Shown here piece after piece: positions 1 through 64,000 of a stretch of 64,000 nucleotides of DNA. Each line of letters begins with the position of its first letter. Within the stretch, counting starts at the first letter, position 1. The notes beneath the pieces were generated by a model. It made no database searches. It was not told where the DNA came from and saw nothing but the letters and a program-made list of their open reading frames with translations. Source of the DNA: Raphanus sativus (taxonomy: Eukaryota; Streptophyta; Magnoliopsida; Brassicales; Brassicaceae); contig NC_079511.1 of assembly GCF_000801105.2 (NCBI RefSeq), forward strand, positions 20,855,792-20,919,791, read 5' to 3'. The position numbers and the translations under genes are program-made.

Positions 1-96
1 ATTCGTAAATGAATTAGCTTTGTGCTTTAATTAATTTTTGTTCTGAATACTTGAGATTTGAAATTATACTACAGAATCTAATTAATTTTAGAGAAA

Positions 97-325
97 TGTT
101 AGCGATGGTTATGTTGGGTTATGGCAAACCGGTCTACGGTTTGGTGTGATACGAGTCTTGGAGATCAAGTTAGTTGTTGAGATATATATTGTTGAGATAG
201 ACTCTGATAGATATTGGATAACAGAGAATCTCGTATGTTGAGATCACATTGTAACAAGTATATATGTAACATACACGGCGTGAATAAACTCAGAACATTC
301 TCATCATCTTCTTTCTCAGTTTACA
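97..325 (+). repeat. 5' LTR of copia element
   Basis: 229 bp, TG...CA termini. It matches 4696-4924 except at three positions (for example GATACGAG here and GATATGAG in the right copy). A TATA-like stretch (AAGTATATATG) lies near 257-270 and may drive the element. Confidence 0.95.
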
Positions 326-338
326 TGGTATCAGAGCC
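326..338 (+). other. tRNA primer-binding site (initiator Met type)
   Basis: TGGTATCAGAGCC directly follows the left LTR. This is the usual copia primer-binding site, complementary to the 3' end of initiator tRNA-Met. Confidence 0.9.
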
Positions 339-381
339 AATCTGAAAAATCCATTGAAAGAAAACGATTGAGAAAGAGATC

Positions 382-1896
382 ATGTCTAAAGAAATTATCA
401 AAACCGCAAGTAGCGAAAACAACAGTGTGTTGTCACCGTATTACCTCCATCCCTCTGATAACCCAGGAGTATCCATCTCATCTGTCCAGTTTACAGGAGA
501 GAACTATGGAGAGTGGTCGTCGGAGCTGGAGAACGCGCTTCGTGCGAAGCGTAAGATCGGATTCATTGACGGTACCCTCAAGTTACCGAGTGAGACTGAT
601 CAACCGGTAGAAGCAGAGAAGTGGAGAACGGTGAACTCCATGATCGTGGGATGGATGAGAGCGTCCATATCTCCGGCGATCAGATCCACCGTGACCTTCA
701 CTCCTGACGCTCACAAGATGTGGAGTGATTTGAGAAGACGATTCTCAGTTGGAAACGCAGTTCGTGTTCATCAGCTGAGATCTGAGTTGTCGGCTTGTAA
801 GCAAAGTGGTTCCTCTGTTATGGACTACTTTGGTCGTCTTGTGCGGAAGTGGGAAGAGCTTCTTAACTACAAGCCGCTTCCAAAGTGCACATGTGGAGCA
901 TCGGAGAAGTTCCTAGCCGAATACGAGGAGGAGAAAGTGCATACGTTCTTGATGGGGCTCGATGATGCGCGCTTCGGCAATGTGTGCACTAATATCATCG
1001 GGATGGAGCCTATGCCCGATCTCGACTCCGTGTACCAGAGAGTCGTGAGAGAGGAGAGACGTCTCGAGTCATCTCGCGTGGAGAGCAAGCAAGAAGGAGT
1101 AGGGTTCTCAACGAAAGCAGAGGTCAATGCTACCGAGAACTCGTCAACGCTTGCAGCTGTAGCTCGTAGTCGTGGAGGAGCTGTTGTGTGCTCTCACTGT
1201 GGGCGACCTGGACATGACAAGAAGGACTGCTGGCAACTCGTCGGGTTTACTGATTGGTGGACAGAGTGCAATCAAGGTGATCGTAGTGGTCGTGGCAGAG
1301 GAAGAGGACGAGGTCGCAGTCAGCAGCCTCGATCCAATGTAGCTCAGGCAGCAACGTCTGGAGTTGGTGGTCTCACGCCGGAGCAATGGGCTTCGTTGTC
1401 TGCTCTGCTTGATCAGCAGAAACCGACTCCCATTCCAGACAAACTGAACGGTAAGCGTCAAACGGGTGAGGTGATACTTGACACTGGGGCATCTCACCAC
1501 ATGACCGGTGATCTTAGTTTGCTAACCGATACAGTGGAGATAGCCTATTGTCCTGTTAGTTTCGCTGATGGTAGCCAAGTAAAGGCTTCCAGGAATGGTT
1601 TATTACGCCTCTCTGATAAGCTTGTGTTGAGAAACGTTTTGTTTGTTCCTAATCTGAACTGCACGCTGTTATCTGTTTCGAAATTACTCAAGCAGACTGG
1701 GTGTTTGGCCATGTTTACTGACACTCTTTGCGTGTTGCAGGACCGTTTTACGAGGACCCTGATTGGAGCCGGTGAAGAACGAGGTGGAGTGTATGTTTAC
1801 CGGGTGTTACTTTGGCACGAGGCTACAGAGTCAAAGCCGCTGAGGACAAGAATCTGTGGCATCGGAGATTGGGGCATCCTGCTTTTGGTGTTTTAG
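382..1896 (+). CDS. copia gag and protease part of the polyprotein
   Basis: 504 codons from an ATG 44 bp after the primer-binding site. The N-terminal two thirds is a UBN2/retrotran_gag-type capsid domain. A CCHC zinc knuckle (CSHCGRPGHDKKDC, about residues 271-284) is followed by a GRGRGRGR basic patch, then the aspartic protease motif ILDTGASHHMT (about residues 367-377). After about codon 474 the frame leaves the expected protein: the tail to the stop at 1896 looks unrelated, and the expected pre-integrase sequence resumes in another frame. In most copia elements gag and pol form one ORF, so the split is probably a lost base in the G run near 1802-1804, either a mutation or a homopolymer sequencing error. 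Confidence 0.9.
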   Translation: MSKEIIKTASSENNSVLSPYYLHPSDNPGVSISSVQFTGENYGEWSSELENALRAKRKIGFIDGTLKLPSETDQPVEAEKWRTVNSMIVGWMRASISPAIRSTVTFTPDAHKMWSDLRRRFSVGNAVRVHQLRSELSACKQSGSSVMDYFGRLVRKWEELLNYKPLPKCTCGASEKFLAEYEEEKVHTFLMGLDDARFGNVCTNIIGMEPMPDLDSVYQRVVREERRLESSRVESKQEGVGFSTKAEVNATENSSTLAAVARSRGGAVVCSHCGRPGHDKKDCWQLVGFTDWWTECNQGDRSGRGRGRGRGRSQQPRSNVAQAATSGVGGLTPEQWASLSALLDQQKPTPIPDKLNGKRQTGEVILDTGASHHMTGDLSLLTDTVEIAYCPVSFADGSQVKASRNGLLRLSDKLVLRNVLFVPNLNCTLLSVSKLLKQTGCLAMFTDTLCVLQDRFTRTLIGAGEERGGVYVYRVLLWHEATESKPLRTRICGIGDWGILLLVF

Positions 1897-4688
1897 GAAA
1901 TTTACCATTTGTTTCTGGTGTTTTAGATAATAAGGAAAAGTTTGGTGGTTGTGACATTTGTTTCAAATCCAAACAAACCCGTGGTGTATTCTCTGAAAGT
2001 TTCAATAAAGCTTCTGTTGCATTTGAGTTAATACATGTCGATCTTTGGGGTCCTTACCGCGAGCCATCTACTTGTGGAGCTGTCTATTTCCTTACTATCG
2101 TCGATGACTACTCCAGAGCCGTCTGGATTCAATTGCTTCTTGAGAAATCAGAAGTCAAGACTGTTTTACCAGACTTTTGTGCTCTCGTTCAAAGGCAGTT
2201 TGGTAAACATGTCCAAAAGGTTCGAAGCGACAATGGGACTGAGTTCGTGTGTCTGTCGAAGTATTTTTCAGCAAACGGTATCATCCACCAGACGTCGTGT
2301 GTGTCCACTCCACAGCAAAATGGAAGAGTTGAACGCAAACACCGTTACATACTGAATGTTTCTAGGTCGCTTATGTTTCAAGCTAATCTTCCTGTGAAGT
2401 TCTGGGGAGAGTGTGTTATTGCTGCTGCACATGTAATCAACCGGACGCCTTCTAGTTTGCTAAGTGGGAAAACGCCCTATGAATGTTTACATGGCAAACC
2501 GCCTTCTTATGACGAGATCAAGGTGTTTGGGTGTTTATGCTTTGCTCACAAGTTATCTCGCAGCAAAGACAAATTTAAAGAACGAAGTAGAAGGTGCGCA
2601 TTTATAGGTTATCCATTTGGGAAGCGAGGTTGGAAACTCTATGACATGGAGAGTGAGGAGATATTTGTCTCTTGGGATGTTGTGTTTGACGAGGCTTCAT
2701 TTCCATTTGATGAGGTGACCACTGTCAAGTCCGGTAACACTACTCCGGTGGTCTCTCCTACTATTGGTGTTATATATGACGAGGTCGCAGTCGAGGAGTT
2801 AAGGGGGAGTAGTGATGTTGCTACCATACAGGCAGAGTCAGGAGCTGAGAAGGAAGTTGGAAATGTCACTGATACTACTGAGACTGATGGTTCTGTGTCG
2901 GAAGTGAATCAAGAGGAACAGCTAGGGAGAGGGCATCGAGTTCCTAAACCATCTGTCAAGCTCAAAGACTACATTGCTTACAACTCTCAGTGTCTAGATA
3001 AACATAACACCACTCTCGTTCCACCGACTGCAACTTCATCAAGGTCCTCTACGGTCCAAGGTACGTCGTCTTATCCTATTTCAAGCTATGTTAGCGATGC
3101 AGTGTTCTCTGAGAAGCATCAAGTATTTCTTGCAGCTATATCCTCAGTGAGAGAGCCACGAAACTTCAAAGAAGCTATGCTGGATCCACGATTCAGAGAA
3201 GCAATGGCGGTAGAAGTAACAGCTCTTGAGGATCAAAGAACTTGGGATGTAACTAAGCTACCTGAAGGAAAAAAGGCACTAGCATGTATGTGGCTTTATA
3301 AGTACAAGTTTAACTCCGATGGAACAGTGGAACGACCCAAAGCGAGGTTAGTTGTATGTGGAAACAGGCAGGTGGAAGGAAGGGACTATGATGAGACTTT
3401 CGCACCTGTAGCGAAGTTAACTACGGTTCGCACGTTACTAGAAGTTGCCGCTGCTAGGAACTGGGAAGTGCACCAGATGGACGTGCACAATGCCTTCCTA
3501 CACGGAGATCTACAAGAGGAAGTTTACATGAGAATGCCACCAGGGTTCGAGACATGTGGAGAAGGGAACGTGTGTCGCTTGAGAAAGTCCTTGTATGGAC
3601 TGAAACAAGCTCCGCGTTGTTGGTTCGAGAAGCTGACCACTGCGTTGAAGAAATTCGGTTTCAAACAGAGCTACTCTGATTACTCTCTGTTCACATACAT
3701 CAAAGGCGATAGATCACTGCGTGTTCTCGTGTACGTAGATGACTTGATAATCGCAGGTAACGACTTGAAGATGGTAGTGAAGTTTAAAGAACACTTGAGT
3801 AACTGCTTCAAGATGAAAGACTTGGGGAAAGCGAAGTACTTTCTTGGTATAGAAATTGCAAGAGGACCGCAAGGGATGTTCTTGACTCAGAAGAAGTATG
3901 CATTGGATGTAGTGGCAGAGGCTGGTCTACTTGGATGCAAACCAGTATCAACGCCAATGGAGCAGAACCATAAGCTTTTGTCTGACAAAGGACCGTTTTG
4001 TAAGGATCCAGCGCGGTATAAACGTTTTGTCGGCAAACTTGTGTACCTCGTTATAACAAGACCAGAGCTCAGCTATGCAGTGCATGTGCTCTCGCAGGTA
4101 ATGCAGCATCCGAGAGAAGCTCATTGGGATGCACTGGTTCGTGTGTTGAGGTATCTAAAGGGATGTCCTGGACAAGGGATTATGCTAAAAGCTGTGAGTG
4201 ACCTGAAGCTTCGAGTGTTCTGTGATGCAGATTGGGCAGCCTGTCCAAAGACCCGGCGCTCATTATCTTCTTTTATTGTGTTGTTGGGTGATTCTCCTAT
4301 CTCCTGGAAGACGAAGAAGCAGGACACAGTGTTTCACTCCTCAGCTGAAGCAGAGTACAGGTCCATGGCAGTGGCGCTTCGTGAGCTTAAGTGGCTCAAA
4401 CGGCTTCTGCGAGATTTCGGTGTCGAACACTCAGAGCCTATGGTGATGTTCTGTGACAGTAAGTCGGCCTTGTATATTGCAGCTAACCCCGTGTTTCATG
4501 AGCGTACGAAACACATTGAAGCTGACTGTCACAGTGTTAGAGATGCAGTCCAAGACAAGAGTATTGTGACACGACATGTGCGTACAACAGAGCAGCTAGC
4601 GGACATCATGACTAAAGCTTTGGGGGCGCCTGCGTTTCACTATCTACTGTCCAAGTTGGGTGTTCAAAACCTCCATGCACCAACTTGA
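1803..4688 (+). CDS. copia integrase, reverse transcriptase, RNase H
   Basis: About 960 codons; the frame is open from 1776 but has no ATG of its own near the start, so it is expected only as part of a gag-pol polyprotein. In order: gag_pre-integrase (LWHRRLGHPAF), integrase core with D...D...E residues (HVDLWGPYR, DNGTEF, QNGRVERKHR), copia RT (QMDVHNAFLHGDL and the catalytic YVDDL), and RNase H (CDADWA, SSAEAEYRSMA, CDSKSA, ADIMTKAL). It ends at a TGA that overlaps the polypurine tract. No internal stop or frameshift was seen, so apart from the upstream frame break it looks coding-competent. Confidence 0.92.
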   Translation, partial: GVTLARGYRVKAAEDKNLWHRRLGHPAFGVLGNLPFVSGVLDNKEKFGGCDICFKSKQTRGVFSESFNKASVAFELIHVDLWGPYREPSTCGAVYFLTIVDDYSRAVWIQLLLEKSEVKTVLPDFCALVQRQFGKHVQKVRSDNGTEFVCLSKYFSANGIIHQTSCVSTPQQNGRVERKHRYILNVSRSLMFQANLPVKFWGECVIAAAHVINRTPSSLLSGKTPYECLHGKPPSYDEIKVFGCLCFAHKLSRSKDKFKERSRRCAFIGYPFGKRGWKLYDMESEEIFVSWDVVFDEASFPFDEVTTVKSGNTTPVVSPTIGVIYDEVAVEELRGSSDVATIQAESGAEKEVGNVTDTTETDGSVSEVNQEEQLGRGHRVPKPSVKLKDYIAYNSQCLDKHNTTLVPPTATSSRSSTVQGTSSYPISSYVSDAVFSEKHQVFLAAISSVREPRNFKEAMLDPRFREAMAVEVTALEDQRTWDVTKLPEGKKALACMWLYKYKFNSDGTVERPKARLVVCGNRQVEGRDYDETFAPVAKLTTVRTLLEVAAARNWEVHQMDVHNAFLHGDLQEEVYMRMPPGFETCGEGNVCRLRKSLYGLKQAPRCWFEKLTTALKKFGFKQSYSDYSLFTYIKGDRSLRVLVYVDDLIIAGNDLKMVVKFKEHLSNCFKMKDLGKAKYFLGIEIARGPQGMFLTQKKYALDVVAEAGLLGCKPVSTPMEQNHKLLSDKGPFCKDPARYKRFVGKLVYLVITRPELSYAVHVLSQVMQHPREAHWDALVRVLRYLKGCPGQGIMLKAVSDLKLRVFCDADWAACPKTRRSLSSFIVLLGDSPISWKTKKQDTVFHSSAEAEYRSMAVALRELKWLKRLLRDFGVEHSEPMVMFCDSKSALYIAANPVFHERTKHIEADCHSVRDAVQDKSIVTRHVRTTEQLADIMTKALGAPAFHYLLSKLGVQNLHAPT

Positions 4689-4695
4689 GGGGGAG
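4687..4695 (+). other. polypurine tract of copia element
   Basis: GAGGGGGAG directly abuts the 3' LTR; the standard plus-strand primer position. Confidence 0.85.
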
Positions 4696-4924
4696 TGTTA
4701 GCGATGGTTATGTTGGGTTATGGCAAACCGGTCTACGGTTTGGTGTGATATGAGTCTTGGAGATCAAGTTAGTTGTTGAGATATATATTGTTGAGATAGA
4801 CTCTGATAGATATTGGATAACAGAGAATCTCGTATGCTGAGATCACATTGTAACAAGTATATATGTAACATACACGACGTGAATAAACTCAGAACATTCT
4901 CATCATCTTCTTTCTCAGTTTACA
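4696..4924 (+). repeat. 3' LTR of copia element
   Basis: 229 bp, paired with 97-325. Followed by the target duplication AGAAA. Confidence 0.95.
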
Positions 4925-5228
4925 AGAAACATACACCAAATAACTGGATTTGAATTTAATTAACAATCAATAGCTGAATCATAAATTAGTTAAGCATACA
5001 AGGAGAGATGAAAACCACTATGTTTTTCACTTGATATAAAAATGAGCTAAAGCTTATGTGGAATAAACCACCTCTACTTAGTGGCATAGTATACAGAGCT
5101 TGAATTTAACAATTCTTATATATTAGAGATAACATAATGCGTGTTTAACTCATGAAGTAAAAAGAGAAGAAAAAGAAGAGCAGCAGTATTGCACCAAGTC
5201 TTTTACTCACGAAGTAGACGTGCAACTA

Positions 5229-7583
<2,355 letters not shown>

Positions 7584-8059
7584 TATTGTCTAAGTTTTGG
7601 TTCTGGTTTTGTAAGGGGACACGAGTTAGAAGTCAACTACTCTTTGTTGTCAAGTTGCTACTTTGTTTGATTATTTCGCTCATGTCGGCTTTAATTAGTT
7701 ATAGGACTTAGTAGAATGAGTGGTTTTATGACTAGTGGTTTGAGACTGTTCTCATAAAACAATGGGCTTTCAACTAAAAACTTTGTTATTATCATTTCTT
7801 TTCAAATCCCATTTTTGTTTTCATTTTTTGTGTGTTTTGATTAGGAGAAATCAAAGTTATCGCTTGTGGCAAGTATTCTCGTTTACCCCTGACGGTGTCA
7901 TCTATTATTGGTTGACCTTTCGTGTTTCCGATAGCTTAGGCTAGCAAATATAAAGACGGGCAAACCTACAACACTTCATGTATTAATTAATGAGGGTATC
8001 TTAATAAATAGAGGTTAATGACTCATAAAGTTTAACCGATAAGAAAATATGTGAGTCTA
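7584..8059. other. HXK3 upstream region
   Basis: About 480 bp upstream of the HXK3 start codon. It is moderately AT-rich with no gene-like ORF. I see no convincing TATA box at a normal distance; the promoter should lie here, but its core elements cannot be placed by eye. Confidence 0.35.
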
Positions 8060-8372
8060 TCTATATTATTAAATTATTAAAGTTGACGTAGACAATTGGA
8101 TTGTTTGGAAACAAAAATAATAGAATAAATGAGATATGTTTGGAAATATAGATAGTAGAGATGTAGACTTTCATTTATTTATACATTTAGTCATTGTATT
8201 TTCAATAAATTAATAACAATCTATACTATTAAAGTTGAAGTACACAATTGGATTGTTTGGAAACAAAGATAATAGAATAAATGAGATATGTTTGGAAATA
8301 TAGATAGTAGAGATGTAGACTTTCTTTTATTTACACATTTAATCATTGTATTTTCAATAAATTAATAACAAA
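8060..8372 (+). repeat. tandem ~160-bp duplication of Helitron 5' terminus
   Basis: Two head-to-tail copies, 8060-8219 and 8220-8372. Both contain CAATTGGATTGTTTGGAAAC, GATAGTAGAGATGTAGACTT and TTCAATAAATTAATAACAA in the same order, with only small differences. Confidence 0.85.
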
Positions 8373-9208
8373 TGAGAACTATTTAGAAACATGAATAACA
8401 TATTTAATACTTTTTTATTTAAATATTTAACCATTTTTACAATAAATTAAACAATCTTCTTTATATATTTGTTTTTATTTACAATTTTGTCACTATATTT
8501 AAATTTTTTTATTTACGATTCTTTATCGTGAAAATAAAAACACAAACTAAAATATAAATAGTATATTATATAAAACAATTTTTAATAACATTATTATTAC
8601 CTTATTTATTTTAGTCAAATATAAAAATTTCAAGAGTTCAATTTTCAAAAAAAAAATCATAAAATTAATAATAATTCATAGAAAACTAATGCAAAAAATT
8701 AAAATTTTTAAACATGGATAAAAGTATGTCAAGAAAAAAAAAGTAATGGCTTATGTTATTAACAAAAATTGGAAATCCACTATATCAGTTTTAAAATGTA
8801 CAAAATGGACTAATCTAATTATCTAAAAACATTGTTTTGTCTAAAATAATCATAAAATAAAATTTAATTTTTATATACATATTTCAAATCAAGATAATTA
8901 TTTTTGATTTATATCAAAAATTGATTTAAAATATGGATATATTCAAAATTTTATTTTTACTAAAATATTTTTCACTAACCATTATTAAAAATGTTTTAGT
9001 ATATATAAGAAAAATACAACAAAAAGATTAATTTCATACACCAACTTAAATTATGATTTTTATATTTCACATTAAACTTTAAGAATATAATATATATGAT
9101 TATTTATAAAATGGTACATATCACATACTATTAATTATATGATTATTTATATGATGGATCAATACAATTAATTATATGATGACATATATATATATATATA
9201 ATACATAA

Positions 9209-9240
9209 TTAGATCATGACCCGCGCGCCTGTGCGGATTT
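9209..9240 (-). mobile_element. Helitron 3' terminus, minus orientation
   Basis: On the minus strand a GC-rich hairpin-like stretch (CCGCACAGGCGCGCGGG) is followed by TCATGATCTAA and then T, matching the Brassicaceae Helitron tail (hairpin, about ten bases, CTRR, T). It sits inside the larger Helitron region, so it is a nested or rearranged fragment. The matching 5' end was not found. Confidence 0.5.
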
Positions 9241-9868
9241 ATCTTTTGATTCACATATTTTATATACATGTTATATATTATTTAAGATTTATAATATAAA
9301 AATTTAGAATAATCCGGAACTACAGAAAATCGACCCGGACAAAAAAACCAAATACCTACTTAGATCCAAATGTTGAGAACTCGAAGAACTCATACCTGAA
9401 ATGAACAGATTTATACCCGATCTAGTGAGCTAAATTTCAAACATAATATATTTTGTTATATTTTTAATTCATTTTTCTGGGTTGGTGAGATTTACTATTT
9501 ATTCGGAAGATTTTTAGCTAACTTAATGGTATATATTCGTAGGTTTTTTTTTCTGAACAGGAAAAAAAAGATTTAGGTTATGATTAAATTTATCTTATAT
9601 AACAAATTGCTGCTATAAATAATTTTTATAAAAACTAATTTGTAACAGTAATATCATTTTTGTTATAAATTAGTATATCATGGTTTATAGGTTCAAAGTA
9701 TAGAGTTAGTCGTCTTCATAGTATTGTTAATATTGATAGATGAAGTTAATAAATACAGATAATATATTGTATTATTAGTAATCTGTCGTATAGTATTATA
9801 TGTTAGTAGATTTATTATTAATAATCTATCTTATAGTATAATATGCTAGTGGATGTATCTAGCTTATA

Positions 9869-10107
9869 CTCCCTTTGTTTCTTAATATAAGTAGTTCTAC
9901 CAAAAATAGTTTGTTTCACAATATAAGTAGTTTACATATTTCAATGCACATTTTTCATTTATTGGATATTGTGTGACCAATGAAATAATGTTAGGTTTTT
10001 TAAAATTGGTTGAATTCATTGATTAAATTATATATATATTTTAAATAACAACTTTCTTAAAATTTGTGCTTTTAGGCAAAACTACTTACATATTGAAACA
10101 GAGAGAG
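9869..10107. mobile_element. Stowaway-type MITE (Tc1/mariner)
   Basis: 239 bp. The left end CTCCCTTTGTTTCTTAATAT and the inverted right end (GAAACAGAGAGAG, 10095-10107) form imperfect terminal inverted repeats of about 28-30 bp. The start is the Stowaway hallmark CTCCCT, and a TA duplication flanks it (9867-9868, 10108-10109). No coding capacity. Confidence 0.8.
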
Positions 10108-10323
10108 TAGTAAAATATATGCAATATAAGGAAACATGCGTAGTGGATATAATAATAAGGTAAGAAGTGAAAAACTATAGTAATGGTTGATATTAATTAT
10201 TTATAAAAAGGCATGTCTAATAATAAGTAGATTAATATAGCATTAATTACATAAGGTCCAACTTTAAAATCCACATAGAAGAAGTTGTAATGTTTCTGTT
10301 TTAATAAGATAGATAGTGACTAG

Positions 10324-10552
10324 GGTTGGGCATTCAGGTATCCATTCCGGTTCGTTTTGGATCTATTTGGGTTTTAGGTCTTCAGGGTCAAAGATTTCAG
10401 CCTCATTCATATATTTCTAAATTTCAGTTCGAATTATGACTAAGGCTGGGCGTTCAGGTATCCATTCGGGTTTGTTTCGGATCTGTTTGGGTTTCCGGGG
10501 TCAAAGATTTCAGCCCTATTCAGATAGTTTTAAATTTCAGTTCGAATTATAT
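10324..10552. repeat. two tandem ~115-bp dispersed-repeat units
   Basis: 10324-10437 and 10441-10552 are imperfect copies that share TTCAGGTATCCATTC, GGTCAAAGATTTCAGCC and AAATTTCAGTTCGAATTAT. The wording resembles the GGGCGTTCGGGTACCC-type repeats common in Brassicaceae. No coding function is visible. Confidence 0.7.
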
Positions 10553-11160
10553 TCGGATCTTTGCGAGTTCAACTCAGGTTCGGATAACCCATTTAAATTA
10601 TTTTTTAAAAAACATTATATATTTTGAATTTCTTAAAATCTATAAATAAAATAATATATTGTATATAAATATGAGTAACATGTATCATAATACCTAAACT
10701 TAACATATAAATTGGTTTGGTTAAATTTTTTTTATCAAAAATCAATAATTATTATAAATATTTTTGCTGTTTTGAATATACTTTCACTATGTTAGATATT
10801 TATATTTGACTATGTTTATATATTTTTAAGTATTTAAACCAACCTAAAAGTATCATATATATTCTGGATGTTTTTACATTAAAACTAAAAATTATTAATA
10901 TATATAAATCTTTTTCGGATACATTTTGATATCCAAAATACTTCAGTTAGAATTGGTTATGATTTCGGTTGTCTAAATATCAAAATTTTGAATAATTTGG
11001 ATATTTAATCAATATTGGTTCGAGTTTGGTATTATTCTTTCGGATCGTGATCGGTTCTTCAGATTTAAAATTTATATCCAGTTTTTATATTGACATGAAA
11101 AATAAATAGATATATATTTTTGAAATATACATTCGCACGGGCGTGCAGGTTAAAATCTAG

Positions 11161-11765
11161 TATATTATTAAAACCGAAGTATATTTTATTACTGTTTGGA
11201 AACATGTTTAATAGTAAAAATGAGAATTGTTTGAAAACATGAATAATAGTATTACATTAATTGTATTGCCATATTTCACTTAGTTTAACAATTTTAGTAA
11301 TTATATTATCTTAACAATAATTCACATAATTAATTATATTATTATAATAATAATAGTACAAATTTTTATTTATTATTTAATCAATATTAACTTTGTGTCA
11401 ACTATAAAATCAAAAATGTAAAAATAATTATGTTTTGCATATGGTTAAACGTTCAGTTTAGTTTGTTTTACTAAAATATTTCTTATTTTAGTTTCAATCT
11501 GTGAAAGATTATATAGTCAAAAACATAATTTAAAGACATGTTTTCTGAATAAAATAATAACTTAAATTAAATAATAAAAATATGTTACATTTATTATCAC
11601 TTAATTTTTCATTCCGTATAAATATTTTACTAAATAAAAAATTCTTTCTTTTTCACTTAATTTAAACAAAACACATAGAAATAGTCTTTTTATTAGTTTA
11701 TAAAATCAGTTAGGCATGAATATTGGCTATCCATTGTTCCTTTCGGGTATCGTTTTTTTATTTTG
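11161..11765. other. AT-rich Helitron-like sequence
   Basis: Directly after the Helitron 3' end the text (TATATTATTAAAACCGAAG... GTTTGGAAACATG) again resembles a Helitron 5' end, suggesting head-to-tail arrangement. No gene is visible to 11765. Confidence 0.4.
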
Positions 11766-14362
11766 AAATTAGGCCCCGCTTGAATATTATAAATTAATGT
11801 GTGGGTTTTGAGTTGGGTCCTTCTCGGTTTGAATGAGTTCGGTCAAGTGTATATGAACCTATAAATATTTAAATAACTAATGTATCTAAAACGGGTTTGG
11901 ATATTTGTACCAAAAATAATCATATTACCTGATTCAGTCGAGGTCTTTTGAATCTAATTGGTTACATTATGACACATCTAAAATATATAACACTAATTAT
12001 AAAAAATAAATATCAATGTATACAAATGTTAATATCTTACACTGAAATAATTTTTTTGATCGGAAGATTAATCAAACCGAAAGACCATTCTCATTCAACG
12101 ACTATTCCTTAATAATTTCATTATTCAACCATTTCATTTTATCAAATTCAATGTCAGCCAGATTAGTCAAATCTTTTTTTTCATATCAAATAACAAACAT
12201 ATAATTAAAATTTTACTTTTTTAGGAATTTTTTTATCAATTTTAAATTGACACAAAAAGGCAGCGTATACATTTAAAAATAGAATCTAGCGGGTTGATCT
12301 GAGTGGAAATAAAAAAAGATTGAACTCAAAATATTTTCAAGAGATATCCATTTTCAGTATCTCAATTTCAATTCAAACGTGGGTTTGATTCACACTCAAT
12401 GTTATAATAGATTTGCCTCGACCAATACATGATTTTCTTTTAGTTTTTCTGGAATCTGGTCTTCTAATAGTAAGAAGTCTATCACGCTCCAGAAAAATCT
12501 CAATTTTGTATTTTTTAGATGAAAATTAAAAATTGTGTTTTTGGACCTACACGGCCAGAAGCTTCTCAAGCTCAAACATTTACTTGTTTAATTAGAAATT
12601 AGGCCCCACGCGTGTGGATTTTGAGTTCGGTCCTTCTAGGTTTGGGTGAGTTCGGTTCAATGTATAGGAACCTAAAAATATCTAAATAACAAATATATCT
12701 AAAACGGGTTTGGATATTCGTACCAAAAATAACCATATTATCTGATTCTGTCCAAGTCTTTTGAATCAAATTAGTTACATTATGACACATCTAAAATATA
12801 TAACACTAATCATGAAAAATAAATATCGATGTATAAAAATGTAAGAACAAATATCCTCGCGGACGCGCAGATCAATCTCTAGTAATATCTTATATTGAAA
12901 TAAAGTTTTTGATCGGAATATTAATCAAACCGAAAGACCTTTCTTATTCAACGGATATTCCTTAATAATTTCATTATTCAATCACTTCATTTTATCAAAT
13001 TCAATGTCAGCCAGATTAGTGAAATCTTTTTTTCATATCAAATGACAAACATATAATTAAAAATTACTTTTTTAAGAATTTTTTATCAATTTAAAATTGA
13101 CACAAAAAAGCGTATACATTTAAAAATGGAATCTATAAGCCAAGTTGGCGGGTTGATCTGAGTGGAAAAAAAAGGATTGAACTCAAAATATTTTCAAGAG
13201 ATATCCATTTTTCAGTATCTCACTCAATTCAAACGTGAGTTTGATTCATACTCCATGTTATAATAGATTTGCCTCGACCAATACATAATTTTCTTTTAGT
13301 TTTTCTAGAATCCGGTCTTCTAATAGTAAGAAGGAGTCTATCATGCTCCAGAAAAATCTCATTTTTTTTATTTTTAGAATTGTGTGTTTTGGACCTACAC
13401 AGCCAAAAGCTTCTCAATCTCAAACATTTACTTTTTTAGTTAGAAATTTGGCCATGCTTGAATATTATAAATTAATGTGTGGGTTTTGAGTTGGGTCCTT
13501 CTCGGTTAGGGTGAGTTCGGTTCAATGTATAGGAACCTATAAATATCTAAATAACCAATGTATCTAAAATGGATTTGAATATATGTACCAAAAATAACCA
13601 TATTACATGATTCGGTCTAGGTCTTTTGAATCTTTTTTTTTCTCGACAGGTCTTTTGAATCTAATTAGTTACATTATGATACATCTAAAATATATAACAC
13701 TAATTATGAAAAATAAATATTGATGTATAAAAATGTAAGAACAAATATCCGTGCGGACGTGCGTGTCAATCTCTAGTAATATCTTATACTGAAATGAAGT
13801 TTTTGATTGGAAGATTAATCAAACCAAAAGACTTTTCTCATTCAACGGCTATTCCTTAATAATTTTATTATTCAATTATTCAATCATTTCATTTTATCAA
13901 ATTCAGTGTCAGCCAGATTAGTCAAATATTTTTTTTTCATATCAAATAACAAACATATAATTAAAAATTACTTTTTTAGGAATTTTTTATCAATTTCAAA
14001 TTGACACAAAAAGGCGTATACATTTAAAAATGGAATCTATAAGCCAAGTCGGCGGGTTGATCTGAGTGGAAATAAAAATTAAGGATTGAACTCAAAATAT
14101 TTTCAAGAGATATCCGTTTTCAGTATCTCAATTTCAATTCAAATGTGAGTTTGATTCACACTCCATGTTATAATAGATTTGCCTCGACTAATACAGAATT
14201 TTCTTTTAGTTTTTCTGGAATCCAGTCTTCTAATAGTAAGAAGTCTATCACGCTCTAGAAAATCTCAATTTTGTATTTTTTAGAAGAAAATTAAAAATTG
14301 TATTTTTGGACCTACACGGCGAGAAGCTTCTCAAGCTCAAACATTTACCCTTTTAGTTAGAG
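11766..14362. repeat. three tandem ~0.85-kb repeat units
   Basis: Units at about 11766-12594, 12595-13441 and 13442-14362. Each contains, in order, a GTGGGTTTTGAG-like start, TTCGGT, CATTATGA(C/T)ACATCTAAAA, TTTGATCGGAAGATTAATCA, TCAATGTCAGCCAGATTAGT, TTGCCTCGACCAATACA and a GGACCTACACGGC-like end. Units 2 and 3 carry a Helitron-tail sequence that unit 1 lacks. No coding capacity is visible. Confidence 0.85.
12858..12882 (+). mobile_element. Helitron 3' terminus in tandem unit 2
   Basis: CGCG (12858-12861), GA, CGCG (12864-12867), eleven bases, then CTAG (12879-12882) before T: a textbook Helitron tail. The equivalent point in unit 3 (about 13750-13776) has a degenerate copy ending CTCTAG. 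Unit 1 has no such sequence. Confidence 0.6.
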
Positions 14363-14373
14363 ACCAACATTTT

Positions 14374-14437
14374 GGAGATAAGCGGACTCGAACACTGACA
14401 TCCGCCACATGGTAAACCACCGCCTATCTCTCAAACC
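14374..14437 (-). pseudogene. plastid rRNA-operon spacer fragment (NUPT)
   Basis: Read on the minus strand, GGCGGTGGTTTACCATGTGG and GTTCGAGTCCGCTTATCTCC are nearly identical to a conserved stretch I recall from the chloroplast rRNA-operon spacer upstream of rrn23. Small differences and a 3-bp insertion suggest decay in the nucleus. Assignment is from memory. Confidence 0.55.
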
Positions 14438-14744
14438 ATAGTAATTTTATTTGACCAGAAAATTAAATCATTTATTTCTCATGAAATTTCAGTATAAGAA
14501 ACTACATTATTATTACTGATTAGTAAAATTCATACCCGACGGGTTGATTCGCATGGAGAAAAAAGAAGAAGGATTAAAATCCAAATATTTTCGTGGGATA
14601 TCCATTTTCCGGATAAGACACGTTATTAGAAGAAAGATTTGAAATAACATTTTATTTAATTTGTTATTATTATTTCATAGTTATATTTAGTAAATTGTTA
14701 TTTATTAATATTTTATTCATATTTCACTCAAGTTTCAGAAGTCT

Positions 14745-14812
14745 GACTTCCCCTCTAATTCGAACCTGTGACCAATCAGTTAACAGCTGACCGCTCGAGA
14801 TTATGATAATAC
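14745..14812 (-). pseudogene. degenerate tRNA-Asn(GUU)-like sequence, plastid type
   Basis: On the minus strand GAGCGGTCAGCTGTTAACTG keeps an anticodon-arm pattern with GTT in the loop, and AGGTTCGAATT (14768-14758) is a B-box/T-arm. The words match plastid trnN-GUU. The acceptor and D arms are too changed for a working tRNA. It could instead be the head of a tRNA-derived SINE. Confidence 0.45.
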
Positions 14813-15277
14813 ATCTATTTGATTTTGAAACATTAATAAGCCCATTTATTTAGTTTGGGGTTTCTTGTACCTATTTTATTCTATCTCATTAGGTTCTATT
14901 CTATATATTTTTATTAGGTTGTGTATTAGTATCCTATTTTTGCGCAATTCACAGTGTTCAATAAGCAATTGATATTTCACAATCAAGGCTATCGGTTACC
15001 CATGAGTATTTAGCCTTGCAAGGTCACAGAAAGAACAGGTTCAAAATCACAATCAATTCCTTTTCCAAATCTTGTTGCTGCTGCCCAAGCTCTTAAAGTG
15101 GATCCATAAGACCTCATACCTAGAGCTAAGAGCAACCTTATTGGTGAGTATGTAACTCAGTTTCTAAACAAAAATTAAAATTATTATTTGATAACATTTT
15201 ATTTATTTATAAAATTAAAAAGACTTCTAAAACTATAAACCATTTAATAAATGACATGTGTAATACTAAGTATCTAA
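14813..15277. other. unannotated AT-rich spacer
   Basis: Between the plastid-like scraps and the Pong-like element. 14970-15140 is less AT-rich and reads like a decayed exon in places (for example around 15050-15110), but I recognise no protein and there are stops in every frame. Confidence 0.3.
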
Positions 15278-15366
15278 GAGTAACTCCAATCGAACGGCAA
15301 AACGTCAAATATGACGTGCTTCACTCTCCAACCGAACGACAAACCCAACGGCATAAATAATTTTTT

Positions 15367-15422
15367 GGTGTTTTGTGAACAGTGTTACACCATATTTGGT
15401 GTAACACTGTTCACAAAACACC
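15367..15422. repeat. perfect 26-bp inverted repeat in left subterminal region
   Basis: Arms 15367-15392 and 15397-15422 are exact reverse complements around the four-base loop TATT, so transcripts or single strands would form a long stable hairpin. Its centre, ACACCATATTTGGTGT (15387-15402), recurs near the right end with one base changed. Confidence 0.97.
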
Positions 15423-15677
15423 GAAACTTAAAATAATTTTTATTCTTACTTTTATCTTAAAATAATATATTTAAATGAATATATATCAGTTAATTATACT
15501 TTTAGCATATATTAATAAGCAAATTAATTAAAAATACAAATAAATACCATCAATTAAAAATACAAATAATTAAAATTAAACACACATAAAATTATCAATT
15601 AAAATCAAACACACAAAAATTACATAATTTTAAAAAAATACACATAAAACACACAAAATATAAATTTTAATAATAAT

Positions 15678-16736
15678 CTAATAAATTCCGGGAAATCCAT
15701 TTCCGCCTCCGCTAAGCAAATTATAGTACTGGGAAAAATCTTGTTGCTCACTTGGTGATTTTGGGTCTTCATCTTGAGGTTGTTGTCCTTGAACTTGACT
15801 TCCTTGAGCTTGATCCCCTTGAGCTTGGTCTCCTTGAGCTTGATATGCTCGATATTGGGATCCATGATATTGTTTTTGAGAACCTTCTCCGTGTTCTTCA
15901 TATTGGGTTGTTGGTGCTCTTCTACTTAGAATCATCGTTCTTTCATTTTCAATATACGCATGTCTTGCTGGATCAGTTATAGAACTCAAATCCGCGAGTA
16001 ACATTTTACGCTCATGTTTCTTTCTTTGTAACTCTATTTTCTGTCTTTTAATTTCGTTTCTTTCTGAAGTACCTTTAACCATAGCTTTTAGAAGCTTATC
16101 ATTTTGCTCCATCATTTGTTTACATTGTTCATCAGAGTGTTGTTTTTTTTTTGCTTTTTTCACACCCATTGGTCTCTTTGATAAATTACCACTGGATTCT
16201 TCACTATTTAAATTTAGATCGAAGGAATTCATACCAATGGATGGCGATGACTCATCTTGGATTGATGAAGACGATTTGGCATTACGACTTTCTACTGAGA
16301 ATGCAATTGATCTGTTGCTGTGGTTATTTGAAAAATTTTCAATACCTTTAAGGATTGGCCAGACGTGATCAAATTTAAACCCTTTCTTGTATTTGACTTC
16401 TTGTGTCAATAACATCTTCGCTTGGTTTAACTGATTTTATATTAAGAAAGAGAAAAATGTAAATAAGTTAGAAAACATAAAAAATAATAAAGTAGGAGCA
16501 AATACAACCTTAATCTATTTATACACACTTACAATGTCTTGGGTTTGCAAAGATCTTCTCGGTCTTGGTTGGGTAAGAGAAATCTCAGATTTTTCATATT
16601 CAGTTTGAACTCTTGTCCAAAATTGATCGCCTGATTGGTTTATCCCTATGATTGGATTTTGAGAAACATCAAGATACACATGACATAAGTGTTTATCTTC
16701 TTCAATAGAATATGATTGAGAGCGAATTGAGGCCAT
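15678..16736 (-). CDS. Pong-like ORF1, Myb/SANT-like accessory protein
   Basis: Two exons, 16736-16533 and 16430-15678, joined across a 102-bp intron with GTAAGT donor and TCAG acceptor, phase 0, giving 318 aa. The start at 16736 (MASIRSQSYS) is preferred to an ATG at 16787 because family members begin shortly before the SANT-like helix. Exon 1 has the Trp/acidic SANT-like pattern (SYSIEEDKHLCHVYLDVS, FWTRVQTEY). Exon 2 has KYKKGFKFDHVWPILK, a nuclear-type basic stretch (GVKKAKKKQ), a long charged helix (about residues 150-215) and a Gln/Gly-rich tail with AQGDQ repeats. In Pong-type elements ORF1 binds DNA and helps the transposase. No frameshift was seen; the splice appears to skip part of the family's middle region, so an internal deletion is possible. 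Confidence 0.75.
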
Positions 16737-16900
16737 TTTAAAAGGAATATTAATGGTAAGAAAATAAATACAAGATGGTGTGATCATTCAACGAGAAGTA
16801 TACATTTTATAGACAAGTGAAGGCAAACGTAATTGTTACATCTTGGCCACAAAAATTCAGAGATATTTTGGTATTTTTATGAGATAATTATAATTTATGT

Positions 16901-17470
16901 AAAGATGATGAGACTTGTGAATGCAACGGCTAGATCTTGGTCAACAAAATTCAATGGGTAAGATCAATTTGTTTTTTTCTTAGATAGTGGTAAGGGACAT
17001 AAAGATGATGCGACTAATCAAAGCAATGGTTGGATCTTGGTCGAAAAAATTCAATGGGTAAGATCAATTTATATTTTTCTTAGATAGTGGTCATTGATAA
17101 AGATGATGAGACTGATTAAAGCAATGGTTGGATCTTGGTCGAAAAAATTCAATGGGTAAGATCAATTTGTATTTTTCTTAGATAATGGTCATTGATAAAG
17201 ATGATGAGACTGATCAATGTAACGGTTAGATTTTGGTCAACAAAATTCAACGGCAAGATCAATTTGTATTTTTCTAGATAGTGGTCATTAGGATAAAGAA
17301 GATGAGACTGATCAATGCAACAGTTAGATCTTGGTCGACAAAATTTAACGGGTAAGATCAATTTGTATTTTCTTAGATAGTGGTCACTGAGATAAATATG
17401 ATGAGAATGATCAATATAACGGTTAGATTTTGGTCGAAAAAATTGAACGGATAAGATTGAATTACTCACA
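16901..17470. repeat. ~98-bp minisatellite, six units
   Basis: Units start at about 16901, 17001, 17099, 17197, 17295 and 17395. Each has AAAGATGATGAGACT, GGTTGGATCTTGGTCGA, AAATTCAA(T/C)GGGTAAGATC and TTTTTCTTAGATAGTGGTCA. It fills the space between the two divergent transposon genes, ending about 70 bp before the transposase ATG, and so occupies their shared promoter region. Confidence 0.9.
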
Positions 17471-17541
17471 CTATAAAGAGGGTACCATATATGGAAAATA
17501 AGATGAATACCACCATCATCTTCTATTAATTCTTACAAAAA

Positions 17542-18866
17542 ATGAATTTCAACTATGGAAGTTCATCTTATATACTACATTCTTCTTCTTCTTCATCTTC
17601 TTCTTCAGATGATGATTATTACGAGGATATAGAAAAGCAAGTAGTAGCTCAAATTACTGCTAACAACAATTTTTTCATCACTCATAACCTATCTAACTCG
17701 GAGGGTTCCCACGGTGGATCTATTCCGGGTCATGTAGTTATCAACCGTGATCTAGAAATTTCTTCTCGCAATCTCTTTAATGATTATTTTTCAGATAATC
17801 CTTTGTTCTCGGAGACGATGTTCCGACGAAGATTTTGGATGAGCCGTCCTTTGTTTATGCATATTCATGATGCTATATAAAGACATGACAATTACTTTTT
17901 CCAGCGAAGAGATGGTGTTGGTAGACTTGGGTTGTCTGGTTTGCAAAAAATAAATGTTGTATTTCGGATGTTGGCGTATGGGTTACCGGCGGATTCCACC
18001 GATGAGTACATCAAAATAGGAGAGTCCACTACTATAGAAAGTATGAAGCGATTATGTCGTGTTATTGTCGAGGTGTTTGGAAGTAGTTACCTTCGATCAC
18101 CTGACGCTAATGATGTTGAACGACTACTTCAGATTGGAGAACGCCGAAGATTTCCAGGTATGTTTGGGTAGTTTAGATTGTATGCATTGGAAATGGAAAA
18201 ACTGCCCAATAGCTTGGGAAGGACAATATGTTGGTCGTAGTGGATCTCCTACTAGAAGCTGTAGCTGATTATGATCTTTGGATTTGGCATGCATATTTTG
18301 GTCTACCAGGATCTAACAATGATATTAATGTGTTAGAGGCGTCTCATCTTTTTGCTAATTTAGCTGAAGGAACTGCTCCACCCGCTAATTATGTTATTAA
18401 TGGGAAAGTTATAATACGGTTATTATTTAGCTGATGGTATATATCCAAAATGGTCCACTCTTGTTCAAACAATTCACGATCCACGTGGTCCCAAAAATAA
18501 TTATTTGCAAAGAAGCAAGAAGCTTGTAGAAAAGATGTGGAATGTGCATTTGGAGTATTACAGTCACAATTTGCAATTGTGGCTGGACCAACACGCTTTT
18601 GGAGTAAGAAAGTGTTACATGATATAATGACAACTTGTATCATAATGCATAATATGATCGTAGAGGATGAACGTGATGTTGATGCAACAATTGAAGAACG
18701 AACAGAAGTCCCAGCTGCTGAAGTTGAGATGACGGGTGAAGATGATGCTCGATTTCAAGAATTCTTAGCTCGACATAGAAAAATTAAGGATCGAGAAGCG
18801 CATATTAAACTTCGTAATGATTTAATTGAACACTTGTGGTTTGAATATACTAATTCTGAAAATTAG
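17542..18866 (+). pseudogene. PIF/Harbinger DDE transposase, broken
   Basis: Recognisable DDE_Tnp_4/HARBI1-type protein in several frames: a Ser-rich N-terminus (17542), FRRRFWMSRPLFMHI, then an in-frame TAA at 17878-17880; the same frame continues from GLSGLQKINVVFRMLAYG to about 18166, where an extra G shifts the frame just before the first catalytic Asp (SLDCMHWKW). Further indels lie near 18255 and 18405-18430. The second Asp (GSNNDINVL) and the Glu region (VECAFGVLQ, about 18540) remain. The C-terminal part ends at 18866. One stop plus at least three frameshifts make it non-functional. Confidence 0.9.
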
Positions 18867-19242
18867 TATGATGTATTTTATTTCTGGTTATTTATATTTT
18901 ATGCATTGTAATTTTGTTTAACGGATTGTAATCTTACATCTTTCTTAATTTATCACATAATATTATTATTTACCAAAACTAAATAAATTATTCCAATTAA
19001 TTTCTTCAGTTTTCAAATTATTGATTAATATATTTTTTTATCAATTGTAATTTTTTATTTTATTTATTAATTAATCAGTTGTATAAATAATAATTATTTA
19101 TTAAAACTATTAAAAAATAGACACCAAACTAAATTTAATATTATAATAATAGAGAATATTCTTTTTGGTGTGGAATTTGGTGTTTGTGGTTGGAGATGAA
19201 AAAGAAAGTGAAACACCAAAATACCAAATTTGATGTTTTTTT

Positions 19243-19260
19243 CACACCAAATTTGGTGTG
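19243..19260. repeat. 18-bp perfect palindrome in right subterminal region
   Basis: CACACCAAATTTGGTGTG equals its own reverse complement. Its 16-bp core differs from the centre of the left hairpin (15387-15402) by one base, so it is a candidate transposase or ORF1 binding site. Confidence 0.9.
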
Positions 19261-19276
19261 TGGGTTGGAAATGCCT

Positions 19277-19577
19277 TAAGGGTATGAGTGCAGAGATACT
19301 TTCCCATGTCTCTCTCCTACTTTCCTATTTTTCTTTTTTTTTTTCTTTTTTCTTAAATGTTGAGATACCTTATTGGTATCACCCATTGGATATGCTCTAA
19401 TATCATATAACCCGATTGAGACATTGTAGAATAGACTAAACCTCTCTTAATATCTTTTTCAGCTAGAGCAGATACATTTTCTTACCTACTTCAATTCTTT
19501 GATATTCTAAATATTCAATTCAAAATATCAAAATAGATAAACCGGCTTTCTAAACTATGGTTTGTTCGAGTAACCTA
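19277..19577. other. spacer without visible gene
   Basis: AT- and pyrimidine-rich sequence between the Pong-like element and the plastid mosaic. Nothing gene-like was seen. Confidence 0.4.
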
Positions 19578-19620
19578 GGATTTGGCTCAGGATTGCCCAT
19601 TGTTAATTCCAGGGTTTCCC
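19578..19620 (-). pseudogene. plastid trnL(UAA) intron fragment (NUPT)
   Basis: On the minus strand the 43 bases include CCTGGAATTAACAATGGGCA and ATCCTGAGCCAAATCC, which match the well-known chloroplast trnL intron segment at all but about two positions. Match is from memory. Confidence 0.75.
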
Positions 19621-19778
19621 ATTTTTGTACTGTCTCAAGATATACTGATTGGACTCTATGTACTAACGAGCGGCACTCATCGAGGTATTTGTGCAAACAG
19701 ATATAATCCATGTAATTGAAAAAAATTATCAAAATGAAAAAAATTGCGAAACAAACTATAAGTATATAAAACAATCAT

Positions 19779-19876
19779 TTTTCCATTTCTCTGTGTAAAT
19801 AACCTAATATGGGTTCACTGTCAACATCCTCACCGTATAGAATAACAATTAAGCGAATAACATGGATGGATGGTGG
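19779..19876 (-). pseudogene. ndhH: plastid ndhH fragment (NUPT)
   Basis: Minus-strand translation gives [20 protein letters not shown] followed by GYLHREMEK, clearly the N-terminal region of chloroplast NAD(P)H dehydrogenase subunit H with substitutions. Only about 33 codons remain; a nuclear plastid-DNA relic, not a gene. Confidence 0.8.
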
Positions 19877-19890
19877 GCAAGCAGATAATT

Positions 19891-20043
19891 TATGATGAAA
19901 AATATGAGCTTCAAAAGAATGATTCAAAGTTCTTGCAGAGCAGAAACATGCAGTACCAGAGACGAGGTATGTCTTCCAAAGAACAAGGCTTTTCTTTAGA
20001 ATAAGCAAATTCATTTGGGACCCCGCAGATCCACTCTTTTTCC
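19891..20043 (+). pseudogene. ycf2: plastid ycf2 fragment (NUPT)
   Basis: Plus-strand translation gives [17 protein letters not shown] and MSSKEQGF in one frame, then after a one-base shift [17 protein letters not shown] in the next, in the order known for chloroplast ycf2. About 50 codons, frameshifted. It abuts the ndhH fragment but is in the opposite orientation. Confidence 0.8.
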
Positions 20044-22451
20044 GCCATGCATTGAAAAATAAAGAAAATAGGCAGATTTTGAATTTTGAATAGAAGAATG
20101 ACAAAATTCCATATGGTAAAATAAAATATCTCTCATATTTCCCTCTAATAAAGATAATACAAGGCCACTTTAGATGAATAACAATGGAAATTAAATGTGG
20201 TAACTGGGTGATGATGCAAAAAATATACGTATTTGCATAAGTGGTTAAAAAGAAGTGATGATATTATCCTTTTGTCTATTATGTGTCACTGTTTGACCTC
20301 ATATTTCTCAAAAAATAGCTTCGTGAAATTATAAGTGAGTCAGTTGGCAGATTTTGTATCAGTCAAGTTGAGAGGAAGATATTTGGTTGAGGTCAAATTT
20401 TTGCTTATCGAAGTTTTGAATAGAAGAAATTGAAAAATCTAATTTATAAGCATGTAAATTATAATATCCATTACAATTATGAACCAGCCCAGAAAAATGA
20501 TTTAAGAAAAATATATACGTTAACATGTTAGTTAGCCGGTTTAGGAATTATATATCCTTAAAATTATTAGATAAACATAAAAGTGTAAGCAAAAATATTA
20601 GTAGACAATATATTAAAATATCCATAGTGAAATTCTTTGACTATTGTTTTGGTCAATTAACCGGATCAATCTTATAATAACTAGTAATATCATTTTATTA
20701 ACAAAGATTTCAATGTTTATTAGCTCAAAATAGAACTAAGAATAATTATATTATTTCAGATTAAAACACACATTGAGAAGGATATGCAATTTTATTATCA
20801 GATAAAACATATATAATCGATCAGACTTATAAAAGTAATATGCAGAAAATAATTTTTGTGTCTGTAATATAAATGTGTATTATATACATTACTAGGTTGA
20901 GATCTGCGCCTTGCACGGAGTGAAATTGCTATTTAATAATTTGAAAATATGTATCAGATGTTTTTAGAAGTTTTGTTTATGTTTCGGTTCGTTATGTATT
21001 ACACCATATGTAAGTAAATAGTTGGTCATGCATATTTTTGTAATCTTTCTGAAATTATATCAATTCAGCCAATATTTGGGCACTTATTATATTTGAGATC
21101 TCGTTAAATTTTATAAAACATTTTTTATCAACAAATTTCATAAAATCTACTACTTTTGAAATATCCCTTCCTTTCATAGATTCATAAGCCTCTCTCCCTT
21201 ATACTAATTTTATTTAAGAGCAATTTTATAACAACAAAATTACAAAAGTATGGTTTTAGAATAAATATATTCATCATTTGGTTAACAAAATTAATTTTAA
21301 TAAAATTATTATTTTGTACAATTTCAATAGTTTTCTTTTAAACTGCATACTATTCCAAACAACACATATACAAAAAATACATTATATAATTTCCTAAAAT
21401 AATTATATATACATGTTATAAAATATAATATTTTAAATAGAAACAATCCGAGTTTTAAAAATGCATCAAAATCTAGTTAATACTTTAAAGTTGAAACTAA
21501 AATTACATAAAACGACAACAGTTGAAATCCCACCAAAAACCAAGCTGGCAACTTTCAAAAAGCCTAGAGTCAAAACCTCGGAGGAACAAAGATCGTTCTC
21601 CAGAAGCTTTAACAAACCAAACCCAGAAATTAGAATACGAAAACGAAATATACTCTTCCATACAAAACTTCTGAAGTGAATCAACGAATATAACTTAATT
21701 GTTATTTTTGATGTGAGTGGGTTCCATCTATTAAACGCATATTAGGTTGGAGTCCAAGCTCCAAAATGGCACTAAAGCGTGATTATCGCATTAATAAACT
21801 TAGTTAGCCACTACAGTATAAAACCGACCTGCAAACATCCCTCACCTTCACTCTTCCTTTAACCCCAAAAAATCACTCCTCTCCTCGCTTTTGCTAAACA
21901 CATTTCCCTTCTTCCTGCAACTTTACTCTTTTTATGGCAAACATAAAGTCACCCTTTATTATTCTATCTTCTTGAGCATATATGTTTGATCAATCAATTC
22001 AAGGCTTAAGCATGCTATTTTATCCAAAAATAATAACGTGGAAATTGTCAAATAAACATATCAGCCAAAATGGCGTGGTCAATTAGTGTTGTTCAAGTGC
22101 TACAAGACCTGTTATGTAGAATCGAGACAGTTCATCTACAATCTATATTAAATTTTCTTTTATCAAGAAATTTCAAGTGACAAAACGTTTACCTACTTCA
22201 GATCTATCTCAAGAATTGTTTTCCAAGTTGACAAAAAGTAATTGTTTCCCTATAATCTTTTGAGAAACAACTAATGTATGCCAAAATCGAAATGACAGAA
22301 TGAATGAAAAGAAAAAGAGACGCTAGTCTTTCACACCACACCATAATTTTACACAATTAATTAGCTATTATCCCTAAATACTACATTATGTTGCTTCACA
22401 TATTACACAAAAAACTTACAAATCCAAATCGTTTAAAAGTATCCCTCTTTT
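20044..22451. other. AT-rich intergenic region with a Helitron-like end
   Basis: No supported gene. At 20892-20895 the minus strand ends CTAG|T after GGCGCAGATCTCAAC, resembling a Brassicaceae Helitron tail; no partner 5' end was located. ORFs near 21461-21684 overlap on both strands and look like chance. Confidence 0.45.
21817..21975 (+). promoter_or_regulatory. possible TATA box, leader and 13-codon ORF
   Basis: TATAAAA (21817-21823) is followed by a pyrimidine-rich leader and, 117 bp downstream, an ATG opening a 13-residue ORF (MANIKSPFIILSS, stop at 21975). It looks like the start of a transcription unit, but no downstream exon is recognisable. It could be a decayed gene, a non-coding RNA start or chance. 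Confidence 0.25.
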
Positions 22452-25400
22452 TCAAGGCTCGGAAACTTTGTAGATTACTACAAAGCAAGGAAGTATGGCT
22501 TTGGGATTTAACACAGCCAAGTCGTCTAGATTTGTGTAGACCCCAGCGGCCCCCGCTACGGAATCATACAAGCAAGAATCGTTTTCATCTTCCGGTGCGT
22601 CGCTCTGCACGCGCCTCACTCTTCCGGCAATCACACGGCAGACAAGCATCGCCCTCCGTTGGTCAAAGCACCTCAATGCATCATGTGCTCTTCCGCTGCT
22701 CGCCGTGGTTCTCACACCCTTAATCTCATTGGACCCACCACCTAAACGCAGAGTTTTGGCGTGGAAGCCGTGGCGGATAATGGTACAGACGCGGCAGCCA
22801 GGGATGTTGGAGCAGAGGGAGGTCGAACCACGGGAGCCGAGGGAGCAAGAAACGGTGGTGCAGTGGAAACGGAGAAGTTCGTTGCCGTCGGCTGCTGATC
22901 GAGGCTCTTTTCTGGTGGAGGCATGTGAATGGGACTTGACTGCGTCGCGACAGTCTTCAAACCGTTGGATCGTGCGCTGTGTGTTGTGGACTTTTAATAT
23001 ACGTTCGATATTGTAGATTGGACTGTCCTTTCGTAACCAGCTAGATTTGAAGATGATGTCCACTATGTTTCGTCCTGAATCCTCTGGCCCTAACTCCGAC
23101 ACTGTTATGTTATCAAAAGTTAACAACATTAGAGAAATCTTTACATTATTTTCGTGTCGATGTTGAGAAGGATATCCTTAAATCCACCTTAAGTGGAAGG
23201 CAGCCCAGATTCAGATCAAAACACTATAACTGTGATATTAAGATATACTAGATTTTGATCCGCCTTAGAAGAGTTGAATATATTTTTTGTTTTATATTTT
23301 TTTAGAAATTTAATTTTTATATTTTTTAGTTATATTTGTAATTTTCTTTGTATATTTTTTTAAAAAATATTTATAAGAGGCATGTGGTAAAATAGTTAGA
23401 CCACACATATATCAATAGGTCATATTGTTATTTTAATTAAATAGATTTAAAAGACGCACAGAAGTATGTAAAGAAAATAAATAAATAATTTAAAATTTGT
23501 TATAATAGTATTTCAGACAGTTGTTATATTATTATGTTTGATATTTTTAAGCAATGTTTTTGTATCTTAACCAAATCTGTGGTTGAACCAATAAATTTGA
23601 CGATCTGTCTAATCCGATTTAGTTTGGCAAAATTTTGTTAATTAAAAATCCGATTAAACCTGGTAAAAAAAATAAATCTACTATTAATCCACGATTCGAT
23701 ATCGGATGGTACACTAAACGCTCAAAAAATCTGATTATTTTGAAACTTTTGATTAAATAAGTCATACTTTTTAATAGTATATAGAATTGAAAAAACTTGT
23801 ATTTCCTTACTTTAATAATTAATTTATTATGTCGTTTGAAGAAAATGTAACAGTGATAATATAAAAATAAAATTTATCAATATGAAAATATTAGTTTTTC
23901 TTATTAATTGTATATGATAAGTTTGTATTTTTATTTATTTTTGATCTAAAATTTAATTGTATGATAAGTTTTAAAGTATTTTTAAACACTCAAAATTTAC
24001 GCATCTATATAAATTAAAAAATCACATAGTAAATTTTTTTTTTTTAATTTTCATGTATATATTTATATTCATCGTTTCACGCTAAAAATGATGTCTAATT
24101 TAAATGGAGAATATATAAGCTTAAACATTACTTTTTTGTCAGTAACCTAGGAGACTATACTAAAACTCAAAAAGGAACATTAGAATTATCAATACCATTA
24201 AAAGAAGATCATTATTGTTTTATGCCCTTAATGAAAATTCGAAGTTTTCCAAAAATATCCTTATCTTTATAAAGAATTATTAGCTTTCATTAATGACAAT
24301 TTTGTCTTTAGATTTTTGGGTTTAAAATTACATCTAAATGGATTTATTAACAGTGACATATTTCTAAATACTGTTATTGTTGAAAAATATAATATCGAAG
24401 AAGTCACATATTTATAAGTGACATTTGTAGTATCAGTGTTCGATTTTTAATGAAAAACAGCTCATATTCCATATAATGGTACAACATATCATTCGAATGT
24501 TATACATATCTTCAATACAAATTAAAACTATATATCTTAAATCATTATATCATAAATATATATTTAAATATTATTTTTGTGCATAGCATTATTTAGCAAT
24601 CTTGCTATCAAATATGAATATATGCATGAAATTAAAAAGAGATTATGTTTTTAATAACCATTTATTCATTTTCTTCAACTACATTATAAAAAAATCAACA
24701 AAGTTATAGGAATCACACATTTATTTAGTTTCATATAATATTAATAAGTATATAAATAATTTAATCAATTTTTAAAAAAATATTATCAGATTTTCCGACT
24801 TTTTATCGGATCAATTGGTATCAGATCACGGATTTGTAGAAAGTTTTTGTTTTTACCGAATTTATCGATTTTTAATTAACGATTTTTTTTCATAAAATAC
24901 AAATCTAATTATATACGGACTGCCAGATCTATTAGTTCGACTGTTGGTCAAAGTCGAATATAAAAATATTTCTTTAAACTCAAACATTTTATTAGAACAA
25001 ATTTTAAATTATAATGTTTCCAATTAAAAAATTACTAATTCATGTACAATTTTTTTAAACCGTCAACAAAGGAAATGTCTGCGTTTTTTTAAAATACGGG
25101 TCAAAATCTAGTTATCATTTATAAAATATGGAAAATATTAGTTATCATAAGATAGAGAATATTCTGTTGTTTAGTTTACATAAATAATATTTGTATTAAA
25201 GTTTAATGTCTTTTTTTTGAGAATTAAATTAAAGTTTAATTTTTGTGACATGACTTTGTAAATAATTTTAAAATCAAGGCAAAATCGTTATGTTTTAATA
25301 ATATAGATTACTAAAATTGAAAAAAAAAAATATAGATTACTAATGTTGTTGACCAAAAAAAAGAGATTACTAATGTTGATGTTGTTTGTCGTCTAGATTA

Positions 25401-26594
25401 ATTAGTACTATCTATTTATAATAATTTTAATATGCTGCTGTGCATACATATCCAAAACGGGCATACATGTCCAAAAATAACGACATGACATGCCAGATTT
25501 ACGGCCCCAATTACTAGAAAACAAATATAAAAGACAAACGATGAAACGACCAAAGTAATATTTTAATTGATGCATGTTTTCTAAACTAATTAAAGGAAAA
25601 ATATGTCTGAACGATTTCAGTAATTTGGGTAAGAAGAATATATGTTATTGTAAAATCGTCAATATGCTGTCTCATTAATTAATCTAGTTTTCGTATGTAT
25701 TTTTGTGATAAAAATAGCATAATACTATTCCGTATTTTACACAGAAAGAACGTCACCATTTTTGTTTAAAATCACGCCAAATTTTATAAATTTACTTACC
25801 ATAAATGTTTGAACTCCGAGTTATAAAGTACGAGGTGTAACAGATAATATAAATAAGATTGAAAACATACCGGCATGACGAACTGCTTGATGGATCTCCA
25901 AGGTTTCAAGCTTAGGAAAAACTTCCCCACACTGTGGACATGCAAATATTCTTGGTGATATTGGATACCTAACATCATTTAATCATATAAACACATCCTT
26001 AATTAACTAATCTCTCTCTTTATTTCTATGTAACTAAGTATTTAACAAATTCAGTAATAATTTAATAAATTAAGATAAAATATCGAACCTGCTGGGATCA
26101 ACAATCATGTGACACTCATAGCAACCTGAGAGTTTTCTGAAGTGCATAGCTTTGGATGATGATGTGTAAGCACTACATCCGTTAGATCTAACTGAAGAAG
26201 AAGATCCACGAGTGGCAGGTTTTCGGATCAACAACCCCCCATCTTGACCAAGGTTGCTGCTTTCCGGCGAGTGATCTGAGCGGTGAATCACGCGGGCATT
26301 CCCATAAATAACATCACTGAACTTACACAAAGAAGAGCCACAAGATGATAACGTAATCTTTGATGGGTCATGCACTCGTGGACCCTCGATTTGTTTGCAA
26401 CTCAGGAGGTTCTTTATCTGGCTCCATGAAGACGACGTTGATGATATGGTCTTCTGCTTCAGCTTTTGCGTTTGCTTTAGGGTTGGCGTCTGATGCGGCG
26501 GGGGAGTTGTTTTCTTGTTTCTGTTCTTCTTTGAATCTGAAGATAAACGCGTTTGCGACTTGGTTTGGTCTGATAAGAAAGGAAGAGGAGCCAT
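22452..26594 (-). CDS. C2H2-like zinc-finger protein (At1g75710 type)
   Basis: Three exons with GT-AG sites and fitting phases: 26594-26089, 25968-25871, 23101-22452; CDS 1254 nt, 417 aa. Exon 1 has a basic Ser/Thr-rich N-terminus (likely nuclear), SSWSQIKNLLSCK, and KLSGCYECHMIVDPSR. Exon 2 encodes one C2H2 finger with C179, C182, H195 and H200. Exon 3 carries the conserved C-terminal region of this plant family (VSELGPEDSGRNIV, FKSSWL, KVHNTQRTIQRFEDCRD, DGNELLRFHCTT, CRVCTIIRHGF, GVRTTASSGRAHD, LVCRVIAGRV, GVYTNL, LNPKAILPCFVVIYK), which is usually compared to a PARP-like fold. Biochemical role is not established; probably a nuclear regulator. Intron 1 is 120 bp; intron 2 is 2769 bp and holds transposon-like sequence. 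No disabling change. Confidence 0.88.
23248..25111. mobile_element. Helitron-like fragment(s) in intron 2 of the C2H2 gene
   Basis: The left edge reads CTAGATTTTGATCCGCC (a minus-strand Helitron tail) and the right edge CGGGTCAAAATCTAG then T (a plus-strand tail). Hairpins are poor. Two outward-facing 3' ends suggest two joined fragments rather than one element. The interior is AT-rich without genes. Confidence 0.4.
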
Positions 26595-26657
26595 GAAAGA
26601 GAGGAATATCGAAGACAGTGAAAATAGATTGCACTGTCGATAATATATATATAGAAT

Positions 26658-26660
<3 letters not shown>

Positions 26661-26752
<92 letters not shown>
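26661..26752. repeat. (AG)n microsatellite, about 46 repeats
   Basis: An uninterrupted AG tract of about 92 bp, reading (CT)n on the gene strand, 67 bp upstream of the C2H2 start codon and probably in its 5' leader or core promoter. It creates Arg-Glu and Ser-Leu repeat ORFs that are artefacts. Confidence 0.97.
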
Positions 26753-26753
<1 letters not shown>

Positions 26754-26756
26754 CTG

Positions 26757-26884
26757 TTTTTTTTTTTTTTTTTTTTGATAACCGTGGGGTTCCAGGCTTC
26801 GCCCAGACTAATCCTACGAGACCGACGGCAACCCACGTATTCTTGCGATTTAACGCTAGCCCGGTGGCCACCGTATGTCGAACA
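26757..26884 (-). mobile_element. SINE-like retroposon
   Basis: On the minus strand a GC-richer body (GGTGGCCACCGGGCTAGCG... GGATTAGTCTGGGCGAAGCC) ends in a 20-base A tract (T tract 26757-26776). CAGAGACT before it and CAGAGTCT after the A tract look like an 8-bp target duplication with one mismatch. The A-box-like GGGCTAGCGTTAAA fits a tRNA-derived Brassicaceae SINE; the subfamily was not determined. Confidence 0.55.
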
Positions 26885-27596
26885 AGTCTCTGTTGTTTTG
26901 CTTGTGTTTTTGGTGGGAAGGGATCGTATAATAATAAAACAAAGAGACCCAGTGGGAGCAAACTGTTACATAAACTGATCCATACATTTATATATACTTT
27001 GGTTATATACCAACTCTATTTAATATTAATTGCATGAGCACATAATAGTTGATAGTTCTACTCGCATACAACCATACAAAACGTCGACACAGATCCAGAT
27101 TTAGATATTGGTGTAGTGGCAATATGCTCTCGTTATAGAAGAAATCAATTAGTTTATATATTTTTTCTCGGAGTAGGTGACATCTACTACAAACATATAT
27201 GATTCTGGATTATATAGAATCGTATCATTAGTTAGCGTTAGCAATGTAGTAGTGGAGTTAGCCACCATTCTCTTTGTCTTTTTCTTTTTCCATCTTTTTA
27301 GTACTAATGCTAAGATTAGTACTCCAACGTACCTAATAAAACACCATGGAAATTTTCTTATAGGTTCATAAGATCCCACGACTTTAGGAAAGGTCTAAAA
27401 TATCCACAACAATGATATTTTCGGAAAGAATTAAGAACATGCAAATCCAGTTTGGTATAAGAGGGGACAAACAAACAAATACATATCGATCCATATACTT
27501 TCTCTGTTTCGTAATCTATACTATTATTTACGAAATGATTTTTCGTAATCGAGCTCTCACGTTAAAAGTTAGAGTGGTCAAAGTCGATGATACCGT

Positions 27597-27945
27597 TAAT
27601 GAAGTTTATATGTAATTAATTATATAATCAAACCGAATTTTTATTAATAATATTAAGTTTTACAAAATAAGATAATTCTTATGTATTGTGTTGTTATCTT
27701 GAAATATTTTTGAACTATAAAAATTAAAAATAAGATATAAAACAAATTTTAATAATTAAGTGGTTAAATTCAATATAACCTTTAATGAATTTTATATATA
27801 ACTAATTATATAATTTAAAAAAATTATTAATAATATTAGAAATTTTTTTAAATAAGATAATTCTTATATATTGTATTGTTATCTTAAATTTTATTTTCTC
27901 AATTATAAAAGATAGAAAATAACATATAAACTATTTATAATTAAA
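27597..27945. repeat. two ~165-bp direct repeats
   Basis: 27597-27758 and 27782-27945 share TTAATGAA(G/T)TTTATAT, TAATTATATAAT, TATTAATAATATTA and AATAAGATAATTCTTAT in the same order with moderate divergence. Confidence 0.7.
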
Positions 27946-28067
27946 TATTAACCAACTAAAACAATTTTTTATAAATATATTTTCTAAAATATTTCTAATT
28001 ATGTGAATGTTTTCTTTTAAAATATTAACACAATAATAAACATATATATTTTATGAAATTTTTTTGT

Positions 28068-28126
<59 letters not shown>
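28068..28126. repeat. compound (CA)n(TA)n microsatellite
   Basis: About 28 bp of CA repeats followed by about 31 bp of TA repeats, roughly 115 bp left of the first LINE coding sequence. Confidence 0.95.
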
Positions 28127-28131
<5 letters not shown>

Positions 28132-28240
28132 GATTTTTGATTTTTTCAAAAAATATAAATCATAAATTATTATGCTGGTTTTTAAATTAATAAAATATGA
28201 TGACAAAAAAAATAAATTAAATTAATAAAATTTCATTGAT

Positions 28241-31216
28241 ATGAAAATCACATCACAAGGGAAAACCTTCCTAGCTACCTTTGTCTACGGCGAACCCGAC
28301 CATACGAAAAGAAAGGCTATCTGGGATACGTTATCTAATCTACACCCTAACCCAAAGGGACTGTGGTTTCGTACTGGAGATTTCAACGAGGTCATTGATA
28401 ATAGTGAAAAGAAAGGAGGCCCAGTAAGGGCAGAGGGTAACTTTGGTGCGTTTCGAACCTCCCTATCTGAGAATGATCTCTTCGACCTAAAGCACTCTGG
28501 TAGTCTACTCTCCTGGAGAGGCAAAAGAGAGTCGCACTTGGTTAGATGCAGACTTGACAGATCCCTTAGTAATCCAGAGTGGACTGAGCTCTTTCCCTCG
28601 TGTCGATCCAAGTACCTAAAGTACGAGGGGTCCGATCATCGTCATGTCATCTCTTATCTAGACACAACGAAGAAGAAAGGTCATAACCTCTTTCGCTATG
28701 ACAGACGCCTAAAGGACAACAAAGAAATTAAAGACCTTGTCTCAGATATTTGGATAAATTGTTTCTACCTTGGAGTAAAAGCAAGACTGGCGCTATGCCG
28801 AAGGGCCATTTTCAGATGGTGCCAGCTGTTTCATAAGAACAGCATGAAAACAATTGAAAACCTAAGGGAATAATTAGAGGAACAAATGTAAAAAGATGAT
28901 CCAAATGAAGACATAATTCAAGAAATAAACGAGCTTCTCCTAAATGCCTATCTCTCAGAAGAAGCCTACTGGAAACAAAGAAGCCGCCAACTTTGGCTCA
29001 CATTAGGAGATTCAAACTCAGGATACTTCCACGCAGTACCTAAGACTAGAAAAGTAAGAAACAAACTTACTGTTTTGGAAGATGAGGGAGGGATCCCGCG
29101 TTTTGAAGAAGACTAAATACCAGCTCTTGTTTGCTCTTACTATGACAAGCTTTTTACTGCCAACAAAAGAGAGGAAAGTGATGATACAATCCTCCAAGCA
29201 CTGAACCCATGTGTGTCTCAGGAGTGGAATGAAATCCTTACCTGAGATCCATCGCCAGTAGAAATAAAAGAAGCTTTATTTGCAATCTACGCAGACAAAA
29301 CCCCAGGCCCCGATGGTTTCTCCGCAACTTTCTTCCACTCAAATTGGGATATTATCGGTCCTTCTGTCATTAATGAAATTCAATACTTCTTCACCATGGG
29401 AATCATGCCTCCTACGCTAAATGAAACACGACTCACTCCCAAAACTCATATCGCAAAATAGGTAGAAGACTACCGACCCATAGCGCTGTGTAACGTCTAT
29501 TACAAACTGATATCCAAACTGGTATCCTTGCGCTTGAAACCGGTCATGATCTCAATCATCTCAAAGAACCAATCTGCATTTATACCTAGACGAGCAATCA
29601 CAAACAGTGTGTTAATAGCACATGAGGTTTTGCAGTATCTCAAAACGTCACACACTCAGAAGAATTGTTCTATGGCTGTCAAGATGGATATGTCTAAAGT
29701 ATATGATCGCGTCGAGTGGGAGTTCGTTTCACAAGTGATGCAACGTATAGGTTTTCAAGAAAAAATGGATCAACTGGATAATGCAGTGCGTCACTACTGT
29801 ATTATATTCCAACCTTATAATTGACTCAGTCTATTGAAAAGTTAAACCTCACCGTGGCATTATGCAAGGAGATCCGATCTCTCCATATCTTTTCATCCTG
29901 TGTGCAGAGTTCCTCTCTGGACTTTGCAGGAAGTATGAGCTGGATGGCTCCCTTAGAGGTGTGCGTGTGGATAGAGGGAGCCCCGTGTTAATCACCAGGT
30001 GTTTGCCGATGACACTATGATGTTCTGTGACTCCTCAGCTTCGACCTGTCGGACTCTGGTCCAGGATTATGAGAAAGTGTCTGGTCAAAAGGTCAACATT
30101 TGCCAAATCCTCTGTGACTTTCTCATCAATAACGCTTCAAGAATTCAAACAAATAGCAAAAGATATCCTTGGAATTCAGAAAGAGGGTGGTGTCGGGAAA
30201 TACTTAGGTCTACCAGAGCTTTTCGAAAAGAAAAAAAAAAATTATTTATCTCGATTGTAGACATGATCAGACAAAGAGCTGCTAAGTGGTCATCATGTTT
30301 CCTCTCGAGAGCAGGAAAGCTCACCATGCTCAAGGCAGTTCTCACTGCCATCCCCACCTACGCCATGTCTTGTTTCTAGTTGCCAATCAGCCTCTGCAAC
30401 TGAATCCAATCTACTCTGACCCGCTTCTGGTGGGAAATCTGCAGACAAGAAAAGCATGTGTTGGGTTGCATGGAATAAGTTAACAAAACGTAAAGGAGCA
30501 GGAGGACTAGGCGTACGTGATATACAACTATTTAATCAAGCTCTGCTGACAAAAAAATGCTTGGAGGATCCTTACATACCCGAGTAGTCTGCTCGCGCGT
30601 GTTCTTACAAAGAAATACTGCCATAAAAAAAACTTCCTCGATGTCCAGGTTCCAACGGTCTACTCACATGGCTGGAGGCGCATCCTCCACGGAAAAGACC
30701 TGCTTCAAGAAAACATAGGAAAGGCCATTGGTAATGGTCAGAACATAAAAGTATGGAAGGATGCTTAGATTTCTGTCTCAAGGCAGACAAAGCCTTACGG
30801 GCCAATTCAAGAAGCAGCCATAGACCTCAGAGTGTCTAATCTTCTAACGGATGATCTCCATTGGAATAAAAGCAGAATAGAAAAATTCTTACCCGATTTC
30901 AGTGAGCAGATACAATGACTAAAGCCAAACAAATAAGGAGCTGAAGATGCCTTTGTCTGGCTCCCTCTGCAATCAGGTGAGTACTCGACAAAATCAGGCT
31001 ATAACTCACAAGCCCTATAAGCTCCCCTTCACTCCTATGCCACCAACCACTACTTCCTTCGCTGACATGGAATTTAGCTGGTTAAAAGATGTATGGTCAA
31101 GTAAAACAGCTAAAAAGCTTAAACTCTTCATGTGGTCTATTATTATTGGAGCCTTACCGGTGGGAATGGAGTTACAGAGAAGAGGAATGATTTCAGAATC
31201 CCTCTGCCCTCGGTGC
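28241..31216 (+). pseudogene. LINE ORF2, endonuclease and reverse transcriptase part
   Basis: Fragments in order: C-terminal endonuclease (GDFNEVIDNSEKKGGP, LDRSLSNPEW, GSDHRHV), the linker helix (QRSRQLWLTLGDSNSGYFHA), RT (DKTPGPDGFSATFF, DYRPIALCNVYYKLISK, NQSAFIPRRAITNS, KMDMSKVYDRVEW and the catalytic FADD at about 30002), and the start of the zinc-binding zf-RVT domain (FSWLKDVWSSKTAKKLKLFMW). Stops at 28871-28873 and near 28890, 29115, 29243, 29460 and 29822, plus several frameshifts, make it a pseudogene. Confidence 0.9.
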
Positions 31217-31657
31217 TGTTAGGGTATTTTTATGTAGGATCGTTTTAGTACTACAGAACACTAGAAGATTTGTAAGACAGAGTTGTGAATCGAGGGCAAA
31301 GAGATGTTATTGACTATAATGGTTGGGACTACAACGTTTGATGGTGTATGAACCCTAGTTATAGTCGCCTAAACTATAATCTCTAAGTCTCGAATTGTCG
31401 ATCCCTTATTCTAGGGTTTGGGCTCCTCTTTTATAGTTGTAGATGTCGGCTTCAAGTAATAGAACTCTTCCATAATCGGAAAATGGAAGTTTCCCCTTAG
31501 ATAGAAAACTTCTATTTTGCTCTAAGGAGTCGGTCCGATCTAGGGGTTGGACCCAAGGCAGGGGTCGATCCTTGGTATCTTCTTGAGCAAGGGTCTGGAA
31601 GTCGAGGACCTATCCGGAAGCTGGAGAAAACTTGTATCTGGATATCTTTCTCCAACA
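31217..31657 (-). repeat. 3' LTR of element O
   Basis: 441 bp, starting TGTTGGAGAAAGATATC on the minus strand and ending CCTAACA. Pairs with 61462-61903. Confidence 0.93.
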
Positions 31658-32112
31658 GTTTGCCCCTTATTCCTTGATTTGCTCGTGGAAATCAAGGGAT
31701 AACATGTACTCCTTGAGCCTCGGTAGTTTTCTCTTGGGTTCCTTATATCCTTGTAGTGGGTCAGACCGGGACCCTTGATGAGGACTGAAGTAATTTAGCG
31801 GGGTTCGATCCATGCCATAGTATGGATACCCTATCATGAAAAAGGAAACAAGGAGAAACCCTAGCCGCTATGCCGATAGCCGTTGACAGTGAGATCTTCT
31901 TGACACGGTTTTGGAAATTTTCCGGAAGAGGAATACATGAGATTTTCCGATTTTTCCCCTTCCTTCCTTTTTCTATTGATGAACATTTTTTGCCGATTTT
32001 CCTTTCTCCTTTGGTGATTAAATGGAAAATCCGTCCATGTATATATAGGAATGTTCCGGCACCTTTCAATGACATAGATCCAAATTAGAACCATCACCCT
32101 CGCTCGAGAAAA

Positions 32113-33502
32113 ATGTCGAACGATCAGATCCCCTTTGGAGCGATTCCAGCTTCTCATGTCGGTGGTCATGCTAGGCCTCGGTACCTGTTCGGCGATCCTT
32201 TCGCCTCGCCTATTCTGACTCCAGGAGCGCCTTCGAGAGTGGGCAGTGAAGATGTTCCCATGGCTCCTTTGCGACAGCGTCGCTTTTGCTCTTTCGGTGA
32301 TGGGGGCGAGGATGATCCGATATCAGACATAAGGCATGGAGATCTGATGGGGATTCGCATGAATTATTCTCTTCCTGACTCGGTGGAACTCCGATGTGCA
32401 AGTGAATTCGAACGCGCTCGCGATGGAGGTACCGACGAGATAGCCATCTTCGAGGCGTACCTAGAAGCAGGCTTCAGGGGGGACATCCCTTCCTTGGTCG
32501 TGGAAGTAGCGTCTTACTTTGGGGTTTCTCCCTCGCAGTTTACGCCGGCTAGCAGTTTACGCCGGCAACGTGGCGTACCCTGATGGCGATTCAAGTGTTG
32601 GGTGAATTTCACAGTATTCCCTTCGGACTACCTGAAATTTTGTACTCCTACTCCTTCCTTCCCTTATCGAACAAGAAGGATTTTTATCAGATCTGGTCTC
32701 GCGATGGTGAACCTTTGGTAGACGAGCCTCCCAGAGGAGTCCGGGGAAGTTTCCCTTCAAACGACTTCTGGAACAGGAGATATGTGTTCATGAAGGTTAA
32801 CGGTGCTCCGTTCTATCCTCTCTTTTGGCGATCCATTGGTATGCCCCCTTTATTATTTTTAAGATATTTTTGTGTCGCTATCCCGCCTTACGTAGTGCTT
32901 TTTGCAGAGATCTTCCGACCGGTATTCCCAGCTGGCAGGATTATGGTGAAGCTGGCAAGGGACATTCCCAGGCGATACCGTTGGATTTTATTTCTGATGA
33001 GCCGAATGTCTTTACGCCATAGTCGTATTTGGGGTAAGACAGTTCTTCTTTCTTTTAAACAATCACTCGATCAATTCTGACCCTTTGATCTGCTGGGTTT
33101 TTTTTAGGTGGGACTCCTGGTGCTTCAATATCATCGGTATATAACGAGTATTGTAGGGTCAACCCTTATAGAAGACGATCTTATGTATCGCCTTCTTTCG
33201 TCCCTCCAACTGCGACTTCCTCAACCCTGAGGAATGTAGGGAATAACAGATTGTTTGGTCCCCGTCGGCGTGTTTCGCTGCACGAGGAAATCCTCTCTAT
33301 TCGTACTCAGCTTCGAGAGGTACTATCCCATCAAGCCTTGACTGTGCACAGAGCCCGTGAGCAAGCTCGTTGGGAGTTTGTGAAGGAGTGGTCGGAGAGG
33401 AATATCAACCGCTGGGGACCTGTCAGAGGGCCCATCCAAGGTTCGGTGAATGAGAGAGGTAGACTTGATGCTTTTCCTCCGGCGCCGCATTCGAAGCCTT
33501 GA
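32113..33502 (+). pseudogene. opposite-sense gene (aORF) of element O
   Basis: Antisense to O and next to its 3' LTR, the standard position of Tat-lineage aORFs. Starts at 32113 (MSNDQIPFGAIP). The central domain (PSLVVEVASYFGVSPSQFTP, VLGEFHSIPFGLPEILYSYS, DFWNRRYVFMKVNG) resembles the 'putative gypsy-type transposon' (Transposase_28) domain. A 17-bp tandem duplication near 32535-32570 (AGTTTACGCCGG occurs twice) shifts the frame and stops the first part at 32583. Likely introns begin at about 32840 and 33034; a further exon-like ORF (33251-33502, charged helix) follows. Function unknown. Confidence 0.7.
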
Positions 33503-33712
33503 AGTGTTTTTCGTTTATGCTTTATTCTATATTATGATCTCTTTCCCCGGGCTTTTGATGACTTTGTAACCGAATAAAGACTTCTGATAATAATAATAAT
33601 ACTTATCGTTTTCGCCTTCTTCTGTTGTATTCATTTCTTGGATTCGCGCCTTCACAAATCTTTAGTCCCTTCTTCCGATTAGAACGGTTCACATGGGTTT
33701 TGAGCGTAAATT

Positions 33713-35875
33713 TCGAGGAATACCTTCCGTGATTTGGATTGTGTTCCCGGAGGTATGCTTTTTAGAGCTGCATATTCTGGTTATTGGGAACCAGAATGTT
33801 GTGAAAACTTGGGTAGCTACCGTTTCAGGGCAGGTATCCTCGGCTTGCTCCGTTAGTTTGCTCTCTTTCTCAGCTTTAGTAGCTATGTCGATGCTTGGTT
33901 TTTCGATTCCTTCTACAGGTATGATCCGTTTTACGAGGGGGTCTGACGTGGAAGCTAAAGCAGCCAACGCATCTGCTGAGGAGTTCTCTCCTCGTGGGAT
34001 CCTTGTTAGCTCGAATTTGTCGAACTGTCTAGTGAGGTTCTGTATGACTTCGAGATATGCCCCCATTCTTTCGTCCCTCGTTTCATATTCTCTGTGAAAC
34101 TGGCTAGCTACTAGCTGTGAATCACTATAAGTGTTTAGCTGTCGAATTCCGAGACTTAGGGCGAGTTTCAACCCTGCGATTAATGCTTCATATTCAGCTT
34201 CGTTGTTTGAGGCGCTGAATCCGAGCCTATATGACTGCTCGATGGTTTCTCCTGCTGAAGAGGTTAGCCTTAGGCCGACGCTGGAGCCCTGTTTTGACGA
34301 GGCTCCGTCGACATACATGCTCCACTTCGGAGATTCCATTTCGGAGTCTAATTGCTCGGATGCTAGTTCAATGATAAAGTTGGCGAGGACCTGAGCTTTC
34401 GCTGCTGCTCGAGGTCTATACTCGATATCGTATTCACTGAGCTCTATGGCCCATTTGGCCAATCGCCCTGACTGGCTAGGGCTGTGCAATATCATTCGTA
34501 ATGGTTGTGAGGTCATTACGACGATTGAATGCGATTGGAAGTAAGGTCGCAACTTTCTAGCAGCTGTTACGACTGCTAGAGCTAGTTTTTCCATTGCAGG
34601 GTACCTTGTTTCGGCATCTATCAAACTCTTACTGGTGTAATAGACAGGTCTTTGTTCGTTTTGTTCCTCTCGTACCAGAACGCCGCTAACTGCAGCAGTC
34701 GATACAGCGAGGTACAGGTACAATGGCTCTCCTACTACTGGTTTAGATAGGATCGGAGGTTCGGAGAGGTAAGCTTTCAATTGCTTGAAGGCTTCCTCGC
34801 ATTTCTCGTCCCATAAGAACTTCTTATTATTTCTTAGAAGCTTGTAGAATGGGAGACACTTATCGGTGGACTTGGATATGAATCGATTTAATGCCGCGAT
34901 TCGTCCAGTCAATCTCTGTACCTCTCTAGTTGTCCTAGGTGACGGCATTTCTAGGAAGGTTGCTAACTGCTGCGGGTTGGCTTCAATGCCTCTTTCGGTT
35001 ACAAGATAGCCTAGGAACTCGCCCGAGGGTACCCCGAAGGTACATTTAGTGGGATTGAGCTTCATATCGTACTTGTTAAGGATATCGAAGCATTCTCTTA
35101 AATGGGCGATATGGTCTTCTCCAGCTGAGGATTTGACTAGCATATCGTCAATATAGACCTCCATGGTTTTTCCAAGTTGCCCAGCAAACATCTTATTTAC
35201 TAGCCTCTGGTAGGTAGCTCCTGCATTCTTTAATCCGAATGGCATAACCTTGTAACAATAGGTTCCTCGTTCGGTTATGAATGCAGTTTTCTCCTGGTCG
35301 TCAGGATCCATCATGATTTGGTTGTACCCTGAGAAGGCATCCATAAAGGATAGGAGTCTATGGCCAGCTGTTGCTTCAACCAGGCGGTCGATGTGAGGTA
35401 ACGGGAAGCTGTCTTTAGGACAAGCTTTGTTCAGGTCTGTGAAGTCAACACAGATTCTCCATTTCCCGTTTTTCTTCTTTACCACTACTGGGTTAGCTAA
35501 CCAGTCGGGGTAGTGTACCTCTCGAATGGATCCAGCTTTCGTAAGTCGGTCAACTTCGTCGTTAACAGCCTGAGCCTTCTCGAGGCCGAGCTTGCGACGC
35601 TTTTGTTTGATCGGTTTGAAAGTAGGGTCTACTTTTAGCTTATGGGTGGTGACGTTCGGATCTATGCCTTTCATGTCGCTGGTGGACCATGCAAAGGTTT
35701 TGACATTGCTTTTCAGAAAATCAATGAGCTCCCTTTTTGTTTCAGGAGGTAGCTCGGATCCGATGCTCACCTGTCTTTCAGGATCTGAGTCATCAATGCA
35801 AACTTTTTCAGTGAGGTTCTTGGGGGGACCTCAGATATTTTGTTGCATTTCGCGACCCTCCTGGATCTGTAATTG
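33713..35875 (-). pseudogene. I2 reverse transcriptase and RNase H domains (truncated pol)
   Basis: In frame with gag-protease across the TAG. A TGA at 35833-35831 replaces the CGA seen in I1. Then RT (VVVKKKNGKWRICVDFTDLN, FMDAFSGYNQI, catalytic YIDDMLVKS), RNase H (YTSKSLIDAETRYPAMEKLA) and the second, archaeal-type RNase H of Tat elements (WSMYVDGASSKQGS, SNNEAEYEALIAGL, ENSSADALAALAS). Ends at the deletion junction before integrase. Confidence 0.88.
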
Positions 35876-35878
35876 CTA
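35870..35878 (-). promoter_or_regulatory. candidate leaky stop (UAG CAA UUA) in I2
   Basis: The gag-protease frame ends in TAG directly followed by CAA TTA, the UAG-CAR-YYA context known for stop-codon readthrough in plants. The same frame continues into pol 35 codons before the next long ORF segment, interrupted only by one TGA that I1 has as CGA. Function is inferred. Confidence 0.6.
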
Positions 35879-38566
35879 TTGGGGGGATTTTTTGAGGATT
35901 TCGAATCCTCCCAAATAGCAGATCCTGGATATCTTCTGGCTACCATGTATGGTAGCTATCCCTTCGGGTGTTGGGAATTTTACGCATTGATGATACGTTG
36001 AGGCTACTGCCTTCATTTTGTGAATCCAGGGTCTTCCCAGGATCGCATGGAACGGGGAAGGTCTGTCGATGACTACTAAGTTGGTCATTTTCATTATTCT
36101 GCCAGCTATGACTGGGAGCTTGATAGTTCCCAATGAGGTAGCTGTTTCTCCGGAGAAGCCTACGAGGTTAACTTTTTGGCCAATAATTTTGTAGTCGTCT
36201 ATTTCCATCCCTTTTAGGGTGTTATAGAAAATGAGGTCGACAGAGCTTCCTGTGTCTATCATGAGCTTAGGTACCTCGTAACCTGCGATGTTCAGGGAAA
36301 CAATCAACGCATCATCGTGAGGTCTGTCAAGGTTTGAGGTCTCGCTCTCCCAGAAAGAAATCTTAGTATTGGATTCAGGGTTAGGAGGCTTAGGTCCAGT
36401 GTTAGACACAGCCTTCCGCACGTGATTCTTAATGGAATTGACGGAGTCTTGACATATGTCTGATCCTCCAAGGATACAGTCCACCCTCGAGTCGGGGCTC
36501 GATTGAGGGGACGGTTTGCTCAAGAGAGCTTCGACTTGAAAACTTTTTCCTTGGGGGAATTTCCCAAGAATCATGTCGACTCTCTTCTTGGGAGCTGGAG
36601 GTGACGAATCGGTCTCCTTCTCAGGTGACCTCTCGCGTTTCGGGGAAGTGTCCCTGGATCCTCTTTTCTGATAAGGTGATGGCTTTTTAAGGTCCACACC
36701 CTTTATTTCTCCAGCTGCGAATTTAGCTGCCAGCTGTCGTTGGAGGTCCCAACATTCCTCGGTTGAGTGCCCTTCGCGATCGTGATAAGAGCAACGTTTG
36801 CCTTTATCAAAGCCTTTTGACCAGGGAGTTTTGTTTGCTGCTGCAACGGGTTTCTCCTCCTTGTCTTCCTCGATTGCGTAGGAATGTTCTCCCTGAGTCT
36901 GATTATTTCGGGGGTTACCCTTTTTATGAGGTCCCTTAGCCTTAGAGGGTTCACCTTTCGAGTGATTCTGAGGTTTCTTGTGTAGTTTATCCAGTGCAGC
37001 TGTCTCCTCCTCCAGAGTAATATATCTGGTGGCTTTATGAAGAGCGTCATCGATAGTTGGAGGAGTGTTGAGTGTTAGTTCTGACCAGAATTTCGATTTA
37101 TAGATCAGACCTCTCCTAAGAGCCTCGATGGCGACTAGGTCGTTAGGATTCGAGAGCTTAGTTCTTATTGTCCTGAATTTCTCGATGTAGACTCGTAGTG
37201 AGTCCCCCATTCCTTGTCTGACCTTCCAAAGGTCGGCCTCAGAGGCTTACTTCAGGATATGGGTTGAGTACTGCTTCATGAAGGCGTTAGTTAATTGATC
37301 GAAACTGTCTATCGAGGCTGGCTCGAGACCGGAGAACCACTCAAGGGCTGTTCCGACCAAATTTCCGGCGAATGTCCTGCAGTAACCTGCTTCACATTCT
37401 TCCTGAGTGAAATGGGCTTTAACGATTGCCAATCGGAAAGCTCTCAAATAGGCCTTCGGGTCAGAGGTCCCATCATACTCGGGAATTCTGATTTTTCGGG
37501 TATCTCTTATGTGAGAGCTGGCAATTCTGTCAGTGAATGGAGTTCCACGGGTTTCCTCGATCAAGCTATCGATTTCGGGAGCTGAGCTCGTAGCTTTATG
37601 GACTTGAGCTCCCAATTTTTGGAGAGCTGCGTGAGTTCGTTCCATATATCGACGGATAGCTTCAGGTCCCTCTAAGGGAAGGACGTTTGGGTCGTTAGCA
37701 GGTACCCGACGGGCAGGTTCCTGACGGAATCGAGTTGGCTCATCCTCCCATGCGGTTGATGGGCGAAGTCGCTCACCAGCTCTTGGGTTATCGGAATCTA
37801 TCCTTTGATAACCGTCCCCATTCGGGATCGAGCTTCTGGTTTGATAAACCGAATCTGACGCTCTGCCACTAGATGGAAAGGATATTCCTGCTCCGGACCT
37901 AAGATCAGGTGGCGGAGGAGGTAAGCGAGTGCTCCTGTCAGTAACCTGACTGGGTGTGGAACTGGTTGTCGCTACGTTACTTCCCATAGCACTGGTGTTA
38001 GGTGGATTAAACACGGGAGCTGCCCCAGTATGAGGTGTTTGGAAAGCAGATCCGCGTCCTTCCGGAACAGTGTTATCAGGGAAAAAGTTTAAACGTCCTC
38101 GGGGGAATGAAGGATCGGTTAATCGATCATGGAAAGTGACCCCCAGAGTTTGACGTTGCGTTGGTTGGGTTGTTGTGTTTAGAGATCTAGTTATCTCTTC
38201 GAATCGTTGCTGACGAACAGTCAGCTGATGCATCGTACGCTCACTTTCCTGAGCTTTGTCTACTAACTGCATCATCATCTGGCGAATCTCAGAGAGCTGG
38301 GCCTCCGTTTGATTCAGAATGGCTTGCTGCTGAGGATTCTCAGTGATCGGGAGCCCGGGGGTGGTTCCACTTGATGATCTTGGGTTAGTAACCCCGGTTG
38401 TAGTTTGGCTCGTTTGAGCGCCAGCCGGAAGCTGTTGCCCAGATCGGTGGTCGCCACGTCGAGGCTCTGTGACTACGGGACTAGAGCCTCCGTCGTTCGG
38501 TGAGCCATCGCTCTGAATCGGGAGGTTAAGGTCAGACGGGTTTGTTGTCTGATCGGTAGGATTCAT
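35876..38566 (-). pseudogene. I2 gag-protease
   Basis: Start ATG at 38566 (MNPTDQTTNPSDLNL). Contains the gag capsid domain, a CCHC-like knuckle (CSYHDREGHSTEEC) and the aspartic protease (LMIDTGSSVDLIF). One TAA (37249-37247) replaces a CAA present in I1, consistent with a C-to-T change. The frame then runs to TAG at 35878-35876, which is followed by CAA TTA (see findings); pol continues in the same frame. Confidence 0.88.
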
Positions 38567-38619
38567 CCTCAAGTTAGAGTAAGGGATTCGATTGTTTCTT
38601 CCCCACAGACGGCGCCAAT

Positions 38620-39158
38620 TGTGAGGGGTAAAACTCACACCTAGATTTTAGATCAGGTTTAGTGTTTAGAAAAGGTTAGGGAAAGATAATCGCGGGCTGA
38701 ATCCCGTAAAAACTTGTGGAATGAATAATGATTTTATTGATGATTTTGGTAAAGAATGGTTACAAGGAATGTTCTTTGATGATTACAAAGATAACAAAAT
38801 GAATTGGAGATTACGTAAATGATCGTAAAAAGTGAATAAAAATTGGATCCCCTCTTTAGTCCTCGACCTTCTCTTTAAATAGCCTTGGACTTCTTTAGGT
38901 TGTCTTCAACTAATCTCCGAGATCTTCTCCGCTTGAGGTGGTATCCGCAACAGCTTCCCTTTGACCGGGCCCTGCGCTTCTTCTTGTTATGATGTGAGCT
39001 TCCTCTTCGCCGTGACCTCTCTAAAGATTGCCTTAGCTCTCAGCCTTCGGCTTCAACTTAGCTCCTTTTAGATGTCGAACTCGTGATGGGCCAGTCGTGG
39101 CCTGTTATCGTCTTTCATTATTCAGCAATCAGCTACCGGGCCATATTCGGGCCCAACA
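38620..39158 (-). repeat. 5' LTR of I2
   Basis: 539 bp; on the minus strand it starts TGTTGGGCCCGAATATGG and ends CCCCTCACA, followed by the primer-binding site TGGCGCCGTCTGTGGGG. Same family as the 547-bp I1 LTR with many substitutions. Confidence 0.9.
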
Positions 39159-39159
39159 T

Positions 39160-41575
39160 TCACCACTGTCTTGTTAGTGGATTCGGCTTGGCCGTTAGAT
39201 TGAGAGTGTCGTGGTCCTGAGTAGGAGAGTTTGATGTTCCAGTCCTTGCAGAACTTTCGGAAGTTGTAGCTTGTGAACTGGGGTTCGTTGTCTGTGACGA
39301 TCTCATGGGGAGTTCCGAAGCGTGTGATCACGTTAGTCCATAGGAATTTCCTGATTTGGAGATCTGTTATCTTGGCTAGTGCTTCAGCTTCCACCAACTT
39401 AGTGAAATAGTCTGTCACGACTAGGAGAAATTTTTTTTTGCTCCGGTGCCATAGGAAACTTTCCTACGATGTCCATGCCCCACTTTCGGAAGGGCCATGG
39501 AGAACTTAAGGATTTGAGGTTCTCTGGTTGAAGGTTGGAGATTGGCGCGTGCTTCTGGCATTGGCTATAGAGCTTGGCTTGTTTGAGGGAGTCCCTCGCC
39601 ATGGTTGGCCAATAGTACTCTGTCCTTCTAGCTTTGAGTACCAAGCTCCGATCACTAGAATAGGAACCACATTCTCCTTCATGAAGCTCTTCTAGTATCC
39701 TGGCGGCTTCTCTAGGGGTAAGACATCGTAGGTAGGGTCCTGAAAAGGATCTTCTGTATAGTTTCCCCTCAGAAAAGCAATACCTTGCAGCTTGGCGCCT
39801 TATCTTCCGACTTTCGTCTCGTCTTCGGGTAAGGTGTCGTACCTTAGATAGTTGATGATGGGTGTCATCCAGGTCTCTCCTTCGTCTACTACAGATACTT
39901 CTTCAGGTTCCGTCTCCTTTTCAGTCGCAGGCCATTGGAGTACCAGTAGTGGGATGCTCATATGACTCGTAGTTTCTAGGGCGGACCCTAGGTTAGTTAG
40001 AGCGTCAGCCTGGGAGTTGTGCTCCCTAGGGATCTGGGTGAGCTTACAATGTCGGAACCTGTCGAGTAATCGCTTAGCCACGGATAGGTATCTAATCATA
40101 CTCGGATCTTTCGCCGGATAATCTCCTTGGACTTGGCTTATGATCAGTTGTGAGTCGCTGAAGACCTGGATATCTTCTACCCCCATCTGTTTGGCAAGTG
40201 TCAGCCCTGCTATTAGAGCTTAATATTCAGCTTCGTTGTTCGTTGCTTTGAAGTTGCAACGTACGGGCCTTGAGGCTGATTCTCCCTTGGGGGAAGTTAG
40301 GATTAGTCCCACGCCTGCGCCCCTTACGTTACTAGATCCATCAATCAACGTACAATGTCCATTCGCCTTTCTCCCCTTCGCTATTACGGAGCTTTACCTC
40401 TTGTTCCAGGGCTGGAAGCATGGCAGGAGAGAATTCAGCTACGAAATCTGCCAGGACTTGCGATTTGATGGCCGTTGCAGGCCGGAATATCACGTCGTAT
40501 TTCCCCAGCTCTATAGCCCATTTTGCTAGTCGTCCAGACACTTTTGGCTTATGCAGAACATCCTTGATGGGGAAGGAGGTTACTACCACGATTCGATGAG
40601 CCTGGAAGTAGGGACGTAGCTTTCGGGCAGCGTTAACTAAGGCAAGGGCCAGCTTCTCGAGGTGACTATCGAGGTGACTATAGCGGGTCTCCGCGTCTAG
40701 TAAAGACTTGCTCACGTAGTAGATAGGATGCTGTTTTCTTCCTTCTTCCCTTACCAGGTCGGCACTGATCGCGTGTTCCGATACCGCCAAGTAGAGCAAT
40801 AGGACCTCATCCTCCAAGGGTTTTGAGAGGAGAGGTGGAGTAGTGAGATAGGCCTTGAGATCGGATAGGGTTTGCTCACATTTCTCGTTCCATTGGAAGT
40901 CCTTGGGGTCCTTCAAGGTTTCGAAGAAGGCGTGCGACTTGTCCGATAGCCTGGAGATGAACCTGCTCAAAGCAGCCATCCTTCCTGTCAGCATTTGCAC
41001 CTCCTTGACGTTACGAGGTGAAGGTATCACTGGATCGCTCTCACCTGCTCTGGGTTTGCTTCAATGCCCCTGTGGGTGACTTGTTCCCTAGGAACTTTTC
41101 AGAGCTTACTCCGAATGAGCACTTTAAAAGGTTTAGCTTCATGTTGTACTTCCTGAGAGTGGTGAAGGCTTGTTGAAGGTGTGAGATATGGTCTTCGGCG
41201 TCTAGGGACTTTACCAACATGTCATCAATGTAGACTTCCATGGTCTGCCCTATCTGATCGGCGAACATCATGTTGACAAGCCTTTGATAGGTCGAGCCGG
41301 CGTTCTTCAATCCGAAAGGCATAACCTTGTAACAGTAGATACCCCTTGAGGTCATGAATGAGGTCTTCTCTTGATCGTCAGGGTGCATTAGGATCTGGTT
41401 ATACCCAGAGAACTCATCCAGAGAACTCATCCATGAAACTCATCAGCTCATGGCCAGCCGTTGCATCGACTAGCTTGTCGATGTGAGGCAAAGGGAAAGG
41501 ATCTTTAGGACATGACTTATTAAGGTTCGTGAAATCGATACAGACTCTCCACTTCCCATTCTTCTTCCTGACGAC
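39160..41575 (-). pseudogene. element O pol: RT, RNase H, second RNase H, integrase start
   Basis: Continues O pol after the I1 insertion (ACGAC duplication, 41571-41575). RT: VVRKKNGKWRVCIDFTNLN, then a 13-bp tandem duplication near 41405-41435 that breaks the frame at the SFMDEFSGYNQI motif; catalytic YIDDMLVKS near 41222. RNase H and archaeal-type RNase H follow (SKSLLDAETRYS, GEWTLYVD, VFSDSQLIISQV, NSQADALTNLGSA), with a stop between them near 40220. Integrase: YYWPTMARDSLKQ, CQKHAP, WPFRKWGMDIVG, a frameshift near 39425 in a T/A run, then DYFTKLVEAEA and VTDNEPQF to GQAESTNKTVV, where I2 cuts it. Confidence 0.88.
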
Positions 41576-42122
41576 TGTTGGGCCCAAATATGGCCGGTAG
41601 CTGATCATTCAATAGTAAAAGATGACGATGGGCCGCGATAAGCCCATCACGAGTTCTAAGTCTAAAGAGAGCTAAGTAGAAGCCGAAGGCTGAAAACTAA
41701 GGATCCTAACCAAGGAGGTCACGACGAAGAGGAAGCTCACGTCATAATAAGAAGAAGCGCAGGACCCGGTCAAGGGGAAGCTGTTGCGGATTCCATCTCA
41801 AGTGGAGAAAATCTCGGAGGTCAGTTGGAGACAACTTAAAGAAGTCCAAGGCTATAAAAGGAGAGGGTAAAAGACTAAGAAAGGGATCCGACCCAACTGA
41901 TATTTTACTCAATATTCATCAAAACGTTCTCATTGTAATTCTCTTGTAATCTTTGTATTCGTCAAAGATCATCTTTTGTAACCATCCCATTTCTATTATA
42001 TCAATACAAATCGAAGTTCATTCAACAAGTTCTTACGGGATTCAGCCCGCGATAATCTTTCACAAACCTTTCCTAAATATAAAACCTGATCTAAAATCTA
42101 GGTGTGAGTTTTACTCCTCACA
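41576..42122 (+). repeat. 5' LTR of I1
   Basis: 547 bp, TGTTGGGCCCAAATATGG to CTCCTCACA. TATA box at 41853-41859 (GCTATAAAAGG), a likely start of element transcription. Confidence 0.95.
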
Positions 42123-42124
42123 AT

Positions 42125-42141
42125 TGGCGCCGTCTGTGGGG
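42125..42141 (+). other. primer-binding site of I1
   Basis: TGGCGCCGTCTGTGGGG begins two bases after the 5' LTR. TGG complements a tRNA 3' CCA; the tRNA itself was not identified. Confidence 0.8.
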
Positions 42142-42175
42142 AAGAAACAATCGAATCCCTTACTCTAACTTGAAG

Positions 42176-44962
42176 ATGAACCCTACCGATCAGACAACAA
42201 ACCCGTCTGACCTTAACCTCCCGATTCAGAGCGATGGCTCACTGAACGACAGAGCCTCTAGTCTCGTAATCACAGAGCCTCAACGTGGCGACCACCGATC
42301 TGGGCAACAGCTTCCGGCTGATGCTCAAACGAGCCAAACTACAACCGGAGTTACTAACCCGAGGTCATCAGGTGGAAACACTTCCGGGCTCCCGGTTACC
42401 GAGAATCCTCAGCAGCAAGCCATTCTGATTCAAACAGAGGCTCAGCTCTCTGAGATCCGCCAGATGATGATACAATTAGTAGACAGAGCTCAGGAAAGTG
42501 AGCGCACGATGCATCAGCTGACCGTACGTCAACAACGATTCGAAGAGATAACTAGATCTCTAAACGCAATAACCCAACCACCGCAACGTCAAGCTCCGGG
42601 GGTCATCTTTCATGATCGATTAACCGATCCCTCATTTCCCCGAGCACGTTTAAATTTTTCCCCTGATAGCACTGCCCCGGAAGGACGCGGATCTGCTTTC
42701 CAGACACCTCATACTGGAACAGCTCCCGTGTTTAATCCACCTAACGCCAGTGCTATGGGAAGTAACATAGCGACAACTAGTTCCACACCCGGTCAGGTTA
42801 CTGACAGGAGTACTCGTTTACCTCCTCCGCCGCCTGATCTTAGGTCCGGAGCAGGAATATCCTTCCCATCTGGGGGCAGAGCGTCAGCTTCGGTTTATCA
42901 AACTAGAAGCTCGATCCCGAATGGGGACGGTTATCAAAGGATAGATTCCGATAACCCAAGAAATGCCGAGCGACTTAGCCCACCAACCGCATGGGAGGAT
43001 GAGCCAACTCGATTCCGTCAGGAACCTGCCCGTCGGGTACCTGCGAACGATCCAAACGTCCTTCCGTTTGAAGGACCTGAAGCTATCCGTAGATATATGG
43101 AGCGAACTCACGCGGCTCTCCAGAAATTGGGAGCTCAAGTCCATAAAGCTACGAGTTCAGCTCCCGAAATCGATAGCTTAATCGAGGAAACCCGTGGAAC
43201 TCCATTCACGGACAGAATTGCCAGCTCTCACATAAGAGATACCCGAAAAATCAGAATTCCCGAGTATTATGGGACCTCCGACCCAAAAGCCTATTTGAGA
43301 GCTTTCCGATTGGCAATTGTTAAAGCCCATTTCACACAGGAAGAATGTGAAGCAGGTTACTGCAGGACATTCGCCGAAAATTTGGTCGGAACAGCCCTTG
43401 AGTGGTTCTCCGGTCTCGAGCCAGCCTCGATAGACAATTTCGATCAATTAACCAACGCCTTTATGAAGCAATACTCAACCCATATCCGGAAGCAAGCCTC
43501 TGAGGCCGACCTTTGGAAGGTCAGTCAAGGAATGGGAGACTCATTACGAGTCTACATCGAGAAATTCAGGGCAATAAGAACTAAGCTCTCGAATCCTAAC
43601 GACCTAGTCGCCATCGAGGCCCTTAGGAGAGGTCTGTTCTATAGATCGAAATTCTGGTCAGAGCTAACACTCAATGCTCCTCCAACTATCGATGACGCTC
43701 TTCATAGAGCCACCAAATATATTACTTTGGAGGAGGAGACAGCTGCACTGGATAAACTCCACAAGAAACCTCAGAATCATTCGAAAGGTGACTCCTCTGA
43801 GACTAAGGGACCTCATAAAAAGGGTAACCCTCGAAATAATCAGACTCAGGGAGAACATTCCTACGCAATCGAGGAAGACAAGGAAGAGAAACCTATTGCA
43901 GCAGCAAACAAAACTCCCTGGTCAAAAGGCTTCGATAAAGGCAAACGTTGCTCTTATCACGATCGCGAAGGACACTCAACCGAAGAGTGTTGGGACCTCC
44001 AACGCCAGCTGGCAGCTAAATTCGCAGCTGGAGAAATAAAGGGCGTGGACCTTAAAAAGCCACCACCTTATCAGAAAAGAGGTTCCAGGGACACTTCCCC
44101 GAACCGCGAGAGGTCACCTGAGAAGGAGACCGATTCGCCACCTCCAGCTCCCAAGAAAAGAGTCGACATGATTCTTGGGAAATTCCCCCAAGGAAAAAGT
44201 TTACAAGTCGAAGCTCTCTTGAGCAAACCGTCCCCTCAATCGAGCCCCGACTCGAGGGTGGACTGTATCCTTGGAGGATCAGACATATGTCAAGACTCCG
44301 TCAATTCCATTAAGAATCACGTGCGGAAGGCTGTGTCTAACACTGGACCTAAGCCTCCTAACCCTGAATCCAATACTAAGATTTCTTTCTGGGAAAGCGA
44401 GACCTCAAACCTTGACAGACCTCACGATGATGCGTTGATCGTCACCCTGAACATCGCAGGATACGAGGTTCCTAAGCTCATGATAGACACAGGAAGCTCT
44501 GTCGACCTCATTTTCTATAACACCCTAAAAGGGATGGAAATAGACGACTACGAAATTATTGGCCAAAAAGCTAACCTCGTAGGCTTCTCCGGAGAAACAG
44601 CTACCTCATTGGGAACTATCAAGCTCCCAGTCATAGCTGGCGGAATAATGAAAATGACCAACTTAGTAGTCATCGATAGACCTTCCCCGTTCCACGCGAT
44701 TTTGGGAAGACCCTGGATTCACAAAATGAAGGCAGTAGCCTCAACGTACCATCAGTGCGTAAAATTCCCAACACCCGAAGGGATAGCTACCGTACATGGT
44801 AGCCAGAAGATATCCAGGATCTGCTATTTGGGAGGATTCGAAATCCTCAAAAAGTCCCCCAATAGCAATTACAGATCCAGGAGGGTCGCGAAATGCAACA
44901 AAATATTCGAGGTCCCCCAGGAACCTAACCGAAAAAGTTTGCATCGACGACTCAGATCCTGA
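42176..44962 (+). CDS. I1 gag-protease
   Basis: Start ATG 42176 (MNPTDQTTNPSDLNL), 928 codons. N-terminal Pro/Ser/Thr-rich region, gag capsid domain (about residues 350-500), CSYHDREGHSTEEC knuckle, basic/Pro-rich linker, aspartic protease LMIDTGSSVDLIF (about residues 765-777) and GRPWIHKM. At 44856-44860 this copy has five Cs where I2 has six, so the frame slips past the TAGCAATTA string (44863-44871) and reads on to a stop at 44962 in what is probably the wrong frame. Single-base homopolymer loss (mutation or sequencing error) is likely. Confidence 0.9.
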   Translation: MNPTDQTTNPSDLNLPIQSDGSLNDRASSLVITEPQRGDHRSGQQLPADAQTSQTTTGVTNPRSSGGNTSGLPVTENPQQQAILIQTEAQLSEIRQMMIQLVDRAQESERTMHQLTVRQQRFEEITRSLNAITQPPQRQAPGVIFHDRLTDPSFPRARLNFSPDSTAPEGRGSAFQTPHTGTAPVFNPPNASAMGSNIATTSSTPGQVTDRSTRLPPPPPDLRSGAGISFPSGGRASASVYQTRSSIPNGDGYQRIDSDNPRNAERLSPPTAWEDEPTRFRQEPARRVPANDPNVLPFEGPEAIRRYMERTHAALQKLGAQVHKATSSAPEIDSLIEETRGTPFTDRIASSHIRDTRKIRIPEYYGTSDPKAYLRAFRLAIVKAHFTQEECEAGYCRTFAENLVGTALEWFSGLEPASIDNFDQLTNAFMKQYSTHIRKQASEADLWKVSQGMGDSLRVYIEKFRAIRTKLSNPNDLVAIEALRRGLFYRSKFWSELTLNAPPTIDDALHRATKYITLEEETAALDKLHKKPQNHSKGDSSETKGPHKKGNPRNNQTQGEHSYAIEEDKEEKPIAAANKTPWSKGFDKGKRCSYHDREGHSTEECWDLQRQLAAKFAAGEIKGVDLKKPPPYQKRGSRDTSPNRERSPEKETDSPPPAPKKRVDMILGKFPQGKSLQVEALLSKPSPQSSPDSRVDCILGGSDICQDSVNSIKNHVRKAVSNTGPKPPNPESNTKISFWESETSNLDRPHDDALIVTLNIAGYEVPKLMIDTGSSVDLIFYNTLKGMEIDDYEIIGQKANLVGFSGETATSLGTIKLPVIAGGIMKMTNLVVIDRPSPFHAILGRPWIHKMKAVASTYHQCVKFPTPEGIATVHGSQKISRICYLGGFEILKKSPNSNYRSRRVAKCNKIFEVPQEPNRKSLHRRLRS

Positions 44963-47255
44963 AAGACAGGTGAGCATCGGGTCCGAGCTACCTCCTGAGA
45001 CAAAAAAGGAGCTCATTGATTTCTTGAAAAGCAATGTCAAAACCTTTGCATGGTCCACCAGTGACATGAAAGGAATAGATCCGAACGTCACCACCCATAA
45101 GCTAAAAGTTGACCCTACTTTCAAACCGATCAAACAGAAGCGTCGTAAGCTAGGCCTCGAAAAGGCTCAAGCTGTTAACGACGAAGTTGACCGACTTACG
45201 AAAGCTGGGTCCATTCGAGAGGTACATTACCCCGACTGGTTAGCTAACCCAGTAGTGGTAAAGAAGAAAAACGGGAAGTGGAGAATCTGTGTAGACTTCA
45301 CAGACCTAAACAAAGCTTGTCCTAAAGACAGCTTCCCGTTACCTCACATCGACCGCCTGGTTGAAGCAACAGCTGGCCATCGACTCCTATCCTTCATGGA
45401 TGCCTTCTCAGGATACAACCAAATCATGATGGATCCTGAGGACCAGGAGAAAACTGCATTCATAACCGAACGAGGAACCTATTGTTATAAGGTTATGCCA
45501 TTCGGATTAAAGAACGCAGGAGCTACCTATCAGAGGCTAGTAAATAAGATGTTTGCTGGACAACTTGGAAAAACCATGGAGGTCTATATCGACGACATGC
45601 TAGTCAAATCCTCAGCTGGAGAAGATCATATCTCCCACTTAAGGGAATGCTTCGATATCCTGAACAAGTACGATATGAAGCTCAATCCCACTAAATGTAC
45701 TTTCGGGGTACCCTCAGGCGAGTTCCTAGGCTATCTCGTAACCGAAAGAGGCATTGAAGCCAACCCGCAGCAGATAGCAACCTTCCTAGAAATGCCGTCA
45801 CCTAAGACGACCAGAGAGGTACAGAGATTGACTGGACGAATCGCGGCATTGAATCGATTCATATCCAAGTCCACCGATAAATGTCTCCCATTCTACAAGC
45901 TTCTAAGAAATAATAAGAAGTTCTTATGGGACGAGAAATGTGAGGAAGCCTTCAAGCAATTGAAAGCTTACCTCTCCGAACCTCCGATCCTATCTAAACC
46001 AGTAGTAGGAGAGCCATTGTACCTATACCTCGCTGTATCAACTGCTGCAGTCAGCGGCGTTCTAGTACGAGAGGAACAAAACGAACAAAGACCTGTCTAT
46101 TACACCAGTAAAAGTTTGATAGACGCCGAAACCAGGTACCCTGCAATGGAAAAACTAGCTCTAGCAGTCGTAACAGCTGCCAGAAAATTGCGACCTTACT
46201 TCCAATCGCACTCGATCGTTGTAATGACCTCACAACCATTACGAATGATATTGCACAGCCCTAGCCAGTCAGGGCGATTGGCTAAATGGGCCATAGAGCT
46301 CAGCGAATATGATATTGAGTATAGACCTCGAGCAGCAGCGAAAGCTCAGGTCCTTGCCGACTTTATCATTGAACTGACATCCGAGCAGTTAGACTCCGAA
46401 ATGGAATCTCCGAAGTGGAGCCTATACGTCGACGGAGCCTCATCAAAACAGGGCTCCGGTATCGGTCTAAGGCTAACTTCTTCAGCAGGAGAAACCATTG
46501 AGCAGTCATATAGGCTCGGATTCAGCGCCTCAAACAACGAAGCTGAATATGAAGCACTAATCGCAGGGTTGAAGCTCGCCCTAAGCCTCGGAATCCGAGA
46601 GCTAAACGCTTATAGTGATTCACAGCTAGTAGCTAGCCAGTTTCACGGAGAATATGAAACGAGGGACGAAAGAATGGGGGCATATCTCGAAGTCGTCCAG
46701 AACCTCACTAGGCAGTTCGACAAATTCGAGCTAACGAGAATCCCACGAGGTGAGAACTCCTCAGCAGATGCGTTGGCTGCTTTAGCTTCCACGTCAGACC
46801 CCCTCGTAAAACGAATCATACCCGTAGAAGGAATCGAGAAACCAAGCATCGACATAGCTACTAAAGCTGAGAAAGAGAGCAAACTAACAGCGCAACCCGA
46901 AGGTACCTGCCCTGAAACGGTAGCTACCCAGGTTTTCACAACATTTTGGTTTCCAAAAACCAGAATATGCAGCGCAAAAAAGCATACCTCCGGGAACACA
47001 ATCCAAATCACGGAAGATATTCCTCGAAATTCAGACTCCTTAGAGCCTGATCTCGAGAATACCCCGGGGGCACCAACTCAGACCCAGTCATCTGCAGAGT
47101 TAAAACCAGAAGCCGTACAGCTCTCCAAAATTCATCTGGAGGTATTCCTCGGAATTCAGACTCCCTGGAGCCCAATCCTACCAATACCTCCGGGGGCACC
47201 ACGACACCAGGTCCCGAACAGGAACCTCCCTCGTCTCTTCATAACAAAGTTGTAG
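44872..47255 (+). CDS. I1 RT, RNase H and archaeal-type RNase H
   Basis: Pol frame is open from 44796 but the protein is meaningful from about 44930 (TEKVCIDDSDPERQ). RT fingers/palm (VVVKKKNGKWRICVDFTDLN, YCYKVMPFGLKNAGATYQRL, catalytic YIDDMLVKS near 45585), RNase H (RPVYYTSKSLIDAETRYP), then the second RNase H (WSLYVDGASSKQGS, NNEAEYEALIAGLKLAL, NSSADALAALAS) that marks the Tat lineage. After about 47060 the frame is lost at a C run (four Cs here, five in the downstream copy), so the last 60 codons to 47255 are probably out of frame; integrase follows in another frame. Confidence 0.9.
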
Positions 47256-48520
47256 GAAGAGAGGATTGGAGAATTCCAATCACGCAATACATCCTGGAGG
47301 GAAAGACTCCACCCAATAAATGGGAGGCTCGAAAGCTCAAAGCATTAAGCGCGAGATATTGCGTAACTGAATCTGTCCTCCTCAAACGAAGCATTTCCGG
47401 ACCTTACCTAAAATGCGTCCATGGCCTCGTTGCTATGAGACTCATGAAGGAAATGCACGACGGTTCCTGCGGGAACCACTCTGGAGGAAGAGCTTTAGCC
47501 ATCAGAATCAAAAGACAAGGATATTTCTGGCCTACCATTATTGCAGATTGTGAGGCCTATTCCTCTTCATGCGACAAATGCCAGAGGCATGCACCGATTA
47601 TACACCAACCTGCGGAAAAGCTGTCTAACATATCCGCCCCTTATCCATTTATGAGATGGTCCATGGATATCGTGGGACCACTAGTACCATCAGGAAGTGG
47701 AAAGAAGAAGCTACGCTTCCTCTTAGTCTTAACGGACTACTTCACGAAATGGATAGAGGCTGAAGCTTTCCAGCAGGTAACCAGGGTCGAGGTCGAGCAA
47801 TTTGTATGGAAAGATATCGTGTGTAGACACGGCGTCCCATACGAAATCGTAACTGACAATGGAGGACAATTCATATCCCACGATTTCAAAATATTTTGTG
47901 ACAAGTGGAATATTCGCCTGACCTTCTCATCACCTCGCCGACCTCAAGGTAACGGACAGGCGGAGGCTGCTAATAAATCAGTATTAGCAAACCTCAAGAA
48001 ACGCCTCGGAACCCAGAAGGAACTCTGGTCAGAGAAGTTACTTGAAGTACTTTGGGCATGTCGGACCACCCCACGAAAAGCTACAGAAGAAACTCCTTTC
48101 TCCTTAGCATATGGGATGGAAGCTGTCGTTCCAGCTGAAACCATTGCTGGTAGCCTCCGCCGGGAACTCTGTACATCCAATCCCGCAGCTAATGATCAGC
48201 TCCTAACTGACAGCCTCGATCTAATCGAGGAAAGACGGGACCGAGCTTTGATTCGCATTCAGAACTATCAGCAAGCAATGGCACGACAGTACAATTCCAA
48301 AGTCAGGCTCCGGCAGTTCGCTGTAGGTGACCTAGTACTTAGGAAAGTTTTCGAAGGAACCAAAGAACCAAATGCTGGGAAGTTAGGAACCAACTGGGAA
48401 GGTCCCTACCAGATCATCCACGTGGTACGACCTGGCGTTTACAAGCTCCGAAAGGTGCGAACCGGGGTACCTGAAATCAGATCGTGGAACGCCACGAATC
48501 TTAAGAGATATTATCATTAG
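47220..48520 (+). CDS. I1 integrase
   Basis: Integrase frame is readable from about 47220 (HNKVVGREDWRIPITQYI) to TAG at 48520; no own start is needed, since the downstream copy shows it fused to pol in one frame. H2C2 zinc finger (HDGSCGNHSGGRAL, CDKCQRHAP), core D,D,E motifs (MDIVGPLVPSGSGKKKL, VTDNGGQFIS, RPQGNGQAEAANKSV) and a C-terminal part with GDLVLRKV, NWEGPYQI and GVYKLRKV. No internal stop. Confidence 0.9.
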
Positions 48521-48779
48521 GTACCTAAAATTCCTGAACTACGTTAGGCTTGATCCCTTGACTGGGTACGTAGGCAACTCCGTCATGAGTGCAGCCCCAA
48601 CCTCATTTCAACACTTCGTTCACTACAATCAAAGGGGGCATATGTCTGATTAAAATCACATAGCCCACGCAGCAAGTGTATGATCGTTATAATACAGCAA
48701 TTGTATGATTACTATGATACCATGTATCCAATTATCAATAAAGAAATTATTCTCGATATCTCAATTCTTTAACAAAACA

Positions 48780-49140
48780 GGTCCCTGCAAACCTGACCTA
48801 AGGTCTTAAAATCCTTACAATCCTAAAGGTCTTAAAATCCTTCAAAGCAATATCAGGTCTCGACTAACCTTAACCTAAGGTCTTAAAATCCTTCAAAGCA
48901 ATATCAGGTCTCGACGAACCTGAACCTAAGGTCTTAAAATCCTTCAGACAATATCAGGTCTCGACGAACCTGGACCTAAGGTCTTAAAATCCTTACCAAA
49001 TCTCCAAGGTCTTAAAATCCTTGTCAATTCTCCAAGGTCTTAAAATCCTTATCAAATCTCCGAGGTCTTAAAATCCTCATCAAATCACAAGGTCTTAAAA
49101 TCCTAAGCAAAGTCTCAACGGGTCTTAAAATCCCACAAAC
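48780..49140 (+). repeat. AAGGTCTTAAAATCCTT tandem repeats in I1 3' region
   Basis: The 17-mer occurs about ten times, spaced about 30 or 62 bp and interleaved with ATATCAGGTCTCGACGAACC. Repeated nearly identically at 54560-54910. Variable tandem repeats in the 3' untranslated region are typical of Tat/Ogre elements. The spacers are also repeats, so this is not a CRISPR array. Confidence 0.9.
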
Positions 49141-49510
49141 AAGTTCAGGTTCCAAGAACCCCACCTAAGGTGTCCAGATTAAACTTAGGTTCCTAAAAAA
49201 CTCTAAGCTAATCCCGATACTCCAAGAATTCCTCTTAAGGAACTAAAAACGACCAAAGTCCTCCAGACTTATCGTAAGATTCGATTATGATCAAAGTTGT
49301 CATATTTCACGACTAAAGCCAAAAACTCAAAATGAAACGAAAACCAAGTTTGAAATTAAACAAGGGTTTAAAAGCCTCCCCAGGCTAACAAAGATTCGAA
49401 GTACAAACAGATAAAGGTTTAAAAGCCTCCTCAGGCTATAAGTCTTAGAAACAAATGAAAACAAAGCCCATCGGGCAGAAATCCTAGAAAACATGAAAGA
49501 GCCTCAGCTC

Positions 49511-51016
49511 TTAAACTTCCTTGTCATCCGAGCTCTTCTCAGCTCCCTTACCAGCTGGATCTTCCTCCTCAGGAACCTCTTCCTCCATCTCCTTGTCGCT
49601 ACCTCCCAGAGGCGGTTTCGACTGGGGCTGAGTAAGAACCCACCAATCCCAAATTAGAACCGAACTCTCCAGAAAAGGAGAGATTAAACATATTAACCTC
49701 AAAAGTACCTGAGCTCTCAGAGAGTTGGGGAAGAGGGAGCTTGCCGATCGAGAAGTCCGAGACCTGAGCCTTCTCGTATGCCGCAACAGCTTCCGGCATT
49801 ATTGCCACCAAGTTATCATACTCGTCTTGAGTACTCTTAATCTCGCCATCCAGCATGTCTTTCAGGAGCTCGGTGTTGGCTTGAATCTCTTGAGCATGAA
49901 CCAGGAGGTCGACTTCGTCCTTCTTCTTGGAGAACTTCTCCTTGACAACAACCAGAATTGTTGTAGGCTTCAGCTACCTCCTTCTTTCCTCTCCGGACGG
50001 CTAGCCTGACCTCAGCTTCCTTGTTCTTCTGGCTGCTCTGAGATGTGGCAATCAGCTCCTTGACTTGATACTCGGCTATCTTCCGAGCAGCATCCAACTC
50101 CCCAATCTTCCTATTTTTCACCTGGAGGTCAATCAGCTGGCTCTCGATCGTCCCTTGCTGAGCATCACACTTAGAGCCAAGTCTCTTCACCTCGGCTTGG
50201 AGATCCGAGATCAGAGCCCGAGTCTGATTGAGCTCAGTCTTGTTGGCCTTGACCAACTCAGTGACCTGGGCTAATTCCTCAGCACTAGGGGCATTGTGTA
50301 CAGCGTCCTCAAACTTGAACTGAGCTCTGTTGATAGCACCAGCCAGCTACAGAAAACGGAAAACGATTTAGCGAAATCTTCCAAAGAAAAAGCTGAAAGA
50401 TGAAATAACTTCATACCTGACCCATGTGATGAGCAATATCGACGTACTCATCCTTGTGCGTGAGATTGGAGATCGAGGGGAGGGAACACCCGGGACTCTT
50501 CATGTGCCTCATCAGAGTAGCAAACCCCACGGATCGTCCAAAACCGATCCAGGCTTCGAATGAGCAAAGTTCCAGCCAACGGTTCCTCCTCTAGAGGAGG
50601 AGGAGGAAGACCTCGAAGGTCTGTCAACCTGGTCAGTTCGGGACCTCTTGTTCCTCGGGGGCTCAAGCTCCGGAGGATCCCTCACCATTTGGATCAGCCT
50701 CAGTCATCGGAACCTCGGAGGAAAGGCCAACTTCCTGAACCTTAGGCTCCGAAGAGCTACCTTTAGCAGGAGCAGAGCCTCCTTCGTCAAGAACCTCCTT
50801 CACAGAGTCAAGGAAGGATCCTCCCTGGTTCTTGTCACTCCCTCTAGAGGAGCTGGGCAGCCTTGGTCGATCTACCCCTGGAACGGAAGGAAGGTTGAAT
50901 TGGCATCTTTCTGTGAATGAGTCTTCTCGAGGAGTACTTGCTGCCGGAGGAAACTTCGGGAGAACGGAATCACCTTCAGAAACTAAGAATGAAAAAGATT
51001 CATTAATCGCATGAGA
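49511..51016 (-). pseudogene. I1 opposite-sense gene, first (broken, gap-truncated) copy
   Basis: Same text as 55286-56794 with many single-base or short indels (near 49605, 49960, 50695, 50755 and 50850), so the ORF is fragmented. Runs into the N gap. The errors are concentrated near the gap, which suggests poor consensus sequence rather than real decay. Confidence 0.75.
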
Positions 51017-51116
51017 NNNNNNNNNNNNNNNNNNNNNNNNNNNNNNNNNNNNNNNNNNNNNNNNNNNNNNNNNNNNNNNNNNNNNNNNNNNNNNNNNNNN
51101 NNNNNNNNNNNNNNNN
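51017..51116. other. 100-N assembly gap with overlapping flanks
   Basis: Exactly 100 Ns, the usual placeholder for unknown size. The sequence ending at 51016 matches the sequence ending at about 56794, and the sequence starting at 51117 matches the sequence starting at about 45340, so the flanks overlap by about 5.7 kb. Confidence 0.97.
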
Positions 51117-52571
51117 TCACATCGACCGCCTGGTTGAAGCACACAGCTGGCCATCGACTCCTATCCTTCATGGATGCCTTCTCAGGATACAATCAAATCA
51201 TGATGGATCTGAGGACCAGGAGAAAACTGCATTCATAAACCGAAGAGGAACCTATTGTTATAAGGTTATGCCATTCGGATTAAAGAACGCAGGAGCTACC
51301 TATCAGAGGCTAGTAAATAAGATGTTTGCTGGACAACTTTGGAAAACCATGGAGGTCTATTCGACGACATGCTAGTCAAATCCTCAGCTGGAGAAGATCA
51401 TATCTCCCATTTAAGGGAATGCTTCGATATCCTGAACAAGTACGATATGAAGCTCAATCCCACTAAATGTACTTTCGGGGTACCTCAGGCGAATTCCTAG
51501 GCTATCTCGTAACCCGAAAGAGGCATTGAAGCCAACCCGCAGCAAAGATAGCAACCTTCCGAAATGCCGTCACCTAAGACGACCAGAGAGGTACAGAGAT
51601 TGACTGGAACGAATCGCAGCATTGAATCGATTCATATCCAAGTCTACCGATAAATGTCTCCCATTCTACAAGCTTCTAAGAATAATAAGAAGTTTCTTAT
51701 GGGACGAGAAATGTGAGGAAGCCTTCAAGCAATTGAAGGCTTACCTCTCCGAACCCCCGATCCTATCTAAACCAGTAGTAGGAGAGCCATTGTACCTGTA
51801 CCTCGCTGTATGACTGCTGCAGTCAGCGGCGTTCTAGTACGAGAGGAACAAAACGAACAAAGACCTGTCTATTACACCAGTAAAAGTTTGATAGACGCCG
51901 AAACCAGGTACCCCGCAATGGAAAAACTAGCTCTAGCAGTCGTAACAGCTGCCAGAAACTGCGACCTTACTTCCAATCGCACTCGATCGTTGTAATGACC
52001 TCACAACCATTACGAATGATATTGCACAGCCCTAGCCAGTCAGGGCGATTGGCTAAATGGGCCATAGAGCTCAGCGAATATGATATCGAGTATAGACCTC
52101 GAGCAGCAGCGAAAGCTCAGGTCCCGCTGACTTTATCATTGAATTGACATCCGAGCAGTTAGACTCCGAAATGGAATCTCCGAAGTGGAGCCTATACGTC
52201 GACGGAGCCTCATCAAAACAGGGCTCCGGTATCGGTCTAAGGCTAACTTCTTCAGCAGGAGAAACCATCGAGCAGTCATATAGGCTCGGATTCAGCGCCT
52301 CAAACACACGAAGCTGAATATGAAGCACTAATCGCAGGGTTGAAGCTCGCCCTAAGCCTCGGAATCCGAGAGCTAAACGCTTATAGTGATTCACAGCTAG
52401 TAGCTAGCCAGTTTCACGGAGAATATGAAACGAGGGACGAAAGAATGGGGGCATATCTCGAAGTCGTCCAGAACCTCACTAGGCAGTTCGACAAATTCGA
52501 GCTAACGAGAATCCCACGAGGTGAGAACTCCTCAGCAGATGCGTTGGCTGCTTTAGCTTCCACGTCAGACC
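51117..52571 (+). pseudogene. second copy of I1 RT/RNase H, indel-rich
   Basis: Begins inside RT (HIDRLVEA...) and repeats 45340-46800. Frame is lost repeatedly by one- or two-base indels (for example GCACACAGC for GCAACAGC near 51140, a missing base near 51210, lost bases near 51360, 51485, 51805 and 52125, an extra CA near 52305). From about 52320 it is almost identical to the first copy. Best read as the unpolished end of an overlapping contig. Confidence 0.8.
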
Positions 52572-52572
52572 C

Positions 52573-54291
52573 CTCGTAAAACGAATCATACCCGTAGAAG
52601 GAATCGAGAAACCAAGCATCGACATAGCTACTAAAGCTGAGAAAGAGAGCAAACTAACAGCGCAACCCGAAGGTACCTGCCCTGAAACGGTAGCTACCCA
52701 GGTTTTCACAACATTTTGGTTTCCAAAAACCAGAATATGCAGCGCAAAAAAGCATACCTCTGGGAACATAATCCAAATCACGGAAGATATTCCTCGAAAT
52801 TCAGACTCCTTAGAGCCTGATCTCGAGAATACCCCCGGGGGCACCAACTCAGACCCAGTCATCTGCAGAGTTAAAACCAGAAGCCGTACAGCTCTCCAAA
52901 ATTCATCTGGAGGTATTCCTCGGAATTCAGACTCCCTGGAGCCCAATCCTACCAATACCTCCGGGGGCACCACGACACCAGGTCCCGAACAGGAACCTCC
53001 CTCGTCTCTTCATAACAAAGTTGTAGGAAGAGAGGATTGGAGAATTCCAATCACGCAATACATCCTGGAGGGAAAGACTCCACCCAATAAATGGGAGGCT
53101 CGAAAGCTCAAAGCATTAAGCGCGAGATATTGCGTAACTGAATCTGTCCTCCTCAAACGAAGCATTTCCGGACCTTACCTAAAATGCGTCCATGGCCTCG
53201 TTGCTATGAGACTCATGAAGGAAATGCACGACGGTTCCTGCGGGAACCACTCTGGAGGAAGAGCTTTAGCCATCAGAATCAAAAGACAAGGATATTTCTG
53301 GCCTACCATTATTGCAGATTGTGAGGCCTATTCCTCTTCATGCGACAAATGCCAGAGGCATGCACCGATTATACACCAACCTGCGAAAAAGCTGTCTAAC
53401 ATATCTGCCCCTTATCCATTTATGAGATGGTCCATGGATATCGTGGGACCACTAGTACCATCAGAAAGTGGAAAGAAGAAGCTATGCTTCCTCTTAGTCT
53501 TAACGGACTACTTCACAAAATGGATAGAGGCTGAAGCTTTCCAGCAGGTAACCAGGGTCGAGGTCGAGCAATTTGTATGGAAAGATATCGTGTGTAGACA
53601 CGGCGTCCCATACGAAATCGTAACTGACAATGGAGGACAATTCATATCCCACGATTTCAAAATATTTTGTGATAAGTGGAATATTCGCCTGACCTTCTCA
53701 TCACCTCGCCGACCTCAAGGTAACGGACAGGCGGAGGCTGCTAATAAATCAGTATTAGCAAACCTCAAGAAACGCCTCGGAACCCAGAAGGAACTCTGGT
53801 CAGAGAAGTTACTTGAAGTACTTTGGGCATGTCGGACCACCCCACGAAAAGCTACAGAAGAAACTCCTTTCTCCTTAGCATATGGGATGGAAGCTGTCGT
53901 TCCAGCTGAAACCATTGCTGGTAGCCTCCGCCGGGAACTCTGTACATCCAATCCCGCAGCTAATGATCAGCTCCTAACTGACAGCCTCGATCTAATCGAG
54001 GAAAGACGGGACCGAGCTTTGATTCGCATTCAGAACTATCAGCAAGCAATGGCACGACAGTACAATTCCAAAGTCAGGCTCCGGCAGTTCGCTGTAGGTG
54101 ACCTAGTACTTAGGAAAGTTTTCGAAGGAACCAAAGAACCAAATGCTGGGAAGTTAGGAACTAACTGGGAAGGTCCCTATCAGATCATCCATGTAGTACG
54201 ACCTGGCGTTTACAAGCTCCGAAAGGTGCGAACCGGGGTACCTGAAATCAGATCGTGGAACGCCACGAATCTTAAGAGATATTATCATTAG
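52573..54291 (+). CDS. second copy of I1 pol end and integrase, one open frame
   Basis: Here the RNase H tail, the linker and integrase lie in a single frame to TAG at 54291, because the C run near 52835 has five Cs. Integrase matches 47220-48520 with only a few substitutions (for example SESGKKKLCF for SGSGKKKLRF). It shows the intended pol-integrase fusion. Probably the same locus as the first copy. Confidence 0.8.
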   Translation, partial: LVKRIIPVEGIEKPSIDIATKAEKESKLTAQPEGTCPETVATQVFTTFWFPKTRICSAKKHTSGNIIQITEDIPRNSDSLEPDLENTPGGTNSDPVICRVKTRSRTALQNSSGGIPRNSDSLEPNPTNTSGGTTTPGPEQEPPSSLHNKVVGREDWRIPITQYILEGKTPPNKWEARKLKALSARYCVTESVLLKRSISGPYLKCVHGLVAMRLMKEMHDGSCGNHSGGRALAIRIKRQGYFWPTIIADCEAYSSSCDKCQRHAPIIHQPAKKLSNISAPYPFMRWSMDIVGPLVPSESGKKKLCFLLVLTDYFTKWIEAEAFQQVTRVEVEQFVWKDIVCRHGVPYEIVTDNGGQFISHDFKIFCDKWNIRLTFSSPRRPQGNGQAEAANKSVLANLKKRLGTQKELWSEKLLEVLWACRTTPRKATEETPFSLAYGMEAVVPAETIAGSLRRELCTSNPAANDQLLTDSLDLIEERRDRALIRIQNYQQAMARQYNSKVRLRQFAVGDLVLRKVFEGTKEPNAGKLGTNWEGPYQIIHVVRPGVYKLRKVRTGVPEIRSWNATNLKRYYH

Positions 54292-54559
54292 GTACCTAAA
54301 ATTCCTGAACTACGTTAGGCTTGATCCCTTGACTGGGTACGTAGGCAACTCCGTCATGAGTGCAGCCCCAACCTCATTTCAAACACTTCGTTCACTACAA
54401 TCAAAGGGGGCATATGTCTGATTAAAATCACATAGCCCACGCAGCAAGTGTATGATCGTCGTAATACAGCAATTGTATGATTACTATGATACCATGTATC
54501 CAATTATCAATAAAGAAATTATTCTCGTTATCTCAATTCTTTAACAAAACAGGTCCCTG

Positions 54560-54910
54560 CAAACCTGAACCTAAGGTCTTAAAATCCTTAACAATCCTAA
54601 AGGTCTTAAAATCCTTCAAAGCAATATCAGGTCTCGACTAACCTGAACCTAAGGTCTTAAAATCCTTCAAAGCAATATCAGGTCTCGACGAACCTGAACC
54701 TAAGGTCTTAAAATCCTTCAGACAATATCAGGTCTCGACGAACCTGGACCTAAGGTCTTTAAATCCTTACCAAATCTCCAAGGTCTTAAAATCCTTGTCA
54801 ATTCTCCAAGGTCTTAAAATCCTTATCAAATCTCCGAGGTCTTAAAAGCCTCATCAAATCACAAAGGTCTTAAAATCCTAAGCAAACTTCAACGGGTCTT
54901 AAAATCCCAC
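54560..54910 (+). repeat. second copy of AAGGTCTTAAAATCCTT repeats
   Basis: Matches 48780-49140 unit for unit with minor differences; part of the probable assembly duplication. Confidence 0.9.
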
Positions 54911-55285
54911 AAACAAGTTCAGGTTTCCAAGAACCCCCACCCAAGGTGTCCAGATTAAACTTAGGTTCCTAAAAACTCTAAGCTAATCCCGATACTCCAA
55001 GAATTCCTCTTAAGGAACTAAAAACGACCAAAGTCCTCCAGACTTATCGTAAGATTCGATTATGATCAAAGTTGTCATATTTCACGACTAAAGCCAAAAA
55101 CTCAAAATGAAACGAAAACCAAGTTTGAAATTAAACAAGGGTTTAAAAGCCTCCCCAGGCTAACAAAGATTCAAAGTACGAACAGATAAAGGTTTAAAGA
55201 CCTCCTCAGGCCATAAGTTATAGAAACAAATGAAAACAAAGCCCATCGGGCAGAAATCCTAGAAAACATGAAAGAGCCTCAGATC

Positions 55286-57785
55286 TTAAACTTCCTTGTC
55301 ATCCGAGTTCTTCTCAGCTCCCTTACCAGCTGGATCTTCCTCCTCAGGGACCTCTTCCTCCATCTCCTTGTCGCTACCTCCAGAGGCGGTTTCGACTGGG
55401 GCTGAGTAAGAACCCACCAATCCCAAATTAGAACCGAACTCTCCAGAAAAGGAGAGATTAAACATATTAACCTCAAAAGTACCTGAGCTCTCAGAGAGTT
55501 GGGGAAGAGGGAGCTTGCCGATCGAGAAGTCCGAGACCTGAGCCTTCTCGTATGCCGCAACAGCTTCCGGCATTATTGCCACCAAGTTATCATACTCGTC
55601 TTGAGTACTCTTAATCTCGCCATCCAGTATGTCTTTCAGGAGCTCGGTGTTGGCTTGAATCTCTTGAGCATGAACAAGGAGGTCGACTTCGTCCTTCTTC
55701 TTGGAGAACTTCTCCTTGACGATAACCAGAATTTTGTTGTAGGCTTCGGCTACCTCTTTCTTTCCTCTCCGGACGGCTAGCCTGACCTCAGCTTCCTTGT
55801 TCTTCTGGCTGCTTTGAGATGTGGCAATCAACTTCTTGACTTGATACTCGGCTATCTTCCGAGCAGCATCCAACTCCCCAATCTTCCTATTTTTCACCTG
55901 GAGGTCAATCAGCTGGCTCTCGATCGTCCCTTGCTGAGCATCACATTTAGAGCCAAGCCTCTTCACCTCGGCTTGGAGATCCGAGATCAGAGCCCGAGTC
56001 TGATTGAGCTCAGCCTTGTTGGCCTTGACCAACTCAGTGACCTGGGCTAATTCCTCGGCACTAGGGGCATTGTGTACAGCGTCCTCAAACTTGAACTGAG
56101 CTCTGTTGATAGCACCAGCCAGCTGCAGAAAACGGAAAACGATTTAGCGAAATCTTCCAAAGAAAAAGCTGAAAGATGAAATAAACTCCATACCTGACCC
56201 ATGTGATGAGCAATATCGACGTACTCATCCTTGTGCGTGAGATTGGAGATCGAGGGGAGGGAACACCCGGGACTCTTCATGTGCCTCATCAAAGTAGCTA
56301 AACCCCACGGATCGTCCAAAACCGATCCAGGCTTCGAATGAGCAAAGTTCCAGCCAACGGTTCCTCCTCTAGAGGAGGAGGAGGAAGACCTCGAAGGTCT
56401 GTCAACCTGGTCGGTTCGGGACCTCTTGTTCCTCGGGGGCTCAAGCTCCGGAGGATCCCTCACTATTTGAGGATCAGCCTCAGTCATCGGGACCTCGGAG
56501 GAAAGACCAACTTCCTGAACCTTAGGCTCCGAAGAGCTAACACCTTTAGCAGGAGCAGAGCCTCCTTCGTCAAGAACCTCCTTCACAGAGTCAAGAAAGG
56601 ATCCTCCCTGGTTCTTGTCACTCCCTCTAGAGGAGCTGGCAGCCTTGGTTGATCTACCCCTGGAACGGAAGGAAGGTTGAATTGGCATCTTCTGTGAATG
56701 AGTCTTCGAGGAAGTACTTGCTCCGGAGGAAACTTCGAGAACGGAATCACCTTCAGAAACTAAGACATGAAAAAGATTCATTAATCGCATGAGACAAATT
56801 CGGATAGTAAAAATCATGAATTAAGAATAAAATGTTACCTTCTAAACCAGCAACCGTCACTGAGTCAGGGAAGGACGCCTGATATCGCTCAGGAAACCTA
56901 GCTGATCCGACTCTTGAAGTGGTGTAAGCCCCCCAAGAGTTAGGACTGTGCTGTAGCTTCCTGTAGAGAGCTCTAGTGAGTTTGCTAGATAACTTGACAG
57001 GATCTTTGATTTCTGCAAAAGGAGTCAAGAGACAATTAGCATAATATGACAAACAAAGATAAACATGTGAGCATATCCCTAAAATCCTAACCGGAAATAT
57101 CAGACCATGAGTTCCTGAGGTCACGGCCTACAGGAACCGTCGAAGGGTCAATCTTAACATAAAAATACTTCTTGCGCCAGTCATCATCACTGGCCGAGAA
57201 CTTGAAAACGCCTAGCCCTGAGCGACAGGGGAGATAGTAGGTACCGCTCCCGCCATCCTTGGAAGTGCTCTCCTTTATCGAGAAGAGACTCATTAACTCG
57301 GACAGCCCAACGATAACTCCTTCCTCCTTGGCTCTAGTGATGAACCCGTTTATCACTCGGATGACCGACGGGCAAAGTTGAGGAAGAGCTAGCTGGTAAT
57401 GATCTAAGAGATCCAGCAAAAGGGTGGGAAGAGGAAATCTAAGGTGGCACTTGGAGATATATTTTTCATGAACGCAGAACCAACCCTCCGGAGCGGTCTC
57501 GGGGTTCTCGTTTTCAGCACAAGCTCTAACTAGATCGCTCTTGCCGTGAGCTTGAACGGCAAGATTGACAACGTCCTGACCCTTCAAGAGGGAAGGAAAG
57601 TGAGGACCGGAGGAGGCGCTCTTGCCGCCTTTCTTCTTCATCTTCTTAACTCTCGCTCCGATCGAGTCTTTATTCTTTTTCTTCTTGGCTTCCGTCATCT
57701 TCTCACCAGCTTCCCGTTTGACCTTCATAATACGGGCACCGGAGGCTGAGATCTGAACTTCGCCGGAACCTTCTTTTCGGCTCAT
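55286..57785 (-). CDS. I1 opposite-sense spliced gene (aORF), Transposase_28-like
   Basis: Four exons on the minus strand with fitting phases: 57785-57092, 57012-56839, 56759-56194, 56122-55286; CDS 2271 nt, 756 aa. Exon 1: basic Lys-rich N-terminus (probable nuclear signal) and the plant 'putative gypsy-type transposon' domain (FCVHEKYISKCHLRFPLP, HYQLALPQLCPSVIRVINGF). Exon 2 ends VTVAGLE. Exon 3 is Ser-rich, with RSRTDQVDRPSRSSSSSSRGG. Exon 4 is a long coiled coil (LNQTRALISDLQAEVKRLGS, charged heptads) with an acidic tail (EMEEEVPEEEDP). aORFs of this kind are known in Tat/Ogre elements; their function is unknown. The exon 1 donor (GTTAGG) is weak. It lies antisense to the element, beside the 3' LTR. 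Confidence 0.75.
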
Positions 57786-58225
57786 GATAGTGAAGGGAAA
57801 GGAAAATAGGAAGCAAAAGAAGGGAATCGATCTAAGGCAGAATCTCAGAGAGAAGTTCGAGATGAAGAATTGGATTGATCGAGAAGCGTATAAAAAAAAA
57901 ATAATGACGAAAAAACGGTAAAATAAAGGAAAGGGGGTGAATTACCTTGGAAACCGTCGAGAGGCGTGGAGGAAGTGGAGAGACAAGTAGTTAATTCTCT
58001 CAGCTTTATATCCCATCACGTCTCGAAAATCGGAAATTAAATTTCAAACTCGCTTTAATCTAAAGCTGTCGATTTAATTAAGGACAGATTATAGCCGTCC
58101 GATCGGATAAGAGTAAATGCGGTTGAGATAGCTAGTAATCATGATCTCAACAAGAGAATCTAGCTTGGACGGCTAGGTCTAGCTCCCGAGAATAACGAAA
58201 CCTCATCTCGAGAGCTGGGGGCAAC

Positions 58226-58772
58226 TGTTGGGCCCGAATATGGCCGGTAGCTGATCATTCAATAGTAAAAGATGACGATGGGCCGCGATAAGCCCATCAC
58301 GAGTTCTAAGTCTAAAGAGAGCTAAGTAGAAGCCGAAGGCTGAAAACTAAGGATCCTAACCAAGGAGGTCACGACGAAGAGGAAGCTCACGTCATAATAA
58401 GAAGAAGCGCAGGACCCGGTCAAGGGGAAGCTGTTGCGGATTCCATCTCAAGTGGAGAAAATCTCGGAGGTCAGTTGGAGACAACTTAAAGAAGTCCAAG
58501 GCTATAAAAGGAGAGGGTAAAAGACTAAGAAAGGGATCCGACCCAACTGATATTTTACTCAATATTCATCAAAACGTTCTCATTGTAATTCTCTTGTAAT
58601 CTTTGTATTCGTCAAAGATCATCTTTTGTAACCATCCCATTTCTATTATATCAATACAAATCGAAGTTCATTCAACAAGTTCTTACGGGATTCAGCCCGC
58701 GATAATCTTTCCCAAACCTTTCCTAAATATAAAACCTAATCTAAAATCTAGGTGTGAGTTTTACTCCTCACA
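58226..58772 (+). repeat. 3' LTR of I1
   Basis: 547 bp; three differences from 41576-42122. Followed by the duplication ACGAC. Confidence 0.95.
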
Positions 58773-58777
58773 ACGAC

Positions 58778-59158
58778 CACCACATTGGCTAGCCATTCCG
58801 GGTATTGCACCTCTCGTATGAATCCAGCATCTAGTAAGTTCTTGACCTCTTCGTTGATTATCTCGTCCCTTTCAGGAGCAAATTTTCTCCTCTTCTGCCT
58901 GACAGGAGGTTGCATCGGGTCCACCTTGAGTTGATGCATGATAACATCGGGATCAATTCCAGGCATGTCTTCATGAGACCAGTCAAAGCAATCGGAGTTG
59001 GATCTTAGGAAATCAACCAGTCTCCTTCTCAAGCCTTCTGGAAGCTTGGAGCCTATCTTTAAGTTTCGGCTCGAGTTTCCTTCCGTGAGCGGGACCTCAT
59101 CCATTTCTTCCACTTCCGGCTATTCGGTATGTGGGGCCGGAAGCTTCTTCTGTAATTG
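58778..59158 (-). pseudogene. element O pol start (before the I1 insertion)
   Basis: Directly follows the protease TAG in frame: CAA TTA CAG..., a second TAG 12 codons further on, then MEEMDEVPLTEG, GSKLPEGLRRRLVDFLRSN, MPGIDPDVIMHQLKVDP and EVQYPEWLANVVVV, where I1 interrupts the RT. Continues at 41575. Confidence 0.88.
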
Positions 59159-59161
59159 CTA
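59153..59161 (-). promoter_or_regulatory. candidate leaky stop (UAG CAA UUA) in O
   Basis: The protease frame ends TAG then CAA TTA CAG, as in I2, and pol begins 15 codons later in the same frame. The bases on either side differ from I2, so the shared string stands out. Function is inferred. Confidence 0.6.
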
Positions 59162-59914
59162 TAAGACCTGAGTCTTCCCCTTAAGGGTAGTCTGATAGCA
59201 AGACCTAGCATTCTCTTGATCTCCCTTGACCGCTTTGATGCCCCAAGGGGTTGGGAACTTGACCAGCTGGTGCAAAGTTGAAGGTACGGCTCCCATGTCG
59301 TGGATCCAAGGCCTTCCCAATATCACGTTGTATGATGAGGGGCAATCGACGACCAGGAACTTTGTGGCTTGGTTTACCCCTTCATCATACACGGGAAGAA
59401 GGACCTCTCCTAAGGTTTGTTTGACTTCTCCACTGAAACCTACGAGGGGAGTTACCTTTCTGGTTAGAGCTGTAGGTTCCAAACCCAAGTCGGCGAAGGC
59501 CGAATGGAAGATTATGTTGCTGGAGCTACCATTATCTACTAGTATTCGCTTGACCAAACAGTTTGTTATGGTAAGTGAAATGACGAGAGCGTCATGATGA
59601 GGGATGAGGATCTTCTCCTGCTCCCTTGCAGTGAAACTGATCTCATCTGTTCCAAGGAGTAGGCGCTTGGGACCCTCGGCCCCTTGGCCGTTCCTGGCAT
59701 TGCGAGTACTTCTCTTGGCTGCGGCACTGCTAATTCCGCTTACCTCTGATCCGCCTGTGATGACATGGATCACCTGGTCTTTCTGTGGTGGCAATGCAGG
59801 AGCTGCCTCAATAGGGAGACCGGGACCTTCTTTATTTAAAAGGTTCTTGGCTTTATCCGAGAGGAACTCCCGTAGGTAGCCTTTCTTGAGGAGCTCGGCG
59901 ACTTCCATCTTCAT
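59159..59914 (-). pseudogene. element O protease region
   Basis: Aspartic protease with [12 protein letters not shown] (a DNGS variant of the usual D-T/S-G) and [20 protein letters not shown]. Ends in TAG (59161-59159) after KGKTQVL. Separated from gag by a frame break near 59960. Confidence 0.85.
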
Positions 59915-59916
59915 GG

Positions 59917-61436
59917 CTATGCAATCCTCCGTAGTATGACCATGGTCACTATGGAACTCGCACCATCGCTTGGGTTTCGATTAGCCTCTACGGCCTTCAT
60001 CTTGGGAGGCCACTTGACTTGAGGAACCATTTGTCGTAAGACACCGATCAGTTCCGGTTTGGATATCGCAAGATGGGAGATGTCAGGCCAAGTAGATACC
60101 ATCATCCCTTCGGGTCTAGGCAAAGGTCGATGCTGATACCTGCCCCTGTTCGGGTTACTAGTCTCCCTAGCGGACTTAGAGTGAGAAGGCTCGTCGCGGT
60201 CAGTCCTTGTAGGCTTTGATGACTTCTGATCATACTTCGGGCCGGCTTTGGCCCTACTAGCAACGTCTTCTTCCCATCTTACTTGAGCCCAAGCACGAGA
60301 CAGTACGTCTTCCATAATCCTGCACTTGTATTTGATCAGCTCCTTGTAAAGATCTCCCTCCGGAAGTAGACCCCTCTTAAAGGCTGAGATAGCCATATCA
60401 GCGTTGCACTCAGGGATTGCCACCTTTGCTTGGTTGAAGCGAGCTATGTAAGAACGAAGGGGCTCATTCCTATGCTGGAGGATCTCATAGAGATCATCTG
60501 AGTTCTTCTCTAAGTCAAGGCTGCTAGCGAACTGCTCTACGAACTTATCGCTAAGAGTTGCAAAGGATTTGATGGATTCGTTAGGCAGGTTGATATACCA
60601 CTGGAGAGCAGGGCCGGTCCAGGTTGAACCGAATCCTTTGCACATGGTAGCTTCCCGTGCATCCCGAGGGATTACTACTGCTAGCATGCGTTGCTTGTAC
60701 TGAGCAATATGATTGTCGGGATCCCCAGTACCTTCATACATCTTTATGCTCGGGAAAGAGAACTTACGCAGCATCTCCACCGAAGCAATCTATTCCACGA
60801 AAGGTGTATCGGAGTAGGACCCTTGATTACTTCTTCGAATAGGAGGAGCTGCCCCTGGGAGCCTCTCTACCATAGATTGAAGGGTGCCGAACCTTTCGGA
60901 AACCACTCTTTCTAAGTAGGCTGCTAGGGCCAGATCTGAGATCCCCGGATCATCGGGTGAATACTCTTCGTCCTCCATATCGGAATCGATGTCTACTTGT
61001 ACTCGGGTCCCATCGTTCGCGGCTCCTCGGCTTTTGGGTTCGTCTTCGGTTGAGGCGGGTCGACGAGGTACCTCTTCACTGTCACGCGGAGTGTAGAATG
61101 AAGCCATGGGTCGTACCCTAGTCCGGAACCGCTTTCGCTTGTTGCTAGCTTCACCGAGGGTATGGTTCTCTTGTCGGAGGACAAGATTCTCCGCCTCTAT
61201 GGCGTCTAGCTTCTCGGCGCTTTGCTGTAGTTGCTTGGAGTGCTCTCCAAGTTGGTCTTTTAGGGTTTGAACTTCGAGGAGAAGTTCAGGACATCCGGGT
61301 GTTGTCTCCCGAGCTTTGTGAAGATCGGTAACCTGACTCTAAAGAAACTCAAGCTTGTTGAGGAGCTCGAGCTTGTTGAGGAGCTCGATCTCTCTCGGAG
61401 TCATCTCCGTCTGGTTAGTATCGTCCTCTAATGTCA
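59917..61436 (-). pseudogene. element O gag
   Basis: Probable start at 61436 (MTLEDDTNQTEM), 25 bases inside the LTR edge, but a small duplication (CTCGAGCTCCTCAACAAG) and a TAG near 61340 break it. Later parts: MASFYTPRDSEEVPRR (61107), a stop near 60791, then the capsid domain (SIKMYEGTGDPDNHIAQYKQ, WYINLPNESIKSFATLSDKF, EILQHRNEPLRSYIARFNQ) to 59917, where the frame breaks near 59960. Confidence 0.85.
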
Positions 61437-61461
61437 TCGTCACGTAGTTGGATCACTCCCC

Positions 61462-61903
61462 TGTTAGGATATTTTTGTGTAGGATCGTTTTAGTACTATG
61501 AAACACTAGAAGATTTTTAAGACAGAGTTGTAAATCGAGGGCAAAGAGATGTTATTGAGTATAATGGTTGGGACTACAACGTTTGATGGTGTATGAACCC
61601 TAGTTCTAGTCGCCTAAACTCTAATCTCTAAGTCTCGAATTGTCGATCCCTTATTCTAGGGTTTGGGCTCCCCTTTTATAGTTGTAGATGTCGGCTTCAA
61701 GTAATAGAACTCTTCCATAATCGGAAAAATGGAAGTTTCTCCTTAGGTAGAAAACTTCTATTTTGCTCCAAAGTGTCGGTCCGATCTAGGGGTCAGACCC
61801 AAGGCAGGGGTCGATCCTTGGTATCTTCTTGAGCAAGGGTCTGGAAGTCGAGGACCTATCCGGAAGCTGGAGAAAACTTGTATCTAGATATCTTTCCCCA
61901 GCA
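61462..61903 (-). repeat. 5' LTR of element O
   Basis: 442 bp, pairs with 31217-31657 (about 20 substitutions and one indel). Followed by target duplication GGTGC. Confidence 0.93.
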
Positions 61904-61908
61904 GGTGC

Positions 61909-62660
61909 AAGGAAGTCGAAACACCAATGCATGTCTTCTTCTCTTGTTCCTTTGCTAAAGAAGTCTGGAGCTTGATCCCCCTTCTTTCATCAGTTCACCT
62001 AGATGATGAGGCAGAATTCAAAGAATCGATAATTCTCTTCAGGAAATCAATTTATCGCCACCCTACAGGAATATGTATCCCGATATTCTTATGGATCGTT
62101 CGGTTCCTGTGGATAGCCAGAAACAAGTTAAACTTTGAAGATAAAACTAACCAACCGAAGGAAATTGCAACAAAATCTTTGTCTGCTGCTCTAGAATGGG
62201 ACCAGGCACAAGAATTTTAGAATAGCAAAAGGCAGTGATCGTTTACCGCAAAGGAATAGCCTCCAACAACAACCGAGACTACCATCGACGCCGGCATGCT
62301 TCGTTGACGCTTGGGATGCTTCCTCAAACCGAGCAGGTATTGCATGGATCATCACCAGCACCACTGCGAACCAACCCCTCACAAGATCCCCAAATCATCA
62401 AGAACGCCAGCTCCCCCTCGTAGCCGAATCCCTAGCTCTCTGCAACGACATCAAGAAGGCTTTGGAATTAGGGCTCCCCTCAGCAATAATATACTCCAAT
62501 TGTGCAACGCTCATTAGAGAAATTATCTCCAAAATCAGATCAAAGAGATCTATGGATTTATCCAGGATATCAACAGTCTCGCATCTCACTTTGTCTCTAT
62601 CGACTTTCAGTTTATCCCCCGTTCTCAGAACAGAGAGGCTGACTTTTTAGCAAAACAGAC
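61909..62660 (+). pseudogene. LINE ORF2, zinc-binding end and RNase H part
   Basis: Continues the domain broken at 31216: HVFFSCSFAKEVWSLIPL, then FLWIVRFLWIARNKLNFED, then an RNase H-like region (VDAWDASSNRAGIAWIIT, VAESLALCNDIKKALELG) with frameshifts and a TAG at 62218. This is the standard 3' end of Brassicaceae LINE ORF2. Confidence 0.85.
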
Positions 62661-62745
62661 CCTTAAGGCCCATGTTGTTTCTTCTGTTTCTTATATTTCA
62701 TCTGTAGGCTAGTCTTTAGTGGATCTTAACCCTTTCTCTTTTTTG

Positions 62746-62889
62746 ATTTAATATTATTATCGTTGCCTAAAAATTATATGTGATTTATATTTTATGTATA
62801 TCCACCGCATTTGGTGTTCTTTCTATACATCACTTTACTTATAATATCTTATACAATAATATGTAATATAGTACCTAGAGGACTACGTA
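62746..62889. other. AT-rich spacer
   Basis: No gene or repeat recognised between the LINE end and the copia fragment. Confidence 0.4.
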
Positions 62890-64000
62890 CTGATCGCAGA
62901 AGGAGGTGAGATGCTGCTATTGTGTTTAAATAATGAACCACGAAGCTTTGTTGAAGCAAGCGAGTTGAAAGAATGGATAGAAGCATGTACGGATGAGATT
63001 ATCTCAATAGAGAAGTATGGAGTATGGAGTCTAGTTGACTTACCTATTGGCGTGAAATCTGTTGGCTTACGATGGATCTTTAAGATTAAGTGAAACACAG
63101 ATGGGACTATCACCAAATTTAAAGCACGTTTGGTGGTAAAAGGATACTTTGTACGGTGTTGACTTCAATGAAGTATTCGCACCTGTAGCACGTCTTGAGA
63201 CCATAAGACTCTCATCAGAATTGCGGCAACCAACAGTTGGGAAGTTCACCATCTCGACTTCAAGACAGCGTTCCGGCACGGAGAACTAAAGGAGACGGTC
63301 TACGTGACTTAACCAGAAGGGTATGAGGTAAAGGAAGTGAGAGGAAGGTCTACAAACTTCACAAGGCATTGTATGGTCTAAGGCAGGCGCCAAGAGTTGG
63401 AATAACAAACTAAATCATATACTACTCAATTTACATTTCAATAAATGCTACAAAGAACCTTCAGTCTATAGAAAAGTCGTGGATAGTCATATATTGATGG
63501 TAGCTGTATATGTTGACAATCTTTTCGTCACAGGAGCAAACGAGAAGATCATCGAGGGTTTCAAGAAAGAGATGGCATCTAAATTTGATATGAGTGATCT
63601 TGACAAACTGAGCTATTATCTAGGAATCGAGGTAGAGCAATGTGGTGGAGGAATAACGCTAAATCAAAGGAGATACGCGTTGAAGATTCTTGAAGAAAGT
63701 GGAATGAGAAACTGTAATATGAGTTATACACCGATGGAGACTTGACTGCAACTATCAAAGGCTGATAACGAAGAAGATGTAGATGCTACCAGATACCGCA
63801 AGAACGTGGGATGTCTGAGATACTTACTGCATACTAGACCGGATCTTTGCTACGCAGTAGGGGTACTAAGTCGCTATATGCAGAGGCCAAAAGTATCTCA
63901 TGGAGCTGTGATAAAGCAATGTTTAAGATATCTCCAAGGTTCTACGTCACTCGGACTGGTGTTTCCGCGATCAATTCCCAAGGTACCGAAGCTGTTGGAT
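62890..64000 (+). pseudogene. Ty1/copia reverse-transcriptase fragment, runs off the window
   Basis: Copia RT pieces in order: EPRSFVEASELKEWIEACTD, RWIFKIK followed by a TGA (63091-63093), KARLVVKGY, WEVHHLDFKTAFRHGELKE, PEGYEV, then ILMVAVYVDNLFVTGAN (YVDN in place of the catalytic YVDD), LSYYLGIEVEQ, a stop at 63743-63745 and RPDLCYAVGVLSRYMQRP. At least three frameshifts or stops. No LTR is in view; unrelated in detail to the element at 97-4924. Confidence 0.88.

Follow-up and report, generated by a model that had tools for sequence, protein, structure and literature searches.

Programmed type I UAG readthrough very probably sets the ratio of Gag-Pro to Pol in Tat-lineage Ty3/gypsy retrotransposons of radish (Raphanus sativus). 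Three such elements (I1, I2 and I3) lie within the window, the whole 64-kb stretch of DNA that was analysed, and the proposal is based on the sequence of a stop site between protease and RT, its position and frame, its conservation in two families and its match to a cassette that has been tested in plants. A mechanism is proposed in which gag-protease and RT-RNaseH share one frame that is split by a single UAG in the context UAG-CAA-UUA-CAG. Most ribosomes would halt at the UAG and release Gag-Protease, while a minority would insert an amino acid there and continue into Gag-Pro-Pol. The context of the UAG would thereby determine how much structural protein is made relative to enzymatic protein; the Gag UAG of murine leukaemia virus has this role too, although the signal used here is of the plant-virus type. 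That readthrough takes place on these transcripts, the level it reaches and its role in particle assembly are what we infer from these observations.

In plant viruses, the type I readthrough signal consists of a UAG with CARYYA after it (PMC5382211), in agreement with the original prediction, which had recognised UAG-CAR-YYA as a leaky context. This arrangement is found in I1, I2 and I3 and in the copies sampled from the genome, with UAA in 1/70 copies. The signal of tobamo-, beny- and pomoviruses shares the UAG, CAA and UUA, and a stretch of 17 nt, CAATAGCAATTACAGAT, is the same in I1, I2 and the cassette primer printed in PMC2754532; I3 differs from it at the ends. In a GST-GFP reporter in N. 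benthamiana, the cassette gave readthrough of about 20% of the sense control with insertion of tyrosine; for the same viral region, a second reporter (NAN-GUS) gave 32% (PMC2754532). This is a compact signal that already works in plant cells. It differs from the viral signal in its setting, which here is a chromosomal LTR retrotransposon with the stop between protease and RT, where readthrough is predicted.

Three Tat elements and their protease/RT boundary

I1, I2 and I3 are assigned at the level of the Tat lineage. Angiosperm Tat clades are marked by a second RNase H before the integrase (PMC6317226), and the Pfam domains of I1/I2 comprise gag, aspartic protease, RT, RNase H, a second RNase H (RVT_3) and integrase, although the aspartic protease match is weak in I2 (E 4e-4) and is not listed for I1. 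The domains follow the Tat order GAG-PROT-RT-RH-INT (by Pfam, with the weak protease match in I2 only), and RVT_3 stands after RT_RNaseH as the additional RNase H (aRH) in both I1 and I2. Retand and Ogre are distinguished by an antisense TRP28 ORF between pol and the 3' LTR and by the type of primer-binding site (PMC6317226, PMC11963269).

I2 runs on the minus strand from 39158 down to about 33700 and belongs to the family of I1, with which it is 93% identical. Sequence matching the I1 LTR (80%; 38619..39158, -) is found on the 5' side of gag. The first part of gag (37247..38647, -) has the same frame as the protease stretch and is closed by a stop at 37247-37249; this earlier stop in the gag-pro frame identifies I2 as a decayed copy. 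The open stretch with the aspartic protease (35879..37246, -) terminates at TAG CAA TTA (35870..35878, -; the TAG itself at 35876-35878), a type I leaky context that is in frame with both protease and RT, and pol with RT, RNase H and second RNase H (33692..35830, -) follows in the frame of the TAG, just as had first been noted. The site is part of a conserved 14-mer, ATAGCAATTACAGA (35866..35879, -). A second in-frame linker stop, TGA (35831..35833, -), is the sole further stop between the TAG and RT; it reads CGA in I1 and in 39/41 other copies, which upholds its earlier interpretation as a probable point mutation.

I1 is a young Tat element (41576..58772, +; from LTR and target-site comparison) that is nested in I3 and includes an assembly gap. 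Comparison of its LTRs over 550 nt shows three differences, and on either side of the element stands the 5-bp target duplication ACGAC. TAGCAATTA is present at the homologous boundary (44863..44871, +), where it lies outside both the gag-pro and the RT frame because the two flanking C tracts contain five C, not six. The gag-pro open frame (42095..44962, +; 955 aa from stop to stop) extends beyond this out-of-frame TAG. RT, RNase H and the second RNase H form one open frame (44787..47255, +), and the integrase frame (47051..48520, +) differs from that of RT. The gap consists of 100 N at 51017-51116, and the sequences flanking it (45344-51016 and 51117-56794) are 98% alike; over 5.7 kb they differ by 83 substitutions and 35 indel events. 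A 5.7-kb tandem duplication is doubted here; the repeat straddles the 100-N gap and probably reflects overlapping contigs, an assembly artefact or mixed copies.

I3 is an older, divergent minus-strand element of another family, which is split by I1 and shares just 33% identity with it over the gag-pro match. Its protease-bearing stretch (59162..59980, -) terminates at TAG CAA TTA (59153..59161, -), a stop in the protease frame and also in the one that continues to RT. The linker and RT-proximal frame follow the TAG (58774..59158, -), and pol resumes on the other side of I1 at 41581-39161 (-). A second TAG lies 12 codons past the first; a sense codon takes its place in each of the 21 other I3-family copies whose linkers were compared. 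Elsewhere in the window, a Ty1/copia element (97-4924) carries 229-nt end repeats that are 99% alike together with long gag and pol frames, and tandem units of about 0.8-0.9 kb, the copies of which are 65-92% alike, occupy 11754-14361.

The motif TAGCARYYA is not rare in the window, where three matches compare with 3.71 expected and at least three occurred in 69/100 shuffles, and the motif count was therefore rejected as support by itself. All three matches sit on one homologous boundary, and the evidential weight is that of position and frame, not of the bare motif. When up to two mismatches are allowed, 0.81 matches to ATAGCAATTACAGA are expected in the window; three are observed, all of them free of mismatches. 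Of all exact runs common to I2 and I3 over the approximately 1.2 kb from protease to RT, this 14-mer is the longest. The next-longest is 12 nt, at places that do not match, and 12 nt was also the maximum in 30 shuffled controls.

Copies of the two families in the radish genome

The Raphanus sativus genome (433 Mb) was scanned for further copies. For the I1/I2 family, the best 40 of 444 first-look candidates were scored, I1 included; the 39 others and I2 of the window make up 40 rows, with I1 kept apart. For the I3 family, scoring covered the best 40 of 205 candidates, from which 30 loci, I3 included, were extracted. Both samples are biased towards likeness because the copies taken were those nearest to the query.

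The original prediction, that readthrough rather than frameshifting or an intron is used, was to fall if most relatives lacked the TAG or had it out of frame. Instead, TAGCAATTA or TAACAATTA was found in 70/70 copies from the two distant families (I1 counted apart), and the stop is in the gag-pro frame in 55/70, which supports the prediction in two radish families, though not Tat-wide. With both families pooled, the stop is in the RT frame in 50 of the 66 copies with an RT motif and in both frames in 38/70; it is the sole stop between protease and RT in 35/70 copies (34 TAG, 1 TAA).

Taken by family, the I1/I2 copies (without I1) carry TAGCAATTA in 40/40, in the gag-pro frame in 28/40 and in the RT frame in 26 of the 38 with an RT motif; both frames apply in 17/40, and no other stop separates protease from RT in 16/40. 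The I3 family has TAG in 29/30 and TAA in 1/30. Here, the stop is in the gag-pro frame in 27/30, in the RT frame in 24 of the 28 with an RT motif, in both in 21/30 and alone between protease and RT in 19/30, the TAA copy being among these 19; an earlier, stricter scoring of this family gave 25, 22 and 20 of 29. The TAA copy (L340) has this codon in place of TAG before CAATTACAG, and both of its flanking frames are intact. Evidence against readthrough comes from 12/40 I1/I2-family copies in which TAG and gag-pro are in different frames, as they also are in the young I1.

Where the stop is in the RT frame, the linker is open in 21/24 copies of the I3 family and 23/26 of the I1/I2 family. The linker looks coding, with N:S at 0.52 and 0.36 of the neutral expectation, albeit from small counts (25 N/17 S in the I3 family and 6/6 in the I1/I2 family). 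The I3-family protease tail is near neutral (0.89), which indicates little constraint. Windows of 14 nt that vary as little as the stop site number 22/218 in the I3 family and 58/188 in the I1/I2 family. The copies are young, so conservation within a family is weak evidence and was dropped as strong support.

The stop block of I2 also takes part in an inverted repeat (35870..35920, -), in which AATAGCA can pair with the upstream Cys-Tyr codons TGCTATT. Cys-Tyr codons TGCTAT, complementary to the stop-bearing ATAGCA, are likewise found in I1 (44822-44871, +) and I3 (59153-59200, -). A genome-wide search for TGCTAT, a gap of 22-52 and ATAGCAATTA returned 315 sites compared with seven for a reversed control pattern. 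Among the 100 of these 315 places that were listed, 96 were placed by eye in the two families (65 + 31) and four outside them, and in 80/96 the TAG is in the frame of the Cys-Tyr codons. Folding z-scores around the stop are -2.1 for I2, -1.6 for I1 and -1.3 for I3; the folding energy is just weakly unusual, so no functional hairpin is claimed at the stop.

Probable readthrough and competing explanations

An Ogre-like intron over the TAG, spliced from part of the transcripts with TTACAG as the 3' splice site, would also join gag-pro to pol, and it has a precedent within the lineage: in Ogre, a Tat relative, gag-pro and RT-RH-INT occupy two frames and an intron separates protease from RT (PMC6317226). 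CAG forms the end of the conserved block, and in 59/200 anchored database proteins the linker is shortened and the stop skipped, as would result from predicted introns. In Ogre, however, the ORFs are on average 274 bp apart and are joined by partial splicing (PMC6317226), whereas a stop codon alone, and no spacer of about 274 bp, lies between the frames in 35/70 radish copies. One frame on both sides of the stop, directly adjoining, is seen in 38/70 copies, and an intron needs neither feature. Simple scoring found that the best donor up to 260 nt upstream matches 6/9 consensus positions in one copy and 5/9 in three, and that the 11 nt preceding the CAG are 45% pyrimidine in these four copies. 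The coding appearance of the linker further argues against an intron, as does, weakly, the altered CAG in L379 (TTATAG) and L380 (TTACAA), both of which are copies with later stops. We thus regard the intron as unlikely. Programmed frameshifting at C or A tracts is a poorer candidate still, and we consider it extremely unlikely. It would accommodate the young I1, in which RT is out of the gag-pro frame, and the C tracts before and after the TAG do vary among 41 I1/I2-family copies (6/6 in 23, 5/6 in eight, 6/5 in five, 5/5 in two and 4/5 in one; two more are 6/6 in length with a T within the first tract, counted 3/6). Yet the I3 family has no such tract and nevertheless has the boundary and frame in common, the gag-pro frame enters the TAG directly in 28/40 I1/I2-family copies, and gag-pro and RT form one frame through the stop in the 38/70 copies noted above. 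The tract variation could reflect homopolymer assembly error, considering the 35 indel events in 5.7 kb between the halves of I1 on either side of the 100-N gap.

Pol could instead be made separately, by re-initiation or internal entry past the stop, in which case the TAG context would be incidental. Both Raphanus families do have AUG codons in their linkers, but at different places (codon 19 past the stop for the I3 family, codon 10 for the I1/I2 family), and the first methionine past the stop falls just before the RT-proximal FAWS in Silene P0118 and just after it in Centaurea P0141. Separate initiation leaves the conservation of the UAG context unexplained, and we give it the slimmest of chances. 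A different kind of objection is that a stop flanked by CAATTA arose by chance and was copied, so that its conservation would reflect ancestry without function. Copies within each family are young and would be alike anyway; the two families, on the other hand, occupy separate places in the protease tree, and no exact run that they share is longer than this block. Recurrence of QLQ at the stop place in Silene and Centaurea proteins, and the retention of frame on both sides in most copies, make ancestry without function highly improbable.

The gammaretroviral stop lies upstream of the protease, whereas the stop in these elements lies downstream of it. Type I readthrough, the explanation preferred here, does resemble the strategy of murine leukaemia virus, in which gag and pol occupy one frame with a UAG between them and readthrough is needed for Gag-Pol (PMC4178896); gammaretroviral readthrough differs in its purine-rich stretch and pseudoknot, as named in titles cited in PMC2754532. 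Soybean SIRE1 is likewise a plant LTR retrotransposon with stop-codon suppression (PMC2829016), which confirms what had been said of its stop upstream of an env-like ORF. SIRE1 is different in that the stop lies between pol and the env-like gene and in that it belongs to the Ty1/copia superfamily. Rice RIRE2 is closer, being gypsy-type, assigned to Retand/Tat by PMC6317226 and cited for candidate readthrough in PMC2754532, although it comes from a monocot; the likeness drawn here is one of lineage and candidate readthrough.

Readthrough in LTR retrotransposons is thus already known (SIRE1, with RIRE2 as a candidate), and because RIRE2 has been cited in this connection, the earlier claim that nothing of the kind had been described at this boundary in Tat elements is weakened. 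No description of a type I context at the protease/RT boundary was found in the literature searched, a scope outside which most subscription journals fall. With the RIRE2 caveat, this context at this place in Tat elements may be new. A 2025 survey covers Retand elements of the same lineage and reports gag and pol as two ORFs in clusters without a single ORF (PMC11963269). Passages of the survey on two-ORF Tat/Retand elements are silent on how pol is expressed, and the words readthrough, suppress and recoding are absent from its main text (PMC11963269). If the proposal is correct, plant Ty3/gypsy elements would have a control of the Gag:Pol ratio that is distinct from the Ogre intron, and this would provide a host-side system in which to study termination control in plants. 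It would also explain many database gene models that stop at, or skip, the boundary.

Other eudicots and Tat families without the stop

Three protein searches yielded 309 proteins, from which 109 without a recognisable protease anchor (the STYHQ motif) and five that terminate 12-22 aa past the anchor were set aside. Termination within 60 aa of STYHQ was seen in 59/198 anchored proteins. Across all 309, 54 terminate 36-46 aa past STYHQ and form 15 tail groups, the named ones of which are from Brassicaceae, Asteraceae and Caryophyllales. In all 15 representatives, the last residue has a codon ending in A, as A-UAG needs, and Cys-Tyr stands upstream of the end in 14/15 of these stop-type groups. 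At the Cys-Tyr place, single-ORF rows often have CF, LL, ML or CV, and CY in some.

In some proteins, a sense codon at the stop place is followed by QLQ: Y in Silene P0102 and K in both Silene P0118 and Centaurea P0141, the last of which was aligned with P0220, whose end is the same point. Silene P0221 has E followed by QLQ, although its upstream part is not a usual protease tail and its placement is less sure. Codons for K, E and Y are one base away from TAG or TAA, and not from TGA. The CAA TTA CAG codons of other species are deduced from amino acids and are thus putative. P0075 (Acer) reads IAIT and P0202 (Vitis) IAII at the boundary, which would fit the same or nearly the same nucleotides in another frame.

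Other rows cross the boundary without a stop (26, judged by eye). A protease tree was built from 20 single-ORF rows (not near-identical, labelled by eye), 28 stop-type rows and two QLQ rows, unlabelled rows being left out. By this quick method, the stop label needs at least six changes, three of which are required by well-supported branches, and the tree places I2 and I3 in separate regions. Searching the Raphanus sativus genome with P0088 (67 candidates scored) also revealed families whose gag-pol is a single frame, reaching 1,988 aa in length. In the 2025 Retand survey, 37 clusters (59%) have gag and pol in one ORF, a share that is apparently 83% in eudicots (PMC11963269). The stop-free Tat families and the 83% of the survey indicate that Tat elements can do without the leaky-stop signal, which may be the less common arrangement; among recently active eudicot Retand elements, the two-ORF form may likewise be in the minority. 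The leaky stop is not a general Tat feature.

A wider scenario can be drawn from these distributions, which we regard as doubtful. The UAG-CAA-UUA cassette might be ancient in Tat elements, predating the main split of eudicot families and being lost repeatedly on gag-pol fusion; plant viruses and retrotransposons might then share one signal, and the Cys-Tyr codons might be kept partly for pairing with the stop block. Among viral contigs, the best 80 of 367 loci found with the RT-RNaseH protein match the RNase H part alone, and RT alone gave no match. The 14-mer occurs there in at least 120 stretches, which were taken as chance. The best 80 of 156 loci that matched a Tat alignment in a genome-contig collection again match the RNase H part alone, while plasmids gave three distant records and phages none.

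A further Raphanus family, found with P0011, has first stops of TAA in 14, TAG in five and TGA in one of 20 copies. TAGCARYYA and the RT-proximal motif are each present in 0/20 of these copies (701 nt per copy). The family looks like a semi-autonomous Tat derivative with its stop outside the leaky context, and in the sampled radish families the leaky context accompanies a downstream pol frame. The copies of the P0011-found family (L359-L378) retain long intact gag-pro frames of up to 912 aa.
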